This document shows positions 1-64,000 of a DNA stretch of 64,000 bases, piece after piece. A program made the translations under genes and the position numbers. This stretch comes from Thioalkalivibrio sulfidiphilus HL-EbGr7 (lineage in GTDB: Bacteria; Pseudomonadota; Gammaproteobacteria; Ectothiorhodospirales; Ectothiorhodospiraceae): the NCBI RefSeq assembly GCF_000021985.1, contig NC_011901.1:1860001-1924000 (forward strand), read 5' to 3'. Each line of letters starts with the position of its first letter. Within the stretch, counting starts at the first letter, position 1. The notes under the pieces were generated by a model, which worked only from the letters and a program-made list of their open reading frames with translations, had not been told where the DNA came from and searched no databases.

Positions 1-886
1 CGCGCGTTGGCGATGCGGGTCACGGCGGCCCAGTCCACCTCGGCCGGGCGAGCGCCGGTGGCCCGAACCACGGCACGTACCGCGGGGGTCAGGTTGTTGG
101 GCTCCTGGAGCTCTTCCAGCACCGGGTGTGCCTCCAGGTACAGGGTGTCGCCGTCCCAGCCCGCCTTCACCGGTTCGTTGACGATATGCACCGGCGTACC
201 CACCGGGATGCGCGAGAACAGGTGCTCGATGTCCGAGGGGGCCAGGCGGATACAGCCGTGGGTGGCGCGCATGCCGATGCCCTCGGGCCAGTTGGTGCCG
301 TGGATCAGGTAGCTGGGGTTGCTCAGGCGCATGGCGAATTCGCCCAGCGGGTTGTCCGGTCCCGGCGGCACCACCGCCGGCAGGGACTCGCCCCGGGCGG
401 CATAGGCCTGCCGGATGGAGGCCGGCGGCGTCCAGGTGGGCTGCTCGGTCTTCTGGATCACCCTGAGCGTGCCGAGCGGCGTGGACCAGTCCATGCGCCC
501 GATGCTGATGGCATAGGTCATGATGTGGTCCTGGCCGGCGGTGTAGTCGTAGAGACGCATCTCCGGCAGGTTGATGACGATGCCCGAGCGGTGCTGCCGG
601 GGCAGGATGTGCCGGCGCGGCAGGATCACCTCGGTGCCCTCCCCCGGGATCCAGGCGTCCACGCCGGGGTTGGCGTTGCGGATCGCGTGGTAGCCCAGGC
701 CGTGGGCGCGGGCGATGTCGATCAGGGTGTCCTCGTAGCGGGAGCGCACCGTCTCCACGCTGCCCACCAGTTCCGAATCCGGGTTCAGGGCGCGCAGGGC
801 CTGTTCGGCCGGGTCCGCGGCCAGGGTGCTACCCCCCCAGGTGACGGCCAGCAGCGCCGCCGTGATCAGCAGGGTTCTCATGATCT

Positions 887-890
<4 letters not shown>
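1..890 (-). CDS. L,D-transpeptidase (LysM-YkuD), 3' end cut by the window edge
   Basis: Periplasmic transpeptidase of the ErfK/YbiS/YcfS type, which makes 3-3 peptidoglycan cross-links or attaches Braun lipoprotein. The reading frame starts at 890 and is open to base 1, so about 296 residues are visible and the C-terminus is missing. The N-terminus is a signal peptide ([18 protein letters not shown], then an Ala-rich cleavage region). A LysM-like stretch follows ([29 protein letters not shown]). The YkuD catalytic motif is present as HGTN followed by [11 protein letters not shown], with the expected His and Cys. The start ATG overlaps the uvrB stop as ATGA, so the two genes are translationally coupled. 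A second in-frame ATG lies 9 bases downstream. The family call is secure; the physiological partner is not visible. Confidence 0.93.
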
Positions 891-2911
<2,021 letters not shown>

Positions 2912-3033
2912 TGGGCTTATTTTAACCGACGTGATTGCGTATCATCTAAGGTGTTTTGCGCAGTCGCCCGGCGCCGGTCCCTGCGGCCCCGCCTGCGCGC
3001 GTTTCCAACCAACCAGACTCACCGGACACGACC

Positions 3034-4215
3034 TTGGACATCAAGCTTTCCGCCCGCGTTCAGCGCATCAAGCCCTCCCCCACCCTGGCAGTGACCGCCC
3101 TGGCCGCCCAGCTCAAGGCCCAGGGACGCGACATCATCGGCCTCGGCGCCGGTGAGCCGGACTTCGATACCCCGGAGCACATCAAGGAGGCGGCCATCGC
3201 CGCCCTGCACGCGGGCAAGACCAAGTACACCGCCGTGGACGGTACCCCGGGCCTGAAGCTGGCCATCATCGACAAGTTCGTGCGCGACAACGGCCACAGC
3301 TACGAGCCGGACCAGATCCTGGTCTCCTGCGGTGGCAAGCACAGCATCTTCAACCTGTTCGAGGCCCTGCTGGACGAGGGTGACGAGGTCATCATCCCCG
3401 CCCCCTACTGGGTCTCCTACCCGGACATGACCCTGTTGGCCGACGGCACGCCGGTGATCGTGCAGACCGACCAGGCCCAGGGCTTCAAGATGAGCCCCGA
3501 GCAGCTGGAGGCCGCCATCACCCCGCGCACCCGGCTACTGATGCTCAACAGCCCCTCCAACCCCACCGGTGTGGCCTACACCCGCGACGAGCTGCGCGCC
3601 CTTGCCGAAGTGCTGCTGCGTCATCCCCACGTGCTGGTGGCCACCGACGACATGTACGAGCACATCATGTTCCGGGGCCAGGCCTTCTGTAACATCCTGA
3701 TGGCCTGCCCGGACCTCTACGAGCGCACCATCGTGCTCAACGGCGTCTCCAAGGCCTACTCCATGACCGGCTGGCGCATCGGCTATGCCGGCGGCCCGAA
3801 GAAGCTCATCGGCGCCATGAAGAAGATCCAGTCCCAGAGCACCTCCAACCCCACCTCCATCGCCCAGGCGGCGGCCGAGGCGGCGCTCAAGGGCGACCAG
3901 AGCTGCGTGTTCTCCATGCGCAATGCCTTCGAGCAACGCCACGCGTACCTGGTGGAGGCGCTGAACGCCATCCCCGGCGTCAACTGCCTGCCCTCCGATG
4001 GCACCTTCTACTGCCTGCCCAGCGTCAAGGACGCCATGGAAAAGCTCGGGCTGGACACCGACGCCGCCTTCTCCGAGCGCCTGCTGGACCACGGCGTCGC
4101 CCTGGTGCCCGGCTCCGCCTTCGGCGCCGACGGCCACGTGCGCATCTCGTTTGCCACCAGCATGGACAACCTCAAGCAGGCCGTGGCCCGCATCCGCCAG
4201 GCGGTGGAAGGCTGA
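3034..4215 (+). CDS. Class I aspartate aminotransferase
   Basis: PLP-dependent aminotransferase, fold type I, subclass I-gamma, interconverting aspartate/oxaloacetate and glutamate/2-oxoglutarate. The chosen TTG start gives 393 aa beginning (M)DIKLSARVQRIKPSPT, the family's usual N-terminus. An upstream TTG at 2956 would add 26 Pro/Ala-rich residues and is less likely. Visible motifs are GAGEPDFDTP, NSPSNPTG, the PLP lysine in NGVSKAYSMTGWR (Lys240 in the 393-aa numbering) and a C-terminal arginine in GHVRISFA. The gene is divergent from uvrB and ends 67 bp before the tRNA. Whether prephenate is also a substrate cannot be told from sequence. Confidence 0.95.
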   Translation: MDIKLSARVQRIKPSPTLAVTALAAQLKAQGRDIIGLGAGEPDFDTPEHIKEAAIAALHAGKTKYTAVDGTPGLKLAIIDKFVRDNGHSYEPDQILVSCGGKHSIFNLFEALLDEGDEVIIPAPYWVSYPDMTLLADGTPVIVQTDQAQGFKMSPEQLEAAITPRTRLLMLNSPSNPTGVAYTRDELRALAEVLLRHPHVLVATDDMYEHIMFRGQAFCNILMACPDLYERTIVLNGVSKAYSMTGWRIGYAGGPKKLIGAMKKIQSQSTSNPTSIAQAAAEAALKGDQSCVFSMRNAFEQRHAYLVEALNAIPGVNCLPSDGTFYCLPSVKDAMEKLGLDTDAAFSERLLDHGVALVPGSAFGADGHVRISFATSMDNLKQAVARIRQAVEG

Positions 4216-4282
4216 GACCCCCGGGCCGGGCTCTGCCTTGACCCTGCCCGGCCGCTTCCTATAAGATGCGCCGCTTCACCAT

Positions 4283-4358
4283 TCCCCGGTAGCTCAGTCG
4301 GTAGAGCGGGTGACTGTTAATCACTAGGTCGGCGGTTCGAGCCCGTCCCGGGGAGCCA
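4283..4358 (+). tRNA. tRNA-Asn (anticodon GTT)
   Basis: A 76-nt cloverleaf with acceptor arms TCCCCGG and CCGGGGA, discriminator G and an encoded CCA. The anticodon GTT is at 4316-4318 in loop CTGTTAA, and the T-loop region reads GGTTCGAGCC. It lies just upstream of a tyrosine integrase gene in the same orientation, the classic arrangement for an element integrated at a tRNA 3' end. No second copy of the tRNA 3' end was found in the window, so the far attachment site is presumably outside it or degraded. Confidence 0.98.
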
Positions 4359-4377
4359 AATAAAAGGTAGTAAAAAC

Positions 4378-4412
4378 AAGGGGTTGCGCGAAAGCGCAGC
4401 CCCTTTTCTTTT
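4378..4412 (+). terminator. Rho-independent terminator after tRNA-Asn
   Basis: Hairpin AAGGGGTTGCGC, loop GAAA, GCGCAGCCCCTT, followed by a T-rich run (TTCTTTT). The stem is 12 bp with one G-T pair. It sits 19 bp after the tRNA and should end its transcript before the integrase gene. Confidence 0.85.
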
Positions 4413-4507
4413 GCTTTTCGCCCTGACAGGCCGGTTTTTCCCTCCCTTTTTAAATCAACAAGTTACGACTTAGTGCAACAAAAGTGCACGGAAGTGTACG
4501 ATACGAG

Positions 4508-4535
4508 TGCACACAGATTGCACACGGCTGCACAC
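4508..4535 (+). promoter_or_regulatory. Three helically phased TGCACAC repeats before the integrase
   Basis: TGCACAC occurs at 4508, 4519 and 4529, spaced 11 and 10 bp (about one helical turn), with a further TGCAC at 4485. They end 10 bp before the integrase start. Likely roles are arm-type sites for the integrase or excisionase, or an operator for the integrase gene. This is inference from spacing and position only. Confidence 0.4.
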
Positions 4536-4545
4536 GGAGGGGGGC

Positions 4546-5631
4546 ATGGCGTCGATCCACAAACTACCGTCCGGGAAGTGGCGCGCACAGATCCGCCGGC
4601 GGGGTCAGTACCGGGCGGATACCTTTCTAACACGTGAGGCTGCCGCCCGCTGGGCGCGGGCAACCGAGGTGGCTCTCGAAAAAGGAGAGCTTGAGCCGGT
4701 GCCCGCCCAAGGGCCGACGGTCGAGGAACTGGCCCGCAGGTACATCGAGGAGTACGCCCGTCAGCATAAGCGGTCGTGGAAACGGGACCACGAGCATCTG
4801 GAGCGGGATGTCCTGCCTCGGCTGGGTGAAATGCTCGCTGGCTCTGTCACCCGGGGAGATATCCGGGAGATGCTGTCCGGTGTTGCAGCCCGCGGGGCTC
4901 CGGTGGCGGCTAACCGGGTGCTGGCGGTCTGCAAAAAGATGTGGAACTGGGCTCTGGATCATGAAGTCTCGGGGATCGAGACTAATCCCTGCCTGCGGAT
5001 CAAACCCCCTGCCCCGACCCGCTCCAAGGAGCGGGTGCTCACCATGTCGGAAATCCGCACGCTGCTGGCGGCTCTGGATAGAGATGAGATGCCAGCGGGC
5101 TGCCGAGCGTGGCCGACCAGGGCGACGCGAGTCGCCATTCAATTGATCCTGCTCACCGGTCAGCGGCCCGGAGAGGTGGCAGGCATGGCGCTGACTGAGC
5201 TGGACAGACAGGATGGCTGGTGGACGATCCCCGGGGAGCGGGCAAAAAATGGCCGTGCTCACCGAGTGCCGATTTGTGCCGGGGCGAAGCGGCTGATTGA
5301 TGAGGCTCTGGCGCTGAGGCTGGATCCAAAAAGCGCATATGTATTCCCCTCCCCTCGCAGATCAGGCGGGAGGCGGGACCGGGCGATTGCCGCCGAGGCA
5401 ATTTCACGGGCGGTTACGAGGCTGAGGGAGCACGTCGGGATCCCACACTGGACCGCCCACGACCTTAGGCGCACGTGTGCATCACATCTTGCTGGCCTTG
5501 GGGTATCGCGGGAGGTCATCGCCAGGCTGCTCAATCACACGGATCGGTCTGTAACTTCGATCTATGAGAGGTACGGCTACGGTCCCGAGATGAGGCAAGC
5601 GCTAGATCGGTGGGAAGAGGCTCTCGCCTAG
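4546..5631 (+). CDS. Tyrosine recombinase (genomic island integrase)
   Basis: Site-specific recombinase that would insert and excise the element at the tRNA-Asn gene. It is 361 aa from an ATG preceded by GGAGGGGGG; an upstream in-frame start at 4507 lacks such a site. Layout: an N-terminal arm-binding segment (SIHKLPSGKWRAQIRRRG), a core-binding SAM-like domain around residues 55-150, and a catalytic domain from about 165 to the end. Catalytic residues visible are Arg in LTGQRPGEV, His and Arg in HDLRRTCASHL, His in LLNHT and Tyr in SIYERYGY. No excisionase gene was recognised beside it. Its orientation away from the tRNA agrees with island integrases. Confidence 0.93.
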   Translation: MASIHKLPSGKWRAQIRRRGQYRADTFLTREAAARWARATEVALEKGELEPVPAQGPTVEELARRYIEEYARQHKRSWKRDHEHLERDVLPRLGEMLAGSVTRGDIREMLSGVAARGAPVAANRVLAVCKKMWNWALDHEVSGIETNPCLRIKPPAPTRSKERVLTMSEIRTLLAALDRDEMPAGCRAWPTRATRVAIQLILLTGQRPGEVAGMALTELDRQDGWWTIPGERAKNGRAHRVPICAGAKRLIDEALALRLDPKSAYVFPSPRRSGGRRDRAIAAEAISRAVTRLREHVGIPHWTAHDLRRTCASHLAGLGVSREVIARLLNHTDRSVTSIYERYGYGPEMRQALDRWEEALA

Positions 5632-5692
5632 GTCATCAAGTGCATTATTTGCGCAGCGCCATGGTGAAACCTGCACAGTCATAGACCCGAGG

Positions 5693-5855
5693 TTCGTACG
5701 AATGAATGTGACGTTCGTACGAATGAATGTGACGTTCGTACGAATGAAACAGGGGTTTTGGGGAGGTACATGAGGAGTTAACGTTAATTAGTGTGACATT
5801 CGTACGAATGTTTGTGACATTCGTACGAATATTGAAGTCGGTACGTTCGTACGAA
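5693..5855. repeat. Six TTCGTACGAA palindromes, mostly in 21-bp iterons
   Basis: TTCGTACGAA occurs at 5693, 5714, 5735, 5799, 5820 and 5846. The first three and the next pair are spaced exactly 21 bp, with the linker ATGAATGTGAC or close variants repeated too. This looks like an array of binding sites (a replication or partition iteron set, or a repressor operator array) rather than chance. No gene encoding an obvious cognate binder is adjacent. The right end of the array abuts a truncated IS3 element. Confidence 0.85.
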
Positions 5856-5890
5856 CGTCGCAGTCCAAAGCATCTTGGCAATCGTGTATC

Positions 5891-6103
5891 AACACATCGG
5901 AGTGGCGCGACACATTTCTGGAGAGCGGTCTGTCGGGTCTCAAGCGGCGCAGCAGTGATCCCTGTGTTGAGGCCCTGGAGAGGCAGTGCAAGGCACTCCA
6001 GGCCAAGGTTGGCGAGCTGTTGATGGACAAGGAGTTGCTGGAGATGCGCATAGCCCGCCATGAGAGCGAACTCCCTTTTGCGAAGCGGAGATCGATGCCA
6101 TAA
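5891..6103 (+). pseudogene. 5'-truncated IS3-family orfA remnant
   Basis: An open frame reads SEWRDTFLESGLSGLKRR, then a heptad-like EALERQCKALQAKVGELLMDKELLEMRIARHE and a stop. This is the C-terminal half of an IS3-type OrfA, including its leucine-zipper segment. The N-terminal helix-turn-helix half and any start codon are missing. Upstream bases merge into the iteron array, so the IS left end was lost. It sits in frame 2 and precedes orfB in frame 1, the geometry of the programmed -1 frameshift used by this family. Confidence 0.75.
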
Positions 6104-7002
6104 GCCGAGCTTATTCGGTCTCCGCACGACGTCCCTACGGCAAGGCTCGGGTGTGTCGGATGTGGGGTGTATCCCGATCGACGGTGTATGCCCGCCAGGC
6201 GACAGCTTGCAGATCGGGCAGGCGTCAGCGACCTGGACGTCCTCTGGTGGTGTCGGATGAGACGCTGTTGGTGCGGGTGCGCGAGGTGATCCGGGAGGTC
6301 GAGGCGCTGGGTTTTACCGGCGAGGGCTACCGCAAGCTCTGGGCAAGGCTGAAACTTAAGGGTGTCGTCGTTTGTCGTGAGCGGCTGCGTCGGCTGCTGC
6401 GCGAGCATGGGCTGCAGGCCCCACATCGACAGGGCACGGCTCGGGGTCCGCAGGTCCATGATGGCACCATCATCCCCGAGGCCCCCAACCGGATGTGGGG
6501 GACGGATGCGGCCCTGGCGCTGACCGATGAGGGTACGGCGACCGTGTTCGTGGTCGTCGATCATTTTGTCGGTGATGTGGTCGGTTTGCATGCTGCCCGA
6601 CCGGGGACCCGCTTCGAAGCACTGGAGCCGATTTATCAGGGCATTCGGGAGCACTTTGGCTGTCTTGAGCAGGGGATCGCCACTGGGCTGGTCCTCCGCC
6701 ACGACAACGGGCCGCAGTACATCAGCAGCCATTTCCAGAACGAGCTTAGGTTTCTTGGGCTGGAGTCCAGCCCCAGCTTTGTGCGAGCCCCGCAGGGGAA
6801 CGGGAGCGCCGAGCGCTTTATCCGCACCCTCAAGGAGCAGTTGCTTTGGGTCCGGCGATTCGAGAGTGTCGAGGAGCTCAGGCGAGAGCTGCTGGCATTC
6901 AAGGAGCGGTACAACCAGCATTGGCTGCTCCAGCGTCATGGTCATCGGACACCGGCACAGGTGCGTGCAGCGTACCGGCCGAGCCGGGCAATGGCGGCGT
7001 GA
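6064..7002 (+). mobile_element. IS3-family transposase OrfB (element lacks its left end)
   Basis: DDE integrase-core transposase. The frame opens at 6064 and ends at 7002; an isolated ATG occurs at 6151, but OrfAB fusion by frameshift is the normal route. Motifs: HTH_21-like segment (YGKARVCRMWGVSRSTVYARQ, part), then the rve core with Asp in WGTDAALAL, Asp in RHDNGPQYISS and Glu in PQGNGSAERFIRTLKEQ. The C-terminus RHGHRTPAQVRAAY is typical. Because orfA is truncated the element is probably immobile. No clear terminal inverted repeats were identified. Confidence 0.85.
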
Positions 7003-7082
7003 AATTAGTGCATGTGAGTGTCCAGAATTTTAGGGGCTTTACACTGGCAACTTTTCTTAGAGGTCGGAAGGCGCAGGAAAAT

Positions 7083-7195
7083 GTTGCCAGAAAATACAAC
7101 AAAAATTGTAAAATCTGGCAACTAGCGAAATACCACTATAAAAAATAATGGAAATGTTGCCAGAAAATACAATAAAAATTGCAAAATCTGGCAAC
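7083..7195. repeat. Two 40-bp copies of an inverted-repeat element, in a 397-bp gene-free stretch
   Basis: Copies at 7083-7122 and 7156-7195 differ at only two or three bases. Each begins GTTGCCAGA and ends TCTGGCAAC, giving perfect 9-bp arms around an A-rich centre. A further half-site, CTGGCAAC, lies near 7043. The region 7003-7399 is AT-rich and has no convincing gene. The elements could be protein binding sites or RNA hairpins; they lie downstream of both the IS and the Rad50-like gene, which converge here. Confidence 0.75.
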
Positions 7196-7399
7196 AAAAC
7201 GTCTACTTAAAATCAGGCAAAACGTTAACCCATAAGACCTAATGGTACCTGTGGCCAAAAACCAAATATCATGCCCGGCTCGGCGAGCTTTTCAACAGCC
7301 TGTTAATGCACAGAATCTGTGTTTGCATCTGAGTAGCATGGAAGCCGTAAAAACCCTCGTGGGGTTACTTCAAGCCCTGGATTTCCGGCACATTGCTGC

Positions 7400-10042
7400 T
7401 TAACTGAGTATTACTCTCGGCGCCCCTAGTGACAGATAGTCCCCTGGCCTGCATGTCAGCAGCAGGATCTGGTAGTGCTGCGCCGCCTGGGAAAGGATCA
7501 GCTTCATGCGTTCGAAGCGCTCCTGGTCTGAGTACACCAGGGCATCGTCCAGGATCACCATGGCGGGCTTTCCCTGCTCCACAAGCAGTTGAGCGAATGC
7601 CAGCCGGGTCAGGATCGCGAGCTGCTCACGTGTGCCTACACTGAGGCTTGAGAAAGGCTCCTTGAGGCCATCCCGGTCAAGAAACGCGATATCAAGGTCA
7701 TCCCCGAGCACGAGGCGATGGTCCGGAAATAAACGCCTGAGCAGTGGGGCCACGCGTTCCGAGATCGGCTGGAGGAAGTGATCACGGGCCTCCCCTTCTG
7801 CCTCAGAAAGGACCTGGTGTAGAAGTGAGATGGCACCAGCTTGTCTGTCGAGCGCTTCCGCACGCAAGCGAGTGGCATCCAGCCTTCCTTGCAGCTCCTG
7901 GCGTTTTTCACCCAGCCCCATGTGTCCCTGTCCCCGGAGTTCCCCGCGCAGCTCGGTGATTCTGGAATTGATCTGATTGTGCTGCTTCGTGAAGTTCTCA
8001 ATTGCACGTTCCGCAGTCGCAAGGTCTGACCTGACCGCCTCGGGATCCGCCTGTTCGAGGGCTGTTTTAGCCTTCTCGTGTGCCTCTTGGGCAGTAAGCA
8101 GGGTTTGCTCAGACGCATGAACCTTGTCGTGCAGTGACTCGTCGGGATGGTCAGAACGCGCTGACTGTAGGTCCCTGGTCAATCGATCGGCATCAGCCTG
8201 GTTGGCTTTCAGCGCCGCCTGGGCCTCGGCCAGTACACTCAGGATCCCTTCTCGCTGCTTACGCCCTTCATCAAGGAGAGATCTGGCCTCCATCTCCTCA
8301 CCTTCTGCGAGTCCCAGCTTTTCCTCTACCTCCCGTAATGCCCGGTCATCTACGGCACGCTGTTCGTCACCATGATCACCGAGTTGCTCACGAATGGCAG
8401 AGAGGCGGACTTCAAGCACGTCTATTCGCTCCCTGTGGGGATCAAGGCCATCTGGGGCGACCGCGCTTAGCCTGACCAGCTCGGTAGCAAGGCGGCTCTT
8501 GAGTTCCTGCTCTCGCCTCTCACGCTCCTCTGCTTCCGTGAGGCTCGCAACACTGAGCGTCTCGAGAGACTCTGAAAGCTCGCGTTCCAGCCTGTCCAAC
8601 TCAGCCAGGATCCCGCTGACATTCGCTCCACCTGGCGTGATGGTGAGCCTGCCCAGTTGCCCTAGGTTCAGGGTCTCCTGCTTGTAGATCTCGACCCGGG
8701 CATTTGGATCAAGGGTTTGACCCCCCATTTCCGCGGATCCATTCAGATCAAGGGCGAGGGTCGTGGCCAGTGCACTCCGCTTTGCCCGGGCATGATCAAT
8801 CTGACTGGATAAGGTCCTCAGTCTGTCGAGAGATTCCTTAGGTAGCTCAACAGAGGCGATGCGTCTTTTGGTATCCCGGATCTCTGCCTCCGCATCCTGG
8901 CCCTTCTGAAGCTGAGCCCGGAGTGATTCCAGCTGCACCTCGATATCCTTGGCATTACGCAGAGATTGCATCAGCCTCAGTACGCTTCTGGCGTCCTGCA
9001 CTGCAGTTTGTGCGTGCTCAGAATGCCCCTGCCGCTCGGCCACCTGAGAATCCAGGACTTCCAGCTCACGCGCGATTCGCGCAGTCGTTTCACGATGCTT
9101 TTCAAGGCTCTTCGCGTTGTCCTCGAGGGATTGAATCAGGCGCTGCCTGACATCCCATTGCTGCCGTGCTTGCTCGGCCTCGACTGCGGCGACCTTAAGT
9201 GCCTGCCCGGTTTGGTTGAACGTCTGCTCCAGGGATTCGAGCCCCTTCGCCGCATCACGGGCGACCTGCAGACGTTCCTGCAGATCCGCCATCCTGTCAG
9301 GATTAAACGGGCCTGAGAGTTCGAGATCGAGCTTTACGAGCTCGTCAAGCTTGTGGTCGAAGTCGCTCAATTGGCCGTCAATATTGCTTAGTTCCACCTC
9401 AACGAAGGCGACATCGTCATGCACCTGCTTGAGTTCGCCCTTTGGGCGTCCGGTTGGGGTGTAATAGCGGTCATAGGAGTCCTTGACACTGCTGATCAGC
9501 ATCTCGCTTTCAGGGCCTCCCAATACATCGCCCACCTGGGCTTCCAGGGCGGTACGCAAAGTCCGCTGACCTGACTCGTTGACGGGGATCGGCTGGAATG
9601 CACTGCCCTGCTGGACAAAAAGCATGCCCCAGATGCCCTGATGCTCCGGCTTGCTTGCCCCCCGCGCAGGAGAGGAATGACCCAGTAACTCCCTGAGCTG
9701 GTCCTCCGCAGCCTGCCCAGAGAAACTCCCGGTTGGCGTGGTCAGTTCCGCCGTCGGCTTCTGGCAGAAACCCTTCTCGATTCGATACAGACCCCCATTG
9801 AGCGAGAACTCCACGGAGACCTCGGGACGGACCGAGGACTCATAGGGTTGAAAACTCTCCGCGACCTCACCCGTCAGACTGTGTTTCTCGAACAGGGCCG
9901 CACGAACGGCCTCGAGCAATGTCGACTTCCCTTCCTCGTTATCCCCGGCAATGATGGTCAGTCCGTCTTCCAACCCCTCGATGCGTACTGGACCCTTCAG
10001 CTTTCGGAAGTGACTGACTTCTATGGATTTGATAACGAGCAC
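7400..10042 (-). CDS. Rad50/SbcC/YhaN-like SMC-family ATPase
   Basis: Large ATPase expected to pair with the phosphoesterase encoded just upstream and act on DNA ends. It is 880 aa from a GTG start. N-terminal Walker A is GDNEEGKST (residues 33-41); the ABC signature is SVGTREQL (about 801-808) and Walker B is VILDDALV (about 829). Between them lies a long, Glu/Arg/Leu-rich coiled coil from about 220 to 770. No CXXC zinc hook is present at the coiled-coil apex; the only cysteines seen are near residue 98 and in LLLTCRPG. That resembles YhaN-type rather than classical Rad50 proteins. The gene starts 3 bp after the stop of the phosphoesterase gene. It is the last gene of a five-gene leftward operon. 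Confidence 0.88.
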   Translation of the reverse strand: MLVIKSIEVSHFRKLKGPVRIEGLEDGLTIIAGDNEEGKSTLLEAVRAALFEKHSLTGEVAESFQPYESSVRPEVSVEFSLNGGLYRIEKGFCQKPTAELTTPTGSFSGQAAEDQLRELLGHSSPARGASKPEHQGIWGMLFVQQGSAFQPIPVNESGQRTLRTALEAQVGDVLGGPESEMLISSVKDSYDRYYTPTGRPKGELKQVHDDVAFVEVELSNIDGQLSDFDHKLDELVKLDLELSGPFNPDRMADLQERLQVARDAAKGLESLEQTFNQTGQALKVAAVEAEQARQQWDVRQRLIQSLEDNAKSLEKHRETTARIARELEVLDSQVAERQGHSEHAQTAVQDARSVLRLMQSLRNAKDIEVQLESLRAQLQKGQDAEAEIRDTKRRIASVELPKESLDRLRTLSSQIDHARAKRSALATTLALDLNGSAEMGGQTLDPNARVEIYKQETLNLGQLGRLTITPGGANVSGILAELDRLERELSESLETLSVASLTEAEERERREQELKSRLATELVRLSAVAPDGLDPHRERIDVLEVRLSAIREQLGDHGDEQRAVDDRALREVEEKLGLAEGEEMEARSLLDEGRKQREGILSVLAEAQAALKANQADADRLTRDLQSARSDHPDESLHDKVHASEQTLLTAQEAHEKAKTALEQADPEAVRSDLATAERAIENFTKQHNQINSRITELRGELRGQGHMGLGEKRQELQGRLDATRLRAEALDRQAGAISLLHQVLSEAEGEARDHFLQPISERVAPLLRRLFPDHRLVLGDDLDIAFLDRDGLKEPFSSLSVGTREQLAILTRLAFAQLLVEQGKPAMVILDDALVYSDQERFERMKLILSQAAQHYQILLLTCRPGDYLSLGAPRVILS

Positions 10043-10045
10043 GGA

Positions 10046-11179
10046 TCAGCCCCTTCCGGTCAGGGTCATGTATTCCACATACAGACGCTGCAACGCAGCA
10101 CCCGCCTGGGCTGACTTCCCGGGATCCGGATCCTTGGCCATGTCGCGCAACCGCTCGATGGCCCGGCTCACAAAACCGCTCGCGCCCATCCTGTCCAGAT
10201 CTTCTTCGCTGGGGGACACCAGTACCCCTGAGTCCGATGCGCGCAGGTAACGCAGTCTTGCACGCCAGGTATCCAGAAGCGCCTGCAACTCACCGTGCCC
10301 AGCAAGGTCCAGCGCCCCTCGAAGATCGAGCCTCAAGACGTGACGCTCAAAGGGCTGCCCCAGGGCAGCCAGATCCGCTTCCAGCAGTTTGATGTCATCC
10401 GAACCGTGGACCTCGTGACTCTTGTGAGACCATTGGTAGTGGGTGGTCTGGACCTTTTCAACACGTGGCGTGGCCCCCGGCCCATCAATCTCGACAAGCA
10501 GCACGTTCCCCGAGTCGTTATCGCGGAATCCGTCGGTTTCGTGGGTGCCTGCATACCAGGTCCGGTTGGCGATCTCGAGCGTGCCATGCCAATCCCCTAG
10601 GGCCAGGTACTCAAGCCCGGATTCATCGGCCCGACGGTCCGAGATGGGATTATGGAGCTCGGCAGAATCGGGAAGGCGGTTCTCGACGCTGCCATGGGCC
10701 AATCCGACTCGAACCGCCCCTTCCGGGCTCTCCATGGCAGTGAAACCTTCGGTGAGATCCCGAGCCTCATGACGCCGGGTAAGCGGTGCTGGCAGTACCG
10801 CGAGCTTGCGATCCTTGAGGATGACAGGCTCGAAATCCAGAAGAAGGCGCACATTACCAGGCAAGCCGATGCGGCTGAGTCGCGTCCAGGCACTCTCCTG
10901 GAGCGCCGCATCATGGTTGCCTGGGAGCAGTAGCCAGGGACCCGGATACCCGGACAGTGCGTCCATGGTCCGTCTCAGGGTTTCGTCAGAGACCGTGTTC
11001 ATCTCGAAGACGTCCCCCGCCACAAGCACGGCATCCACCTCACGGCCCCTGGCGAGTTCGGCAATACGTTTCACCGATTCCAGTCGCTGTGTCCGGATCA
11101 GCGCTCCCGCATCACCTTCGATCCATGAAAACTGCTTGCCGATCTGCCAGTCGGCCGTATGTAAGAGACGGATGCTCAC
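10046..11179 (-). CDS. Mre11/SbcD/YhaO-like metallophosphoesterase
   Basis: Calcineurin-like phosphoesterase, predicted nuclease partner of the Rad50-like ATPase that follows. It is 377 aa from a GTG start. Motif I is HTADWQIG, with Asp10 but Gln12 where SbcD/Mre11 usually have His. Motif II is AGDVFE (Asp56), motif III GNHD (88-90), motif IV AHGS (His162) and motif V LALGDWHG (195-198). The C-terminal 130 residues, with an Arg/Asp-rich segment, would be the ATPase-docking region. A Gln at motif I and GDWH at motif V are seen in YhaO-like exonuclease relatives, so activity is still plausible. It lies 19 bp after the zinc-ribbon gene. Confidence 0.88.
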   Translation of the reverse strand: MSIRLLHTADWQIGKQFSWIEGDAGALIRTQRLESVKRIAELARGREVDAVLVAGDVFEMNTVSDETLRRTMDALSGYPGPWLLLPGNHDAALQESAWTRLSRIGLPGNVRLLLDFEPVILKDRKLAVLPAPLTRRHEARDLTEGFTAMESPEGAVRVGLAHGSVENRLPDSAELHNPISDRRADESGLEYLALGDWHGTLEIANRTWYAGTHETDGFRDNDSGNVLLVEIDGPGATPRVEKVQTTHYQWSHKSHEVHGSDDIKLLEADLAALGQPFERHVLRLDLRGALDLAGHGELQALLDTWRARLRYLRASDSGVLVSPSEEDLDRMGASGFVSRAIERLRDMAKDPDPGKSAQAGAALQRLYVEYMTLTGRG

Positions 11180-11198
11180 CGATCACCCCTTCGATTTC

Positions 11199-11567
11199 TT
11201 ATTTATCATTATGTTGCGCTTTATGCGCGTTGATTTTGTGCTGAATCATCGTGGCCTCATCCTCGGTAAACACACCCAGCTCCTCCATGAGATCCAGGCT
11301 GAGTTCAGCACAACCAAGGGAAAGGCAATGACTGCAAGTGTCGCCATCTGAACCCGGGGGAACAAGCACCCAGCGCTTGGCGCACCAGTTGCAGGGTACT
11401 ATTCCATATGGCCTCAAAGCACGCGTTAGATCCTGGAGATTGACCCGGAGCACCTGGGACGCCTGAAAGTCATCAGGGTCGTTCCGTTCAACCAAAAGAT
11501 CACCCACTGTTTTGAACACCTCGTCATCAGCAGTAGGCCCTGAGCCGCCCTTGCCAGTGACACTCAT
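11199..11567 (-). CDS. Small zinc-ribbon protein of unknown function
   Basis: A 122-aa protein. The only recognisable element is a CX2C...CX2C zinc ribbon (CNWC, then CSHC, with a further Cys in LGC) around residues 60-85. The N-terminal half is a helical region (VFKTVGDLLVERNDP) and the C-terminus is helical and acidic. The gene starts within the stop of the 97-aa gene (ATGA overlap), so production is coupled. A role as an adaptor or nucleic-acid-binding subunit of the AAA/Mre11/Rad50 complex is inference from position only. Confidence 0.75.
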   Translation of the reverse strand: MSVTGKGGSGPTADDEVFKTVGDLLVERNDPDDFQASQVLRVNLQDLTRALRPYGIVPCNWCAKRWVLVPPGSDGDTCSHCLSLGCAELSLDLMEELGVFTEDEATMIQHKINAHKAQHNDK

Positions 11568-11857
11568 TCCCTGAACTCTACAATGACCATGTATTGCTCA
11601 AACCAGACATCGAGGACCGCATGGACCTGTCGCCAAAGGTCTTCTGACCAGTGGAATGTTCGCTCATCAACGCTCAACGTCATCACACCCTGATGCTGGC
11701 GGAAGTACCCAATGTTCAACTGCCGATATAACTCGAGACAGGAGTATCGGTCTGCGAATACATGAAGATGATCCACATTCCCTTCACTGTAGGTCAACGC
11801 CACTCGATCCCAGGCCGTGAAGGCGGATTTCCTGATGAGTCTGACCGAAGCTGTCAT
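11564..11857 (-). CDS. 97-aa protein of unknown function in the AAA/Mre11/Rad50 operon
   Basis: I do not recognise the family. The start at 11857 is chosen because GAGGGTGA precedes it at good spacing. The frame is open further upstream to 12103, and a start at 12019 would give about 151 aa, beginning 8 bases after the AAA gene stop. The protein is compact and aromatic-rich (DLWRQVHAVLDVWFEQYMVIVEF), suggesting a small alpha/beta subunit. It lies between the AAA+ ATPase gene and the zinc-ribbon gene and overlaps the latter by 4 bp. Confidence 0.65.
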   Translation of the reverse strand: MTASVRLIRKSAFTAWDRVALTYSEGNVDHLHVFADRYSCLELYRQLNIGYFRQHQGVMTLSVDERTFHWSEDLWRQVHAVLDVWFEQYMVIVEFRE

Positions 11858-12026
11858 TTGTTCACCCTCATTACGAGCCTGCGTTTTATTCATGAATGTT
11901 ATTATTTTGACAGCACAATCTGGATTCACATGTAATAATTCGAATCCACATCGGATCATGTAATTGATGCTTGGCTCTCGGTCGATTTGAATGCGCTTTT
12001 TCCGAGACCGGTACTCCATCGGCACA

Positions 12027-14156
12027 TCAAAGATGCGCAGAGAACCCGATCCCCCTACCCTTGTTTTCAGCCTTCTTCGAGGACTCCTGCTCCAATGCAG
12101 CACAGAGCGACTGGGGAGAGAGCTCGAGCCCAGTGATTCGCAGACGGCGTATCACTGCATGGAAGTCCCCGGGTGTGAGCGAATCCAGTCTTCCCAGCCT
12201 GCGCTCGATGAGCGAGTTAGTTTCACAAGCCTCTGATCCCAACTGATTGAGCACCTGGCAGAACAGTTTTCGCACCTGGCTGGCACTCATGCATTCAAAC
12301 CGCACCTTGACATCAAATCGGCGCATTGCTGCTTCATCCAGAAGACTCATGGCATTGGTGCATGCAATCAGGACACCCTTGAAGGCCTCGATCTGAACGA
12401 GCAGCTCATTGACCTGGGTGATCTCCCAGCTTCTGTGCGCCGCAGCCCTGGTCATGAGAAAACTGTCGACCTCATCGAGCAGGAGAACGGCACCTTCCTG
12501 TTCCGCCTCTTCGAAAACCGCGGCCAGGTTTTTCTCTGTACCACCGAGAAACTTGTCCAGGAGGTCAGAGGGCTTGCGTACGATCAGTGGTTTTTCGAGG
12601 GACTTGGCCAGATGCCGAGCAAGCTCCGTCTTCCCGGTACCCGGTGCCCCGTAAAACAGAATTCGTGCATCCTGCATGTCCGAAATACCCCGAGTCAGCG
12701 TAGTCGGGTCCACGTCGATGTTGATCACCTCCGGGTCATAGCTGATGACGGACTCTTTATCAGGGACCGTGGGTGCCTGATACCCCATGGCCTTGAGCAC
12801 ATTGCCGGTCAAACGCTTGTAAAGTTGCGCGGCTCCCGCCTCACCCGGATTAATTGCCTGGATTACGCGCACCGACTTCTCGATCAGGCCTGGGGTCAGG
12901 TGTGGGCTGTCCGGAACCCGGCCGATCCATCCGTTCGTCTCGATACCTTTTTCAGCGAGGAACTTGTTCAAGATCCGTTTGCGCATCGATTGACTTGGTT
13001 TCGGGATCTCAAGAACAAGGTCGAACCTGCGCAGATAGGCAAGGTCCAGATGATCGATATTGTTTCCTACCCAAAATGCGGGTCTCTTATTGGTCTCGAG
13101 TAGCCGGTTGATCCACGACTTTCGTCCCTTGGTTCGCATCCTCCTCGGACGCATCGAATCGAAAAAATCGGGTTGTGGAAAAACATCTTCCATCTCGTCA
13201 AAAAGAATCGCAGTATCAGATTTATTCTCAAGCAGCTTCTGACTGAAGAGGTAAGCCGAGAGCCGCTCTGCGGGAGCATAGACACCACCCTCTTTGTCCT
13301 GATCGGGCACCTCAAACAGGTCAATTCTCAGGGTGTTGCATATACAGCGCACAATCTGTGTTTTACCAACCCCGGGTGCTCCATAAAGCAGAATATTCAC
13401 GCCCGAGAGTCCATCACGGACTGCAGCCGACAGATACTCGCTCACGAGATCAAAACTGTCTGCATGCTCGGCGAAATCCTCCCGCACGAGGACTGACTCG
13501 GGCGCTCTATTGAGAAAAGTGTCCAGGACATCCAGCGAAGAGCTATGCGCGACGGATAACTTGTCGACCAGTTGCCCTGGTACGTTGAACTTTCTTTCCA
13601 GGGAGACCGGGTGCCCATCTGATTCGAGTAAGCCCGCGTTAATGAGAATCCCGTCAGACGACAGGGCGTTCTCGATTGCCTGGAGAGGCCTATTCAGAAT
13701 CACACTGAGAATTGAACAGGCACTTGCCATGTCCAGATTTTGGGGAGTGAGCTCAAGCGCGTCATTGAGCATTCTGGAGTATTTACAGAGAATGAAAAAT
13801 TCCAGTACTTCGCGCTCTGCTGCGTTAATGCCAAGCACTTCGACCAGTAGATCAATACCAAATCCAAGCGCGGTGGACTCTGGCACGAAGTCCAACTCCG
13901 CATCGAACAGTATGCTTTTCAATGCGGACAGGGTGATCTTCCCTGATTCGTCATTATCCATCTCCTCAACCAGATGTGGCGCGACGAAGTCCATGATAAA
14001 TCGCAGATTAACTCCGTATGACCTTCCACCCATCTGAAATCCATTCAAGTTTACAAGTATACGCAGGATCCATAGGCGGATCTGGGCGCGATACTGATCT
14101 TCAAGTGGCCCCTGACGGTACTTTCTGTGGCGAACCCTTTTACCCGATACCTTCAT
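12027..14156 (-). CDS. CDC48-like protein with two AAA+ ATPase domains
   Basis: Predicted ATP-driven unfoldase or remodeller, 709 aa. The N-terminal 220 residues are a novel helical domain. AAA domain 1 has Walker A GAPGVGKT (259-266) and Walker B ILFDEMED (317-324). AAA domain 2 has Walker A GAPGTGKT (503-510) and Walker B LLLDEVDS (558-565), followed by a RRFDVKVRF arginine-finger region. Both sites look intact. It is the first gene of the leftward five-gene operon, with GGGGGG upstream of its ATG. The palindromic operator at 14221-14239 lies 65 bp upstream, shared with the divergent WYL gene. Its substrate is unknown; loading or dismantling the Mre11/Rad50-like complex is one possibility. 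Confidence 0.88.
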   Translation of the reverse strand: MKVSGKRVRHRKYRQGPLEDQYRAQIRLWILRILVNLNGFQMGGRSYGVNLRFIMDFVAPHLVEEMDNDESGKITLSALKSILFDAELDFVPESTALGFGIDLLVEVLGINAAEREVLEFFILCKYSRMLNDALELTPQNLDMASACSILSVILNRPLQAIENALSSDGILINAGLLESDGHPVSLERKFNVPGQLVDKLSVAHSSSLDVLDTFLNRAPESVLVREDFAEHADSFDLVSEYLSAAVRDGLSGVNILLYGAPGVGKTQIVRCICNTLRIDLFEVPDQDKEGGVYAPAERLSAYLFSQKLLENKSDTAILFDEMEDVFPQPDFFDSMRPRRMRTKGRKSWINRLLETNKRPAFWVGNNIDHLDLAYLRRFDLVLEIPKPSQSMRKRILNKFLAEKGIETNGWIGRVPDSPHLTPGLIEKSVRVIQAINPGEAGAAQLYKRLTGNVLKAMGYQAPTVPDKESVISYDPEVINIDVDPTTLTRGISDMQDARILFYGAPGTGKTELARHLAKSLEKPLIVRKPSDLLDKFLGGTEKNLAAVFEEAEQEGAVLLLDEVDSFLMTRAAAHRSWEITQVNELLVQIEAFKGVLIACTNAMSLLDEAAMRRFDVKVRFECMSASQVRKLFCQVLNQLGSEACETNSLIERRLGRLDSLTPGDFHAVIRRLRITGLELSPQSLCAALEQESSKKAENKGRGIGFSAHL

Positions 14157-14220
14157 GTATACCCCCCGACCAAGTCTTCATTGCCCCGTCCTGCAACGGG
14201 ACCTTATAGTAAGGGTCGCA

Positions 14221-14239
14221 TGCGACACGCAATGTCGCA
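14221..14239. promoter_or_regulatory. Operator O1 (TGCGAC-N7-GTCGCA), AAA operon / WYL1 divergent promoter
   Basis: Perfect 6-bp arms TGCGAC and GTCGCA with a 7-bp spacer (ACGCAAT). It lies 65 bp from the AAA gene start and 42 bp from the WYL gene start. It overlaps a second palindrome, TCGCATGCGA at 14216-14225. The same geometry occurs at four other promoters in the window. The WYL regulator encoded next to it is the natural candidate binder. Confidence 0.8.
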
Positions 14240-14280
14240 TAAGGGGTTCAAGCTCTCGGCTTCGAGGACAGGGGGAAAGA

Positions 14281-15372
14281 ATGGCAAAGAGAAAGAAAGA
14301 GAATTACGAATTTGCCGAATTTCTGCGGATGTGGCATCTCCTTTCTACCCTGGAGACAGCACCAAGATTCAAGACCGTCCGCGACTTGAGCACGGCACTC
14401 GAGGCAGAGGGGTTGGAGGTCACGGATCGAACAATTCAGAGAATACTGAAGTTTTTCGAAATGCAGTTTGGGCTTGTTGGACGAAAGCGCACCACGGATC
14501 GCGGGCATCCCTACGAGTGGGCATGGCCCAGCGAGACGGGGCGCCCGACCATTGGCAACATGGACCCGGCAACAGCCATCACCTACGAAATGGCCGGTCA
14601 GTTGGCCAGCGCTGTCCTGCCCAGATCCGTACTCGCCACCATGGAGCCTGATTTCCGGCGTGCACGGATGGTCCTCTTGCAAAGCGGCGGCAAGGCACAG
14701 GCGTTATCGAGAAAGATTCGCATTCTCCCCCGCAGTGGCAGCCGATTACCTGCCGAAATCGCCCCACAGGTGCTCACTGGGATTCATGACGCCCTGATGC
14801 GCAATCGCAAGGCATTGATCACCTATCGGCCCGTCTCGACTCGCTCAAAGTCAGGAAAAATATGCGAGATATCCCCCCTGGGCATCGTGAGCCGATTTGA
14901 TACGTTGTATCTGATTCATGTGATTGACGAAGTAGGGAACGACATAGACAAGGAGAAGGTTATGGCCTGGCCAATGCATAGGTTCACAGCCGTCCGGGTC
15001 ATAGAAGGAGATGTCGCGCGTGCGCCAGAGGGTTTTGATCTGGACAAGTACATTCGTTCACCTGACTTTCTGGGCGCCCCGCCGGTCGACTCTCTCAGGG
15101 AGATTGGTGCCACCTTCAAGCTCAAGATCCTGGCAAAGCCCCACACTGCCAAATACATTCAGGAAAGGCCGTTCGGTGATGATCAGATGGTCAAAAAGAC
15201 CCGCGACGGTCGGGTCAGAATCGAGGCCACAGTGAACAACACCCGAGATCTGCTCACGCAACTCCATGATTTCGCGGATGATATCGAGGTGCTCTCACCC
15301 AAGGAATACAGAGCCTATTTCAAGGAACTCTCCACCAAGCTCTCAAAGATTTATTCCTCGCATTATCAATGA
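14281..15372 (+). CDS. WYL-domain transcriptional regulator (WYL1)
   Basis: A 363-aa DeoR/YafY-like regulator with an N-terminal winged helix (about residues 5-75; VRDLSTALEAEGLEVTDRTIQRIL), a central WYL domain (about 150-240; ITYRPVSTRSKSGK, then ISPLGIVSRFDTLYLIHV) and a C-terminal WCX-type extension. This architecture matches defence-associated repressors of the BrxR/CapW type, which bind inverted repeats and are thought to respond to a ligand or damage signal through WYL. The start is preceded by GGGGGAAAG. It is divergent from the AAA operon, with operator O1 between them. It is clearly paralogous to the WYL gene at 42710, sharing EGFDLDKYI/GNFDLDAYL and the same layout. Confidence 0.92.
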   Translation: MAKRKKENYEFAEFLRMWHLLSTLETAPRFKTVRDLSTALEAEGLEVTDRTIQRILKFFEMQFGLVGRKRTTDRGHPYEWAWPSETGRPTIGNMDPATAITYEMAGQLASAVLPRSVLATMEPDFRRARMVLLQSGGKAQALSRKIRILPRSGSRLPAEIAPQVLTGIHDALMRNRKALITYRPVSTRSKSGKICEISPLGIVSRFDTLYLIHVIDEVGNDIDKEKVMAWPMHRFTAVRVIEGDVARAPEGFDLDKYIRSPDFLGAPPVDSLREIGATFKLKILAKPHTAKYIQERPFGDDQMVKKTRDGRVRIEATVNNTRDLLTQLHDFADDIEVLSPKEYRAYFKELSTKLSKIYSSHYQ

Positions 15373-15400
15373 CATAAAGGACCGACTAAGCGCGCTCTTT

Positions 15401-15419
15401 TGCGACATTTGGCGTCGCC
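15401..15419. promoter_or_regulatory. Operator O2 (TGCGAC-N7-GTCGCC) before the 93-aa gene
   Basis: One mismatch from the consensus arms (last base C rather than A), spacer ATTTGGC. It starts 66 bp upstream of the 93-aa gene and lies after the WYL1 stop. It suggests that the lrr-like and nuclease genes downstream have their own regulated promoter. Confidence 0.65.
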
Positions 15420-15466
15420 GTCATGCCTGATAATACCCCTGTTCCAGACAAGACGGGGGTCAGTAG

Positions 15467-15748
15467 ATGGATCAGGAGAAAAACGATCATCAGGTCAGAC
15501 AATGGGTCTCTGCACTGCTTTGGTTACAGTACAAAGGTTCACGATGGGTCAAGACAGAATCAGGTAAATACATAACTGTTCGGTTCGATAAGGAACAAAG
15601 AAAGGAGTGGTTCGACAAAATTCCAGAGGAATATCGCAAAATCGTCAGATCAGTAGCTATCAAGGAAAAGAAACGTTTTACTGAACTACAGAAAAAGACT
15701 GGTAAGAAGTACTGCGATTTCATGATCAAAGAGAAAATTCAGTTGTGA
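15467..15748 (+). CDS. Small basic protein of unknown function (93 aa)
   Basis: I do not recognise the family. The 93 residues are very Lys/Arg-rich (KEKKRFTELQKKTGKK) with several Trp/Tyr in the N-terminal half (WVSALLWLQYKGSRWVK). The gene is distinctly AT-richer than its neighbours, hinting at a different origin. It follows operator O2. Its stop overlaps the GTG start of the next gene (GTGA), so the LRR-like protein is probably made by coupled translation. Possible roles include nucleic-acid binding or an adaptor; neither is shown. Confidence 0.65.
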   Translation: MDQEKNDHQVRQWVSALLWLQYKGSRWVKTESGKYITVRFDKEQRKEWFDKIPEEYRKIVRSVAIKEKKRFTELQKKTGKKYCDFMIKEKIQL

Positions 15749-16578
15749 GTACACACACGAACAGTTTTACGGGTAAGGAACTCGAGGGTAACACCGCCAG
15801 GGAGTTGGCGGTGTTACCCGGTGTTCTTCATCTGAATTACTGCTCAATCACCCTGTCGGCAGCGCAGGCGCTTGCCTCATCCAGTGCCGAGACAATTGAG
15901 TTCACAGAACTGCCACTGATGAACGATGCATGTGTGAGTCTCGTATTAGAGATGGCAGAACATGTAAAGCTGTCGATCGGGAGAATTTGGGGTGCATCCG
16001 AATATCTCGGACGAATGGAGCGCATGAACCTAATATTGCTATCCAGGTATGCAGAGAGTGTGAACCTCGAAGGGATATCAGATTTAAGTCACCAAGAAGC
16101 TGATGTACTGAGTGCATTTCAGGGCCACCAGCTATTGCTACATCTGGACCGGCTGGATGAAGTGACAGCTGCCCACCTGTCCAGGGTGCGAACAGAGTTG
16201 CTGATGCTTGAGGTCCCTCGTCTGTGTGATGACGCTGCCACCGCGCTATCCAGATCCCTCGCCAGTGAGGAGCTGCAGATCAGCGTCAGCGAGGATTCGG
16301 TCTCCGTAAAGGCTGCTGACGAACTGTCACAATATGGTGGGCATGCTCTCTCTATAGAACTGGGGATTGAACCCAGCCCTGATATCTTAAGGATGCTCGC
16401 CCAATTCACCGGGCATTTACGTATCACGGTTCCCAGACTGACAGCAGAAGCCGCTATGGCGGTTGGGAATTCAAATGGGACGCTCGAGCTGCACTGCGAA
16501 ACACCCACGCCGGATATCAGACAGATCCTACTGAATTCCAAGCGTGAAATAACCAATCTTGATGAACTGACCGGCTGA
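15745..16578 (+). CDS. Leucine-rich-repeat-like protein (277 aa)
   Basis: No known family was recognised, but the sequence has a repeated pattern of short beta-like strands followed by an amphipathic helix (LHLNYCSITLSAAQALA, then IEFTELPLMNDACVSLV, LLLHLDRLDEVTAAHLS, LEVPRLCDDAATALSRSL, LRITVPRLTAEAAMAV). The period is roughly 20-45 residues, which resembles a degenerate leucine-rich repeat solenoid. Such a fold would suit recognition of a partner protein. There is no signal peptide or membrane segment. The start is a GTG overlapping the previous stop. It lies between the 93-aa gene and the Cas4-like nuclease gene in a rightward operon. Confidence 0.7.
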   Translation: MSTHTNSFTGKELEGNTARELAVLPGVLHLNYCSITLSAAQALASSSAETIEFTELPLMNDACVSLVLEMAEHVKLSIGRIWGASEYLGRMERMNLILLSRYAESVNLEGISDLSHQEADVLSAFQGHQLLLHLDRLDEVTAAHLSRVRTELLMLEVPRLCDDAATALSRSLASEELQISVSEDSVSVKAADELSQYGGHALSIELGIEPSPDILRMLAQFTGHLRITVPRLTAEAAMAVGNSNGTLELHCETPTPDIRQILLNSKREITNLDELTG

Positions 16579-16629
16579 GCCGAGTAAATGTTTCAAAGCA
16601 TGAGCGACAGGATAACCGAGGAGAGAGCA

Positions 16630-17334
16630 ATGGACCTATCCAGAACCGCGATTGAGCAATACCTGCGTTGCCCCCAGTGCTTCTACATGGAGCGTCGTCG
16701 TGGGGTCAAGTCATTGAAGATGGTCCCGCTCACCCTGGCGGTGGCGACAGATGCCCTGCTCAAGAACGAGTTCGATGCGGTACGACCCACCGGGGCAATG
16801 CATCCTTTGTGGGAGCGCGAGGGGCTCAATGTCAGGGCCTGCAATCACGAACAGATGGATTCCTGGCGCAGCAATCGACACGGCGTCCGGGTGCAGCGAT
16901 CAGATGGTGCCGTAGTCTTCGGTGCGGTTGATGACATCTGGGAAGATCGAGAGACCGGAGAGCTCCACGTTGTGGACTACAAGTCCACCTCCAAGAAAGG
17001 CGTTCCCGATATTGACTCGGGATTCGGGGATTCCTACAAGCGCCAGGCAGAGATCTATCAGTGGCTGCTGCGCCAGTCGGGATTCACTATCAGCCCTGTG
17101 GCCTATTTCCTATATGTGAATGGCAGCAAGGAAGGTGGCTTCTACGATGAGGGCCTTCAGGGCCGCATGCGCTTTGAGACAACGCTGATACCCTACGAAG
17201 GGGATGACAGCTGGGTCGGACAGGCTGTGGACGAGGCCATTGAGTGCCTGGAGCAGGATCTTGTTCCTGATGCGGGTTCTGAGTGTGATGTTTGCCGTTA
17301 TCTTCGGGAACGCACGAATGCAGTGTTGACATGA
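16630..17334 (+). CDS. Cas4/RecB-like PD-(D/E)XK nuclease with probable Fe-S cluster
   Basis: Predicted DNA exonuclease, 234 aa. The start at 16630 is preceded by GGAGAGAG; upstream in-frame ATGs at 16588 and 16600 lack a comparable site. Nuclease core: Asp101 in GAVDDIWED, Asp116-Tyr-Lys118 in VVDYKST and a RecB-type QAEIYQWLL (about 139-147). Four cysteines sit as in Cas4: Cys14 and Cys17 (RCPQC) and Cys219 and Cys222 (CDVC), consistent with a 4Fe-4S cluster. It is not next to cas1, so a role in CRISPR adaptation is unlikely. As the last gene of the WYL1 arm it is better seen as the nuclease of that module. Confidence 0.85.
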   Translation: MDLSRTAIEQYLRCPQCFYMERRRGVKSLKMVPLTLAVATDALLKNEFDAVRPTGAMHPLWEREGLNVRACNHEQMDSWRSNRHGVRVQRSDGAVVFGAVDDIWEDRETGELHVVDYKSTSKKGVPDIDSGFGDSYKRQAEIYQWLLRQSGFTISPVAYFLYVNGSKEGGFYDEGLQGRMRFETTLIPYEGDDSWVGQAVDEAIECLEQDLVPDAGSECDVCRYLRERTNAVLT

Positions 17335-17361
17335 TATCTGGCTTTATACTTTGACTTACAA

Positions 17362-18324
17362 TCAAAAACAGCCCACATCGAACCCCATCATGAATAGCGC
17401 GGCCTCAAAAGCATGCATTTTTGATCTCATCGAGCCATCCGTGACTTCTTCGTCAAATAACGATCTATTCTGTTGATCCGCCTCACAGATGATCGCTTCC
17501 AACAACCAACCCAGTCTGATTTTGCACGAGGACCAAGTCTTTGCCTTTGCAATCTCATCTACCGGCATCAGCCCACCACCAACTACAGGCTGATAAACAT
17601 CACGCATTCCCTGCACCTCCCGATCGTATTTTCTTATATATTTTCCATTTTCCCTTTTCGACCTACGCTCGGTTGCTTTAAAATCAAGGGACTTTGGCAT
17701 TTCTTTCCAACTCATCTCTTGATGAACGCGGTACACTTCAATAAGAGATGAAATAGCTGCTGCAACACGCGAATCATAAATTGGTAGCCCATCACGTGAA
17801 TTAAGGGCATGAACCTTTGTCAGCATCGCATTCATTTTGCCAACATATTCAAGAATATTGGTATCTGCACATTCAAGATGGAATAAATCCCTTGTCTTCT
17901 TTAGATATATAGGAAGATCCTCCTTGTTCTCTAAAAAAGGAATCGCTCCGACATTTGAGTTTCTATCACCACCCCATTTAACAATCTGACGACAAGCCTC
18001 CAAGGCGCCATCTTGGTTTCCATTGTCAACCTCTTCTCGTAGCCAGACACCAAGACCCTCGAGTGCTTTGCGTGTTGATGTCCAATCCTGCGTAACCAGT
18101 TTTTTCCCATCTCTATCAACCAGCTCGGATCTCCATTGATACGCATGAACGACTGCATTCACTCCGACAAACCTACCGGAGACTCCCGGACCTTTCCTTC
18201 CATCTGCCATCCCTGTTCCTGAACGTGATACGCGGAGATTGATTTCAATACTATTCAAATTGTAGACAGCCCAACTTATGAATCCTTTGACATCCCTATC
18301 TTCGTTAAATTGTTGTTTATTCAT
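17362..18324 (-). CDS. Protein of unknown function paired with NADAR (320 aa)
   Basis: No family was recognised with confidence. The gene is AT-rich and begins 87 bp after the NADAR gene in the same direction. A segment near residues 160-200 (YVGKMNAMLTKVHAL, then LPIYDSRVAAAISSL) resembles the helix-hairpin-helix DNA-glycosylase pattern in which a chain of helices is followed by a Tyr/Ile-x-Asp near the active site. A similar segment occurs in the unrelated-looking gene at 44774-45559. It could be a base-acting enzyme or a toxin opposed by the NADAR protein; this is inference. The stop is 27 bp from the Cas4-like gene, which converges on it. Confidence 0.6.
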   Translation of the reverse strand: MNKQQFNEDRDVKGFISWAVYNLNSIEINLRVSRSGTGMADGRKGPGVSGRFVGVNAVVHAYQWRSELVDRDGKKLVTQDWTSTRKALEGLGVWLREEVDNGNQDGALEACRQIVKWGGDRNSNVGAIPFLENKEDLPIYLKKTRDLFHLECADTNILEYVGKMNAMLTKVHALNSRDGLPIYDSRVAAAISSLIEVYRVHQEMSWKEMPKSLDFKATERRSKRENGKYIRKYDREVQGMRDVYQPVVGGGLMPVDEIAKAKTWSSCKIRLGWLLEAIICEADQQNRSLFDEEVTDGSMRSKMHAFEAALFMMGFDVGCF

Positions 18325-18411
18325 TTTCCATAAACCTCTAACAGCCTTAATTTGTGAGTATATCGAAGCATTCCAAACCGCTGCTAGTGATAAGCATGCG
18401 TCCTCATTTTT

Positions 18412-19065
18412 CTAAAAGAGACAAGGCTGTCGTTGTTCATGATGGCCTATCAAACCATCCTCAGGAATAGCCTTAATCGACTCACCAAACAGCATGAAGT
18501 TTTTAATTTCTAACGGAGCAACCATCTTAAGCCGCTCTTCATCATCGTTTCTGTACAGCTCCCGAAGCTCCATCAACAACCTGCCCAGCACATTCTGCCC
18601 GACCAGGATCTCACCATCATCATCGATCACCTTTGCACCCCAGAAAGCGTCCTTCTTCGACTGCTCCACGATTTCCTTGTCTTTTGTCACCAGAAGCCAC
18701 CGACCAAACTCCTTGTAGTTCTGCGCCAGCTTCACACGAAGACACCACCGCATTACGCCAACTCGCACTTGATCCCAGTCTGGACGTGAATCCTTCCGAT
18801 GGGGTTTGCTTTTCATCTTTGCGGCTATTGGGCTTTTTTGATCGATGATGACCCTCTGAACTTCAGGGAGGTGCGGGAATCGACAGGCTTGATAGAGCGC
18901 TTCCGACGTGAGAATCCGTACACAATTAACCCGAAGGGGATATCCAGATGCCATATTTGACAGAGCACCGAAGGTCTCTTTGGTTTTGTAAAACACCGCC
19001 GATTCCTTTCGATGGTAGGTGCGAACTTCACTGTCCAGCTCATCAAGCGAAATTTCATAGCTCAT
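18412..19065 (-). CDS. NADAR (YbiA-like) family protein
   Basis: NADAR proteins are N-glycosidases acting on ADP-ribose or riboflavin-pathway intermediates, and some act as antitoxins that remove ADP-ribose from guanine in DNA. The 217-aa sequence has the family's signature elements: FGALSNMASGYPL (like F-x-x-LSNF), LTSEALYQACRFP (like SxEHxYQAxK), RVGVMRWCLRVKLAQN and KDAFWGAK (like D-x-x-WGxG). A C-terminal tail of about 50 residues is not typical. GGAGG precedes the ATG. Operator O3 lies 75 bp upstream. With the following 320-aa gene it makes a two-gene operon that may be a toxin-antitoxin or base-modification defence pair. Confidence 0.8.
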   Translation of the reverse strand: MSYEISLDELDSEVRTYHRKESAVFYKTKETFGALSNMASGYPLRVNCVRILTSEALYQACRFPHLPEVQRVIIDQKSPIAAKMKSKPHRKDSRPDWDQVRVGVMRWCLRVKLAQNYKEFGRWLLVTKDKEIVEQSKKDAFWGAKVIDDDGEILVGQNVLGRLLMELRELYRNDDEERLKMVAPLEIKNFMLFGESIKAIPEDGLIGHHEQRQPCLF

Positions 19066-19140
19066 TGATCATACCTCCCGAGTGAATGAATCAAGCGCCC
19101 CAACCTTTGGGCTGAGGAACCGCTGATTATCAGACACATA

Positions 19141-19159
19141 TACGACACCATGCGTCGCA
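19141..19159. promoter_or_regulatory. Operator O3 (TACGAC-N7-GTCGCA) before the NADAR gene
   Basis: On the minus strand it reads TGCGACGCATGGTGTCGTA, differing from O5 at only four positions of 19. It lies in the 123-bp gap between the NERD-helicase stop and the NADAR start, 75 bp from the latter. It brings the NADAR pair into the putative WYL regulon. Confidence 0.65.
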
Positions 19160-19188
19160 TTAATCCTTGTCCTTCCTTTCAGAAGCGT

Positions 19189-21048
19189 TCATCGGGATTG
19201 ATTTCCTATGAGTTGCTTAACGAACTCGGACTCTTGGCTTGCGGTCAGCAGAAGCTTGTCCGTTGAACGGGTCATGGCCACATAGAGCAATTTCGCATCC
19301 GAGGCAGGATCGTCGTACTGACCCGGCAGACCCCCTATCCCTGGAATGACTACAACCGGGAACTCCAGACCCTTGCTGCTGTGCATCGTCATGACCTTGA
19401 CGCTATCCCGGGCCGGGTCAAAGGCCTTCTTCTCGACGGACTCCACGAGACTATCAACGGGTATACCCGATGCGCCCAATCCCTTTGTAAGCTGCTTGGC
19501 AAGATTGCGGGAGTGGCAGGTGACAGCCATATCTCGCCAGAGGACACCTTCACGGTTGAGCCGTGACAGCGTGTGTGCGATGTAGCGGATCTCTTCATCG
19601 AGAGATGAACACAGCTTCAGATACGGCGGTGGCCCATGGCGACCAGCCGCCTGGGGTTCGACCAGTGGCACATGGTCCTCGTCAGAGTCCGTCGGGTTCA
19701 GGTAATGCTTGGCGAATCGGTAGGCAAAATCGAGGATTTCATTGGTGTTGCGATAGTTGAGCTTCAGGATCGTGGTACGGCCACGGGCCTGTATACCGAC
19801 GCTGGAGAGGCTGAAATCAAGTGCCCTGTTCTTCTTGTAGATGGACTGGGCATCATCGTAGAGCAGCAGCAGGGACCCCTCGTCGGGATCGACCATCTGA
19901 ACGACCAGCCTGAGCCAGTCGGCATCGAAATCATGGCCCTCGTCGATCATCAGGGCGCCGTATTGTCCACGTGGGATCTGCCCCTTGTCAGTGGCCTCGA
20001 TCACCCTGGCAACCAGTTCTTCCAGGTAACGATCACCCGGTGCGGGTCGCTGCACGTGGTAGCGCTTGAGCTGCTCACCGCACCAGTCGTGGAAGTGGTA
20101 AACGTGGACCCGATCGTTGATGGCCTGCGCCTCCATCATGCCGCGCAACCGGGCTGCCAGGGTGATATTGAAACAGATGACGAGGATGGGCTTGTGCAGA
20201 AGGCGGGCCAGGTAGAGGCAGCGGTACCCTAGAATCAGCGTCTTGCCAGAGCCCGCCACACCATGGATGACCCGATGCCCCTGGCCGAGACTCCGGGCCA
20301 GCTGCTCCTGCTGCATGTCCATCACTTTGATCAGGTCAGGAATCAGTTCGTCAGCTGAGTTGCCTTCCTCGCCCCCTGCCCCATCAGCAGGTGTCTCGTC
20401 GAACAACCCCGCCTGACCGTCCCCGATCCGGATCTCAGGAAAGATATGCCAGCGCACCCGGTCGATCTGTGGAAGGCTCATCTGGCGCGCAAAGCTGACA
20501 TTGAACATATCCCAGAGACGCTTCTGGAACTCCTCCGGATCAGTGCTCTCCATCATCTCGTCACGGCAGATCACCTGGTGCTCTGGCATGACCTCAGCCA
20601 TGCCACTGCTATTGAACTGCTCGCGGCTGATCTGGGTCAGGACCACACCATAGCCATAAGGAAAGCAGAGCTTGCCCTGATAGCGTCCAGAGGGGTTGAC
20701 CAGCTGCGGATCGCTTTCAAGACGGTTGACCAGCTGGTAAGCGCACTGGCGCACCTGTTCCAGGGGATTGCTGGCGGTCTTCAACCCATTGGGCGTCAGC
20801 AGGGTTACGCTGCTTCTATCAAGGCTGTGGATGGTCTCCATCTTCCAGTCCTTGACCTCGAGCAACAGAAGACCACGGGCGGGATGCAGGACAATGAAGT
20901 CCGAATATCGTTGCCGCCGTCCCACTGGCATCTCGTACCAGCAGAGATAGTCATCTTCCAGATGACTCTCGAGACGACGCGCAAAACGCTTCTCACCGGC
21001 CTGCATGCGACCAAGGCAACTGTTGAGTGATGGAATCAACGTTGCCAT
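19189..21048 (-). CDS. NERD-domain UvrD-like helicase
   Basis: A 619-aa protein with an N-terminal NERD nuclease-related domain (about residues 15-130; YSDFIVLHPARGLLLLEVKDWK, part, containing the D...E-V-K nuclease pattern) and a C-terminal SF1A UvrD-type helicase. Helicase motifs: Walker A GVAGSGKT (about 265-272), motif II region LMIDEGHDFD, motif III-like LLYDDAQSIY, motif V MTMHSSKGLEFPVVVI and motif VI LLYVAMTRSTDKL. It is the last gene of the leftward run that starts with hsdM and lies 83 bp after the DUF4011 helicase gene. It probably acts with that protein on foreign or damaged DNA; the substrate is not known. Confidence 0.88.
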   Translation of the reverse strand: MATLIPSLNSCLGRMQAGEKRFARRLESHLEDDYLCWYEMPVGRRQRYSDFIVLHPARGLLLLEVKDWKMETIHSLDRSSVTLLTPNGLKTASNPLEQVRQCAYQLVNRLESDPQLVNPSGRYQGKLCFPYGYGVVLTQISREQFNSSGMAEVMPEHQVICRDEMMESTDPEEFQKRLWDMFNVSFARQMSLPQIDRVRWHIFPEIRIGDGQAGLFDETPADGAGGEEGNSADELIPDLIKVMDMQQEQLARSLGQGHRVIHGVAGSGKTLILGYRCLYLARLLHKPILVICFNITLAARLRGMMEAQAINDRVHVYHFHDWCGEQLKRYHVQRPAPGDRYLEELVARVIEATDKGQIPRGQYGALMIDEGHDFDADWLRLVVQMVDPDEGSLLLLYDDAQSIYKKNRALDFSLSSVGIQARGRTTILKLNYRNTNEILDFAYRFAKHYLNPTDSDEDHVPLVEPQAAGRHGPPPYLKLCSSLDEEIRYIAHTLSRLNREGVLWRDMAVTCHSRNLAKQLTKGLGASGIPVDSLVESVEKKAFDPARDSVKVMTMHSSKGLEFPVVVIPGIGGLPGQYDDPASDAKLLYVAMTRSTDKLLLTASQESEFVKQLIGNQSR

Positions 21049-21131
21049 GGATGCTCACCACACAATGTCATAGCCATGTCATCGCCTTCCCTGTGACGCC
21101 CAGATCCGCTTTTGGGTGGAACAACTTTCGA

Positions 21132-24100
21132 TCAGCCCTCTTCCCCGATCTGGAGTCGATCGGACACAGACCTCAGGGCGCGCGTCTCGATCATTTCGTC
21201 GAGTACCACCTGCAGACGTTCCCGCACGCTTGCGGTAAGCCGCTTGAATCCAAGCAAATTAATCGCGGCGGCCATGCAGTCATCAGGATGGATTGAATGC
21301 GCGTCCTTCACGGTGTGATACAGGGCATACACCAGCTCGGTGTCCGGGACATACTCGAACTTGTTCGGCGCATCAGGGGATGCACACCAGTCCCGGATCT
21401 CAGGAACAGAAGATTCGTCCTTGGGATATGCGAACTCCCCATCGAAGCTGATCAGATTACCGCGTTCCAACTTGTTGATGATATCGAGAATCCTTTGCTG
21501 GATCCTCGAACCGGCTCGTGACAGACCCACAGCGCTCAGAATTCGGCTTGTCAGGACCTGGGTATGGACAGGCCCCTCCCCCTCAACAACTGCCAGAACG
21601 GCCGAAGATAGCTTGGCTTCGGTAATATCCAGGAAATTTACAACGTTCCTGGGAAGGCCAAGCGTCTTCACATCCACCGGCTGATAAGGCGGGATACTGG
21701 CCTGGCTGCCCTGCGCGGGCACAGCCACCCGCTCGATCAACGGTCCTTTTGGAGTCCTATTCGCTCCGTCATGCGGGTTTTTAACTACGTTTACGCCCTT
21801 TACCGAGGCCTCGGCACTGCGAAGAGCGGATTCGATAGATTCTCGGAGACGATCGATCTCTCCACGGGCATTTCGGAACCACTCGGTGCTCCAGATCCGG
21901 TGAAAACTCCAACCCAGACCTTCGAGCACCGACTGTCGCAACCTGTCCCGTTCCCTGGCGATAGCGCTGCTGTGGTAGCTGGCGCCATCACACTCCACGG
22001 CCAGTATGTAGCGTCCCGGTTGGGCCGGGTCACGCACGGCGAGGTCTATGTAGAACCCCTTGCTTCCCACCTGGGGCTGGACTTCGTACCCCAGCCTCTC
22101 AATAGCCCGCATGACCTCGAGTTCGAACGGGGAATCCGGCTCCCGCTCTGTCTCCTGTCCTTTGGGCAGGTCCCCTGTCTCCGCATAATGCAGGAAGGCC
22201 TTAAGCGCCCTGACACCGAAGGGTGAATTCGCGTCGACTCTGAGGTCGTCTGCCCGGAAGTTCGCGAACACATCCATGGCAAGCCTTGAACGTGTAATCA
22301 ATACGTTCAGTCGGCGCTCTCCCCCCTGCCCGTTCAGAGGGCCGAAGTTCTGCCCCAGCTGCCCCGTTGCAGTGAAGCCATAGCCGACACTGATGAAAAT
22401 CACATCCCGCTCATCACCCTGTACGTTTTCAAGGTTCTTGATGAAAAACTCGTCTCCACCGTCATGGTGACGGAAGAACGCCTCGGTTTCCGGATGTTCT
22501 CTGCGTAGGCGTTCGACTTCCAGCAGGATGACCTCGCGTTGTGCGGTACTGAATGCCACGACCCCCAGGGACAACTCCGGTGTCGCCATGGCATGGTCCA
22601 TGACAGCACGCGCCACCGCTTGTGCCTCTCCCAGATTTGCCCGGGACCCGCCCCGGTCATAGTGTGTATGCGCCAGATGATGGAAACGCAGACCACGCGC
22701 ATGCGGGTTGCTCCCGGGGCTCGGGAAGATCAGCAATTGATTCTGGTAGAACTGATCGTTCGATACCGCAATCAGCGAATGATGGCGGCTTCTGTAGTGC
22801 CAGCGCAGCATGCGCTCCGGAACGCCCTGCGCAAGCATCAGGCCGAGGATGCTTTCCACGTCGGCGGTCGCGCTTAGTTCAGCCTCCTCGTCACTGATCT
22901 CCACTGCCCGGCTGAAGAAATTGGTGGGCGGCATCTGCTTGCTGTCACCGACCACCACAGCCTGGTTGCCGCGGATGATCGCTCCCAGCGCCTCCGGAGC
23001 AGGGATCTGACTGGCTTCGTCAAAAATCACCAGGTCGAAATGGATCTTGCCCTGTGGCAGATACGTGGCCACGGACATGGGACTCATCATGAACACCGGC
23101 TTGATGCGCTGGATGACACTACCCGCTTCGCTCATAAGACGTCGAATCGGAAGATGACGACGCTTTTTGGAGAATTCCCGTCGCAGAATGTCCATTTCAC
23201 CGGCAGCATGGAACGATGGCAGCGCCTCATGGAGGTGACTGACCAGTTTTTCCTGGGCAAAACTGAACGCCGACTGATCCAACTGTGAAAATTCCCGGAT
23301 CATGCGCTCATGGGCCAGACGATCGAACTGTCCGATACGTGCCTTGTCCGCATAGGCGCTATCCACCAACCCGGAGAAATAGCTGTGCCGAAGCCAGTCC
23401 ACGAGCACGTCCGGAGATTTCCGCCAGTCGCGAAGCTGTGATATCAGGCTGCCCAGACCAGCCGCCTCGATCTCCTTCTCCAGTTGATTGAAACGCGTCA
23501 TGGCATACAGTCTGGAGGTGTCCCTCCAGCCTTGGAGCAAATTCCGCCAGTCCGCCAGGCTGTACTCGACGCCCTCCTGGACCTCCCAACGCAACAAAAG
23601 CTTGAGATCACCCAGCATGGACTGAAGCTGGGATGACTGCTTTTCCAGACCCTCCACATGTCCTTCCCAGGACTTGAGGTCCGGATCGCCCTCAAGGAAA
23701 TCGGCGAGCCCCTCGGGCAGGTCACCTTTCCCAATGGCCTCGTAGAGTTCGATGATCCAGGAAGACAGCCTCTCCAGCACAGGCCAGTCGGAGCGGACAC
23801 CCTGCCACTGCGCGCCAAACAGGGAACGGCAAACGGGTTCAAGCTCCCGGAATCGCTTGCTGTGTCTCTGGTAAGCCAGGAGGTCATCCACCCAGGCCAG
23901 CCACTGGGTGGGCTTCCCCGTCAGCGGCCCTTTCATCAGTCCGCGCAGATCCGTCTTTGCCTTGCGATAGGCGCCGGAAAACACCCGCCACCATTTATCC
24001 GCGCGCCCGGCCAGCCCCATGCGGACCGGCAACAGGTCCGCCTCGAAGGCCGCGTCGATGAACACCTCAGACAATGCGGCCCTCAAGCGTGCCATTTCCG

Positions 24101-25859
24101 CGCCGCTGGAGACGGCCTCGCGAATATCGTCTCGACGTACCTGCCATTCATGGGTACTGACCCTGATACCCTGGAGATGCGGCGCATCCAGTGCCCGCTT
24201 TCCCGCCCGGTGGAGGACGCTGATGTCGGAGAAGCTGGTGGGGCTCGGGACTTTCATGGCCTGGGCCAGGCCATGGGCATCGTCCATGAGCTGCTGCAAG
24301 CGTGTGGACGAGTCAGACACCAGTCGCGTCAGTACCTGATCCTCGTTCGGAGAGAGGGAATCCCGCCTGGAGCGATTGAACGGGTTGTCATCACTCGGTC
24401 CGAATTCTCGCAGGTGGTCACGCACACCCGCCATGGCGCGTTCACCCCGGCCGAGGGCCTCGCGATCCCAGTGACGCAACAGGTCGAAAGGGATCAGCGG
24501 CAGTTCGTCCAGGCGCGAATCCTTCCTGAGCTGCAGCATGTGGCCCAGGCACTGCACGTAGTTCAGACCGGAACTGAGTACCGGCGCGCCCACATCCTCG
24601 ACATAGCCATCGAGATACTCACGCACTTCCCTGAGACGCCGATAGTCCGCCTCCCTGTCAGGCGAGGTCGGCTTGCCCTGATCGAATACCGCTTTAAGGG
24701 ACTCAAGCACCGCCTTCTTGTTGCTCTTGTGGCTGTGCAGTTCCAGGACCGAATCGCCCAGGTGGCATTCGTCCAGGCGTGTCTTCACCACCTCCAGCGC
24801 CGCCATCTTCTGGGCGACAAACAACACCGTCTTACCCCGGGCCAGGGCCTCCCCGACCAGGTTCGTGATGGTCTGGGATTTGCCCGTCCCGGGAGGCCCC
24901 TGGATGACAAGGTTGGCCCCCTCCATGACAGCCAGAATCGCCTCCATCTGGCTTGAGTCTGCATCTTTCACCAGATGCAGGGTCTCCGGCTCCCGAAGGG
25001 CATCATGCCCGGTGACCCCTTCAAGAAGGTCCGCATCGCTCTGAAAACCGCTCTCGAAGAGTTTCTTGAGCTGCATGTTCTCCAGCAATGCGCTTTCATC
25101 CGGCCAGTTGCCTGGATCCAGATCCACGTACATCTGGAACTTGCCGAAGGAGAAGAAGCCAAGGACCATGCGATCCGGATGCACCCGCCAACGCGCCTGG
25201 TTGGCGATGGTCGTCTCCACCGCCTCAAGGTAGGCCGAGAAATCGAACTCATCCTCGAAATCGGGCAGTTGCAGGCGGAATTCGCCCTTCAGTTTGGCGC
25301 CGAGATTCAAGTTGGGGCCTAAATCCGACCCGGTGTAGGTAACTCTGTACCGGCTCTTGACGGACTCTCGGCTGAGCTCGACGGGCACGAGCACCAGAGG
25401 CGCGAAGCGGGGCGTCTGGGCATTTGGGTCCTCGTACCACTCCAGGAAACCCAGGGCCAGGTACAGAACGTCGATACCCTGCTCCTGCAGCAGGGTATGG
25501 GCCTCGCTCTCCATCTTGATCAGGCGGGCGTCCAGGCGATCGTCGGAGAGACGGGTTGGCAGTTGCCGGGTGTTCAGGGCTTCCCAGGCGAAGTCCACGG
25601 CAGCTTCCGCTTCATCCCCCGCTTCGGACAGAATCTCGCCTTCGAGATCGTCCTGTTCATCCCCCTCCCCATCCTCGGCCAGCCCCCGGAAACCAAATGC
25701 CTTGCGTTCGGCAGTCAGTGTCTGGAAGACGAAGGACGTGTCTCCCTCCATGATCTCCAGGAACTTGCTGTTCCTGGGTACATGCAACATGGGGTTCCCC
25801 CGAAGCCCCATATCCAGCAATTCCTGACGGGCAAGCTCCAGCTGCGCTTTGATGCTCAT
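21132..25859 (-). CDS. DUF4011 / SF1 helicase / Vsr-like endonuclease / DUF3320 giant protein
   Basis: A 1575-aa multidomain protein. An N-terminal DUF4011 domain (about residues 5-230) is followed by an SF1B (UPF1-like) helicase: Walker A GPPGTGKSQT (321-330), motif II LVIFDEASQ, motif III GDSKQMPPT and motif V/VI regions VQGDERDVIFIS and LNVLITRSRLAM. A long insert with helical character lies between motifs Ia and II. A Vsr/MTES_1575-type PD-(D/E)XK nuclease occupies about 1245-1335 (FYIDLAVRD, VECDG, HRIWSTEWF), and a DUF3320-like winged-helix region about 1410-1560. Proteins of this build are common in defence islands next to restriction systems. It starts 72 bp after the YgjP-like gene, so it is probably co-transcribed with hsdR. 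Confidence 0.9.
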   Translation of the reverse strand: MSIKAQLELARQELLDMGLRGNPMLHVPRNSKFLEIMEGDTSFVFQTLTAERKAFGFRGLAEDGEGDEQDDLEGEILSEAGDEAEAAVDFAWEALNTRQLPTRLSDDRLDARLIKMESEAHTLLQEQGIDVLYLALGFLEWYEDPNAQTPRFAPLVLVPVELSRESVKSRYRVTYTGSDLGPNLNLGAKLKGEFRLQLPDFEDEFDFSAYLEAVETTIANQARWRVHPDRMVLGFFSFGKFQMYVDLDPGNWPDESALLENMQLKKLFESGFQSDADLLEGVTGHDALREPETLHLVKDADSSQMEAILAVMEGANLVIQGPPGTGKSQTITNLVGEALARGKTVLFVAQKMAALEVVKTRLDECHLGDSVLELHSHKSNKKAVLESLKAVFDQGKPTSPDREADYRRLREVREYLDGYVEDVGAPVLSSGLNYVQCLGHMLQLRKDSRLDELPLIPFDLLRHWDREALGRGERAMAGVRDHLREFGPSDDNPFNRSRRDSLSPNEDQVLTRLVSDSSTRLQQLMDDAHGLAQAMKVPSPTSFSDISVLHRAGKRALDAPHLQGIRVSTHEWQVRRDDIREAVSSGAEMARLRAALSEVFIDAAFEADLLPVRMGLAGRADKWWRVFSGAYRKAKTDLRGLMKGPLTGKPTQWLAWVDDLLAYQRHSKRFRELEPVCRSLFGAQWQGVRSDWPVLERLSSWIIELYEAIGKGDLPEGLADFLEGDPDLKSWEGHVEGLEKQSSQLQSMLGDLKLLLRWEVQEGVEYSLADWRNLLQGWRDTSRLYAMTRFNQLEKEIEAAGLGSLISQLRDWRKSPDVLVDWLRHSYFSGLVDSAYADKARIGQFDRLAHERMIREFSQLDQSAFSFAQEKLVSHLHEALPSFHAAGEMDILRREFSKKRRHLPIRRLMSEAGSVIQRIKPVFMMSPMSVATYLPQGKIHFDLVIFDEASQIPAPEALGAIIRGNQAVVVGDSKQMPPTNFFSRAVEISDEEAELSATADVESILGLMLAQGVPERMLRWHYRSRHHSLIAVSNDQFYQNQLLIFPSPGSNPHARGLRFHHLAHTHYDRGGSRANLGEAQAVARAVMDHAMATPELSLGVVAFSTAQREVILLEVERLRREHPETEAFFRHHDGGDEFFIKNLENVQGDERDVIFISVGYGFTATGQLGQNFGPLNGQGGERRLNVLITRSRLAMDVFANFRADDLRVDANSPFGVRALKAFLHYAETGDLPKGQETEREPDSPFELEVMRAIERLGYEVQPQVGSKGFYIDLAVRDPAQPGRYILAVECDGASYHSSAIARERDRLRQSVLEGLGWSFHRIWSTEWFRNARGEIDRLRESIESALRSAEASVKGVNVVKNPHDGANRTPKGPLIERVAVPAQGSQASIPPYQPVDVKTLGLPRNVVNFLDITEAKLSSAVLAVVEGEGPVHTQVLTSRILSAVGLSRAGSRIQQRILDIINKLERGNLISFDGEFAYPKDESSVPEIRDWCASPDAPNKFEYVPDTELVYALYHTVKDAHSIHPDDCMAAAINLLGFKRLTASVRERLQVVLDEMIETRALRSVSDRLQIGEEG

Positions 25860-25931
25860 GTGTTCGTTCCGTTTCCCCGAAAAACAACTTGTTATGGTAT
25901 GGCGCCCGGCTCTCAGGCCCGGCTTGCTATC

Positions 25932-26648
25932 TCAGTACGCCCACTCCTCATGCCCCAGCGGTTCGGCGTTCAGCCGTTTCCGGGCGTGCTGCCAGTGGGG
26001 CAGGAACCGGTCCATCAGGGCCCTGAAGCGCTCTGTGTGGTTGCGCTCCAGGAGGTGCACCATTTCGTGCACGATGATGTACTCCAGGCATTCCCTGGGC
26101 TTCTTGGCCAGCTCCGAGTTGAGGCGGATGGTGGCGGCGTTCGGGTTGCAGCTGCCCCATTGGGTCTTCATGCGCTGCACGTAATAACGGGAGACCTTCA
26201 CCCCCATCACCGGCTCCCACTTGGCGATGAGCCCTGGCGCCACCGCCCGAATCTGCTCCCGGTACCACTGATTCATCACCGCATCACGGGTCTCCACGTC
26301 AGCACCCGGGCGCACCTGTAACAGAATGCGGCTGTGCTTGCGGCTGACCCTGGGGGCGGCATCGGCTTCCTGAACGCTCAGCAGGTAGCGCCTGCCCCAG
26401 AGGTAGTGGCTTTCGCGGTCCAGGTATTCCCGGGGAGGCTGACGATCCTGCTCCCGCAGTTTCTTCTGCTGATCGCGGATCCAGCCAAGCTTGGATATGG
26501 CGAAGGCGCGAAGGGTCTGGATATTCGTTCGCCTGGGCGCGGTGATACGGACCGTACCCGTGGGCGGGTAGACGCTCAGGTGCACGTGCTTGATGTCCTT
26601 GTACACCACCTCCACGATGGTGCCGCCCAGGTCCAGGGTGTTGCTCAT
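25932..26648 (-). CDS. YgjP-like zinc metallopeptidase (DUF45/M48 type)
   Basis: A 238-aa WSS1/SprT-type gluzincin. The active site is HEMVHLLERNH, followed by TERFRALM, and the conserved RMKTQWGSC lies just before it. This matches the YgjP family, which commonly rides behind hsdR in type I restriction operons. The start ATG at 26648 overlaps the hsdR stop (TGATG); a TTG one codon upstream is also possible. The role beside HsdR is unproven; protein processing or control of the restriction complex is often suggested. Confidence 0.9.
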   Translation of the reverse strand: MSNTLDLGGTIVEVVYKDIKHVHLSVYPPTGTVRITAPRRTNIQTLRAFAISKLGWIRDQQKKLREQDRQPPREYLDRESHYLWGRRYLLSVQEADAAPRVSRKHSRILLQVRPGADVETRDAVMNQWYREQIRAVAPGLIAKWEPVMGVKVSRYYVQRMKTQWGSCNPNAATIRLNSELAKKPRECLEYIIVHEMVHLLERNHTERFRALMDRFLPHWQHARKRLNAEPLGHEEWAY

Positions 26649-29600
26649 CAATACTCCGCCTGGGCCTTGATGATGCTGAACAGCCGATCCACCTCATCGG
26701 GATCCTTAAGCACCTCATAGAGCGCGCGCTTGATGGTGTTCTCCCGTGGCTGTAAACCGCGCCAGCCGTCCGGCCTGACTTGTCGCACCACCTCATCCAG
26801 CTTCAGGGCCAGCTCCAGGGCCTCCTCCTGGGTCAGTTCCGGGCAGCTCGGCCTGACCTCCAACACCTGCCCCGCTGGCTGAGCCGCAGGCACCCGCAGC
26901 ATCAGGTTGTTGTACAGCGCCCGCTTGCCCGGTGTATCCAGCGCGGGCGGGACGTCCTCATCCTTGCCTTCGGCCACCTTCTTCACCAGCTCGGCGATCT
27001 GCCTGAGGTATTCCTCGTACTCCAGGGCCTTGGCCTTGCGGGCCTCGATGATCTCGGCGAGCAGGGCGGACATCTTCTCGAAGTAGGCCGGGTCGGTCAG
27101 GTGTTCCTTGAGGATCTTGCTGCGGACGTTGTTCTCGATGGTCTCGGCGATGGCGTCCCTGCTGCCCTTCAGGTTGCCGAGCTGCTGATTGATGGCGTCG
27201 GCGACGCCGGTCTTCACGATCAGGTCCAGCAGGCCGATGTTCTCGAAGGCGGAGATCTTGCGGGGTTCGTCCGCCTCGATGTAGGTGTCGATCAGGTGCC
27301 GCATGTCGGCCTCGTAGGCCTTCAGGTCCAGGGTCTCGCCGCTGGCGTTGCGGATGATGTCCCGTAGCTTGAGATAATCCTCCAGCCTGCGCTTGATCTC
27401 TGCTGCCTCCTTGGCCGAGTAACCCGCGGGCTCCATCTCGTCGGCAAGCCCGGCATAGGTGCGCATCAGGGTGGCGACACCCTTGTAGAGGGCCGTTCTC
27501 AGCGGCACGCGCTCGGCCAGGTCTTCGGGGATCTCGGTGTTGCCGCAGAAGTAATGGATGTGCTCCAGCTCGCCCCTGGGGGGCTCCACCGGCTCGCACA
27601 GCAGGACCAGGGCCTCCAGGGCCTCGTCCAGCTTTTCCCGGCCCCTGGTGAGGCGGTCCTGGATCATCACCTCGGGATCGGCGCCGGGGGCGCTGTGGTC
27701 CAGCTCGGAGCTGTACACGGCGATGGCGTTCTCCACCTTCTTGAACAGGTCTTTGTAATCGACGATGTAGCCGAAGTCCTTGTCCTCGCCGTCCAGGCGG
27801 TTGGTGCGGCAGATGGCCTGGAACAGGCCGTGGTCCTGCATGGACTTGTCGATGTAGAGATAGGTGCAGGGGGGCGCGTCGAAGCCGGTCAGCAGCTTGT
27901 CCACCACCACCAGCAGCTTCATGTTGGCCGGTTCCCGGGTGAACCGGTCCTTGGCCCAGGCCTCGTAGGTCTCGGTCTTCGTCTTGCCCGGCTGGGCGTC
28001 CACGTCCTTGAGCAGTTCCGTGTACATGCTGTAGATGAACTGCTTGTCGGACTCGGTGTTGGCGCCGGTCTCCTCCAGGGTCACGTGATTGGCCATGGGG
28101 TTGTAGGAGGTCACCACCGCGCACTTGCCCTTGAGGCTGGTCTGCTGAAACAGGGAGAAGTACTTGCAGGCCTCGTAGATGCTGGAGGCCACCAGGATGG
28201 CGTTGCCCCGCTCGCTGGACAGCCGTGGCTTCACGCCGAAATCGAACAGGATGTCGGCCACCACCCGGCTCATACGGGACTTGGAGCTAAGCACCTGCTG
28301 CATGGTGCCCCACTTCTTCATCAGCTCATCCCGCTGCCACGGGTTCAGACCCTTGGTCTTGGCGGCAAACCATTCGTCGATCTTGGCCTGGGAGCCAAGC
28401 TTCTGGTCGATATCCCGGGCCTCGTAGACCAGATCCAGGACCACCTGGTCCTCCACCGCCTCGCTGAACTTGTAGGTGTGGATGTAGCCGCCAAAGACCT
28501 CCAGACTGGTGGCCTTGTCCCGCTTCAGCAGCGGCGTGCCGGTGAAGCCGATGAACACCGCGTCGGGCATCATGGCCTTCATCACCTGGTTCAGCTTGCC
28601 GCCCTGGGTGCGGTGGCATTCGTCCACGAACACGAATACCTCGCCCACCGTGGGGCTGGGCTGCGCTTTCAGCTCGCGGATGAAGGCGTCGAAGTCCTCC
28701 ACGCCCCGGGCGCCGAACTTGTGCACCAGAGAGCACAACAGCCTGGGCCTGGCCTGGCCCAGTTGGTTCACCAGGTCACGCCCGCTGCTGGTGCGGTAGA
28801 TGCTCTCCCCCGCGTCCCGGAAGACCCGCTCGATCTGGGCGTCCAGCTCGTCCCGGTCGGTGATCACCACCACCCGGGCATCGGGGTTGTTCTCCAGGAT
28901 CCACTTGGCCAGCAGCACCATGACGATGCTCTTGCCGCTGCCCTGGGTGTTCCAGATGATGCCGCCCTCGCCCCGGCGCACGTATGTCTGCGCCGCCTTG
29001 ATGCCGAAGTACTGATGCACCCGGGGCAGTTTCTTCACGCCCCCGTCGAACAGCACGAAATCGTGCATCAGCTCGATCAGGCGCTGCTTGTCGCACATCT
29101 TGAGCAGGTACTTGTCCAGCTTGTAGCGGCTGTTGTCCGCCTCGTCCTCCTTCCACTTGAGGAAGAACTTCTCCGGCGTGCCGATGGTGCCGTATTGCAG
29201 CCCCTCGGAATCGTTGCCCGCGAAGATGAACTGCACGGTGCTGAAGAACCAGGCGTTGAATTCGGGCTGCTGGTTGGACAGGCTCTGGCGGATGCCGTCG
29301 CCGAGGGACACCCGGCTGTTCTTGAGTTCCAGCACACCCACTGCGATGCCGTTCACGTACAACACCAGATCGGGACGCCGTTCCAGCTTGCCCTTGAGGG
29401 TAACCTCCTCGGCAATGGCGAAGTGGTTATTCTGCGGGGACTGCCAGTCGATCAGGTGCACCGTGTGCGTGTGCTGCCCCGCCTCGGTCTTCACCGCCAC
29501 GCCGTAGCGCAGCAGGCCGTAGATGTGCTTGTTGTTCTCGTAGAGCTCGCGCCCGTGATCGTTCGCCTCGGCGCGCAGCTTGTGGATGGCACGGGAGATC

Positions 29601-29773
29601 TGGGCCTGGCTGTAACCCCGCCCGGCGAGCCACTGCGTCAGCAGCCCCTCCTCGATGTTGCTGTTGCCCTCGCGCTCGCCCCAGTCGCCCAGGTAGTCGT
29701 AGCCCAGCTCATCGCGAAAGAGCTGGACGACCCGGTTCTGGGTCACGCGTTCAGGCTGTCCGATCGAACTCAT
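26648..29773 (-). CDS. hsdR: Type I restriction endonuclease, R subunit
   Basis: Motor and nuclease subunit of the HsdRMS complex, 1041 aa. It translocates unmethylated DNA and cuts at a distance. The N-terminal RecB-like nuclease has Asp135 (RRPDLVLYV) and Glu149-Leu-Lys151 (VLELKNS). The SF2 translocase has Walker A NTQGSGKSIV (about 275-284), motif II VDECHRTQ, motif III GFTGTPL and motif VI QAICRTNR. The C-terminus is helical, as needed for docking on HsdM. Its ATG lies one base after the AbiEii stop, so expression is coupled to the toxin-antitoxin pair rather than directly to hsdS. Confidence 0.97.
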   Translation of the reverse strand: MSSIGQPERVTQNRVVQLFRDELGYDYLGDWGEREGNSNIEEGLLTQWLAGRGYSQAQISRAIHKLRAEANDHGRELYENNKHIYGLLRYGVAVKTEAGQHTHTVHLIDWQSPQNNHFAIAEEVTLKGKLERRPDLVLYVNGIAVGVLELKNSRVSLGDGIRQSLSNQQPEFNAWFFSTVQFIFAGNDSEGLQYGTIGTPEKFFLKWKEDEADNSRYKLDKYLLKMCDKQRLIELMHDFVLFDGGVKKLPRVHQYFGIKAAQTYVRRGEGGIIWNTQGSGKSIVMVLLAKWILENNPDARVVVITDRDELDAQIERVFRDAGESIYRTSSGRDLVNQLGQARPRLLCSLVHKFGARGVEDFDAFIRELKAQPSPTVGEVFVFVDECHRTQGGKLNQVMKAMMPDAVFIGFTGTPLLKRDKATSLEVFGGYIHTYKFSEAVEDQVVLDLVYEARDIDQKLGSQAKIDEWFAAKTKGLNPWQRDELMKKWGTMQQVLSSKSRMSRVVADILFDFGVKPRLSSERGNAILVASSIYEACKYFSLFQQTSLKGKCAVVTSYNPMANHVTLEETGANTESDKQFIYSMYTELLKDVDAQPGKTKTETYEAWAKDRFTREPANMKLLVVVDKLLTGFDAPPCTYLYIDKSMQDHGLFQAICRTNRLDGEDKDFGYIVDYKDLFKKVENAIAVYSSELDHSAPGADPEVMIQDRLTRGREKLDEALEALVLLCEPVEPPRGELEHIHYFCGNTEIPEDLAERVPLRTALYKGVATLMRTYAGLADEMEPAGYSAKEAAEIKRRLEDYLKLRDIIRNASGETLDLKAYEADMRHLIDTYIEADEPRKISAFENIGLLDLIVKTGVADAINQQLGNLKGSRDAIAETIENNVRSKILKEHLTDPAYFEKMSALLAEIIEARKAKALEYEEYLRQIAELVKKVAEGKDEDVPPALDTPGKRALYNNLMLRVPAAQPAGQVLEVRPSCPELTQEEALELALKLDEVVRQVRPDGWRGLQPRENTIKRALYEVLKDPDEVDRLFSIIKAQAEY

Positions 29774-29774
29774 G

Positions 29775-30755
29775 TCATGTCCTGTTGATTTCCGTTTCCA
29801 GCTCGCGCAGGGCGGTCAGGATGTCATCGAATGAGGGGATGTCGCCAAAGATCATGTTGCCCATGGCCCGGTAGTCGGACTCGACCCGGCGCAAGACGGT
29901 GTCTCCGGGAACTAGTCTCAAGGAGCCTGCTCGTGCAAGCTCGTAGCGCGCCCAGGCACGTGGATAGAACCGCTGCTTGAACGCCACGACATCCGCCAGC
30001 AGCCGGGGATCCGCCAGGGCGGCTGCCCGCACGGGGGCGCGGGCCATGCGGGCCAGGTCGTAGTAATGGCGGGAATAACGCGCGGGCTGAGGGTTGTCGT
30101 CGGGACGGTGGGCCTCCTGATGGAGAATGGTCGCCTTCTCCCAGAAGGTCCGCTCCGCCTTGATCACCTGCACCGTGCAGGCACCCCGCTCGAACACCCC
30201 GGGAAACACCTCCGCCGCATAGGGGCGGATCTCCCGCGATTCATGCGGCAGCCAGGAGGCCAGCGGGCCGATTTCCAGCAGGATCTGCGGGCGCAGATAG
30301 GCATCGGGAAAGGCGGCGGGATAGCGTAGCGCGATCACATGGGGCTCGCCTTCCGGGATGTCACCCTGGCAAAGCCCCTCCAGCACCTGGTTGACCTGCC
30401 CCAGCAGCACGTCCCGCAGGTAGCGCTGGGCCTGCTGGTTGATCGCCTCGTTGAGCCTTTCCTGCCGCGTCCGGGAGAGTTCGGCCAACGGGTCCTCCCC
30501 CACCAGCACCCGCCAGTCGAGCACCAGGTCGATGTCCTCCGAGAAGCGCTCGATCAGGCCGTAGGCCTTGGACAGGCTGGTGCCGCCTTTGAACATCAGC
30601 ACCCGGGCCAGCGCCGGATCGCTGAACAGCCGGTCGAGCACCCAGGTCACCCAGAAGTCCTTTTCCACCACCGCCGGGGTGGTGCCCAGACGGGCCGCGG
30701 CCTCCGCAAACAGTTCGCGGCGTTGCGCTTCGGCCAGGCGGGCGACCTTGCGCAT
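29775..30755 (-). CDS. AbiEii-type nucleotidyltransferase toxin
   Basis: Toxin of a type IV (AbiE) toxin-antitoxin abortive-infection pair, 326 aa. The DNA-polymerase-beta-like core is visible as FKGGTSLSKAYGLIERFSEDIDLVL, with the GGTSLSK motif and the DID metal-binding pair. A KDFWVTWVLD helix precedes it. Members transfer nucleotides to RNA, including tRNA, and stop growth. The ATG overlaps the antitoxin stop (TGATG). It sits immediately before hsdR in the same operon. Confidence 0.9.
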   Translation of the reverse strand: MRKVARLAEAQRRELFAEAAARLGTTPAVVEKDFWVTWVLDRLFSDPALARVLMFKGGTSLSKAYGLIERFSEDIDLVLDWRVLVGEDPLAELSRTRQERLNEAINQQAQRYLRDVLLGQVNQVLEGLCQGDIPEGEPHVIALRYPAAFPDAYLRPQILLEIGPLASWLPHESREIRPYAAEVFPGVFERGACTVQVIKAERTFWEKATILHQEAHRPDDNPQPARYSRHYYDLARMARAPVRAAALADPRLLADVVAFKQRFYPRAWARYELARAGSLRLVPGDTVLRRVESDYRAMGNMIFGDIPSFDDILTALRELETEINRT

Positions 30756-31363
30756 CAGCCCTCCTCCCCGCACACCTGCTTGATGATCTGGTAGATCCAG
30801 CCGGTCACCGCGCGCGTCTCACGCAGCACCCGGGCACAATCCTCCGCGCCCAGGTACTCCCGGATGGTGCGGATCGTGGCGGCGTCCACCCGCTCGCGCC
30901 CCAGGGCCTTGAGCGCCTCCACCACCAGGGCGCTCTTGCGGTGGCGGAAGCCCGTGTCCTTGAGGGCGGCTTTCCTGAAGGCCAGGGTCTGGTTACCGAT
31001 GCGGTACTGGCGGCTGGGGCCGTTGGAGTGATACAGCCAGCGCCCCGGCACCTGGGTGGAGAGCCCCAGCACGTTCAGGGCCGTATCACCGGAGGGCTGG
31101 ATGCGCCAGTGAAACTTGCGCGCCAGGGCCTGGGCCACCTGGTCCATGTCCGGGCTCAGGTCCTGCCCCAACAGCTCGCTGTGGCGAGGATAGTCGTAAA
31201 CGCCGTGGCACACCCGGCGGATCGTCCCGGCCCGGGCCAGGTCCGACAGGGCCTTGTGGATGCTGGCCTCGTCGAAATCCAGGACGAAATCCACCTTGGT
31301 GAACGCCCAACCCCTGCCGCGCCCGTATATTCTTGAAAGTATTTTTTTATCAATGGCTTGCAT
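30755..31363 (-). CDS. AbiEi/DUF6088-type antitoxin and autorepressor
   Basis: Antitoxin of the AbiE pair, 202 aa. The N-terminal winged helix (about residues 1-75; AFTKVDFVLDFDEASIHKAL, part, then GTIRRVCHGVYDYP) matches the AbiEi DNA-binding domain. The C-terminal part (DTALNVLGLSTQVPGRWLYHSNG) matches the antitoxin domain shared by AbiEi and DUF6088 proteins. AbiEi proteins repress their own promoter by binding inverted repeats; a perfect 12-bp inverted repeat lies 19 bp upstream. Confidence 0.88.
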   Translation of the reverse strand: MQAIDKKILSRIYGRGRGWAFTKVDFVLDFDEASIHKALSDLARAGTIRRVCHGVYDYPRHSELLGQDLSPDMDQVAQALARKFHWRIQPSGDTALNVLGLSTQVPGRWLYHSNGPSRQYRIGNQTLAFRKAALKDTGFRHRKSALVVEALKALGRERVDAATIRTIREYLGAEDCARVLRETRAVTGWIYQIIKQVCGEEG

Positions 31364-31381
31364 TATTTCAGGGCGCTGGAT

Positions 31382-31413
31382 TTTTCAGGAAAAATGCCGC
31401 GTTTTCCTGAAAA
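31382..31413 (-). promoter_or_regulatory. Inverted-repeat operator of the AbiE pair
   Basis: Perfect arms TTTTCAGGAAAA (31382-31393) and TTTTCCTGAAAA (31402-31413) separated by 8 bp, ending 19 bp before the AbiEi start. Known AbiEi proteins bind inverted repeats in their promoters, so autoregulation is the likely use. The arms would overlap the -10 or transcription start region. Further upstream, 31430-31500 is GC-rich with GGGGCGC...GCGCCCC arms. Confidence 0.75.
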
Positions 31414-31506
31414 TAGCACAGTTCCCCTCCTGCCGCGATAGCGGCGGGCGAAGCGCCCTGCGGGACCGGGGCGCGATCCACCCGGGCGGGTGAGGCGCCC
31501 CTACGT

Positions 31507-32766
31507 TCATACCAGCCGGATCCGACCGGTGAGCAGCGCCTGCATCATGCCCTGCTTGAGCTGGCGGGCCTTGGCGAGCTTCGCCTCCAGTGTGGCAATT
31601 TCGGCGTCCATGTCGGAGAGGGTGGTAGCGATAGCGATTTGTTCCTCAACTTCCGGAAGAGGCTCTTCGATACCTTCCACATCCCCATGAGACAAGTGCT
31701 TAACAGTTGTGCTTGACGTTGAATCCTCGATTTTCTTCAACGGCGCAATTAGATAGTAGTAGGCAAATTTTGCATCTAATCCAGAAAGCGGAATAACCCG
31801 CCCAACCCGCTGATTCAGAAGAGCAACCCCTTCACCCCACAAGCATGGGATGAAATCACCATCCATTCCAATCAGCAAATCTCCATCTTTGACGAGAAAT
31901 TCATGCCGATAATCTCCGGTGTAGCTAATGATCTGGTCACTAGCTTTAAGATCACGATTCTTGATCAGTCGGATCCCTTGAAATTCATCGTTGAAATAAA
32001 TTGAACTAAATGGAAATCCCACTTGGAATTTCAAAACACTACCCAACCGCTTCACATCCCACTCCCCACTAAACCCCGGCAGGCGCCGCTTGCCGGTGAG
32101 CAGTTCCTGCATGGCGCCTTGTTTGATCTGGCGTTTCTTGGCGAGGAGCTGCGAGAGGGATTCGATGAGGGCGTCCGCATCGCTCAAGGCGGAGGCGATG
32201 GCTTGCTGCTCTCTATCTGTTGGGGGTAGCGGAATCTCGAACTTCCGAATCCTCGTCAAAGCCAGTTTTGGCTGTGCGCCGACTGTTTGAATAGATTCAA
32301 TCTTGCTCTGAATCAACGGCGACATCAGAACATGCAGAAGATAATTTTGTGAGCACTTTATATTCGTTATGCGATCAGCGTTCTCAGTCAAGTTCGCGCC
32401 ATTGAGTCGCTTCGGTATCTTACCGACAATCCCGAGCGTTCCCGCCACGGATATAAAAATATCGTCTGTATAGATCCGGTACCGCTTAATCTTCGGGAAC
32501 ACATCCACTGGAACGTACCGAATCTCATCAACGCAGACATATCCAGGGCGCATATCCGAGACGCGGATGTACGGGTGTGGCGTTTCATGCTCTGTCAGTG
32601 AACGCCCCAAAGGCAGACGCTTGCCGCTCGTGACGTCTGCGAACTTATCAAGAGATATGACCTCCCAATCCAACGGCACCAGACCCACCTCAGTCTGCTT
32701 ATACCCCGCCGGACACCCCTCGGCCTCCGGCGGCAGATACTTCGCACTTGCCTCCCTCACTTCCAT
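31507..32766 (-). CDS. hsdS: Type I restriction-modification specificity subunit
   Basis: DNA sequence-recognition subunit, 419 aa, with two target-recognition domains. TRD1 covers about residues 20-175 and ends in a conserved spacer (EIPLPPTDREQQAIASALSDADALIESL, part). TRD2 covers about 230-380 and ends with the parallel spacer (PLPEVEEQIAIATTLSDMDAEIATLE, part). The two helical spacers set the distance between the half-sites. The start overlaps the hsdM stop by 10 bp. The TRD regions are AT-richer than the flanks, typical of exchange by recombination. Confidence 0.96.
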   Translation of the reverse strand: MEVREASAKYLPPEAEGCPAGYKQTEVGLVPLDWEVISLDKFADVTSGKRLPLGRSLTEHETPHPYIRVSDMRPGYVCVDEIRYVPVDVFPKIKRYRIYTDDIFISVAGTLGIVGKIPKRLNGANLTENADRITNIKCSQNYLLHVLMSPLIQSKIESIQTVGAQPKLALTRIRKFEIPLPPTDREQQAIASALSDADALIESLSQLLAKKRQIKQGAMQELLTGKRRLPGFSGEWDVKRLGSVLKFQVGFPFSSIYFNDEFQGIRLIKNRDLKASDQIISYTGDYRHEFLVKDGDLLIGMDGDFIPCLWGEGVALLNQRVGRVIPLSGLDAKFAYYYLIAPLKKIEDSTSSTTVKHLSHGDVEGIEEPLPEVEEQIAIATTLSDMDAEIATLEAKLAKARQLKQGMMQALLTGRIRLV

Positions 32767-35156
32767 GCGAAGCCCATCCTTTCCAGGTGTCCGTTGACCC
32801 GCGCCTCCAGCCCGGCCACCCGGGCGGTGAGCTCCGGCAGAGGCGTGTCGTAACGCTCGGCCAGTTCGCGCACCCGTTTGGTGAGTGACTGGCTGATGCG
32901 GTCCATTTCACCGTGGACGTCCCTGTCCAGGGCGGCAATCCACTTGTCGTCCACCACCAGGGTCTTGATCTCGTCCTCGGTCAGTTTGGGGTACTGGGCA
33001 TAGGCGGCGGCATCCAGCTCGGCCTCGGCGTCCTTGAGGTCTTTCTTGAGGTCCGATTCCTGTTTGCTCAGGGCGAGCCATTCCTTGAGCACCTTGGCTT
33101 CGTCCTTGCTCTCCGGGTCATCCCGGATCTCCCTAAGGCGGGCGTTGACGTTGCCCTTGTTGACCTTGTCCAGCTCCGCGAAAGCGCCCTCCTCGCCACC
33201 GTGTTCCTCCTCCAGCTCGGCCAGGCGGGCGCTCACGCCCTCCAGGTCGGCGGCGAGCCGGTCGATGGCCGCCTGCTGGTCGGGGAAGTAGCGGGCCACC
33301 ACGAGGGCCTTGGGCAGGAAGTCGCAGGTCCAGCCCTTGTCCTTCTCCTTGCCTTTCTTGTCCTTCTCGATGATGCGCGCGGTCTCGGCCTTCCAGCCCT
33401 CGGCGGCGATCTGGTAGGCGTCGTCCTGCATGGTCCCGGCCCAGTAGTCCATGAGGTGCTGGTAGACGTCGTAGGGGTTGATGAGGGGGCGGCCCTTGTA
33501 GTGGGCCAGCAGGTCCTCGGAGAGGGTGTGGATCACCTCCTTGGGATGGCAGCCCGCGGCCAGGGCCTTGAGGCCGGGCACGGCACGCGCGCGCCAGGCC
33601 TCGAAGTGGGCGTTCATGGCGTCGATGAAGGCGGTGAATTCCGGGTGTCCGTAGATGGTGGCACGGATGTCGGCCTTGTCCACGGCCAGATCGAGATAGC
33701 CGGGGCGGTTGGGGCGGAACAGAGCCTGGCGCAGGCCGGGGCAGACGTCCCAGTAGCTTTGCAGGGCGTCCACGTCAGCCTCGGGGATGCCGCCACGCAG
33801 GTGGCCCTCGATATCCTGACGGTCTTCCGCCTGCTGGCTGTCGATGTAGCGCGGCAGGTTGAGGTTGTAGTCGTTCTTCTCGATCTCGGCGAGAGGCACC
33901 CGGCGCGCGTAGCCGGGCAGCTCGGCCTGTTTGGTGAACACGTCCACGATCTTGTGGATGTCCTGGCTGCGCAGGCGGTTCTTGGGGCCGTCCTTCATGA
34001 AGCCGCCGCTGGCGTCGATCATGAAGATGCCGTCGCGCCCGTGGGCCTCGGCCTTGTCCACCACCACGATGCAGGCGGGGATGCCGGTGCCGTAGAAGAG
34101 ATTGGGCGGCAGGCCGATGATGCCCTTGATGTAGCCCTTGCGCACCAGGTTGCGGCGGATGTCGGCCTCGGCGTTGCCCCGGAACAGCACGCCGTGGGGC
34201 AGGATGCAGGCGCCCCGGCCGGTGCTCTTGAGGCTGCGCAGGATGTGCAGCAGGTAGGCGTAGTCACCCTGCTTGTCCGGGGGGATGCCGTAGTGCTTGA
34301 AGCGCTCGTGGGGGTCGCTGGCCGGGTCGAGGCCGGTGCTCCAGCGCTTGTCGGAGAACGGCGGGTTGGCCACCACGTAGTCGAAGGTCTTGAGGCTCTG
34401 GCCGTCCAGGAACTTGGGGTCGGCCAGGGTGTTGCCCTGCATGATCAGCGCGGTGGGGTTGTTGTGCAGGATCATGTTCATGCGGGCCAGGCCGCTGGTG
34501 GCGGCGTCCTTCTCCTGCCCGTAGAGGGTGACATCGGTGCCCGCCTCGTCCGCCACCTTGAGCAGCAGGGATCCGGAGCCGCAGGTGGGGTCGTAGACCG
34601 TGGTGTCGGCGCTGGTGCTGGCGTTGCGGATGCCCAGGATCTGGGCCATCACCCGGCTCACCTCGGCGGGAGTGTAGAACTGTCCCTTGCTCTTGCCACT
34701 CTCGGTGGCGAAGTGGCGCATGAGGTATTCGTAGGCATCGCCCAGGATGTCGTCGCCGTCGGCGCGGTTTTTGGAGAAGTCCAGGCGCTTGTCTTCGAAG
34801 ATGGCGATCAGGTTGGTGAGCCGGTCCACCATCTCCTTGCCGCTGCCCAGCTTGTTGGGGTCGTTGAAGTCCGGCATCTCGGACAGCTGGTTGGCATTGG
34901 CCAGGGGGGCGATGATCTTCTTGTTGATCTGGTCGCCGATGTCGGGCTTGCCCTTGAGGGCGGCCATGTCCTTGAAGCTCGCCCCTGGGGGGATGGTGAT
35001 GGGCGCGTAGGGCTGCCCGGCGTACTTGTCGCTGACGTACTTAATGAACAGCAGGACGAGGACGTAGTCCTTGTACTGGCTGGCGTCCATACCACCGCGC
35101 AGCTCGTCGCAGCCGGACCAGAGGGAGGAATAGAGTTCGGATTTCTTGAGGGCCAT
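32757..35156 (-). CDS. hsdM: Type I restriction-modification DNA N6-adenine methyltransferase
   Basis: Modification subunit, 799 aa from the ATG at 35156 (ALKKSELYSSLWSGCDELRG, after Met). The frame is open 77 codons further upstream, but that segment is Pro/Gly-rich and unlike the family. HsdM N-terminal helical domain about 1-150; SAM-binding motif DPTCGSGSLLLK (189-200); catalytic NPPF (264-267). Beyond about residue 500 there is a C-terminal extension with a coiled coil (EGVSARLAELEEEHGGEEGA, part), making it longer than the common 500-aa HsdM. The C-terminal end (SLTKRVRELAERYDTPLPEL) probably contacts HsdS. Confidence 0.96.
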   Translation of the reverse strand: MALKKSELYSSLWSGCDELRGGMDASQYKDYVLVLLFIKYVSDKYAGQPYAPITIPPGASFKDMAALKGKPDIGDQINKKIIAPLANANQLSEMPDFNDPNKLGSGKEMVDRLTNLIAIFEDKRLDFSKNRADGDDILGDAYEYLMRHFATESGKSKGQFYTPAEVSRVMAQILGIRNASTSADTTVYDPTCGSGSLLLKVADEAGTDVTLYGQEKDAATSGLARMNMILHNNPTALIMQGNTLADPKFLDGQSLKTFDYVVANPPFSDKRWSTGLDPASDPHERFKHYGIPPDKQGDYAYLLHILRSLKSTGRGACILPHGVLFRGNAEADIRRNLVRKGYIKGIIGLPPNLFYGTGIPACIVVVDKAEAHGRDGIFMIDASGGFMKDGPKNRLRSQDIHKIVDVFTKQAELPGYARRVPLAEIEKNDYNLNLPRYIDSQQAEDRQDIEGHLRGGIPEADVDALQSYWDVCPGLRQALFRPNRPGYLDLAVDKADIRATIYGHPEFTAFIDAMNAHFEAWRARAVPGLKALAAGCHPKEVIHTLSEDLLAHYKGRPLINPYDVYQHLMDYWAGTMQDDAYQIAAEGWKAETARIIEKDKKGKEKDKGWTCDFLPKALVVARYFPDQQAAIDRLAADLEGVSARLAELEEEHGGEEGAFAELDKVNKGNVNARLREIRDDPESKDEAKVLKEWLALSKQESDLKKDLKDAEAELDAAAYAQYPKLTEDEIKTLVVDDKWIAALDRDVHGEMDRISQSLTKRVRELAERYDTPLPELTARVAGLEARVNGHLERMGFAWK

Positions 35157-35693
35157 GGAGTGCCTGTTTTCCCTGGGTTGTTCTGCCGATGCCCCTTGGG
35201 GGCTGGCCTGTGGTTGCCTGTCTGGACTGCCCGGAGGGGTCCCTTCCCCGCCGTAGGCCGCAGCCATGGGGCCCGGGGGACCTGCAGGTGCTCCGGGAAG
35301 CGTCCGGTTGTGATTATCCCCTGCCCTGCGGACACAGGGTGTCGCAGGGCTTTTGAGTGAGTGTACGGGGCCGGGGTGGGGCTGCAAATCGCGCCGGGAG
35401 ATCTGACCGCACCGCCCTGCCCGCGCAGCGGATTGACGGCCCGGAGATCGGGGCGGGCGTCTGCAAGAGCGGGCGGCACGGTCGTGAGCGACGTCAGGCA
35501 GGCACCACCAGGCGGCTATCCCATTGTTTTATATGTTATCCCAGTCGCCTAACGAGCAATGAGTCTTTCTTGCTCCACCATTTAATTATGATTTTTTCTA
35601 TGATTTCTTCATTTTTTTGTTGACTCGCCGCATAGCCTGATTCATTATCCGCTTCATGATGTTTTCCCAGTAATTGACACGAAGGAATCAGGC
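35157..35693. other. 537-bp divergent intergenic region between hsdM and the HTH gene
   Basis: No gene is supported here. The hsdM-proximal part is GC-rich and shows only an in-frame upward extension of hsdM that I do not believe. From about 35520 it becomes strongly AT-rich and ends in the promoter of the rightward HTH gene. The hsdM promoter was not identified. Confidence 0.6.
35620..35693 (+). promoter_or_regulatory. Sigma70-like promoter and 9-bp inverted repeat before the HTH gene
   Basis: TTGACT (35620-35625), a 17-bp spacer, and CATTAT (35643-35648) form a plausible promoter. GCCTGATTC (35635-35643) and GAATCAGGC (35685-35693) are perfect inverted arms; the first overlaps the promoter spacer and the second touches the start codon and covers part of the AAGGA ribosome site. 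This could be an operator for the encoded HTH protein, or an mRNA stem that hides the ribosome site if transcription starts upstream of it. Confidence 0.5.
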
Positions 35694-36569
35694 ATGGCCA
35701 AGAAACGATACGACAAGCAGGCCCTTTTCAACGATTACCTGCTGGCCCTCTGGCAGGGCATGGCACACATCGAGTCCACCTTTCAGGTGAGTGGCCTGTG
35801 CGGGCAGGTGTTCGGGGGTCACATGCCCGAGAGGAATACGAGTGACTTCGAAGGCGACTCGGTCTTCGGTCCAGAGGCTCGGGACCATGTGGAGGCCTCC
35901 GATGCCTGGAGGACCCTGTCCGGACTGTACGACTACGCCGTCGACGGCCTGCTGGAGCACGGCAGCCATGCGGAGGACCTGGTCCTGTTCGGCCAGGAGA
36001 TCCTTCAGGTTCTGAGTACTGAACACTCATCTCCCAGTGATGCCTGGTTCGACATCGTGGCCATGGGGGATGCCCGCTTCGGCCTGCACGACGGCTCCTC
36101 CATCAGCCCCGAGCGGCTGGCCCTACTGGCGAATGTGGATCTCAGGACCGTGCGCAATGCAATCAGCGCGGGGGAGCTGGACGCCATGAAGGTGATGGGG
36201 GAGCAGCACATCGAGCATGACTCCGCCGTGCGTTGGCTGCACGGGCGCCGTGGATTCAAGCCCACCCGAATCATCAACATGCGCGGAGTGGCGCTTGAGG
36301 AAGTGACCTCGCCGCTGGCCCTGGCAAGCCTGCTCAGGGAGCGCAGGGAGAAGCTCAAGCTGGATGAGCACCGGGACATCCTGCCCCCGGCCCATCCGGC
36401 CGCGAGCGCGCAGATATTGAATGACCTGGAGGATGGAGTCTTCACCCTGACCCTGGACGCGGCCTTCCCGCTGGCCGACTTCTATCAGCTAGATCGCACG
36501 GAGTTTCTCAAAACGCTGATGCGCTGCTTCTACCCGGAGCAGTACAAGGCCCTGACAGGCGCTGCCTGA
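35694..36569 (+). CDS. HTH-containing protein of unknown function (291 aa)
   Basis: No named family was recognised. A helix-turn-helix-like segment lies near residues 140-165 (ISPERLALLANVDLRTVRNA, with EHDSAVRWLHGRRGF later), which resembles MerR/excisionase-type DNA binding followed by a tryptophan-containing helix. The N-terminal half (YDKQALFNDYLLALWQGMAH) is helical. AAGGAA precedes the ATG. It is the first gene of a rightward group with the DUF4258 and UDG-like genes and may regulate them. Confidence 0.65.
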   Translation: MAKKRYDKQALFNDYLLALWQGMAHIESTFQVSGLCGQVFGGHMPERNTSDFEGDSVFGPEARDHVEASDAWRTLSGLYDYAVDGLLEHGSHAEDLVLFGQEILQVLSTEHSSPSDAWFDIVAMGDARFGLHDGSSISPERLALLANVDLRTVRNAISAGELDAMKVMGEQHIEHDSAVRWLHGRRGFKPTRIINMRGVALEEVTSPLALASLLRERREKLKLDEHRDILPPAHPAASAQILNDLEDGVFTLTLDAAFPLADFYQLDRTEFLKTLMRCFYPEQYKALTGAA

Positions 36570-36593
36570 ACCCGACAGACAGGAGGAGCAGAC

Positions 36594-36866
36594 ATGGCAC
36601 ATCCAGAACGCACCGTACACGCCACCCAGCGTATGCAGCAGCGAGGCATCAGCGAGACCATGCTGCGCCTGTTCGAGACCTTCGGCGTGGCCCGCTACCA
36701 GAAGGGCGGCGCCGAGATCCTGGAAATCCGGGAGGAAGAGCTCAAGCAGCTGCGCAAGGCCATTGATCGGGCAGGAAACATCTGCGTGGTCAAGGGAGAG
36801 CAGGACCGGGTCGTCACCGTGATGCACCGGAATCGTCGTATCAAGGCCACTCAATTCATTGCCTGA
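36594..36866 (+). CDS. DUF4258-like small protein (90 aa)
   Basis: The sequence HATQRMQQRGISETML, then GGAEILEI and VVTVMHRNRRIK, matches the DUF4258 pattern, which is related to the BrnT/RelE ribonuclease toxin fold: an N-terminal His and Arg pair (H-A-x-x-R-M-x-x-R-G-I) followed by a small beta-sheet. AGGAGG lies upstream. No partner antitoxin of BrnA type is next to it; the HTH gene 24 bp upstream could serve that role. Toxicity is inference. Confidence 0.7.
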   Translation: MAHPERTVHATQRMQQRGISETMLRLFETFGVARYQKGGAEILEIREEELKQLRKAIDRAGNICVVKGEQDRVVTVMHRNRRIKATQFIA

Positions 36867-36881
36867 AACCAAGGGAAACAC

Positions 36882-37703
36882 ATGGACAACAACACCAACA
36901 GCCTGTTCGAGAAATACGCCCCGCTGATGCGGTCGGAAAACCTGTGCAGCGCCTCCGGGCTCAACGAGGCACTTCGCATGGCGCAGGAAGGCGATATCGA
37001 GACCTATTACGCCCCCTTTGACTACATCGAGCGGGATGCGCGGCTGGTGCTCGTCGGCATCACACCGGGGCTTACCCAGGCTCGCAACGCCTTGCTGGAG
37101 GCACAGCGCCAGATCTCTCGCGGCGCCAGCCTTGCGGAGGCCGAGCGTCTGGCGAAAACGGCGGCCTCTTTCAGCGGCCCCATGCGGAACAATCTGATCA
37201 GGCTGCTGGATGCGGTAGGGATCCACCAATGGCTTGGGCTGGCCTCAACCAGCGAGGTGTTCTCCCCGGAGTCGAGGCTGGTGCACTACACGTCCGTACT
37301 GCGCTATCCGGTCTTTTTGCGCGGACAGAACTACAGTGGCAACCCCGCCCCAAGGAAATCCCAACTGCTGCAGGGGCAGATCGACCAGTGGTTTGCCAGG
37401 GAAGTGGACCTGCTTGGGGACGCCATCTTCATCCCCCTGGGTTCGGTTCCGCAGCAGGTGATGGCCGCCTTGGTCGAATCCGGACGTATCGATGCAAGCC
37501 GGGTGATGCAGTCACTTCCGCACCCCTCTGGTGCCAACGCCGAGCGCATTGCCTACTTTCTTGGCACCAAGCCCGAGGAGAAGTGCTCTGCGAAGTGCGA
37601 CACGCGTCGACTCGACATACTGAAGGAACAGGCCCTGACGCAGGTTCGTGACCTCCTGGCGCAGGGGTCTGCGCGGACGGACCTGGCTGCGATCACAAGC
37701 TGA
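36882..37703 (+). CDS. Uracil-DNA glycosylase-superfamily-like protein (273 aa)
   Basis: Two motifs of the UDG fold are visible. Motif 1 is LVLVGITPGLTQAR (about residues 50-63), corresponding to the GxxPG loop. Motif 2 is LPHPSGANAERIAYFLG (about 210-226), corresponding to HPSxxN. The space between them fits the alpha/beta core of the superfamily. It could excise a modified base from phage DNA or be an inactive relative; a catalytic Asp/Asn in motif 1 is not obvious, since the residue after GITPG is Leu. It lies 15 bp after the DUF4258 gene, so it is co-transcribed. Confidence 0.65.
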   Translation: MDNNTNSLFEKYAPLMRSENLCSASGLNEALRMAQEGDIETYYAPFDYIERDARLVLVGITPGLTQARNALLEAQRQISRGASLAEAERLAKTAASFSGPMRNNLIRLLDAVGIHQWLGLASTSEVFSPESRLVHYTSVLRYPVFLRGQNYSGNPAPRKSQLLQGQIDQWFAREVDLLGDAIFIPLGSVPQQVMAALVESGRIDASRVMQSLPHPSGANAERIAYFLGTKPEEKCSAKCDTRRLDILKEQALTQVRDLLAQGSARTDLAAITS

Positions 37704-37717
37704 GACCGCCCCAGAGA

Positions 37718-37736
37718 GTGACGCTGTCTGCGTCAC
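37718..37736. promoter_or_regulatory. Short palindrome before the 99-aa gene
   Basis: GTGACGC, spacer TGTCT, GCGTCAC: 7-bp perfect arms in the 78-bp gap between the UDG-like gene and the 99-aa gene. Either an operator or a weak attenuating hairpin. It differs from the WYL-type operator in both arms and spacer. Confidence 0.45.
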
Positions 37737-37781
37737 GAATGGGTAAACACATCATCAAACTTTTGGACAGAGGAGGGACAC

Positions 37782-38081
37782 ATGAGCATCCACCAAGAGC
37801 GCGTTTCCAGAAGGGTAAGCTTCATTCTCAAGAACGGACTGGAGGTCTTTCCGGTCATGATGAAACGCAGGGACACAGGGAACCTCGCCTTTCGGGTCTC
37901 ACGCGGTGGAACCGGGGGAAACACCCTGGCCTGCGGCGAGGAGGTGGACGAGGAGACCATGCTCCGCAAGGTACTGGATCTGGGCTTTGCGGTGCGCTGT
38001 GCATCGCTGGATGGCAGCACGAGGGGCCTGTACAGGATCGCAGGGCGGGCCGTGCATGAAGTGGTGGCAGAGGGTTTGTAG
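37782..38081 (+). CDS. Hypothetical protein (99 aa)
   Basis: I do not recognise it. A good ribosome site (AGGAGGG) precedes the ATG. The sequence begins with a basic stretch (SIHQERVSRRVSFILKNGLE) and has alternating beta-like segments (NLAFRVSRGG, RCASLDGSTRGLYRIAGR). It closes the rightward group that begins at 35694 and is followed by a terminator. Small DNA-binding or regulatory proteins often look like this, but nothing specific can be said. Confidence 0.6.
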   Translation: MSIHQERVSRRVSFILKNGLEVFPVMMKRRDTGNLAFRVSRGGTGGNTLACGEEVDEETMLRKVLDLGFAVRCASLDGSTRGLYRIAGRAVHEVVAEGL

Positions 38082-38160
38082 GCTGTTTGAGCCTCTCAGG
38101 GAGCACTAGGTGACATGCTCTGAGAAAGAATCAAATCGGTTCGACCTGGCCTGGAAACAA

Positions 38161-38197
38161 AAAGCCCCCCAGGGCGAACCTGAGGGGCTTTCTTTTG
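38161..38197 (+). terminator. Rho-independent terminator after the 99-aa gene
   Basis: AAAGCCCCCCAGG, loop GCGAA, CCTGAGGGGCTTT, then TCTTTT. The stem has one bulge or mismatch. It ends the rightward group at 35694-38081 and immediately precedes the 51-bp tandem repeats. Confidence 0.8.
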
Positions 38198-38207
38198 CTG
38201 GGCGATA

Positions 38208-38411
38208 CCCCGCTGACGCGGGGAAGTACTGCTAAACCACCTACACGGTGGGAACATGCCCCGCTGACGCGGGGAGGTACTGCTAAGCCACCTACACGGT
38301 GGGAACATAACCCGCTGATGCGGGGAAGTACTGCTAAGCCACCTACACGGTGGGAACATAACCCGCTGATGCGGGGAGGTACTGCTAAGCCACCTACACG
38401 GTGGGAATGCC
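38208..38411. repeat. Four tandem 51-bp units, each with two hairpins
   Basis: Units start at 38208, 38259, 38310 and 38361, period exactly 51. Each contains palindrome 1, CCCCGCTGACGCGGGG (or the GATG variant), and palindrome 2, CCACC-TACAC-GGTGG, starting 29 bp later. The sequence between palindromes is conserved (AAGTACTGCTAA or AGGTACTGCTAA). Read on the minus strand, palindrome 2 with its flanks (GTTCCCACCGTGTAGGTGG) looks like a type I-F CRISPR repeat, and palindrome 1 recalls type I-E. Unlike CRISPR, nothing between them is unique. Function unknown: structured RNA array, terminator array or protein-binding array. Confidence 0.9.
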
Positions 38412-38557
38412 CAGCTGCCATGTATAGCGACTTTTCCAGCAGATTTTCACCCAGTTGAAAAAAAAGACCCCCATCTGTAACCAGAGACCCGACCCAGACT
38501 TGCCCGTATCCCCGTACTTCTTCGTATCGATACAGACTGTTTCCCCTGGTCATCAAC

Positions 38558-38642
38558 AACCATAGTGGTTTAACCAACCATGGTGGTTTAACTAACCACA
38601 GTGGTTTAACTAACCCTAGTGGTTAAATAAACCACAGTGGTT
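38558..38642. repeat. Five 18-bp palindromic repeats (AACC-N5-GGTT)
   Basis: AACCATAGTGGTT-type palindromes start at 38558, 38576, 38594, 38612 and 38630, exactly 18 bp apart, joined by TAAC/TAAA-type linkers. This regular spacing is close to 1.7 helical turns per unit. It looks like an operator array for a dimeric repressor or an iteron set. It lies in the 1.1-kb stretch 38082-39180, which otherwise contains the 51-bp repeats and one doubtful leftward frame. Confidence 0.85.
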
Positions 38643-38741
38643 TAAATCAACATCACTGTATGCTCAGCAGGAGGAGAGAGAGCTAAACGGCAACAGTCAC
38701 CCAAGGGCCGCCATGTATGGCGGCTCCCGGACTGATGCCGA

Positions 38742-39050
38742 TTACGCATGCCCATCTATCGTGTCGGTCGCGTTACGGGCGCAGGCTGGCTGATTCACCT
38801 GCACTGGCCGATTCGTAGCAAAAGGCGCTACTCCACACCCGGTTCGGCCTCCCAGCACGGACGCTCCGCAGGCGTGGATTGATCCAATCCAGCCGCGGAA
38901 CGGTGCTGAGCAGTCTTCGGTGGGGGCTTTGTGTGGATTCCCATTGTTCACCCCCTCGGCCTGTACATCAGGCCTGTACTGACGACTCCAACCGTGACCG
39001 GCAACCGCCGTGACGCATAAAGCCCGCCAGAGCGCCGGTCGACAGCTCAC
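38742..39050 (-). CDS. Doubtful Ash-like small protein (102 aa)
   Basis: A leftward frame with Cys/Arg/Gly-rich content (HACGASVLGGRTGCGVAPF, then NRPVQVNQPACARNATDTID). The segment recalls the Ash/Icd-like proteins found next to P4-type satellite integrases, which share a pattern of VxGRTGxxVAPF and NRPVQVNQP. I saw no convincing ribosome site, and the composition is also compatible with a non-coding conserved sequence. Kept as low confidence because that motif recurs in mobile elements. Confidence 0.3.
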   Translation of the reverse strand: MSCRPALWRALCVTAVAGHGWSRQYRPDVQAEGVNNGNPHKAPTEDCSAPFRGWIGSIHACGASVLGGRTGCGVAPFATNRPVQVNQPACARNATDTIDGHA

Positions 39051-39180
39051 AGTCTTCAGTCCGACGCTAGGGGGTATAGGGAAAATTTCACAGGGCCTTA
39101 CGCTCAGAACGAAAATTTTTTCGCCTTGGTGTAAAAGGGAAGAAAAAATCAGTTTTGATCACGGTTTTGTCGCAGTCGAT

Positions 39181-42100
39181 TCAATGGCGAGCGCGGAGCT
39201 GATCGGAGTATGACTTCAGCCAGCACAAGGTATTGACCAACTCCATCTCCGTGACACTCTTGCAGGGCACGTTCAGCAAGGCAGGATTTGCCACCACCAC
39301 AGCCAGACAGCGGGCACGGGAGATGGCCACATTCAGCCGGTTTCGGCTGAAAAGGAAATCCGCGTTGCGGGGCATGTTGTCGGCGTCAGAGGTCGCCATG
39401 GAGATCAACACAGCCTCGGCCTCCTGCCCCTGGAACTTGTCCACGGTGCCGACCCTGGCCCCAGGCGGAAGCCTGCCTTTAAGCAGGTTCACCTGGATGT
39501 TGTAGGGCGAGATCACGAGGATGTTCTCCTGCCTCATCGGGTGCTCCTTGCCGTGCTTGTCTACGTAACTCTGCTTGAGCAGGCTCTGGTACATGGCCTC
39601 AATTACATCCGCCTCTTCCGGGCACTGCTGACCGCGATCCGAATGCATCACCTCGACCATGCGGATTCCGTTAGGGACCAGCTCCGGGTGAGCCGTGGAG
39701 CTGAGCATCAGGCGCTGCTTGTGATTATCCTCATGGGGCATGAGACAACCGGCATAGATGGCGTCCGAGATGAACTGACACACATCGGGATGCATGCGCC
39801 GGGTGGTTTCCAGGAAGACACCCCGCTCCGGCTCGATCACCGAACGCCCGTTCAGCAGATAGTCCAGGGCCGAGTCGCCCGAGTGGCCCGGATGCGATCC
39901 CTGGATCGGTTGGGAGAGCTGCATCTGATCGCCGAGCAATACCAGGTTCCGCGCACTGGTCCCCATGGCCACCAGGTTGGCCAGTGACACCTGCCCTGCC
40001 TCATCAATGAAGAGGTAATCAAAGCGCTGATCCAGGCCCTCCCGGGCAAACAGCCATGCCGTCCCAGCCACCAGTTGATAGTCCTCATCGCTCTCGATGT
40101 CAGGATTGGAAGTACAGGCCTCGATCTGGTGCCCCTCAAAACCCAGATCGTTCTTCTGGGTGGTCTTTTTCACGCCCCTGAACGCCACACCTTCTTTCTG
40201 GGCCACCTTTTCCACGGCCTCGAGCAGGTTGTCGATCGCCTTGTGACTGTTCGAGGTCACGCCGATGCGGAACCCCTTGCGCAGCAGGGCGACAATCAGG
40301 TGGGAGCCGGTGTAGGTCTTGCCCGCACCCGGCGGCCCCTGGATGTACAGGTGACTGCCATCCAGCCGTTCCACGGCATCGAGAATCTGAGCCAGATGGC
40401 CATGGGGCGCCAGCGGCTCAGGGGCCTCCCTGCCCTTCAGACGCGGGGGCTTACGGGTGAGGAAGGCATCGAGCGCTGGGTAACAGGCCTTTTTCGCAAG
40501 ATGCGCATCGGCGTAGCGGAACAACGCCTCGCTCAGCACCCGGGTTTCGACAGGACCACCTGGCCCGATCGAAAGACTCTCGGGGATCTCGGCGAAGGTT
40601 GTCCTGATCGTAACGGTGCCATTTTCGTCATCCAGCGAACGAATCGTCCCCAGACGATCACTTGATTCAGCCACGTGAACCACATCGCCAGCCTTGAGTT
40701 TGGTCTCCTGGGGCGGGAACCGATAGACGCAATCCATTGACTTGGTGGTGGCTTTTTCTGTCGACACGAGTTCAAGGCCGCCGAGGCACTCTGAATCCTC
40801 GATCAGATCAGCGGTTTCCATATCCTGACGGGCAAACATGGCCCACCACTGGGGCTTCGCCTCTCGGCGATGGAAGTCCAGCAACTGATAGATCAACGTG
40901 TTGTGATGGAGGGTCTCGGGATCTTCCGCCTTGTTGCCCAGAAGGGCCTTTTCATATCGGGCCAGACGTTGTTCATGCTCGGTGATCCTATCCACCCCCT
41001 CGGACTCCCCCCGCACCTCCCCGCTGAACCAGGGTAGATTGGAAGGACGGAGCCCAAGGAGCCAGTCCCGGAGCAGGAGCGTGGAACGGCAGTCATCCTC
41101 GTTGTACTTGCGGATTTGTTCCAGCAGGTCGTCGTCCCGGCTCTCGCGCCAGTGTTCATACCAGACGATACTACCCACGGCCGTTTTGACGTCCGCATCA
41201 CGGGCATCCATGTAGAAATGCTCAAGATTTTTGATGGAGTAGGATGGCTCTGAGACACGGATCGACTCCCGAACCACCTTGAAAAGGTCCACGAAACGCT
41301 CGCGACGCAGCAGATCATCCACCTCCCGTTCACGGGTGGCGTAGCGACTCATGAGGCGCTTGATCGCGGTCACCTCATAGTGGTTGTAGTGGTAGATGTG
41401 GGCATCCGGATACTGCTTCAGTCGCTCGACAACGAAATCGACGAAATCTTCCAGGGCCTTCTTCTCGGCATCGTGATCATGGGCCCAGAACGCGGTGAAT
41501 CGCCACTCCCCGTTCTCCAGGTAATAGACACCGAAGAGGTACTCAAGCCCCTCCGGATAGAGCGGGTCGCCCTCCATGTCAAAGAAGAGATCGCCCTCCG
41601 ACGGTTCAGGCATCCGGAAGAAACCTTTTCGGCCATCTGGATCCTGCTTTAAAAGACGGTAGACCGGTTTGCCGGAAGTCCTGCCCTGGACCTGAAGGGA
41701 GGCCTGTTCACGAAGCCGCTCCAGGACCTCTTTGTTCATGCCAGAAATAGCTACAGACTGATCGTGGCCTGCGAGGTCGGCCACCGTATGGATACCTGCA
41801 TCCCGCAACTTGCGGATCTGGCCTTTAGTGATATTGGCAACGAGGCTCAGATGATCCTCAACTTCCCACTGCTTTTCACAGCGCTCATGCCAGTGGCAGA
41901 AGTTGCAGAAATCACAGGGTTCCGGCCGGGTTTCTGTCGGGTTCTCAATAAAGCCGAGGAATTGATCCCGAGATCGGGCGTAGTAATGCCGATAGTCCTC
42001 AACCCGGAAACTGCGGCTCTCGCCATTGCCAAGTGCCAGGTGCATAGACTCTGGCACTGTTCCCTGGGCGTCCTGCAGCAGATCAGAATAGACACATAGC

Positions 42101-42537
42101 TGGATCAGGTGCTTGGTTTTGGGTTGTGTGGAAAGTTTGGTGTCCACCGGTTCGTAGCTGTAATCGCCCAGCTCCGAAGCCCCTTCTACACGCTTGAGAA
42201 AATCCGCATAGCCCAACCAGCGGTCATTCATAAAGACCGCCTGGTAGATGATATCTGCTCCACCCCGCATGGCCTCCTGAGTGGCTGCACACCGCTCATC
42301 CAAACCGAGCGCGTCATCTATCTCAACGACATTCCGACCACTGGATTTCAGTGATTCCAGGTAGGCCCGCTCATGCTCGACACCCTTCTCTTGGATGAGT
42401 CTCGTCTCCTCACCGGCTACAGCCTTGTCCATAGGCTGGTCGAGGCTCAGGCGGTCAAGCGTAGTGCGATGGGGGCATTCGAGGAAATAGCTCAGGTCTG
42501 AAGCTGAGAAAATCAGATTATTCTGAACTTTATGCAT
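39181..42537 (-). CDS. TM0106-type RecB-like nuclease fused to an SF1 helicase
   Basis: A 1118-aa nuclease-helicase. The N-terminal Cas4/RecB-like domain (about residues 10-235) begins SASDLSYFLECPHRTTLDRL, has the nuclease motif EPVDTKLS and a Cys cluster (CDFCNFCHWHERC) consistent with an Fe-S site. A short helix-hairpin-helix segment follows (RKLRDAGIHTVADLAGHD). Next comes an RNase H-like/DnaQ-type exonuclease region (LFFDMEGDPLYPEGLEYLFG, then IYHYNHYEVTAIKRL). The C-terminal UPF1-like helicase has Walker A GPPGAGKTYT, motif II FIDEAGQV and C-terminal VDKFQGQEAEAVLIS and LNVAISRARC. It is divergent from WYL2 with operator O4 between. Substrate unknown. Confidence 0.9.
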   Translation of the reverse strand: MHKVQNNLIFSASDLSYFLECPHRTTLDRLSLDQPMDKAVAGEETRLIQEKGVEHERAYLESLKSSGRNVVEIDDALGLDERCAATQEAMRGGADIIYQAVFMNDRWLGYADFLKRVEGASELGDYSYEPVDTKLSTQPKTKHLIQLCVYSDLLQDAQGTVPESMHLALGNGESRSFRVEDYRHYYARSRDQFLGFIENPTETRPEPCDFCNFCHWHERCEKQWEVEDHLSLVANITKGQIRKLRDAGIHTVADLAGHDQSVAISGMNKEVLERLREQASLQVQGRTSGKPVYRLLKQDPDGRKGFFRMPEPSEGDLFFDMEGDPLYPEGLEYLFGVYYLENGEWRFTAFWAHDHDAEKKALEDFVDFVVERLKQYPDAHIYHYNHYEVTAIKRLMSRYATREREVDDLLRRERFVDLFKVVRESIRVSEPSYSIKNLEHFYMDARDADVKTAVGSIVWYEHWRESRDDDLLEQIRKYNEDDCRSTLLLRDWLLGLRPSNLPWFSGEVRGESEGVDRITEHEQRLARYEKALLGNKAEDPETLHHNTLIYQLLDFHRREAKPQWWAMFARQDMETADLIEDSECLGGLELVSTEKATTKSMDCVYRFPPQETKLKAGDVVHVAESSDRLGTIRSLDDENGTVTIRTTFAEIPESLSIGPGGPVETRVLSEALFRYADAHLAKKACYPALDAFLTRKPPRLKGREAPEPLAPHGHLAQILDAVERLDGSHLYIQGPPGAGKTYTGSHLIVALLRKGFRIGVTSNSHKAIDNLLEAVEKVAQKEGVAFRGVKKTTQKNDLGFEGHQIEACTSNPDIESDEDYQLVAGTAWLFAREGLDQRFDYLFIDEAGQVSLANLVAMGTSARNLVLLGDQMQLSQPIQGSHPGHSGDSALDYLLNGRSVIEPERGVFLETTRRMHPDVCQFISDAIYAGCLMPHEDNHKQRLMLSSTAHPELVPNGIRMVEVMHSDRGQQCPEEADVIEAMYQSLLKQSYVDKHGKEHPMRQENILVISPYNIQVNLLKGRLPPGARVGTVDKFQGQEAEAVLISMATSDADNMPRNADFLFSRNRLNVAISRARCLAVVVANPALLNVPCKSVTEMELVNTLCWLKSYSDQLRARH

Positions 42538-42610
42538 ATATCCACCCCATCCTATTATTGAGTCTTCACAGTGATGGCACTAGTCCGAGAGTGCTATAGT
42601 ACCGACACAA

Positions 42611-42629
42611 TGCGACATAATACGTCGCT
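42611..42629. promoter_or_regulatory. Operator O4 (TGCGAC-N7-GTCGCT) between TM0106-type gene and WYL2
   Basis: Arms TGCGAC and GTCGCT with a 7-bp spacer (ATAATAC); 5 of 6 arm positions pair. It starts 74 bp from the nuclease-helicase gene and ends 81 bp from the WYL2 start. On the minus strand GCGACGTATTATGTCGCA differs from O5 at one base over that span, which is strong evidence of a shared binder. Confidence 0.75.
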
Positions 42630-42709
42630 AAAAAAGACCTCACTGACTCGCTTTCCGATACACTGCGCCCGCACCGACCTTGAAGCCTCCCGGCAGAGGA
42701 GATACCACG

Positions 42710-43708
42710 ATGTCATCGACACTGCTGCGTCAGTGGGCCATGTTAAGCATGATTCCCCGCCATCCACGCAAGATCACTGCATCTCAGCTCAAGGAAAAGC
42801 TTGATGCCCAGGGTTTCATGACCACCAAGCGGACCATCGAGCGCGACCTGGTGGCCTTGTCTGGCGAAGGTTTTGCACTGGTGGTCGATGATCGCAGCCG
42901 TCCCCACGGCTGGCAGTGGGGGAGGGATGTGAAAATCCTCGACATCCCCGGCATTGAGCCGCAGACGGCCCTGGCATTCAGGCTGGCCGAGCAGTTTCTG
43001 AAGCCACTTATGGCCCCGAGCACCCTCGCGGCACTCTCCCCCTACTTCCAGCAGGCCCGTCAAGTACTTAAGGGTACATCCGGTAATCTAAGCGCCTGGC
43101 CCAGTAAGGTCCGAATTTTGAGCCGCGGCCAGTCCCTCATCCCTCCAAAGGGTAATCAGGACATCCTCATGATCGTCTATGAGGCCTTGTTCACGGACCG
43201 GCAGTTTCGCTGTCACTACAGAAGACGAACCGACCAGCAGGTCAAGGAATATGTGGTCAACCCATTGGGTTTGGTGTTTCGCGATGGAATGATCTATCTG
43301 GTCTGCACCCTGTTTGAATACACAGATGTTCTTCAGCTTGCACTGCATCGCATGAGTCAAGCCGAGCCCTTGGAGACCCCGGCCCAGCGTCCCGGAAATT
43401 TCGACCTGGATGCCTACCTCAAAGAGGGAGGTCTGGATTTCAGGCTCGGCGGCACCCTATCCCTTCGACTCGATCTCAAAGCAGAAACCGCGCAACACCT
43501 GGCCGAGACCCCACTCTCGGAAGACCAGCAAATCAAAGGTCCTGACGCAGAGGGCTGGGTTCAAATCAAGGCGACCGTACCCGACACGGCCCAGCTTCGC
43601 TGGTGGATCCTGGGACTCGGCGAACAGATCAGAGTCCGAAAGCCCGTAGCGTTGAGAGACGAAATCGCACACACACTCAAGGGAGCCGCCAGACTCTACG
43701 AAGCCTGA
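42710..43708 (+). CDS. WYL-domain transcriptional regulator (WYL2)
   Basis: A 332-aa regulator with an N-terminal winged helix (about residues 3-60; ITASQLKEKLDAQGFMTTKRTIERD, part), a central WYL domain (about 145-235; FRCHYRRRTDQQ, then VNPLGLVFRDGMIYLVCTL) and a C-terminal WCX-type region (GNFDLDAYLKEGGLDF onwards). The ATG at 42710 follows GAGGAGA; an in-frame start 10 codons upstream is less likely. It is a paralogue of WYL1 at 14281 and uses the same type of operator, so the two may cross-regulate. It is followed by the phosphatase gene. Confidence 0.92.
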   Translation: MSSTLLRQWAMLSMIPRHPRKITASQLKEKLDAQGFMTTKRTIERDLVALSGEGFALVVDDRSRPHGWQWGRDVKILDIPGIEPQTALAFRLAEQFLKPLMAPSTLAALSPYFQQARQVLKGTSGNLSAWPSKVRILSRGQSLIPPKGNQDILMIVYEALFTDRQFRCHYRRRTDQQVKEYVVNPLGLVFRDGMIYLVCTLFEYTDVLQLALHRMSQAEPLETPAQRPGNFDLDAYLKEGGLDFRLGGTLSLRLDLKAETAQHLAETPLSEDQQIKGPDAEGWVQIKATVPDTAQLRWWILGLGEQIRVRKPVALRDEIAHTLKGAARLYEA

Positions 43709-43734
43709 TTCTCACGTCCGGCTGGGGCTCGTTA

Positions 43735-43753
43735 TGCGACGCATTATGTCGCA
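43735..43753. promoter_or_regulatory. Operator O5 (TGCGAC-N7-GTCGCA) before the phosphatase gene
   Basis: Perfect arms TGCGAC and GTCGCA with spacer GCATTAT, ending 41 bp before the phosphatase ATG and 27 bp after the WYL2 stop. Together with O1 this is the best match to the consensus. Confidence 0.8.
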
Positions 43754-43794
43754 CCACGGACGTAATCTTCCTGCACCCAGGAGGATTGGCCCAA

Positions 43795-44367
43795 ATGAGC
43801 TCCCAAGAAACCACAAGGAACGAGGTACAGCCCACAACAGACTTTGCAGTCGATTTCTTCGAGCTGCCGAATCAAGGTCGGGTGGGTATCTCAGGGTGTC
43901 CAGGTTTGAGGCACCGAGGACGCAGGGTGGTGAACAGACACCTACTCAACCAGGATCTCATCACGCTCAAGAATCAAGGCACCGATATCCTGATCACACT
44001 GCTTGATGTGACCGAGATTCACAATCTGCGCCTTGAGTATCTCGGTACTGAGGCACGTGCCATATTTGGTAGACACGGTTGGTTTCATGTACCTCTGCTA
44101 CCCGGCACGCTACCTGATGTCTGTTTTGATTCGTACTGGAATGGGATTTCTCGAATTTTTCAGAGAACACTCGATGCAGGCGGCTGCGTCGTCATGCACT
44201 GTCACGAATCGAGAGATCGTGCAGCACTTATGTGTGGGCGTTTAATCCTCGAATCAGGCTCAGACCTTTCCGATGTACTTGATTGGCTTGGGTGCGCGTG
44301 CCCAGGAATATCGCGTGATTCTCGTCGACTGTATGCCTTAAATAATTACTGGAAACAATTCGGCTGA
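43795..44367 (+). CDS. CX5R phosphatase, CDKN3/dual-specificity-like (190 aa)
   Basis: Predicted cysteine-based phosphatase. The P-loop is VMHCHESRDRAALMCGRLI, giving Cys-(X)5-Arg, and the general-acid segment LDVTEIHNL lies earlier. The layout resembles cyclin-dependent kinase inhibitor 3 phosphatases and bacterial relatives. The substrate could be a phosphoprotein or a phosphorylated nucleotide or RNA. AGGAGG precedes the ATG. It is the second gene after WYL2 and has its own operator O5. I know of no kinase gene in the window to oppose it. Confidence 0.75.
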   Translation: MSSQETTRNEVQPTTDFAVDFFELPNQGRVGISGCPGLRHRGRRVVNRHLLNQDLITLKNQGTDILITLLDVTEIHNLRLEYLGTEARAIFGRHGWFHVPLLPGTLPDVCFDSYWNGISRIFQRTLDAGGCVVMHCHESRDRAALMCGRLILESGSDLSDVLDWLGCACPGISRDSRRLYALNNYWKQFG

Positions 44368-44441
44368 TACTAGACGCTCAGCCGGTTGAGCTTCCAACGA
44401 GACTTCAGGAAACATAGTCACTGCACAGATCAGATAAAACC

Positions 44442-44684
44442 ATGAATTTCCTTGTCCAGACTCATGCATTTCTTGCCAACCTGCTCGGCATCGTCGTTGT
44501 CGGTGGTTTCATGATGGCCGGTGTTATTGCAGGGTCCATCTGGGGCTTTGGTCTAACCATGGCATTAGCCGACATTTGGGGGGTTTCGGAGACGTCATCC
44601 AGGGTTGCTGGCTATATTGGTGGGGCTTATTTTGGCATCTTCACTCTTTGTGTTTTCAACTCAATAGCAAAATATCGAACTTAG
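44442..44684 (+). CDS. Small membrane protein (80 aa)
   Basis: Two hydrophobic segments: about residues 8-38 (ANLLGIVVVGGFMMAGVIAG) and 57-75 (AGYIGGAYFGIFTLCVFNSI), with a short polar loop. It has no recognised family. No strong ribosome site is seen (ATAAAACC before ATG). It lies between the phosphatase gene and a convergent gene. Small two-helix membrane proteins in defence islands can be toxins or effectors, but nothing here shows that. Confidence 0.5.
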   Translation: MNFLVQTHAFLANLLGIVVVGGFMMAGVIAGSIWGFGLTMALADIWGVSETSSRVAGYIGGAYFGIFTLCVFNSIAKYRT

Positions 44685-44773
44685 TAAAGGAAATCTCGTC
44701 CTTTATGTATGCCGGCTAGCTACCGGAAATCACTTAATCACACGTTTCCTAACGGGATGGCTTGAGCGCTATC

Positions 44774-45559
44774 TTATGCATTTGTGTAAATTAATTGAGC
44801 CAATTGTAATTGATCTGTTTGTACAAGATGGAAGAAACCTCGCTCGATGTCGACAACTCGATAAGCGCCTTGGAAATATGTATCAGATATTGCCGAACAC
44901 TCATTGCGCCACACGTCATAAGCTGCTTGATTGTTGGCTGTGACCCTAAGCTGCTGTCCCTGTACAAGTTGGTTTAAGGCTCTATTCCCTCCCCCATTGG
45001 CTATACGCGCCAATTGTTGATCAAGTACGCAGTAATTATCCGGGTCTAAAAATGCCAGTACTTTTGAAATGAACGATATGCCAGAAAACTGCGGCATGTG
45101 GATATCTTTTATTTGACACAAGCTTGGTATAACTCCTCCAACCAGCAACTTTTTAAATGCTGATGCATGGGCAGTATTAGCGCCTTTTAGGAAATTATTT
45201 ACACGTACTTCACGATAGCCAATCTGTGCGTAGCCCCAGTAAAGAACATTGGCTAACCCATGCAAAACCCTTTGTTGATTCTCGGATTTTAGCTGACTGC
45301 GTATGTGCTCTTCGACTGCCGCGATATTTGCGGCTTCAACTGGCGCATTTTGATTGAAATCAAAATATACCGCTGGAAATCCATAGTTGGTTATCGCTGC
45401 ATTGAGACTACGTACTTGTGTATTACTCAGTGGCACTGGTTTCTCCTTGTGGATAACGCCTGCTGTAATCGATGCATTTGTGGTGAGCAACGCGAAAAAA
45501 CAAGCACTAACCGACTTACTTGGCGTGAATGTCAAGTTCCTATATTGAGGAATTGACAT
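44774..45559 (-). CDS. Unknown protein with HhH-glycosylase-like segment (261 aa)
   Basis: No named family was recognised. The gene is clearly AT-richer than its surroundings, a sign of recent transfer. A central segment (HMPQFSGISFISKVLAFLDP, then YCVLDQQLARIANGG) resembles the helix-hairpin-helix/GPD pattern in which a hydrophobic helix is followed by D-x-x-x-A, and is similar in layout to the segment in the 320-aa protein at 17362-18324. It may be a DNA glycosylase relative or merely share the fold. It stands alone, convergent with the small membrane protein gene. Confidence 0.6.
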   Translation of the reverse strand: MSIPQYRNLTFTPSKSVSACFFALLTTNASITAGVIHKEKPVPLSNTQVRSLNAAITNYGFPAVYFDFNQNAPVEAANIAAVEEHIRSQLKSENQQRVLHGLANVLYWGYAQIGYREVRVNNFLKGANTAHASAFKKLLVGGVIPSLCQIKDIHMPQFSGISFISKVLAFLDPDNYCVLDQQLARIANGGGNRALNQLVQGQQLRVTANNQAAYDVWRNECSAISDTYFQGAYRVVDIERGFFHLVQTDQLQLAQLIYTNA

Positions 45560-45828
45560 TCAGTGAATCATGGGAGTGGAAATAATCCAATCCACTCCGT
45601 CGCTTCAGTTCGACCATTCATCGACATAGGCTGGATTCCTCAACGGCCTCATATCCAACATCCATCCGGGACTTGGCTCGGACATTGCCCCGCAAGCTTG
45701 TCATTCCGGAAACCCGCATGGTTGGCAGGCATCATGTCATCCGAGGCCGAAACCTGTCCGGCACCGACCGGGTCATGGCCAAGGCCCAAGGCAGTCAAAA
45801 ATATCCATATAAAAGGGAGAAACACCAC

Positions 45829-46281
45829 GTGAGCACTGAAAACATCACCTATGCTGGCTTCTGGAAGCGCGTCGCCGCCTACCTGATCGATGCACTGATC
45901 CTGCTGATTCCCAGCATGATCCTGGGGGGCATCATCGGCTTCGTGGTGATGAGCGGGGTCACCGACTTCAGCGAAATCGAGCCAGCCGCCGCTGGTGCCG
46001 AATTCCTGGCCCAGGTCGCGACGTTCATCATGGCATGGCTGTATTTCGCCGTGATGGAGAGTTCCTCCTGGCGAGGCACGCTGGGCAAACGCGCCCTTTC
46101 CATCCAGGTCAGCGACGCCAATGGTGAGCAGATCAGTTTTGGCAAGGCTTCCGGGCGGTTCTTTGCCAAGATTCTCTCCGGACTGATCCTGCTGATTGGC
46201 TTCATCATGGTCGCCTTCACGGCACGCAAGCAGGGTCTGCACGACATGATCGCGGGCACCCTGGTCACCAACCGGGCCTAA
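45829..46281 (+). CDS. RDD-family membrane protein (150 aa)
   Basis: RDD-domain protein of unknown transport or regulatory role. From the GTG start (AAGGGAGA upstream) it reads STENITYAGFWKRVAAYLID, the Arg-Asp part of the family signature. Three membrane segments follow (ALILLIPSMILGGIIGFVV, AQVATFIMAWLYFAVME, ILSGLILLIGFIMVAF). The C-terminus RKQGLHDMIAGTLVT is the usual RDD ending, and GTLGKRALSIQV is the conserved loop. Upstream in-frame starts at 45673 and 45775 would add unlikely basic residues. Confidence 0.88.
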   Translation: MSTENITYAGFWKRVAAYLIDALILLIPSMILGGIIGFVVMSGVTDFSEIEPAAAGAEFLAQVATFIMAWLYFAVMESSSWRGTLGKRALSIQVSDANGEQISFGKASGRFFAKILSGLILLIGFIMVAFTARKQGLHDMIAGTLVTNRA

Positions 46282-46737
46282 GGGGGCCACCGTTCGCCGG
46301 GGCAAGCCCCGGCGAACGGTTCGTGGCCAGTGAATCACCCCTCGGGACATATCCCACTGATCCCAATAACTCGACCGTTCATCCGCATCCGGCTTGCTGG
46401 ACGATAGCTCTGATGTGAACAATCTCACATTAACTAGAGGGCTATGGTCACACTGCAATCAGGCGCTTCCTCACCGCGTATGAGGACCGTGCCTCATAGC
46501 CCCTTCACCCACTGGCCAGATGCACTACAGATCCATGTGGCCAAGGGTGGTCATTAATAGATAAGGGCTAGATTCAAACCATTCGAAGGTCATGGAAGTA
46601 CCAAACAGTCACTTTTCGATTCCTGGTGTTGACTCCGAGACCTACCGGTTTAGCAAGCTTTCCATCCCGGTACGGCCTGTCAGGTCGCTGTACTGTGGCA
46701 TTACATAAACCAACATCTGCTACGACCTGACTCGACA
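46282..46737. other. 456-bp gene-free region with a strong hairpin before the CRISPR-Cas locus
   Basis: It contains one striking element, a perfect 15-bp stem with a 2-base loop at 46289-46320 (ACCGTTCGCCGGGGC, AA, then its complement), 8 bp after the RDD stop. No T-run follows, so it is a hairpin or bidirectional terminator of uncertain use. The rest has no convincing gene and presumably contains the promoter for the ring-nuclease/cmr operon. Confidence 0.65.
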
Positions 46738-47874
46738 ATGAAAAAACCTGCGGAATTCCCCAAAAGAATCCTGGTGGCGGTGACCGGACTCTCGCCCCAG
46801 ATCCTGACCGAGACGCTTTACGCACTTGCAACACAGGCGGAACCCTTCATCCCCACAGAGATCCACCTGATCACCACATCCGAAGGCGCCAAACGCGCGG
46901 ATCTGACACTGCTCAGTCCCGACCCAGGCTGGTTTCACCGCCTGCGCAAGGACTACGGGTTGCCCGACATCCGTTTCGACAAGGACACGATTCACGTTAT
47001 CCGCAACGCCGACGGCCTGCCGATGGATGACATCCGCAGCGAGGCAGACAACCAGCATGCCGCGGATACCATCCTCGACATCCTGCGCCAGCTGACGGCA
47101 GACGAACACAGTGCCGTCCATGTCTCCATCGCTGGAGGGCGCAAGACCATGGGCTATTACGCCGGCTATGCCCTGTCGCTATGTGGTCGCCCCCAGGACC
47201 GTCTGTCACATGTCCTTGTCTCGGAGCCCTTCGAAAGCAACAAGGATTTCTATTACCCGACGCCCTATCGCCAGGTCATCTACACCCGGGAACCGGAGCG
47301 GCGTCCTATCGACGCCCAGGAGGCCAAGGTCAGCCTGGGGCTGATTCCCTTCGTGCGCATGCGTCAAGGGCTGCCTGATGAACTGCGATCGGGCAGGGCC
47401 GGATTCAGCGACGTCATCCAGGCGGCCCAGCGCGCCCTGGAACCGGAGCAGGTGAAACTGACCTTTCACGAGGGTTACCGGATCACTGCCGGAGACAAGA
47501 CTTTCAACCTGGAGCCCATCAAGTACAGCTTCTACCGCTGGCTTGCGTGGCGATGCGCTTCTGGCCTGTCTGGTGTGCGCTATGAGGATGACGGCCTGCG
47601 CGAAGAGCTTCTTGAAAAGTATGCCGAAGTGATCAGGGATGGTTTCAAGATAGATAAACTTGGTACCGAAACGCTTCCCGAGATCAATGGCAAGAGCGCA
47701 CACCTGGAGCAGCTCAAGGTCTACCTGGAGCAAACGAAATCCAGAACCAACAAGGCCATTATGTACGAGCTGGGTTCAACACTTTCCAAACCGTACCTGA
47801 TTGAATCCGTTGGGAAACGCGGTGAGACCCGCTATCAACTGTGTCTGCCGCCCGACGCCATCCATTTCGCGTAG
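46738..47874 (+). CDS. CRISPR ring nuclease of the SSO2081/NE0113 type, with C-terminal extension
   Basis: CARF-domain protein expected to cut cyclic tetra-adenylate and so switch off type III signalling; the family has been labelled NE0113 or, in some databases, Csm6. It is 378 aa. CARF motifs: VAVTGLSPQILTETLYAL (about 14-30) and VSIAGGRKTMGYYAGYAL (about 129-146). No HEPN R-X4-6-H motif was seen, so it is not a Csm6-type RNase. The C-terminal 150 residues look like a winged-helix region (IMYELGSTLSKPYLIESVGK), longer than minimal ring nucleases. It is the first gene of the locus, 11 bp before cmr1. Confidence 0.82.
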   Translation: MKKPAEFPKRILVAVTGLSPQILTETLYALATQAEPFIPTEIHLITTSEGAKRADLTLLSPDPGWFHRLRKDYGLPDIRFDKDTIHVIRNADGLPMDDIRSEADNQHAADTILDILRQLTADEHSAVHVSIAGGRKTMGYYAGYALSLCGRPQDRLSHVLVSEPFESNKDFYYPTPYRQVIYTREPERRPIDAQEAKVSLGLIPFVRMRQGLPDELRSGRAGFSDVIQAAQRALEPEQVKLTFHEGYRITAGDKTFNLEPIKYSFYRWLAWRCASGLSGVRYEDDGLREELLEKYAEVIRDGFKIDKLGTETLPEINGKSAHLEQLKVYLEQTKSRTNKAIMYELGSTLSKPYLIESVGKRGETRYQLCLPPDAIHFA

Positions 47875-47885
47875 GAAGACTTCAC

Positions 47886-49043
47886 ATGGGTCAGGGAACA
47901 CACCAAATCGAGGCTAGCTATCAAATCGTCACCCCCATGTTTCTGGGTGATGGTGACGCCAAACGGGTCGCCGATGCGATTCGTCCTCCCTCTGTCAAGG
48001 GTGCCCTGCGCTTCTGGTGGCGTGCCATGGCCTGGTCGCGCCTCTATGATGGGAATGAGGCCAGTACCCTGAAAAAAGTACACCGGGAAGAGGCGGCCCT
48101 GTTCGGTGCTGCGGCAGACGAAAAAAGCGGCGGTCAGGGTAAGTTCCTGCTGCAGGTCGAATCAGATGTCAAGACGACAGGTCGCCCGAATAATATTGAT
48201 TCCGGTCAAGCGTATCTGCTTGGCCAGGGGCTTCACCATTTCAGGAACGGACCCACGCGCGATGCATTGATTTCCGGCTCATTCACCCTGCGCCTGCGTC
48301 TGCGGCCACGCGTATCAGACGAGCAACGCCGACAGTTGGCGGATACCCTGTTGCTATTCGGACTCCTGGGGGGTCTCGGCAGCCGCAGTCGTCGAGGGTG
48401 GGGTTCGGTATCCATCACGGATCTTCAAGGCGATCATGAAGGCCGTCAGACGCCTGCTGACCGTAATACCTATTTCGACACGCTTCGCAGTCTACTCAAT
48501 GGCAGTCAGGCGTATCCCGGTATTCCGCCATATAGTGCCTTTTCTACGCAGACTCGAATCGATGTCAGTGACACCGATTCCTCGGCCACGGCATTGTTGT
48601 CTCGCGCTGGTGAGGAAATGCAGCTCTTTCGCAGCTTCGGACGCAAGAACAAGGTCAATGGAAAAAAGGCAGAGCAGAACTTCAGAGACGATCACGATCT
48701 GATTTTCAGGGCGATCAATCGAGAGGAAAAGAGCAATCAATTGCCCCGCCGCACTGTCTTCGGCCTGCCACACAACTATTTCTTCTCTTCGATCAAAAAG
48801 AAGATGGACATAGCGCCCTCCGATGCGGGCCGCACGCGCCGCGCGTCGCCCTTGCTTGTGCACATTCAAGCCCTGCCAAACGGTCAGTGCCTTCTGGTAC
48901 AGACCATGATGATCGCTCGCTTTTTGCCTAAGGGTTCCAAAATCAATCGGGGCAAGTTTCCGGTTCCGGCCCCCGATCCAGACTGGCAGGTACTTCACGC
49001 TTACATGGACCGTTTTTCAATGAGTGAGCCACTATTCCCATGA
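47886..49043 (+). CDS. cmr1: Type III-B CRISPR RAMP protein Cmr1
   Basis: Backbone subunit at the 3' end of the crRNA in the Cmr complex, 385 aa. N-terminal RAMP signature: YQIVTPMFLGDGDAKRVADA, then PPSVKGALRFWWRAMAW, the typical Cmr1 opening. A glycine-rich loop LLGGLGSRSRRGWGSVSI (about residues 165-182) is the RAMP G-loop. The ATG at 47886 is used because the extra upstream codons lie within the ring-nuclease gene. It overlaps cas10 by 4 bp (ATGA). Confidence 0.95.
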   Translation: MGQGTHQIEASYQIVTPMFLGDGDAKRVADAIRPPSVKGALRFWWRAMAWSRLYDGNEASTLKKVHREEAALFGAAADEKSGGQGKFLLQVESDVKTTGRPNNIDSGQAYLLGQGLHHFRNGPTRDALISGSFTLRLRLRPRVSDEQRRQLADTLLLFGLLGGLGSRSRRGWGSVSITDLQGDHEGRQTPADRNTYFDTLRSLLNGSQAYPGIPPYSAFSTQTRIDVSDTDSSATALLSRAGEEMQLFRSFGRKNKVNGKKAEQNFRDDHDLIFRAINREEKSNQLPRRTVFGLPHNYFFSSIKKKMDIAPSDAGRTRRASPLLVHIQALPNGQCLLVQTMMIARFLPKGSKINRGKFPVPAPDPDWQVLHAYMDRFSMSEPLFP

Positions 49044-50953
49044 GCCGCTACTTCCACTTCACCCTCGGCCCCGTGCAGGGCTTCGTGGCCCAGGCGCGTC
49101 GTACTCGCGACTTCTGGGCGGGCTCGTTCATCCTCTCCTGGCTGTCCACCGTGGCCATGCGTACAACCATGGCGCTAGGTGGAACGATCCGCTTCCCGCA
49201 GCCGGATGCGGCCTTCCTCGCTGCGATCGAAGGAAAGCAGGGCAATGCCCCCAAACAGGGCAACGTACCCAACCGCTTCATGGCAGAGGTCGGCGATGAC
49301 TTCGACGGAGAACCCGTCGCCGAGGCAGTCCACCGGGCCTGGCGTGAGCTGGCCATGGCTGTGTTCAAAGACGACCGGCTCGACCAGCTCGATCCGCAGG
49401 GACAGACCCAAGCCATCTGGAACCGCCAGATCGACGCCTTCTGGGACATCAGCTGGGCCGTGACCGAGGACGCGACTGACTCCGCGGTACTCGACCGTCT
49501 CAAAAACTGGCGCACCCACCTGCCCCCGGATGAGCCGGGTGTGAAATGCATGATGATGGACGGCTGGCAGGAGCTCTCGGGGGCGAGCGCGCCCGGCATG
49601 CCGCAGTTGCGGTCGTTCTGGGAGAAACTGCGCAACAGCCGACTGACGGGCATCCAGACCGACCTGCGCGAAGGTGAGCACTTGTGCGCCATCGCCTACG
49701 TCAAACGCCGCTTTGTACGTTGTTTCGAACAAATCAAGGTGCCGGAGATGCCCGGTGGCTGGACGCTGCACGGTTGGAAACTGCCTGCAGGCGTGCCCTC
49801 CACCCACTACCTGGCCGCCGCCCCCTGGCTTGCGCGGGTGTTCCACTGGGCCCATATCAAAAAACAGGAAGACCTGCTGCAGCGCTTTCATGATGAGGCT
49901 TACGAACTCACCGGCGCCCATGGCGAGATGGACAGCAACATCTGCTGCATCCGAGAGGCCCCGGGGCGCAAACTCTGGAAGGCCCTGGACGGCTCGGTGC
50001 TCTACGAACACATGCTGGAGAACAAGCGCCTTTGGGCAGATACCGGCAAGGCCCAACAGACGCTCGAACATCTGCGTGCCATCTATAGGGAAAGCGGCTG
50101 CGGCCGGCCCTCACCCTTCTACGCCGTGCTGCTCATGGACGGCGATGAACTGGGCAAGCAGATGAGTGATGCCGGCAAGCAGCAGCACATCACAGAAGGA
50201 CTTGCCAAATTCACCAACGGTGTGCAGGAACGGGTTTACGAGCACAACGGTTTCCTGGTCTACGCCGGCGGCGACGACGTGCTCGCCCTCCTGCCTGTGG
50301 CAGACGCCCTGCCCGCGGCCGCAGCCCTACGCAAACATTATCTCCAGTGCTTCGAGAACAAGCCTGTGCAGACCAGCATCTCCGCCGCCATCATCTATGC
50401 GCACGTGCAGGTGCCGCTCACCCGCGTGCTGCACGAGTCTCACAGCCTGCTGGATGACGTAGCCAAAGAACGCACCGGGCGAGACGCCGTGGCCTGCCGC
50501 ATCTGGAAACCGGGCGGCGCGCCCCATCAGTGGAGTCAGCCTTGGGAGGTCGCTCTTGCCGAGAATGAGCCGGCTCTGCAAACCCTCGCCCGGCATCTGA
50601 CCAACGCGAGCCATGGGGATGAGCAATTCAGCCACCGCTTCCTCTACCGCCTGATGGAACGCTTCGAACCCTTCTCTGGCGATCAGGGCGGCATGGCGCT
50701 CGACGATGCCACGCTCAAGGCCCTGGTGATGGCCGAGTACTTGACCACCCTGCGCGCAAAGCGGCTGGATCTCAAGGTGGTGGAAGCTCTGATGGACGCG
50801 TTGATCAAACAGTGCCGCCCACAGAAGCGGGTGCGCAACGAACAGGATGAGGTGGAGATCCGAGTCGAACCGGGCTTTCAGCGCGACGGCCTTCGGGTGC
50901 TGCGCTTCCTGGCCCAGTACGGCGAGACCGGGGGAGAGACCGCCCATGGCTAA
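49040..50953 (+). CDS. cmr2: Type III-B Cas10/Cmr2, HD domain absent
   Basis: Catalytic subunit that makes cyclic oligoadenylates when the complex binds target RNA, 637 aa. It begins directly with YFHFTLGPVQGFVAQARRTRDF (part), the Cmr2 zinc/palm N-terminus. There is no N-terminal HD nuclease domain, so single-stranded DNA cleavage is not expected. The second palm domain has an intact YAGGDD (residues 408-413), so cOA synthesis should work. The protein is short for Cas10, matching HD-less III-B forms. This fits a locus rich in cOA-dependent effectors. Confidence 0.95.
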   Translation: MSRYFHFTLGPVQGFVAQARRTRDFWAGSFILSWLSTVAMRTTMALGGTIRFPQPDAAFLAAIEGKQGNAPKQGNVPNRFMAEVGDDFDGEPVAEAVHRAWRELAMAVFKDDRLDQLDPQGQTQAIWNRQIDAFWDISWAVTEDATDSAVLDRLKNWRTHLPPDEPGVKCMMMDGWQELSGASAPGMPQLRSFWEKLRNSRLTGIQTDLREGEHLCAIAYVKRRFVRCFEQIKVPEMPGGWTLHGWKLPAGVPSTHYLAAAPWLARVFHWAHIKKQEDLLQRFHDEAYELTGAHGEMDSNICCIREAPGRKLWKALDGSVLYEHMLENKRLWADTGKAQQTLEHLRAIYRESGCGRPSPFYAVLLMDGDELGKQMSDAGKQQHITEGLAKFTNGVQERVYEHNGFLVYAGGDDVLALLPVADALPAAAALRKHYLQCFENKPVQTSISAAIIYAHVQVPLTRVLHESHSLLDDVAKERTGRDAVACRIWKPGGAPHQWSQPWEVALAENEPALQTLARHLTNASHGDEQFSHRFLYRLMERFEPFSGDQGGMALDDATLKALVMAEYLTTLRAKRLDLKVVEALMDALIKQCRPQKRVRNEQDEVEIRVEPGFQRDGLRVLRFLAQYGETGGETAHG

Positions 50954-52103
50954 CACCCTGAGCATCAGCGCGCTCGACACCCTGTTCTTCCGTGAATCCC
51001 GTCCCTTCGATGCGGTCGGTGGCAGCGAGCTGGCGAGTGTGTTCCCGCCGCCACCCCGCGCCCTGGCCGGTGCCGTGAAGGCGCGGATTGCCGAGGCCCT
51101 GGGGGTGGACTGGGCGGCTTTTCACAAGGACCCTGATGGCTATGAAATCGGAGGACATTGCCTCAAGGACCTGATCGGCGACGGCCAGGACCCGGGCGTC
51201 CTGCGGCTGCGCGGCCCCTGGCCCTGCCTTGCGGGCGAACGCCTCTACCCGGCGCCGCTCTACCTGCTGGCCGCCGATCAGTTCAAACGCCTGGCCAGGC
51301 TGCAGATCGGCAAGGCTGCCAAAACCCATCTCGGCACCGTGCGCCTGCCCACCCTGCCTGGCGGCGAGCGCGGTCTGAAGCCTTTGGACGATCACTGGCT
51401 GACCGCCGACGGTCTGGCACAGGTGTTGTCCGGCGCTTGCCCCGCCCCGGACCAGATCCACCACTCGGCGGAGCTGTTCAGCGCGGAACCGCGCCTCGGT
51501 ATCGGCCGTAACAACCAGACCCGCACCGCCCAGGAGGGCCTGCTCTACCAGACCCGCCATCTGCGCCCCGTGCCGGAGATGCATCTGGAACTGGACATCG
51601 ACGGCCTGCCCGAGGGCCTGCCGGCGTTCGACGGCCTCGTGCGCCTGGGCGGTGAGGGCCGCATGGCCCATCTCGACATGGGCAAGCCGGCCGCCGCCCT
51701 GCCCGCGCCGCCGCGACCTGATGCCGACACGGTGGGCCTGATCCTCACCCTGCTCACCCCGGCCCGGGTCGACCCCGGCACCTGGTTGCCGCCGGGCTTT
51801 GACAAGGTCGAAACGAAAGACGCGCTCTGCTTCCGGGGCGAACTGAGCGGCATCAGACTGAGCATCCATGCCGCCGTGATCGGCAAGCCCCTGCGAGAAG
51901 GCGGCTGGGACATGGCGCGGCGCGAACCGCGCCCCGTCGCCAGCCTGCTGCCCGCCGGCAGCGCCTGGTACTGCCGGGTGGAAAGCGGCACGGTGGCTGC
52001 TGCCATCGACGCACTGCACGGCACCCAGGTGGGCGGCGACACCGAACTGGGGCGCGGCCTGCTGGCCTGCGCCCTGTGGCAAAAATCCGAAGATCAGAAT
52101 TGA
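50946..52103 (+). CDS. cmr3: Type III-B CRISPR RAMP protein Cmr3
   Basis: Cas5-like subunit that holds the crRNA 5' handle next to Cas10, 385 aa. It begins ANTLSISALDTLFFRESRPF, the Cmr3 signature, followed by GSELASVFPPPPRALAGAVK. The G-loop is near the C-terminus (VGGDTELGRGLLACALW). The ATG overlaps the cas10 stop by 8 bp; longer upstream starts would be inside cas10. Confidence 0.94.
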   Translation: MANTLSISALDTLFFRESRPFDAVGGSELASVFPPPPRALAGAVKARIAEALGVDWAAFHKDPDGYEIGGHCLKDLIGDGQDPGVLRLRGPWPCLAGERLYPAPLYLLAADQFKRLARLQIGKAAKTHLGTVRLPTLPGGERGLKPLDDHWLTADGLAQVLSGACPAPDQIHHSAELFSAEPRLGIGRNNQTRTAQEGLLYQTRHLRPVPEMHLELDIDGLPEGLPAFDGLVRLGGEGRMAHLDMGKPAAALPAPPRPDADTVGLILTLLTPARVDPGTWLPPGFDKVETKDALCFRGELSGIRLSIHAAVIGKPLREGGWDMARREPRPVASLLPAGSAWYCRVESGTVAAAIDALHGTQVGGDTELGRGLLACALWQKSEDQN

Positions 52104-52122
52104 ACCTCCAGGAGAACACACC

Positions 52123-53007
52123 ATGCATCAGGCCACCGCACTGCTGGCACTGACCACGGACACCAGCCTGCACGCCGGCACCGGCAGTTCGGGCGACATC
52201 ATCGACCTGCCCATCCAGCGCGAGGGCCACACCGGCTGGCCCTGCGTGTTCGGCTCCGCCGTCAAGGGCGCCCTGCGCACCCGAGCCGAACAGCGCATGG
52301 GTCAGGACGCAGCCGATGTGCTGGCCGCATTCGGTCCCGCCACCGGCAATGCCTCGGAACATGCCGGCGCGCTGACCGTGGGCGATGCGCGCCTGCTGCT
52401 GCTGCCGGTGCGCTCGCTCACCGGCACCTTCCGCTGGGTCACCTGCCCCGGCGCCCTGGACCGCCTCTACAAGGACTGCGAGCGGCTGGGACTCTCGCCC
52501 GGAAACTGGAACACCCCTCGCGTGACTGACGAGGATACGGCCCTGGTGTCCACGGGCGGTGGAGAGTCGCTGTTCCTGGAGGAATATCGCTTCACGACCA
52601 AGAATGCCGGCCTGGACGGATTGATCACTACATTGCACCGTCTGCTGGGGCGCGACAACGGTGTGGAGCAACTGGAACAGCGCCTGACCGTCATCCACGA
52701 CGACATGTTCAGCCATCTGGCTCGCACCGCGACCCCGGTCAATGCCCACGTGGCCCTGGACGAAAACAAGACCGTCAAACGCGGCGCCCTCTGGTACGAG
52801 GAGACCCTGCCCCCCGAGACCCTGCTCTATGCGCCCCTCATGGCCCTGCCCTCGCGCAGGCAGGGCCATGCGCTCGAAGCCGGGCAAGTCCTGAAGCTCA
52901 TCACCGATAAACTCTTCGGCGATCATCCCTGGCTGCAGCTGGGCGGCAATGAAACCGTGGGCATGGGCTGGTGCAGCGTGAAGTTCATCGAGAGGCAAAA
53001 CGCATGA
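52123..53007 (+). CDS. cmr4: Type III-B CRISPR RAMP protein Cmr4
   Basis: Cas7-like backbone subunit that cuts target RNA at 6-nt intervals, 294 aa. N-terminal signature: LALTTDTSLHAGTGSSGDIIDLPIQREGHTG (parts), then SAVKGALRTRAEQRM. A catalytic Asp is expected in the DIIDLPIQR loop. The C-terminal LQLGGNETVGMGWCSVKF is the RAMP G-loop. Ribosome site AGGAGA before the ATG. Several copies per complex are usual. Confidence 0.95.
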   Translation: MHQATALLALTTDTSLHAGTGSSGDIIDLPIQREGHTGWPCVFGSAVKGALRTRAEQRMGQDAADVLAAFGPATGNASEHAGALTVGDARLLLLPVRSLTGTFRWVTCPGALDRLYKDCERLGLSPGNWNTPRVTDEDTALVSTGGGESLFLEEYRFTTKNAGLDGLITTLHRLLGRDNGVEQLEQRLTVIHDDMFSHLARTATPVNAHVALDENKTVKRGALWYEETLPPETLLYAPLMALPSRRQGHALEAGQVLKLITDKLFGDHPWLQLGGNETVGMGWCSVKFIERQNA

Positions 53008-53402
53008 GACAGACCCAGCAGCAGCGGCGCGCCGCCCATGCCCTGGCCTGGGTCCAGGCGCGCCTCATCGATGGCAGCATCGACAACAAGGCGCTCAAAT
53101 CCGCCGCCAACGACCTGCCCGCCCTGATCCTCATGAACGGCCTGGGCCAGGCGGCCGCCTATTGCCAGGGCAAGGACACGCCCGAACACAAGGCCCTCTA
53201 TGGACTCCTGTCGGAGTGGCTGTGCGGCGAGGGCAGTGTCTACCACGGCCAGCCGAATCTGCTGGCGGGTATCACCGCGGGCGACATGCACCACTACCGT
53301 CTCGCCCAGGCCGAGGCCCTCGCGTACCTGCCCTGGGTCAAGCGCTTTGCCAGGGCGTTCATCGAGGATGAGCAGACCACCGCCGCGGGAGCCGAATCAT
53401 GA
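53004..53402 (+). CDS. cmr5: Type III-B CRISPR small subunit Cmr5
   Basis: Helical small subunit lining the target RNA channel, 132 aa. It begins RQTQQQRRAAHALAWVQARL, then NDLPALILMNGLGQAAAYC, typical of Cmr5. The ATG overlaps the cmr4 stop and its own stop overlaps cmr6 (both ATGA). Confidence 0.93.
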   Translation: MRQTQQQRRAAHALAWVQARLIDGSIDNKALKSAANDLPALILMNGLGQAAAYCQGKDTPEHKALYGLLSEWLCGEGSVYHGQPNLLAGITAGDMHHYRLAQAEALAYLPWVKRFARAFIEDEQTTAAGAES

Positions 53403-54217
53403 ACCGTCCGCTTTATGAAGCCGCCCGCGGCGAACCGCTGGGCCTCCCTTCCGGCGGTCACGCCGGCCTGTGGTTCGAGCGCTTCTTCGACCGTTTCGAT
53501 GCCGATTGGCAGCTTGGCGATAGCACCGCGAAATCCGGATGGATCGATAGCATCGCCGGAAAAGATCACGGCGACCGGGAGGCCCTGCGCGCAGCCACGG
53601 ACCGTCAGTCCAGCTTGGCCAAGGATCTGGGTGGCCGCAGCCAGGACTTCGAGGCCGACTGGCGTTTCGTCACAGGCCTCGGTCTCGCCCACCCGGTGGA
53701 AAACGGCTTCCTCTGGCATCACACCCTCGGCGTGCCCTATCTGCCCGGCGCCGCGGTCAAGGGCCTGGTGCGTGCCTGGGTCTCCCAATGGTGGGATGCA
53801 CCGAGCGAGGAGGCGCGCAAGCAGCGCCTGCTGGACTGGTTCGGTTCCGATGACACCGGCAACCCGAAAGGCTTCCGGACCGGCGGCTTCATCTTCTTCG
53901 ATGCTTTGCCCATCAAGCCAGTCACGCTGGTGCGTGATGTCATGACGCCGCACGCGGGTAAGTGGTACGAGCAGGGCGGCAACATCGAAGACCCTGCCCG
54001 GCAACCCGAAGCGGTGCCCGCCGACTGGCACGACCCGATCCCGGTCCCCTTCCTGGTGGCGCAAAAGCCGCACCTGCGCTTCGCCATCGCCCCCCGGGAC
54101 CCGGCGCACAAAGGGGAGCTGGATCAGGTCATGGAGGCGCTCGGCGATGCCTTGGACTGGCTTGGCGCGGGCGCCAAGACCGCCGCGGGCTATGGGCGGA
54201 TGCGGGACATCGCATGA
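53399..54217 (+). CDS. cmr6: Type III-B CRISPR RAMP protein Cmr6
   Basis: Cas7-like subunit next to Cmr1 at the crRNA 3' end, 272 aa. Signature motifs: HPVENGFLWHHTLGVPYLPG, AAVKGLVRAWVSQWW, then TGGFIFFDALPIKPVTLVRD and the C-terminal G-loop DWLGAGAKTAAGYGRMRD. Overlaps the next gene, the membrane CARF protein, by ATGA, so the effector is translated with the complex. Confidence 0.95.
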   Translation: MNRPLYEAARGEPLGLPSGGHAGLWFERFFDRFDADWQLGDSTAKSGWIDSIAGKDHGDREALRAATDRQSSLAKDLGGRSQDFEADWRFVTGLGLAHPVENGFLWHHTLGVPYLPGAAVKGLVRAWVSQWWDAPSEEARKQRLLDWFGSDDTGNPKGFRTGGFIFFDALPIKPVTLVRDVMTPHAGKWYEQGGNIEDPARQPEAVPADWHDPIPVPFLVAQKPHLRFAIAPRDPAHKGELDQVMEALGDALDWLGAGAKTAAGYGRMRDIA

Positions 54218-55071
54218 GACTCACACCAGACGCCCTGCTCAAGCATCCTCCCCGGCGGTTCATGCTGATCGCATTTACCGCCGTGCTGTTTATCATCAGC
54301 TCGAGCTGGACTACTGACCTCATGATCCATTGGGTGCGCCATCCCGAGCTCGTTGGCCACTGGCTGGAATGGCTGATCGCGCCCATGCTGTTGATGGCAT
54401 CGCTGGTACTTGCCTATGTCCTGAGCACGCGTTTCCAGTATGTGGACATCCTAAAGCCCAAGGCACAAATCAAATCCAAAAAGGCGCTCATCCTGTCCGT
54501 CTCGAATACGAATCGGTTCGACTTCCTGCGGGAAGGCGACAAGGCCAGCCTGAAGTTCATGTCGCGCAATGGTGACGACCAAGCGCCCATTCCGCTGACG
54601 GCAGACCTGCAACGCGACTATTCCACTCTGGACAAAGTATCGCGCTGGAACTGGACACCCCTGCTGCGCGCCATCGAACCTCACAAACAGAGCCTGAAGG
54701 AAATTCGTTTGCTGGTTTCCAGTGGTGAAGGAGGCTCCCACTCACAGGCCGGCGACCTCGCCAGGCTACTGGCCTTTTACCTCCCCGATGTTCATATCGA
54801 GTCCCTGCCTTCGGTCAGTTTTGCGGAACCCGATGACGTCTTGTTTGCGATCCGCAAGGCCATTGAAGACCTGCGCCAGAGTGGTTATCAAGAAAAAGAC
54901 ATCGTGATCGACATCACCGGTGGCACCAAGACCGCCACCATAGGCGGCGCTCTGGCAACGCTCTACCATCCATCGGCATCGTTCCAATATGTGCTCACCG
55001 AGGGCAACAAGAGCGTGCTGAGTTATAACGTCACCGCTACCACCCGCGACAACCTGGGGACCATGCTGTGA
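54214..55071 (+). CDS. Membrane CARF effector (Cam1-like)
   Basis: Probable cOA-activated membrane effector, 285 aa. Two hydrophobic segments lie at about residues 15-35 (FMLIAFTAVLFIISSSW) and 49-74 (WLIAPMLLMASLVLAYVL). The rest is a CARF domain; its ligand-binding loop is IVIDITGGTKTATIGGALAT (about residues 230-250) and an earlier LVSSGEGGSHSQA is also CARF-like. No HEPN, PD-(D/E)XK or protease motif is present. The layout matches Cam1-type proteins, which depolarise the membrane upon binding cA4. The ATG overlaps the cmr6 stop and its stop overlaps the DUF1874 start. Confidence 0.82.
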   Translation: MRLTPDALLKHPPRRFMLIAFTAVLFIISSSWTTDLMIHWVRHPELVGHWLEWLIAPMLLMASLVLAYVLSTRFQYVDILKPKAQIKSKKALILSVSNTNRFDFLREGDKASLKFMSRNGDDQAPIPLTADLQRDYSTLDKVSRWNWTPLLRAIEPHKQSLKEIRLLVSSGEGGSHSQAGDLARLLAFYLPDVHIESLPSVSFAEPDDVLFAIRKAIEDLRQSGYQEKDIVIDITGGTKTATIGGALATLYHPSASFQYVLTEGNKSVLSYNVTATTRDNLGTML

Positions 55072-55391
55072 GCACCCTCTACCTGCTTAACTCCCCCGTG
55101 CTGAGCGACTACGGCCAGTGGCGCTTCGAGGGCCCCCTCTCCACGGAACAGGCCCGTGAACTGGCCTCGCAGGGCTTCGTGTCCGCCATCGGCCATGACG
55201 CCGCTGCCGCCTTCATGAGCGAACTGCTGGATCAAGCGGTACCCGTCAACCGCACGCGCATCCAGATGCAGGCTGGAGATAGCGCCCTGGTGTTGCGCCT
55301 CAATGCCCGCCTGCCCGAAGGCCGGGTGCTCGATGCGTCGGAGATGCGCGAGTTTCCCTTCGAGCTGGGTCTGCTGACCAGGACCGCCTGA
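55068..55391 (+). CDS. DUF1874 ring nuclease, Crn2/AcrIII-1-like (107 aa)
   Basis: Predicted cyclic tetra-adenylate phosphodiesterase. The sequence GFVSAIGHDAAAAFMSELL, PVNRTRIQMQAGDSALVLRL and RLPEGRVL matches the DUF1874 family, whose viral members are the AcrIII-1 anti-CRISPRs and whose chromosomal members are Crn2 ring nucleases. His43 corresponds to the conserved active-site histidine; a Glu in the C-terminal SEMREF could be the second active residue. GTG start overlapping the membrane-CARF stop (GTGA). Position inside the effector block argues for a host role in ending the signal. Confidence 0.85.
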   Translation: MSTLYLLNSPVLSDYGQWRFEGPLSTEQARELASQGFVSAIGHDAAAAFMSELLDQAVPVNRTRIQMQAGDSALVLRLNARLPEGRVLDASEMREFPFELGLLTRTA

Positions 55392-55394
55392 ACC

Positions 55395-56549
55395 GTGACC
55401 CGCTACCAGACCCATGTCTACCTGGTCTCCGACCAGGCCACTCCAAACCTCACACCGGCCCTGGATCCGGACATCCGCCCCGAGCGGGCGGTGCTCGCCG
55501 TCACGCCCCAGGCGGAACATCAGGCCCGATGGCTCACAACCGTGCTCGAACGTCACGGCGTGCACTGCGAGCGGCTGTCACTGGACGATGCCTACGACCT
55601 GGACAGCCTGAGGCAATCTTTCCGTTCCTACCTGCAGCGCTGCACCGAACCCGTTGCGGTCAATGTCTCCGGCGGTAGCAAGCCCATGAGCATCGCGGCC
55701 TTCGAGGTGTTCGCCCATGCCGATCAGGGCGTGTTTTACGTCAACCCCCGGACCGACACCCTCGACTGGCTCCACCCCACCGGCATCCCCGCGCAGGCCA
55801 TCGCTGACCGGGTCGGCCTGGAGGATTTCCTCGAGGCCCACGGCGCATCGGTGCACCATCTCTCAAGGCAAGCGGCCCCTGCGTCGCGCCTGGCACTCTA
55901 TGAAGAGATCGTCCGCTTGCGTGGCCGGTGGAAGAAGCACGGCAGCATTGGCCTGCTCAACCGCTACGCCCAAGGCGCCAGGGAGACCCTGCGTTCCGAG
56001 GAAATCTCCCCTGAGCACCAGAGGCTCCTCAACGAGCTGCCGGGCCTGTTCGCCGAGCAGGGACTCCTGTCCTGGGAAGGCACACGGCTCGTGTTCCCGG
56101 ACGAGCAGGCGAGAAGACTGGTCAACGGCGTGTGGCTGGAGGAGTACCTCTTCAGCCGGCTGCTCGCACTCAAAGACAGTCTCCCTGCCATGCAGGACCT
56201 GGCTGCCAACGTGGTGGTCCGCCGCAACACCGACAACGGCTACGTGCAGAACGAACTGGATGTCGCCCTGCTGCTGGACAATCGCCTGTGGGTGCTGGAA
56301 TGCAAGGCCAGCAACACCTTCGCTCCGCAAAACCGCGTGGATCAGGCCACCCGGCAAAGCCTCTACAAGCTCGAGGCCCTGCTCACGCCGCTGGGTGGCA
56401 TCCTGGCCAGGGGCATGCTCGTCAACGTACTGCCCATCGGCGTCAATGACCAACGGCGCATCGACAACAACCCTCGTCTGTGCGCCCTCACCTACAGGGA
56501 CTTCGACGATCTCGACCGGCACCTGCATGCTCGCCTCGCGGCCCAATGA
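55395..56549 (+). CDS. Can2/Card1-type CARF nuclease
   Basis: cOA-activated DNA/RNA nuclease, 384 aa. The N-terminal CARF half has VNVSGGSKPMSIAAFEVF (about 90-106). A winged-helix linker follows (about 165-245). The C-terminal PD-(D/E)XK domain has Glu287-Leu-Asp289 (QNELDVALLL) and Glu302-Cys-Lys304 (VLECKAS). GTG start 3 bp after the DUF1874 stop. In known systems Card1 nicks single-stranded DNA and RNA and Can2 nicks supercoiled DNA after cA4 binding. It is the last gene of the cmr operon. Confidence 0.9.
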   Translation: MTRYQTHVYLVSDQATPNLTPALDPDIRPERAVLAVTPQAEHQARWLTTVLERHGVHCERLSLDDAYDLDSLRQSFRSYLQRCTEPVAVNVSGGSKPMSIAAFEVFAHADQGVFYVNPRTDTLDWLHPTGIPAQAIADRVGLEDFLEAHGASVHHLSRQAAPASRLALYEEIVRLRGRWKKHGSIGLLNRYAQGARETLRSEEISPEHQRLLNELPGLFAEQGLLSWEGTRLVFPDEQARRLVNGVWLEEYLFSRLLALKDSLPAMQDLAANVVVRRNTDNGYVQNELDVALLLDNRLWVLECKASNTFAPQNRVDQATRQSLYKLEALLTPLGGILARGMLVNVLPIGVNDQRRIDNNPRLCALTYRDFDDLDRHLHARLAAQ

Positions 56550-56575
56550 AAAAGGGCCGGAATCCCTTCCGGCCC
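56549..56575 (-). terminator. Terminator of the leftward exported-protein gene
   Basis: GGGCCGGAA, loop, TTCCGGCCC (56554-56575); on the minus strand it is followed by TTTTT (56549-56553). It lies 27 bp after the leftward stop and between two convergent genes, so it may also slow read-through from the cmr operon. Confidence 0.8.
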
Positions 56576-56601
56576 CTCGGCTTCCCTGCCCCGCCGCCGT
56601 C

Positions 56602-57141
56602 CTAGAGACGGCCGCGTTCCTGTGCCCGTTCCGCTTCCTGCTCCCTGCGCTGCGTCTCATCGAACCGCGCCAGGAAGGCCTCCTTCGCGTAGAGCAGGCT
56701 CATGTCGAAGGACATATGCGGCGCATCCAGCTTGATGCTCACATCCCCGCGGCGGAACTCGGCGGAGCGGTTGCCCACCCGGGACCGCAGCCCCTGGGAC
56801 CTCACCAGCTCGTACTGGGCGCCCAGGGCATCGACGATCTCCTCGAAACGATGCTTGGGCATCTCGATGAGGACCGCCACCAGCCGCTCGTCCTCGGAGA
56901 AGATGAAGGTGGTCTCCTTCACCCCGCGCACACCCACGTCGCCGCGCGTGTTGAGCATCGGCCCGTTGCTGTAGCGGTTCACACCGGTTTGTCTCACCCC
57001 CTGGAAGGCATCCCGCACATCCTTGGGCGTCGACTGACCCATGGTCAGCCCCAGCACGGTCACGGCCTCCGTCTCCGCCTTGGCGCCGCCCGCGAGGAGC
57101 AGCAGGAACAGGATCGGTACAACTCGAATCATTTTGATCAT
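56602..57141 (-). CDS. Exported protein of unknown function (179 aa)
   Basis: The N-terminus IKMIRVVPILFLLLLAGGAKA is a clear Sec signal peptide. The mature part (EAVTVLGLTMGQSTPKDVRD, then FIFSEDERLVAVLIEMPKHRF) shows no family I recognise; VLGLTMGQST is a pattern shared with exported proteins that use a BamE/SmpA-like fold. The C-terminus is an Arg/Glu-rich helix. The ATG at 57141 follows AGGGAG; an in-frame ATG at 57168 is possible. It is on the opposite strand between can2 and cas6-cas1, so it probably is not part of the CRISPR operon. Confidence 0.7.
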   Translation of the reverse strand: MIKMIRVVPILFLLLLAGGAKAETEAVTVLGLTMGQSTPKDVRDAFQGVRQTGVNRYSNGPMLNTRGDVGVRGVKETTFIFSEDERLVAVLIEMPKHRFEEIVDALGAQYELVRSQGLRSRVGNRSAEFRRGDVSIKLDAPHMSFDMSLLYAKEAFLARFDETQRREQEAERAQERGRL

Positions 57142-57249
57142 GATGGTGTTCTCCCTGATGAGTTTCATTTCTCGTTGTGTGTCAACGGGGTCCATACTAC
57201 CGGCCCGGCTCGCCTGTATCCGGCTTCGCAAGCTTGTGGCTGAATCACC

Positions 57250-59325
57250 ATGAATCACGACGCCGACCACTGGATCGCCCCCCTGTTGCCCCTGCGCGCA
57301 CTGGGCTTCACCCTCGCCTTCACCGAGGACACGCCGGCGAGGTCCTGGCTGGAGCCCGCCCTCACTGCCTTCCTGCGCAGCCTGCTGGGCAGCCCCGCCG
57401 ATTTCGACCGGCTCATGAGCCTGCGCGTCGATCAGGTCCCCGAGGGAGAAACCTGGGTCGAGGGTGCCACCCTGACTGCCACGCTCATCGCCCTGCCCGG
57501 CGGCGAGGCGCTGCTTGCCTGCGCCGTGGATCGCCTGCGCGCCCTGCCCGGCAGCGCGCCGCGTCTTGACCAGCCCCTTCCGGTGCGCGACAACCTGCGC
57601 TGCCTGGAACTGTTCGACGGCTTCACCCGTGCGTTCGTGGAGCATGCCACCGACCTTCAGCCCTGGGACGATGCAGCCTTGCAGCACGAAGTGCGGATCC
57701 TCGCCCGCCAGACCTCCCTGCAGCTGTGCTTCACCTCCCCGGTGCGTCTTCTCAAGGCCAAGGCACTGCGCGGCGATGCGAAAGGCGAGGCCCGCTACTG
57801 CAGCGAGGCGGCACACCTGACCCCGGCACTGTTGTTCGCCCGGCTCCACGACACCGTGGCCGACATCCTGCGCCGCCACGGGCATGCGCCACCGCCGCGC
57901 CTGGACCTCGGTCCTGTGCCGGGACAGGTCCTCGAGGCGCGCTGGATCGACCATGGTTACCGTGATGGTGCTGGCCGCGACCAGCCCATGGGCGGCCTGC
58001 TGGCCAGCCTGGAACTGCAACCGGATCGGCTGGCGCCTGAACTGCTCACGCTGCTGGCACTTGGCCGCCACCTGGGACTGGGCCAGCGGCGCAGCTTCGG
58101 CTGGGGACGCTACCGGCTGGAAGACGAATGGGGCATCGAGCAGCCCGTAGGCAGTGATCGACCGGTAGGGCCCGCTGAACCCGTCGCGCCAGCCGACCCC
58201 GTTGGCGCGCAAACCGGCGATGACATCGACTGGTTCGGACTGGACGAAACCCCAGGCAGCGCCGAGGAGATCGACTGGTTCGGCGACATGGAGGCCGAGA
58301 ACCTGCCCGTGGCCCTGGGCCAGGCGGCCGCCGAAGGCACCCAGCTGCTGCTGGCCGGGGAACCGGCCCGGGTCGGCCTCGATGGCGGACGCCTGCGGGT
58401 GCAGCGGGGTGAAGCCGAACTCCTCTCCGCGCCCCTGGAAACCCTCGCCGGCGTCACCCTCCTCGGCCCGCACCAGGTCAGCACCCAGTTGCTGGGCGCC
58501 CTGCTGGACCGGGGCATCCCCCTGGCCCTGGCCACGGGCCAGGGTCGCCTGCGCGGCGTGCTCTGGAACGGCGTCCCGGGCGATGCCGGTCCCGGGCTAT
58601 GGATGCGCCAGGCGGCCTGTTTCGAGGATGACGCCCGGGCCCTCGAGGCCGCCCGCGCCGTGGTGGATGCGCGCCTGCGCCAGCAGCGTGAAGTACTGCG
58701 CAACCGCATGTCACCGGAACGCTGCGACGACCTGTTGCCGCGCCTCGACCGGCTCATCGCCAAGACCGCCGCGGCCTCCGACCGGGCCAGTCTCAACGGA
58801 CTGGAAGGCCAGGCCGCCCGACTCTACTTCGGTGCCCTCGCTGAACTGCTGCCCCCCGAACTGGGCTTTACCGGACGCAACCGCCGCCCGCCCCGGGACC
58901 CTTTCAATGTCCTGCTCTCCCTGGGCTACACCGTACTCCACGCCCACGTGGACACGGTGGTGCGGCTCAACGGTCTCTACCCCTGGCGCGGCTTCTACCA
59001 CCAGCCCCATGGCCTGCACCCGGCGCTCGCCTCGGACCTCATGGAACCCTTCCGCCACCTGGTGGAGCGGGTTGCGCTCAATGTCGTCGCCCGGGGACGC
59101 ATCCGTGTCAGCGACTTCGCGCAGCAGGGTGATGCCTGCCGCATCGAAGCCGGGGCCCGCCGTCGTTACCTGGCCGATCTCAGCGAGCGCCTGCTCACCC
59201 CCGTGCGCGCCCGGGGTGACAGCGAGGCCCGCAGCCTGCATGATCACCTGCATCGCCAGGCCCGCAGCCTGATCGCCTGGATTCGCGAGGAGGCCCCGGC
59301 CTTCGAACCCTTCCGGACCCGTTGA
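57250..59325 (+). CDS. Cas6-Cas1 fusion protein
   Basis: A single 691-aa chain joining crRNA processing to spacer acquisition. Residues about 1-295 are Cas6: FTLAFTED opening, and the C-terminal G-loop HLGLGQRRSFGWGRYRLED (about 274-292). Residues about 296-350 are an acidic, Pro-rich linker with a duplicated IDWFG (326-330, 341-345). Residues about 362-691 are Cas1: N-terminal beta domain (TQLLLAGEPARVGLDGGRLR) and catalytic core with Glu519 (GLEGQAARLY), His584 (GFYHQPH), Asp596 and Glu599 (ASDLMEPFR). No reverse transcriptase lies between them. It is followed 3 bp later by cas2. Confidence 0.92.
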   Translation: MNHDADHWIAPLLPLRALGFTLAFTEDTPARSWLEPALTAFLRSLLGSPADFDRLMSLRVDQVPEGETWVEGATLTATLIALPGGEALLACAVDRLRALPGSAPRLDQPLPVRDNLRCLELFDGFTRAFVEHATDLQPWDDAALQHEVRILARQTSLQLCFTSPVRLLKAKALRGDAKGEARYCSEAAHLTPALLFARLHDTVADILRRHGHAPPPRLDLGPVPGQVLEARWIDHGYRDGAGRDQPMGGLLASLELQPDRLAPELLTLLALGRHLGLGQRRSFGWGRYRLEDEWGIEQPVGSDRPVGPAEPVAPADPVGAQTGDDIDWFGLDETPGSAEEIDWFGDMEAENLPVALGQAAAEGTQLLLAGEPARVGLDGGRLRVQRGEAELLSAPLETLAGVTLLGPHQVSTQLLGALLDRGIPLALATGQGRLRGVLWNGVPGDAGPGLWMRQAACFEDDARALEAARAVVDARLRQQREVLRNRMSPERCDDLLPRLDRLIAKTAAASDRASLNGLEGQAARLYFGALAELLPPELGFTGRNRRPPRDPFNVLLSLGYTVLHAHVDTVVRLNGLYPWRGFYHQPHGLHPALASDLMEPFRHLVERVALNVVARGRIRVSDFAQQGDACRIEAGARRRYLADLSERLLTPVRARGDSEARSLHDHLHRQARSLIAWIREEAPAFEPFRTR

Positions 59326-59328
59326 ACC

Positions 59329-59613
59329 ATGCAGACCTTCATCATCGGTTACGACATCAGCGGCAACCGCGCCCGGCGCCGGGCCATGAAGGCCCTGGAG
59401 GCCTACGGCACCCGGGTGCAGCGCTCCGTGTTCGAGATCCACGTGCGCGGCGAGGCCCAGTTGCGTGATCTGCTCGCCCGCCTGCGCGAGGAACTGGCCG
59501 AGGAGGAAGGCGCCGACCTGCGCGCCTGGCGGCTCACCGAGGAAGGCCGCCGCCAGTCGGCCACCCTGTCCGGCGAGCCCCTCTCGCCCCTGCCTGCGGT
59601 GATCATCCTGTGA
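59329..59613 (+). CDS. cas2: CRISPR adaptation protein Cas2
   Basis: Partner of Cas1 in spacer integration, 94 aa. TFIIGYDISGNRARRRAMKA contains the conserved Asp of Cas2; the basic and acidic helices ALEAYGTRVQRSVFEIHV and LRDLLARLREEL follow in standard order. Cotranscribed with cas6-cas1 (3-bp gap) and 258 bp before the array. Confidence 0.94.
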   Translation: MQTFIIGYDISGNRARRRAMKALEAYGTRVQRSVFEIHVRGEAQLRDLLARLREELAEEEGADLRAWRLTEEGRRQSATLSGEPLSPLPAVIIL

Positions 59614-59870
59614 CGATGCCTGGTGGCGCGATGCGATCCTCGGAGTCCGCAAGCCGTGGCGCTCGAGATTCTGCTCATGTTTTCAAAGGCTTCGAAACGG
59701 GTGGTGAAAACGCGCGTGAACGATTTGCCACCAAGGCAGTGGAATCAAGGGCTTGCGCGGTATTGAGGGAGCAACTCCGGCTGCAGCGGCGGGTCGATGC
59801 TTGCCCGCAGTGGGGGGCTCACCAGGAAGGCTTGCAGGCTGTTGATCCAACTGGAGAAAAAGGGCATGCT
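59614..59870 (+). promoter_or_regulatory. CRISPR leader
   Basis: The 257 bp between cas2 and the first repeat. The orientation is inferred because repeats end in GTTGAAAC, the 8-nt handle expected at the 5' end of type III crRNAs, so transcription runs rightward from here. A stretch at 59825-59848 (GGAAGGCTTGCAGGCTGTTG) partly resembles the repeat and may be an integrase-recognition motif rather than a decayed repeat. No clear promoter boxes were picked out. Confidence 0.65.
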
Positions 59871-60471
59871 GTCCCTACCCGGGAAGCCGTTAAGGCTGTT
59901 GAAACCTAGCATATTGAGTACTTTATTCATGTACTCGTTCGTCCCTACCCGGGAAGCCGTTAAGGCTGTTGAAACCTCTTCGGCCACGATTATTTTGAAC
60001 ATGTTCATGGTCCCTACCCGGGAAGCCGTTAAGGCTGTTGAAACCCCTTTCAAAACTTCCAGTTTCTTGCTCATCACTGAGTCCCTACCCGGGAAGCCGT
60101 TAAGGCTGTTGAAACCCTGGTTACGAGCAGAACAACGTCATCGTAAAACCGGCGTCCCTACCCGGGAAGCCGTTAAGGCTGTTGAAACCGTTGACTGAAT
60201 TTCATGCGCACGGGAATGGCTTGTCCCTACCCGGGAAGCCGTTAAGGCTGTTGAAACAACACAAACAGAAAATGCTGCCATGTTATTTCTCCTGTCCCTA
60301 CCCGGGAAGCCGTTAAGGCTGTTGAAACCAAGCGATAAGAGCAGTCATGAGACACCTCATTTGGTCCCTACCCGGGAAGCCGTTAAGGCTGTTGAAACCC
60401 GAAAGGGTAATCACTTCACCGTTGGCTTTCTTCTCGGTCCCTACCCGGGAAGCCGTTAAGGCTGTTGAAAC
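59871..60471 (+). CRISPR. CRISPR array, 9 identical 35-bp repeats and 8 spacers
   Basis: Repeats begin GTCCCTACCCGGGAAGCC and end GTTAAGGCTGTTGAAAC (35 bp), all nine identical. Starts: 59871, 59941, 60010, 60081, 60154, 60223, 60294, 60364 and 60437. Spacer lengths in order are 35, 34, 36, 38, 34, 36, 35 and 38. Variable spacer length and the GTTGAAAC end are typical of type III repeats with Cas6 processing 8 nt from the repeat end. The complete identity of repeats suggests an active or recently active array. Several spacers, read on the minus strand, look like translation start regions. Confidence 0.97.
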
Positions 60472-60510
60472 ACCCGAATAACGGGAAAGTCAATGATTAT
60501 GAAAAGAAAA

Positions 60511-60559
60511 AAGGGGTCGGTGACAAACGAGAATCATTTCCTCGTGATACCGACCCCTT
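60511..60559. repeat. REP hairpin left of the REP transposase gene
   Basis: AAGGGGTCGGT at 60511 pairs with ACCGACCCCTT ending at 60559, with inner ACGAG/CTCGT pairs. The tail TGACAAA adjoins the first arm. A matching inverted half (TTTGTCACCGACCCCTT, 61529-61545) lies beyond the transposase gene, so the gene is flanked by its own REP-type sequences. Confidence 0.85.
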
Positions 60560-60638
60560 CGCGTCAACACTTTCACCTCTCTCCAGCTTCCTGCTAACCT
60601 CCCCAGTATCCACACTCACATGCGTGAAAGGACTCACC

Positions 60639-61361
60639 ATGCCCCGCAAACCCAGGATGTACGTCCCAGGCGTGCCTTGCCACCTCGTTCAACGCGGCAA
60701 TAATCGCGAAGCCACCTTCTTCTCTCCCGACGATTACCGCGTCTACCTCGATTGCCTCGCCCAGGCCGCCTCACGCTATCGTGTGCAAATTCATGCCTAC
60801 GTGCTGATGACCAATCATGTCCACCTCCTGCTGACACCGCAGGACGAAGATGGGATATCGCGCCTGGTTCAATCCATCGGCCGGCGTTATGTGCAGTACG
60901 TCAATCACCTCTATCGCCGCACCGGTACGCTGTGGGAAGGCCGCCATAAGGCATGCCTTATCCAGGAGGAGCAGTATCTGCTCCGTTGCAGTCGCTACAT
61001 TGAACTCAATCCGGTCCGGGCCGGTATGGTTGAACATCCGGGTGAGTATGCCTGGTCAAGTTTCCACGCGAACGCTCTCGGTCGAACCGATCCACTGATC
61101 AGCCCGCATCCTCTATATCTGGCATTGGGAAGATCTGCGTTGGAGCGGTGTTCTGCCTATCGGGAACTGTTTCGCGGCCACCACAGCGACACAGAGCTGC
61201 GCGCCATCCGCAGAGCCAGTCAAGCAGGCATGCCACTCGGAAATGACCGATTCAAGGAACAGATCGAAAGACATCTGGGCAGAAAGCTTGGGCGGGACGC
61301 GCCAGGCCGCCCACCAAGAAAGCAATTTTCGGGGCGTCCGATCAAGACACATGGGCCTTGA
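60639..61361 (+). CDS. REP-associated tyrosine transposase (RAYT, Y1 family)
   Basis: Single-strand HUH-type transposase relative acting on REP hairpins, 240 aa. Core: GVPCHLVQRGNNREATFF, then the HUH pair VLMTNHVHLLL (His-Val-His) and catalytic Tyr in SIGRRYVQYVNHLY. TLWEGRHKACLI, YLLRCSRYIELNPVRAGMV and EYAWSSFHA complete the family signature. Start ATG at 60639; upstream in-frame starts lie inside the REP. It is domesticated in most hosts. It sits between the CRISPR array and the csx1-like gene, so it may have inserted in the locus. Confidence 0.93.
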   Translation: MPRKPRMYVPGVPCHLVQRGNNREATFFSPDDYRVYLDCLAQAASRYRVQIHAYVLMTNHVHLLLTPQDEDGISRLVQSIGRRYVQYVNHLYRRTGTLWEGRHKACLIQEEQYLLRCSRYIELNPVRAGMVEHPGEYAWSSFHANALGRTDPLISPHPLYLALGRSALERCSAYRELFRGHHSDTELRAIRRASQAGMPLGNDRFKEQIERHLGRKLGRDAPGRPPRKQFSGRPIKTHGP

Positions 61362-61528
61362 TCTGTATTGCTCGCGCCATGCACCCCAATTCCATACAAG
61401 TAAGCTTGTGAAGTCAGCGGGCATCACCGTAATCACGCATAGATGAAGGGTGATTCGCGTTTCTTCTTTCCTAAACAGACATGCGTGAACACCCAAGCCT
61501 GACGTCTATCAGGTGCGAATGATATGCA

Positions 61529-61545
61529 TTTGTCACCGACCCCTT
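61529..61545. repeat. REP half-site right of the REP transposase gene
   Basis: TTTGTCACCGACCCCTT, the inverted complement of the left element start (AAGGGGTCGGTGACAAA, 60511-60527). It delimits the RAYT unit as roughly 60511-61545. The rest of 61362-61650 has no convincing gene. Confidence 0.8.
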
Positions 61546-61650
61546 TATGATGAGGATGGCATGAATCGGGAGCCCTGGACCACCGCAGCCTTGGTTCTCA
61601 CTCTCAGCTCATGAATAATCGCCGCAGATACTCGAACAGCGGCCATTACC

Positions 61651-62856
61651 ATGAACCGACACACCCTCATCACCTTCCTGGGCAAGGGCGCCCGGGACCC
61701 GAACACCGGTTATCGTAGCACCACCTATCGCTTTGCCGACCGGGACCGGAGCGGTGCCTTCTTCGGCCTGTTGCTCGCCCAGCACCTGGCGCCGGATCGT
61801 CTGCTCATACTCGGCACACGTTCCAGCCAGTGGGATCTGCTGGTGGAATCCCTGGCCGGTTCAGGGGAGGACGAGGAGGCTCGTCTGGCCCTCATGGAGG
61901 CGGTGTCCGAGGGCGCGGTGACACCCCGTCTTCTGGAACGTGTCAGGCCCCTGATGGAACGGGCCGTGGGGATTCCCCTCACCCCCTGCCTGATTCCCTT
62001 CGGCGAGGCTCAGGACGAGCAGTTGGCGATCCTCGACACCATAGCCACCCACGTGCCCGGTGGCGAGGTCAGCTTCGACCTCACCCACGGCTTCCGTCAC
62101 ATGGGGATGCTGGGCTTTCTGTCCGCCTTCATGCTCGAGCGCATCGGCCACCTGCGGGTGCGCGGGCTCTGGTATGGCGCCCTGGACATGAGCCGGGACA
62201 ACATCACGCCGGTAGTGCGTCTGGACGGGCTCTCCGCCGTGCGCCACTGGATCGAGGCCCTCTCGCATTTCGAGGCCACTGGCGACTACGGCGTGTTCGC
62301 ATCGCTGCTGGTGGCCGATGGCGTGGCCGAGGACAAGGCCCGCTGCCTGGAAGAGGCGGCCTTCCACGAACGCACCTTCAATCTCCTGGATGCCGTGCGC
62401 AAGCTGCGCACCTTCCTGCCGGTACTCGATACGCCATTGGGCGGCGCCTCGGGACTTTTCCAGGCGGTGCTCCTCAGGCACCTGGAATGGAGTCGGGAAA
62501 GCAGCCTGGATGCTTACCAGAAACGCCTCTCCAGGGCCTACCTGCACATGGGCGATTTCGTACGCGCCGTGATCTTCGGCTGGGAGGCGGTCATCACCCG
62601 GCATTGCCTGGCCACGGGCAGGGATCCACGAGATTTCGCTTTGGGCCGCAAGGCCGCCGCCGAGGATCTGGACGCGGATGTCAGAAATGGAATACGCGAT
62701 AGGGACTTCGTGCAGGCCTACTGGACCATCAAGAACCTGCGCAACTCGCTGGCCCACGGAAACCCGCCCAAGGACAAGGATCTGCTCAGGGTGCTGAAGT
62801 CCGAACAGGACACCCGCAGGTTCATCACCGAGTCCCTCCAACGTCTGTTGGATTGA
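61651..62856 (+). CDS. CARF-HEPN ribonuclease, Csx1/Csx2 (TM1812) type
   Basis: cOA-activated RNase, 401 aa. The N-terminal CARF half opens LITFLGKGARDPNTGYRSTT, which is the TM1812/Csx2 signature, and has the ligand loop SFDLTHGFRHMGMLGFLSAF (about residues 140-160). The C-terminal HEPN domain ends with Arg364-Asn-Ser-Leu-Ala-His369 (NLRNSLAHGNP), the R-X4-H catalytic motif. It should degrade RNA on cA4 binding and cause dormancy. It is separated from the other cas genes by the array and RAYT but has the same orientation. Confidence 0.9.
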   Translation: MNRHTLITFLGKGARDPNTGYRSTTYRFADRDRSGAFFGLLLAQHLAPDRLLILGTRSSQWDLLVESLAGSGEDEEARLALMEAVSEGAVTPRLLERVRPLMERAVGIPLTPCLIPFGEAQDEQLAILDTIATHVPGGEVSFDLTHGFRHMGMLGFLSAFMLERIGHLRVRGLWYGALDMSRDNITPVVRLDGLSAVRHWIEALSHFEATGDYGVFASLLVADGVAEDKARCLEEAAFHERTFNLLDAVRKLRTFLPVLDTPLGGASGLFQAVLLRHLEWSRESSLDAYQKRLSRAYLHMGDFVRAVIFGWEAVITRHCLATGRDPRDFALGRKAAAEDLDADVRNGIRDRDFVQAYWTIKNLRNSLAHGNPPKDKDLLRVLKSEQDTRRFITESLQRLLD

Positions 62857-63425
62857 AGCCACAGGCGGAAGGACTGCCCCCCTCCCCCCGACAGGCGCGG
62901 CCACCCCGCCGCGGCCTGTCATCCAGGCGGGTGATGTGTTGATGTCACCCAGCCTATTCGCAGCCAACCGTTCAGCGAGAAAATTCACCCGCTCATGACC
63001 GCAACAGTAGCTCCATGAATCCCCACCCTGTTTAATCACGCCGCCGGATCGGTCGCCCAGTGCTGAGGGGACCCAATCGCGATGCGTAGATCAATGCCTG
63101 CAAGTACAGGCTGGAGAGCGATGCGTTTGGCGGCAGGTGATGGGCACTGAAACACAGGATGTGAATAAGCGAATTTGATCACCTGATAAGCCGGGTGGGT
63201 GGATTCGCTTCATGGTCAGTGGCCGTAGGAACAAGAATCAGGTGTACCTGACTTGATCACCCAGCCCTGGTTTCGATCTGGCAATCAATCCAAGTGTTGC
63301 GCTGAGAGTTGCATGATCATCCTGCCTGATCTGCAAGCGGCCCTGTGCGTTCAGATCAACAAGAAAGTTCAATTTGCGACGTCTCAACAACGCATTTCGA
63401 ATCATTACAGGGAGATACATCAAGA
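62857..63425. other. 569-bp gene-free region
   Basis: No convincing coding frame. A GC-rich inverted repeat (GACAGGC...GCCTGTC) lies at about 62909-62940, just after the csx1-like stop, and could act as a terminator without a clear T-run. The right end contains the promoter of the lipoprotein gene; TTGCGA near 63371 with a weak -10 about 17 bp on is one candidate. Confidence 0.5.
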
Positions 63426-64000
63426 ATGATGAAGTTCAGATCCATGTTCGTGGCCTCGGCTGTGCTCGCATTGGCTGGCTGTGTGGGCGGCGTCGAGAAT
63501 GTCCGCCCTGCCGCACAGCAGAACGTTGTCGACATGACCCGCACGGTATCCAGTGAGGAGGTGGGCCTTCAGCCTGCTGAAACCGTCTGGGTGCCTGGGC
63601 AGTATCGACCCGATGGTGAGGCGGCCCTTTACATCAAGGGGCGTCGGTTCATCGTCGAGGGTGGCTACGGTAATGTTCAGGGCTTCCTGAAGAATGACGA
63701 AGGGTATCTGGTTGCAGTGCGCCAGCCGCACGTGGATCTGACTGACTCTCGTCGCGGCGTGTTCACTGTCTTCTACCAGGTGGATGGCGAGGGTCAGGTT
63801 CTGCGTAATGTGGGTGTCATCCAGAGCGGTGGTGTCGTGTTGACTGGCCCTACCGGTATCTTCGTTGAGGTGTCGCAGCGCAGCAACTATCGCGTGCCCC
63901 TGAACAGTTACCCGGGGTACTCTCGGGATGGTAACCTGGTCTCTGGGCCTGAGAACGTGCGCGTAGCGCGTCCTTCAGGGGATGGCGGATGGTACGTAAT
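63426..64000 (+). CDS. Lipoprotein of unknown function, 3' end cut by the window edge
   Basis: The frame is open from 63426 to the last base, 191 codons. The N-terminus MKFRSMFVASAVLALAGC has a signal peptide with a lipobox (LAGC), so the protein is predicted to be lipid-anchored in the envelope. The mature part is rich in beta-like segments (FTVFYQVDGEGQVLRNVGVI, FVEVSQRSNYRVPL). No known domain was recognised. GGGAGATA lies upstream of the ATG at suitable spacing; two consecutive ATG codons are present. It appears to be outside the CRISPR locus. Confidence 0.8.
   Translation, partial: MMKFRSMFVASAVLALAGCVGGVENVRPAAQQNVVDMTRTVSSEEVGLQPAETVWVPGQYRPDGEAALYIKGRRFIVEGGYGNVQGFLKNDEGYLVAVRQPHVDLTDSRRGVFTVFYQVDGEGQVLRNVGVIQSGGVVLTGPTGIFVEVSQRSNYRVPLNSYPGYSRDGNLVSGPENVRVARPSGDGGWYV

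Follow-up and report, generated by a model that had tools for sequence, protein, structure and literature searches.

Nine open reading frames (ORFs) lie in two divergent arms within the 64,000-nucleotide stretch of DNA analyzed here (the window), adjoining a tRNA-Asn and an integrase-like ORF (Table 1). This layout, taken from the ORF listing, agrees with the original prediction, which described one defense module made of all nine genes. The few-base junctions claimed for most places were found in most of the left arm (-4, 19 and 3 bp), but a gap of 169 bp separates the AAA+ gene from the 97-aa gene. The surroundings, with type I restriction, AbiE and CRISPR (Cmr-type) genes, were confirmed, and the segment is set in a defense island. 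GC content is 0.59 to 0.61 in the Rad50-like and Mre11-like genes and 0.51 to 0.56 in the others, save the 93-aa gene (0.39), a spread that was counted in favor of a mosaic composition. As had been proposed, the combination corresponded to no named system among the matches listed in profile searches, and four of the nine proteins had no homolog in the searches made.

Table 1. Genes and putative operator sites in the window.
Feature	Position	Strand	Basis
Rad50/YhaN-like ABC ATPase with coiled coil; pairs with the Mre11-like gene	7400..10042	-	PF13476 over cut-off
Mre11-like phosphoesterase, GDWH subfamily	10046..11179	-	PF00149; TIGR00619 below cut-off
122-aa protein, CxxC...CxxC (zinc-ribbon-like), orphan	11199..11567	-	Motif visible
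97-aa orphan protein	11564..11857	-	No homolog in profile searches or loci compared
p97/Cdc48-like double AAA+ ATPase	12027..14156	-	Pfam, predicted model, motif conservation
Exact operator TGCGACA-N5-TGTCGCA, between AAA and WYL	14221..14239	.	Motif search
WYL-WCX transcriptional regulator	14281..15372	+	Pfam; N-terminal HTH inferred
Operator near-copy, 2 mismatches, upstream of 93-aa, LRR and Cas4-like genes	15401..15419	.	Motif search
93-aa basic orphan protein	15467..15748	+	Only sub-cut-off, chance-like matches
Leucine-rich-repeat (LRR) protein, ~11 repeats, orphan by sequence	15745..16578	+	Single-sequence AF2 model, VIA
Cas4-like PD-(D/E)XK nuclease, 4-Cys cluster	16588..17334	+	PF12705; 12 relatives
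NADAR-domain protein	18412..19065	-	PF08719, 6.1e-25
Operator near-copy, 2 mismatches, ~85 bp upstream of NADAR	19141..19159	.	Motif search
TM0106-type RecB-like nuclease/helicase	39181..42537	-	Clusters with TM0106 RecB-like records; PF13482, AAA_12
Operator near-copy, 2 mismatches, divergent RecB-like/WYL2 intergenic region	42611..42629	.	Motif search
Second WYL-WCX regulator (WYL2), same family as the first	42680..43708	+	Pfam, clustering
Rhodanese-phosphatase-type (HCx5R) protein	43603..44367	+	28% identity (158 columns) with the phosphatase portion of an ARG-phosphatase fusion
Operator near-copy, 1 mismatch, just past WYL2, before likely phosphatase start	43735..43753	.	Motif search

The predicted tandem AAA+ protein was borne out by a match to PF00004 (2.3e-37, Pfam), by a p97-like predicted model (p97 matched over 440 residues, Z 19.0, rmsd 7.4) and by Walker A, Walker B and Arg-finger positions that were invariant in both domains among 27 aligned sequences. 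Like p97/Cdc48 it has two AAA+ domains whose Walker and Arg-finger residues are intact, but it is bacterial, is encoded beside a WYL gene and has a helical N-terminal region of ~200 aa that falls outside the p97 structure matches. Its predicted function is drawn from the fold alone. The family was present in 30 of 398 Pseudomonadota genomes, its own included. IetAS is a gene pair composed of the ATPase IetA and the subtilisin-like IetS. The second AAA+ domain resembled IetA (7.5e-47, PADLOC), but the protein's 145 bits fall far short of the 510 required for IteA, and no subtilase or S8 peptidase was among the Pfam matches listed for the 24 window genes scanned; an IetAS identity was not supported.

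The YhaO/Mre11-like and YhaN/Rad50-like assignments were upheld by the domain matches in Table 1. The pair resembles SbcCD/Mre11-Rad50 in joining a phosphoesterase to an adjacent coiled-coil ABC ATPase and in retaining the GNHD motif. It differs in that GDWH replaced GHxH in 19 of 19 sequences compared and DxQ replaced DxH in 15 of 19; the window protein itself has DWQ and GDWH rather than the canonical metal ligands DxH and GHxH, and its TIGR00619 score (45.1 of 77.65 bits) is below the SbcD cut-off. The Mre11-like protein was found in 16 of 398 genomes, its own included, and the two genes were adjacent in 22 of 23 Mre11 loci. A Rad50/SMC-like ATPase is also a feature of Lamassu, and the window protein matched LmuB weakly (6.1e-11), but the gene beside it encodes an Mre11-like partner and not LmuA or LmuC, as given in the portions of PMC10586767 drawn on here. 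LmuA was absent from the best 25 of 52 families for the Rad50-like protein; LmuA effectors are diverse.

The 122-aa protein, put forward as a zinc-ribbon protein, does display the CxxC...CxxC motif but matched nothing in the library, and neither library searches nor the loci compared yielded a homolog. The 93-aa protein likewise had no homolog in the loci compared. The LRR protein had no Pfam match and no sequence homolog in the searches or loci compared. Its single-sequence AF2 model (best pLDDT 72, the other four models 32 to 58) alternates strand and helix in tandem repeats of 20 to 30 aa, and the best VIA matches were LRR proteins (NLRP9, Z 14.8, rmsd 4.4 over 270 residues), in agreement with the LRR-like assignment; plain Foldseek was ambiguous, returning nothing at E<=0.001 and mixing TIM barrels with LRRs. 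Here too, function is suggested by the fold alone. The Cas4-like Fe-S nuclease was corroborated by PF12705 and by near-invariant Cys28, Cys31, Cys233 and Cys236 among 12 sequences. Like Cas4, it combines a PD-(D/E)XK domain with CxxC motifs at the N and C termini, but its TIGR00372 score (30.3 of 65 bits) is below the cut-off. Its gene lies between the LRR gene and an ORF of 320 aa.

The regulator matched both PF13280 and PF25583 over their cut-offs (Pfam), as expected for the WYL protein that had been proposed. No HTH model scored over its cut-off, and an N-terminal HTH is presumed; nor was there a sequence match in the PDB at E<=0.1. A start at 14281 is more likely than one at 14155. WYL and AAA genes were paired in 25 of 61 other AAA loci, while a WYL gene was present in only 2 of 23 Mre11 loci (p=0.003). 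In 14 loci, not counting the window, WYL lay <=400 bp from AAA; 36 of the 61 AAA loci had no WYL gene in the flanks covered, and 13 of the 61 were shorter than 11 kb. The WYL repressor BrxR has operator half-sites spaced by 5 nt, according to the portions of PMC9122589 used here. The window regulator shares its WYL-WCX layout, and the adjoining pseudo-palindrome has the same spacing; one relative of the window WYL adjoins BREX genes and carries the operator, but the window WYL is predicted to control non-BREX genes.

A single palindromic operator had been described between the arms. The exact palindrome is there, with a TATAGT hexamer 10 nt upstream in the WYL orientation, but it is not the only site: a near-copy lies between the WYL and 93-aa genes, and three more lie beyond the nine genes. 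Palindromes with arms >=8 arose in 3.1% of 2000 single-base shuffles, and the site at 14221 is by itself only mildly improbable; it is the recurrence of the palindrome, rather than its chance probability, that carries weight. The genome contains 10 sites with <=2 mismatches, five of them in the window, and two with <=1 mismatch, both in the window; since the motif was first seen here, this test is partly post hoc, and 4 of 9 remain once the seed site is removed.

In the other AAA loci, 949,708 bases in total, 46 sites had <=2 mismatches; the reversed pattern gave 4, and permuted palindromes (up to 30) gave a mean of 4.3 and a maximum of 15. A site lay close to the start of AAA in 20 of these 61 loci (mean 0.2, maximum 3, for up to 25 permuted controls); the remaining 41 had no such site near AAA. 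WYL genes were present in 15 of the 20 loci with an operator versus 10 of the 41 without (p=0.0002). After dereplication at 60% identity, 13 of 41 AAA clusters had the operator and all 13 carried a WYL gene, which was found in 22 of the 41 clusters overall. Across the 398 genomes the tie was weak, with the exact motif in 7 of 30 AAA genomes versus 36 of 368 others (p=0.03). When operators were sought first, WYL genes adjoined the site in three other genomes, in one of them beside BREX genes. Because a score scan returned 48 sites in 31 loci versus 1 to 20 for ten permuted matrices, assignments of single genes to the regulon may be due to chance. The proposed WYL control of the segment is supported, and WYL dimers are predicted to bind the site. 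The Mre11 and Rad50 genes lack an operator of their own and are included in the predicted regulon because of presumed read-through across the 169-bp gap.

Operator-like sites at other loci preceded ARG, Sir2, RtcB, exonuclease, NERD-helicase and FtsZ-like genes, and the context of the AAA/WYL core pointed most strongly to ADP-ribose/NAD and RNA repair (ARG, Sir2, RtcB, NADAR). Pfam scans recognized no ARG gene among the window genes they covered; homologous loci contain ARG. Among the components given in section 3.8 of Iyer et al. 2022 (PMC9503650) are WYL regulators, R-P phosphatases, NADAR and restriction-fold effectors. The window holds a WYL regulator, NADAR and an R-P phosphatase, the last by weak similarity only; the phosphatase had no Pfam match at 0.001, and its ORF probably starts later, after 43753. 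The likeness to these ARG-centered, WYL/Nudix-regulated systems extends to restriction-fold nucleases and to a conserved core with swapped accessories, but AAA/CDC48 is nowhere in the paper's main text and the parts drawn on here describe no common operator. We interpret the segment as conflict genes forming one WYL regulon, with kinship to the ADP-ribose-linked systems predicted in that paper; the mechanism given below is putative.

The nine genes did not co-occur in order in the sample of unrelated genomes: none of the seven proteins besides AAA and WYL occurred in any of the 61 other AAA loci, and the 23 Mre11 and 12 Cas4-like loci contained no full-length AAA relative. No other locus sampled combined the Mre11/Rad50 pair with the AAA core, and at the genome level AAA and Mre11-like proteins shared two genomes, their own included, a chance-like overlap (P=0.34). 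The recurrent associations were the pairs AAA-WYL and Mre11-Rad50. A conserved nine-gene module was not supported; within this sample the outcome was the one that the original prediction had named as refuting it. One of the Cas4-like loci, from Bacteroidia (L063), contains a single-AAA ATPase, a divergent distant WYL and a Cas4-like gene second after WYL. This layout, in the same order, counts against a purely accidental link between the right arm and an AAA/WYL pair; L063 had no operator with <=3 mismatches, and AAA, WYL and Cas4-like genes may represent an older association in diverged form.

The segment is probably a mosaic in a defense island at tRNA-Asn, its parts joined by regulation rather than common ancestry around a core of p97/Cdc48-like double AAA+ unfoldase and WYL repressor. 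The sequence itself shows the architecture, the lack of the left-arm partners in the sampled AAA loci, and one putative operator that recurs upstream of both arms, NADAR, RecB-like/WYL2 and the phosphatase and, in other families, close to homologs of the AAA gene. Downstream of AAA in this genome lie an Mre11/Rad50-like pair that travels separately and two small orphan genes; the orphan 93-aa gene, the LRR protein and the Cas4-like nuclease make up the other arm. WYL dimers on the operator would keep the regulon off until a ligand made in infection (nucleic-acid ends or ADP-ribose products) freed WYL. The AAA+ ring could then unfold or extract proteins that are modified or bound to DNA. Exposed DNA ends could be processed by Mre11/Rad50 and the Cas4-like nuclease, and NADAR and the phosphatase could remove ADP-ribose marks, with the LRR protein as sensor or scaffold. 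A DNA-end-directed role of the segment is a plausible inference.

A single dedicated machine built of all nine genes for DNA-end-directed defense now seems unlikely. The close spacing of most left-arm genes, the operator common to both arms, the L063 layout with its similar AAA and WYL-x-Cas4-like order, and the plausibility of nuclease, Mre11/Rad50 and unfoldase as an end-processing set would suit it, but the failure of all except AAA and WYL to recur in AAA loci, the lack of full-length AAA in Mre11 and Cas4-like loci, and the four proteins for which these searches gave no homolog speak against it. A possible alternative, though short of probable, is a variant of the ARG-centered systems of Iyer et al. 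2022 that would serve chiefly to reverse RNA damage and ADP-ribosylation made by phages or toxins, with DNA nucleases as add-on effectors. It is favored by operators before NADAR and the phosphatase, by operator-like sites ahead of ARG, Sir2 and RtcB at other loci and by the gene types of section 3.8, and disfavored by the lack of a recognized ARG among the window genes scanned, by the absence of AAA/CDC48 from that main text and by an ARG/phosphatase cluster member in only 6 of 61 AAA loci. This alternative overlaps our preferred explanation and differs from it in the main target.

Substitution of the Mre11/Rad50-like pair for SbcCD in housekeeping DNA repair, with no defense role, is improbable. 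Its own genome has no SbcD-model match outside this gene, as such a substitution would predict, but the pair was not found in 57 other relatives searched, sits in an integrase-flanked island and elsewhere adjoins DUF4297/HerA, SIR2 plus HerA-like ATPase, RecB-like and DUF3320/DUF4011-helicase genes on plasmids. Still less credible is that the palindrome serves an unrelated transcription factor and merely coincides with WYL genes: 27 of 29 operator-first loci had no WYL within ~1.5-kb flanks, but every operator-bearing AAA cluster carried one, the operator adjoined WYL genes in two genomes with no AAA match at 1e-70, and the half-site spacing is that of BrxR in the portions of PMC9122589 used. 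A mosaic joined by regulation is a more likely reading of the locus than a nine-part machine.

More tentatively, a WYL regulon in several Pseudomonadota classes, recognizable by its TGCGACA-N5-TGTCGCA boxes, might couple a bacterial p97/Cdc48-like unfoldase core to interchangeable NADAR, ARG, Sir2, RtcB, Mre11/Rad50-like, Cas4-like and even BREX components. The unfoldase would pull ADP-ribosylated or DNA-stuck proteins off nucleic acids for nucleases and de-modifying enzymes, an analog in infection of p97 clearing DNA-protein adducts. If WYL reads the operator, the site would offer a sequence handle for co-regulated defense genes that adjacency misses, and would provide one defined binding site with which to probe what WYL repressors sense. 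On that condition the operator would tie together genes nearly 30 kb apart here, and elsewhere an AAA+ core with ADP-ribose, RNA-repair and BREX genes.

The genome carrying the window is a single contig of 3.46 Mb, on which the window occupies positions 1,860,001-1,924,000, and one flank of the island is marked by a tRNA-Asn and an integrase-like ORF. Type I restriction genes, AbiE and a CRISPR locus of the Cmr type were all present in the island, bearing out its predicted defence character. The nine ORFs that the original prediction had joined into one new defence module under a single palindromic operator were found where it had placed them. The left arm encodes an AAA+ protein (709 aa), a 97-aa protein, a 122-aa protein with a CxxC...CxxC pattern, a Mre11-like protein (377 aa) and a Rad50-like protein (880 aa); the right arm encodes a WYL regulator, a 93-aa protein, a putative LRR protein (277 aa) and a Cas4-like protein (248 aa). 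Family scans with PADLOC, Pfam and NCBIfam concurred with the AAA, phosphoesterase, Rad50-like, WYL and PD-(D/E)XK assignments. Among the matches listed, every system match from these collections was generic or below cut-off, in line with the earlier failure to recognize a named system, and identity with such a system was dropped. The zinc-ribbon-like, 97-aa, 93-aa and LRR proteins (P0004, P0005, P0007 and P0008) had no meaningful homologue in the collections searched, which differed between the four. GC content was 0.59-0.61 for the Rad50-like and Mre11-like genes, 0.51-0.54 for the zinc-ribbon, 97-aa, AAA, WYL and LRR genes, 0.56 for the Cas4-like gene and 0.39 for the 93-aa gene. ORF calling was mechanical and at times picked overlapping reading frames or over-long starts, and a promoter and terminator scan gave counts no better than chance. 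The transposase ORF beside the left arm is a possible trace of its assembly. The island also holds a 320-aa protein that matched neither Pfam nor PHROG, a protein of the uracil-DNA-glycosylase superfamily and an ORF with an OGG-like match below cut-off.

Features of the window and of comparison loci (L-numbers), with coordinates counted within each
Feature	Sequence	Coordinates	Strand	Context
Integrase-like ORF	window	4507-5631		assigned from its own sequence
IS3-type-looking transposase ORF	window	6151-7002		adjoins end of Rad50-like gene
Operator	window	14221		between AAA and WYL
Operator	window	15401		before 93-aa, LRR and Cas4-like genes
320-aa protein	window	17362-18324		between Cas4-like gene and NADAR
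Operator	window	19141		before NADAR
NERD-UvrD-type helicase	window	19189-21048		
DUF4011/MTES_1575 helicase-nuclease	window	21132-25859		
Uracil-DNA-glycosylase-superfamily protein	window	36882-37703		in island
Operator	window	42611		between RecB-like and WYL2
WYL2-phosphatase locus	window	42611-44367		
WYL2, second WYL regulator	window	42680-43708		divergent from RecB-like gene
Operator	window	43735		between WYL2 and phosphatase; phosphatase start uncertain, mechanical ORF opens before site
OGG-like glycosylase match, sub-cut-off	window	44774-45559		in island
FtsZ/tubulin-like protein	L183	4178-5290		directly 3' of operator copy
FtsZ/tubulin-like protein	L122	2001-2600		directly 3' of operator copy
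FtsZ/tubulin-like protein	L186	2233-2811		directly 3' of operator copy
VasI-like/BrxA/BrxB/BrxC cluster	L188	587-8268		exact operator before cluster
Single-AAA ATPase	L063	6206-7834	-	
Distant WYL	L063	7919-8932	+	divergent from ATPase
Cas4-like gene	L063	10037-10708	+	343-aa ORF between WYL and Cas4-like gene

The predicted operator was indeed located between the AAA and WYL genes, as TGCGACA-CGCAA-TGTCGCA, but it was not the only one, as four further sites with at most two mismatches lie in the window. By itself the palindrome at 14221 is mildly improbable, arms of at least 8 arising in 3.1% of shuffles. At three or fewer mismatches the window holds nine sites against 3.5 expected, a number reached by 0 of 100 shuffles. 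All five sites at the stricter threshold are intergenic or at gene starts, and they make up half of the 10 places found in the whole genome (8 for the reversed control pattern); two of them, and no other place in the genome, have one mismatch or none. A binomial estimate of 1e-8 for this clustering is indicative only, because the motif was derived from one of the counted sites. A TATAGT hexamer lies 10 nt before the sites at 14221 and 42611, in each case oriented toward the respective WYL gene. The second of these sites opens an ADP-ribose-type conflict locus within the same island, in which WYL2, with its own operator copies, is divergent from a RecB-like nuclease and is followed by a putative rhodanese-type phosphatase.

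Conservation of the operator was examined in 61 other AAA loci, which contained 46 sites at two or fewer mismatches; the reversed pattern gave 4, and up to 30 permuted palindromes averaged 4.3 (maximum 15). No clear excess was detected in the Mre11 or Cas4 loci, with 3 sites in the former (permuted mean 1.9) and 1 in the latter (permuted mean 0.7). A site was found near the AAA start in 20/61 loci (permuted mean 0.2, maximum 3), and 11 of 24 such sites preceded the ORF start by 42-58 bp; the negative distances are probably due to ORFs called too long. Since some genomes supplied two or three AAA loci, these were dereplicated to 41 clusters, with a site in 13 and a WYL gene in 22, including all 13 site-bearing clusters. 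The half-site was refined to TGCG(A/T)CA. The exact form TGCGWCA-N5-TGWCGCA occurred in 43/398 genomes (reversed control, 17/398) and was weakly tied to genomes with the AAA gene (7/30 versus 36/368, p=0.03). When 29 loci from the operator-bearing genomes other than this one were approached from the operator, WYL genes were present within flanks of about 1.5 kb in two. Among eight chosen regions that were widened, a hand-picked subset, WYL genes were present in three, two of them already counted and the third beside VasI-like, BrxA, BrxB and BrxC genes. Upstream of the VasI-like/BrxA/BrxB/BrxC cluster of L188 lies a WYL gene of the same family as that of the window (P0006).

To assess co-occurrence of the nine genes, every one of their proteins was searched for, with a profile or as a single sequence, in 61 AAA loci (8 of them on plasmids, 53 in genomes), 23 Mre11-like loci (8 on plasmids, 15 in genomes) and 12 Cas4-like loci (1 on a plasmid). 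The plasmid samples were 8 of 1193 AAA-matching and 8 of 132 Mre11-matching records; 19 regions were fetched around the stronger AAA matches, leaving aside weaker fragments and many housekeeping AAA matches. The Mre11-like, Rad50-like, Cas4-like, zinc-ribbon, 97-aa, 93-aa and LRR proteins were found in 0/61 AAA loci. Conversely, the AAA profile matched 1/23 Mre11 loci, through a short match in a 130-aa ORF of L095, and 3/12 Cas4-like loci (a weak match of 559 aa in L054, and ATPases of 489 aa in L064 and 542 aa in L063 that match one AAA domain, with a profile built without them); none was a full-length relative. WYL genes were present in 25/61 AAA, 2/23 Mre11 and 2/12 Cas4-like loci, and a Rad50-like gene in 22/23 Mre11 loci. 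Across a panel of 398 genomes, the AAA gene was present in 30, the Mre11-like gene in 16 and both in two (P=0.34): the genome studied here and G495, in which the two genes are on separate contigs. From these counts, AAA with WYL and Mre11 with Rad50 are recurrent pairs whose union was met only in the window. AAA relatives were also found on viral contigs, at no fewer than 42 loci, with two long matches among those listed (E 2e-61 and 8e-55).

On this evidence the reading of the nine genes as one dedicated module was rejected and is now considered improbable. Our estimate for it was nevertheless raised slightly on account of L063, a Bacteroidia MAG contig whose gene order resembles the AAA, WYL, 93-aa, LRR and Cas4 arrangement of the window. 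Both AAA domains of the window ATPase (P0001) align to the same stretch of the L063 ATPase; the L063 WYL protein just matches the WYL profile (2e-10) and has no BLASTP similarity to P0006, and no operator copy was found there at three or fewer mismatches. This layout may reflect an older association or convergence and, as one of 12 cases, is not decisive. We favour, as somewhat probable, the reading that this segment is a mosaic defence island combined with a WYL/operator regulon; our confidence was lowered slightly because L063 speaks against a purely accidental right arm. The original observation holds in part: the nine-gene module reading is unsupported, and the WYL/operator reading emerges stronger than it had appeared at first.

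The Cas4-like family (P0009) has relatives in MAGs, Patescibacteria among them, and on one plasmid; several of the Patescibacteria MAGs (L055-L060) carry it at about 40% identity. P0009 matched a PHROG of unknown function (9.2e-15), and the idea that it is a gene of a sequenced phage was dropped given its absence from the phage collection.

The content of the putative regulon was examined by scanning 20 chosen proteins, of which 7 had no Pfam family, and 10 more, of which 3 had no match. The genes that follow scored sites in the AAA loci include those for Sir2, ADP-ribosylglycohydrolases (some fused to a phosphatase, some not), RtcB, an exonuclease of the RNase_T type, a Fic protein, a calcineurin-like phosphoesterase and FtsZ-like proteins; a NERD-UvrD helicase downstream of a scored site has the domain make-up of the window helicase. 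Single assignments may be due to chance, because some scored sites carry at least three mismatches and permuted matrices also score (1-20 sites versus 48 for the real matrix). In three loci, an FtsZ/tubulin-like protein is encoded directly 3' of an operator copy.

Iyer et al. 2022 (PMC9503650) predict ARG-centred host systems that counter viral ADP-ribosylation; their repressors are of the WYL or Nudix type, and they also include R-P phosphatases, NADAR/Macro and restriction-fold effectors. AAA and CDC48 are absent from the main text of that paper, whereas an AAA+ core is a feature here. BrxR is described in PMC9122589 as a WYL repressor whose half-sites are spaced by 5 nt. WYL-regulated conflict islands are known; no description of this gene combination, of the predicted operator or of the AAA+ core was found in the literature searched, and we do not claim their absence from print.

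The genes, their common predicted operator and its conservation are read directly from the sequences; the detailed enzyme roles are much less certain than the mosaic-plus-regulon reading itself. In such a regulon, WYL would repress the genes and be released during infection. The AAA+ ring would serve as an unfoldase, the Mre11/Rad50-like pair and the Cas4-like nuclease would act on DNA ends, NADAR and the phosphatase would act on ADP-ribose marks, and the LRR protein may be a sensor or scaffold.

The Mre11-like protein (P0002) scores under the SbcD cut-off, and the SbcD model responds nowhere else in the genome. In an alignment of P0002 with relatives from 18 of the 23 loci (five were lost through ORF picking), GNHD was kept and GDWH replaced the canonical GHxH in 19/19 sequences; motif I was DxQ in 15/19 and DxH in 4/19. 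Canonical residues were seen on alignment to a solved Mre11/SbcD-type exonuclease. YhaO keeps GHxH. The family was found in 16/398 Pseudomonadota genomes, including this one, and in 0/57 other relatives searched. Its plasmid neighbours include DUF4297/HerA, SIR2 with a HerA-like ATPase, DUF3320/DUF4011-type helicases and RecB-like nucleases. In L085 and L097, relatives of the window's DUF4011/MTES_1575 helicase-nuclease directly adjoin the Mre11/Rad50-like pair, so that a functional link between the two is possible in the window as well.

A structure model of the AAA protein built from 23 sequences (pLDDT 82) matched p97 and Cdc48; the best match over both rings was 7lmz (Z 19.0, rmsd 7.4, 440 residues), with single-ring matches reaching Z 19.6. 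The LRR protein was modelled from its single sequence (best pLDDT 72; the other four models were lower), and Foldseek by itself was ambiguous. A second look with VIA placed NLRP9 at the top (Z 14.8 over 270 residues), followed by ribonuclease inhibitor and F-box LRR proteins at Z of about 13, bearing in mind that for repeat proteins a Z below about 13 can reflect a common arrangement. The predicted LRR assignment of P0008 is accepted with moderate confidence from the model and these matches.
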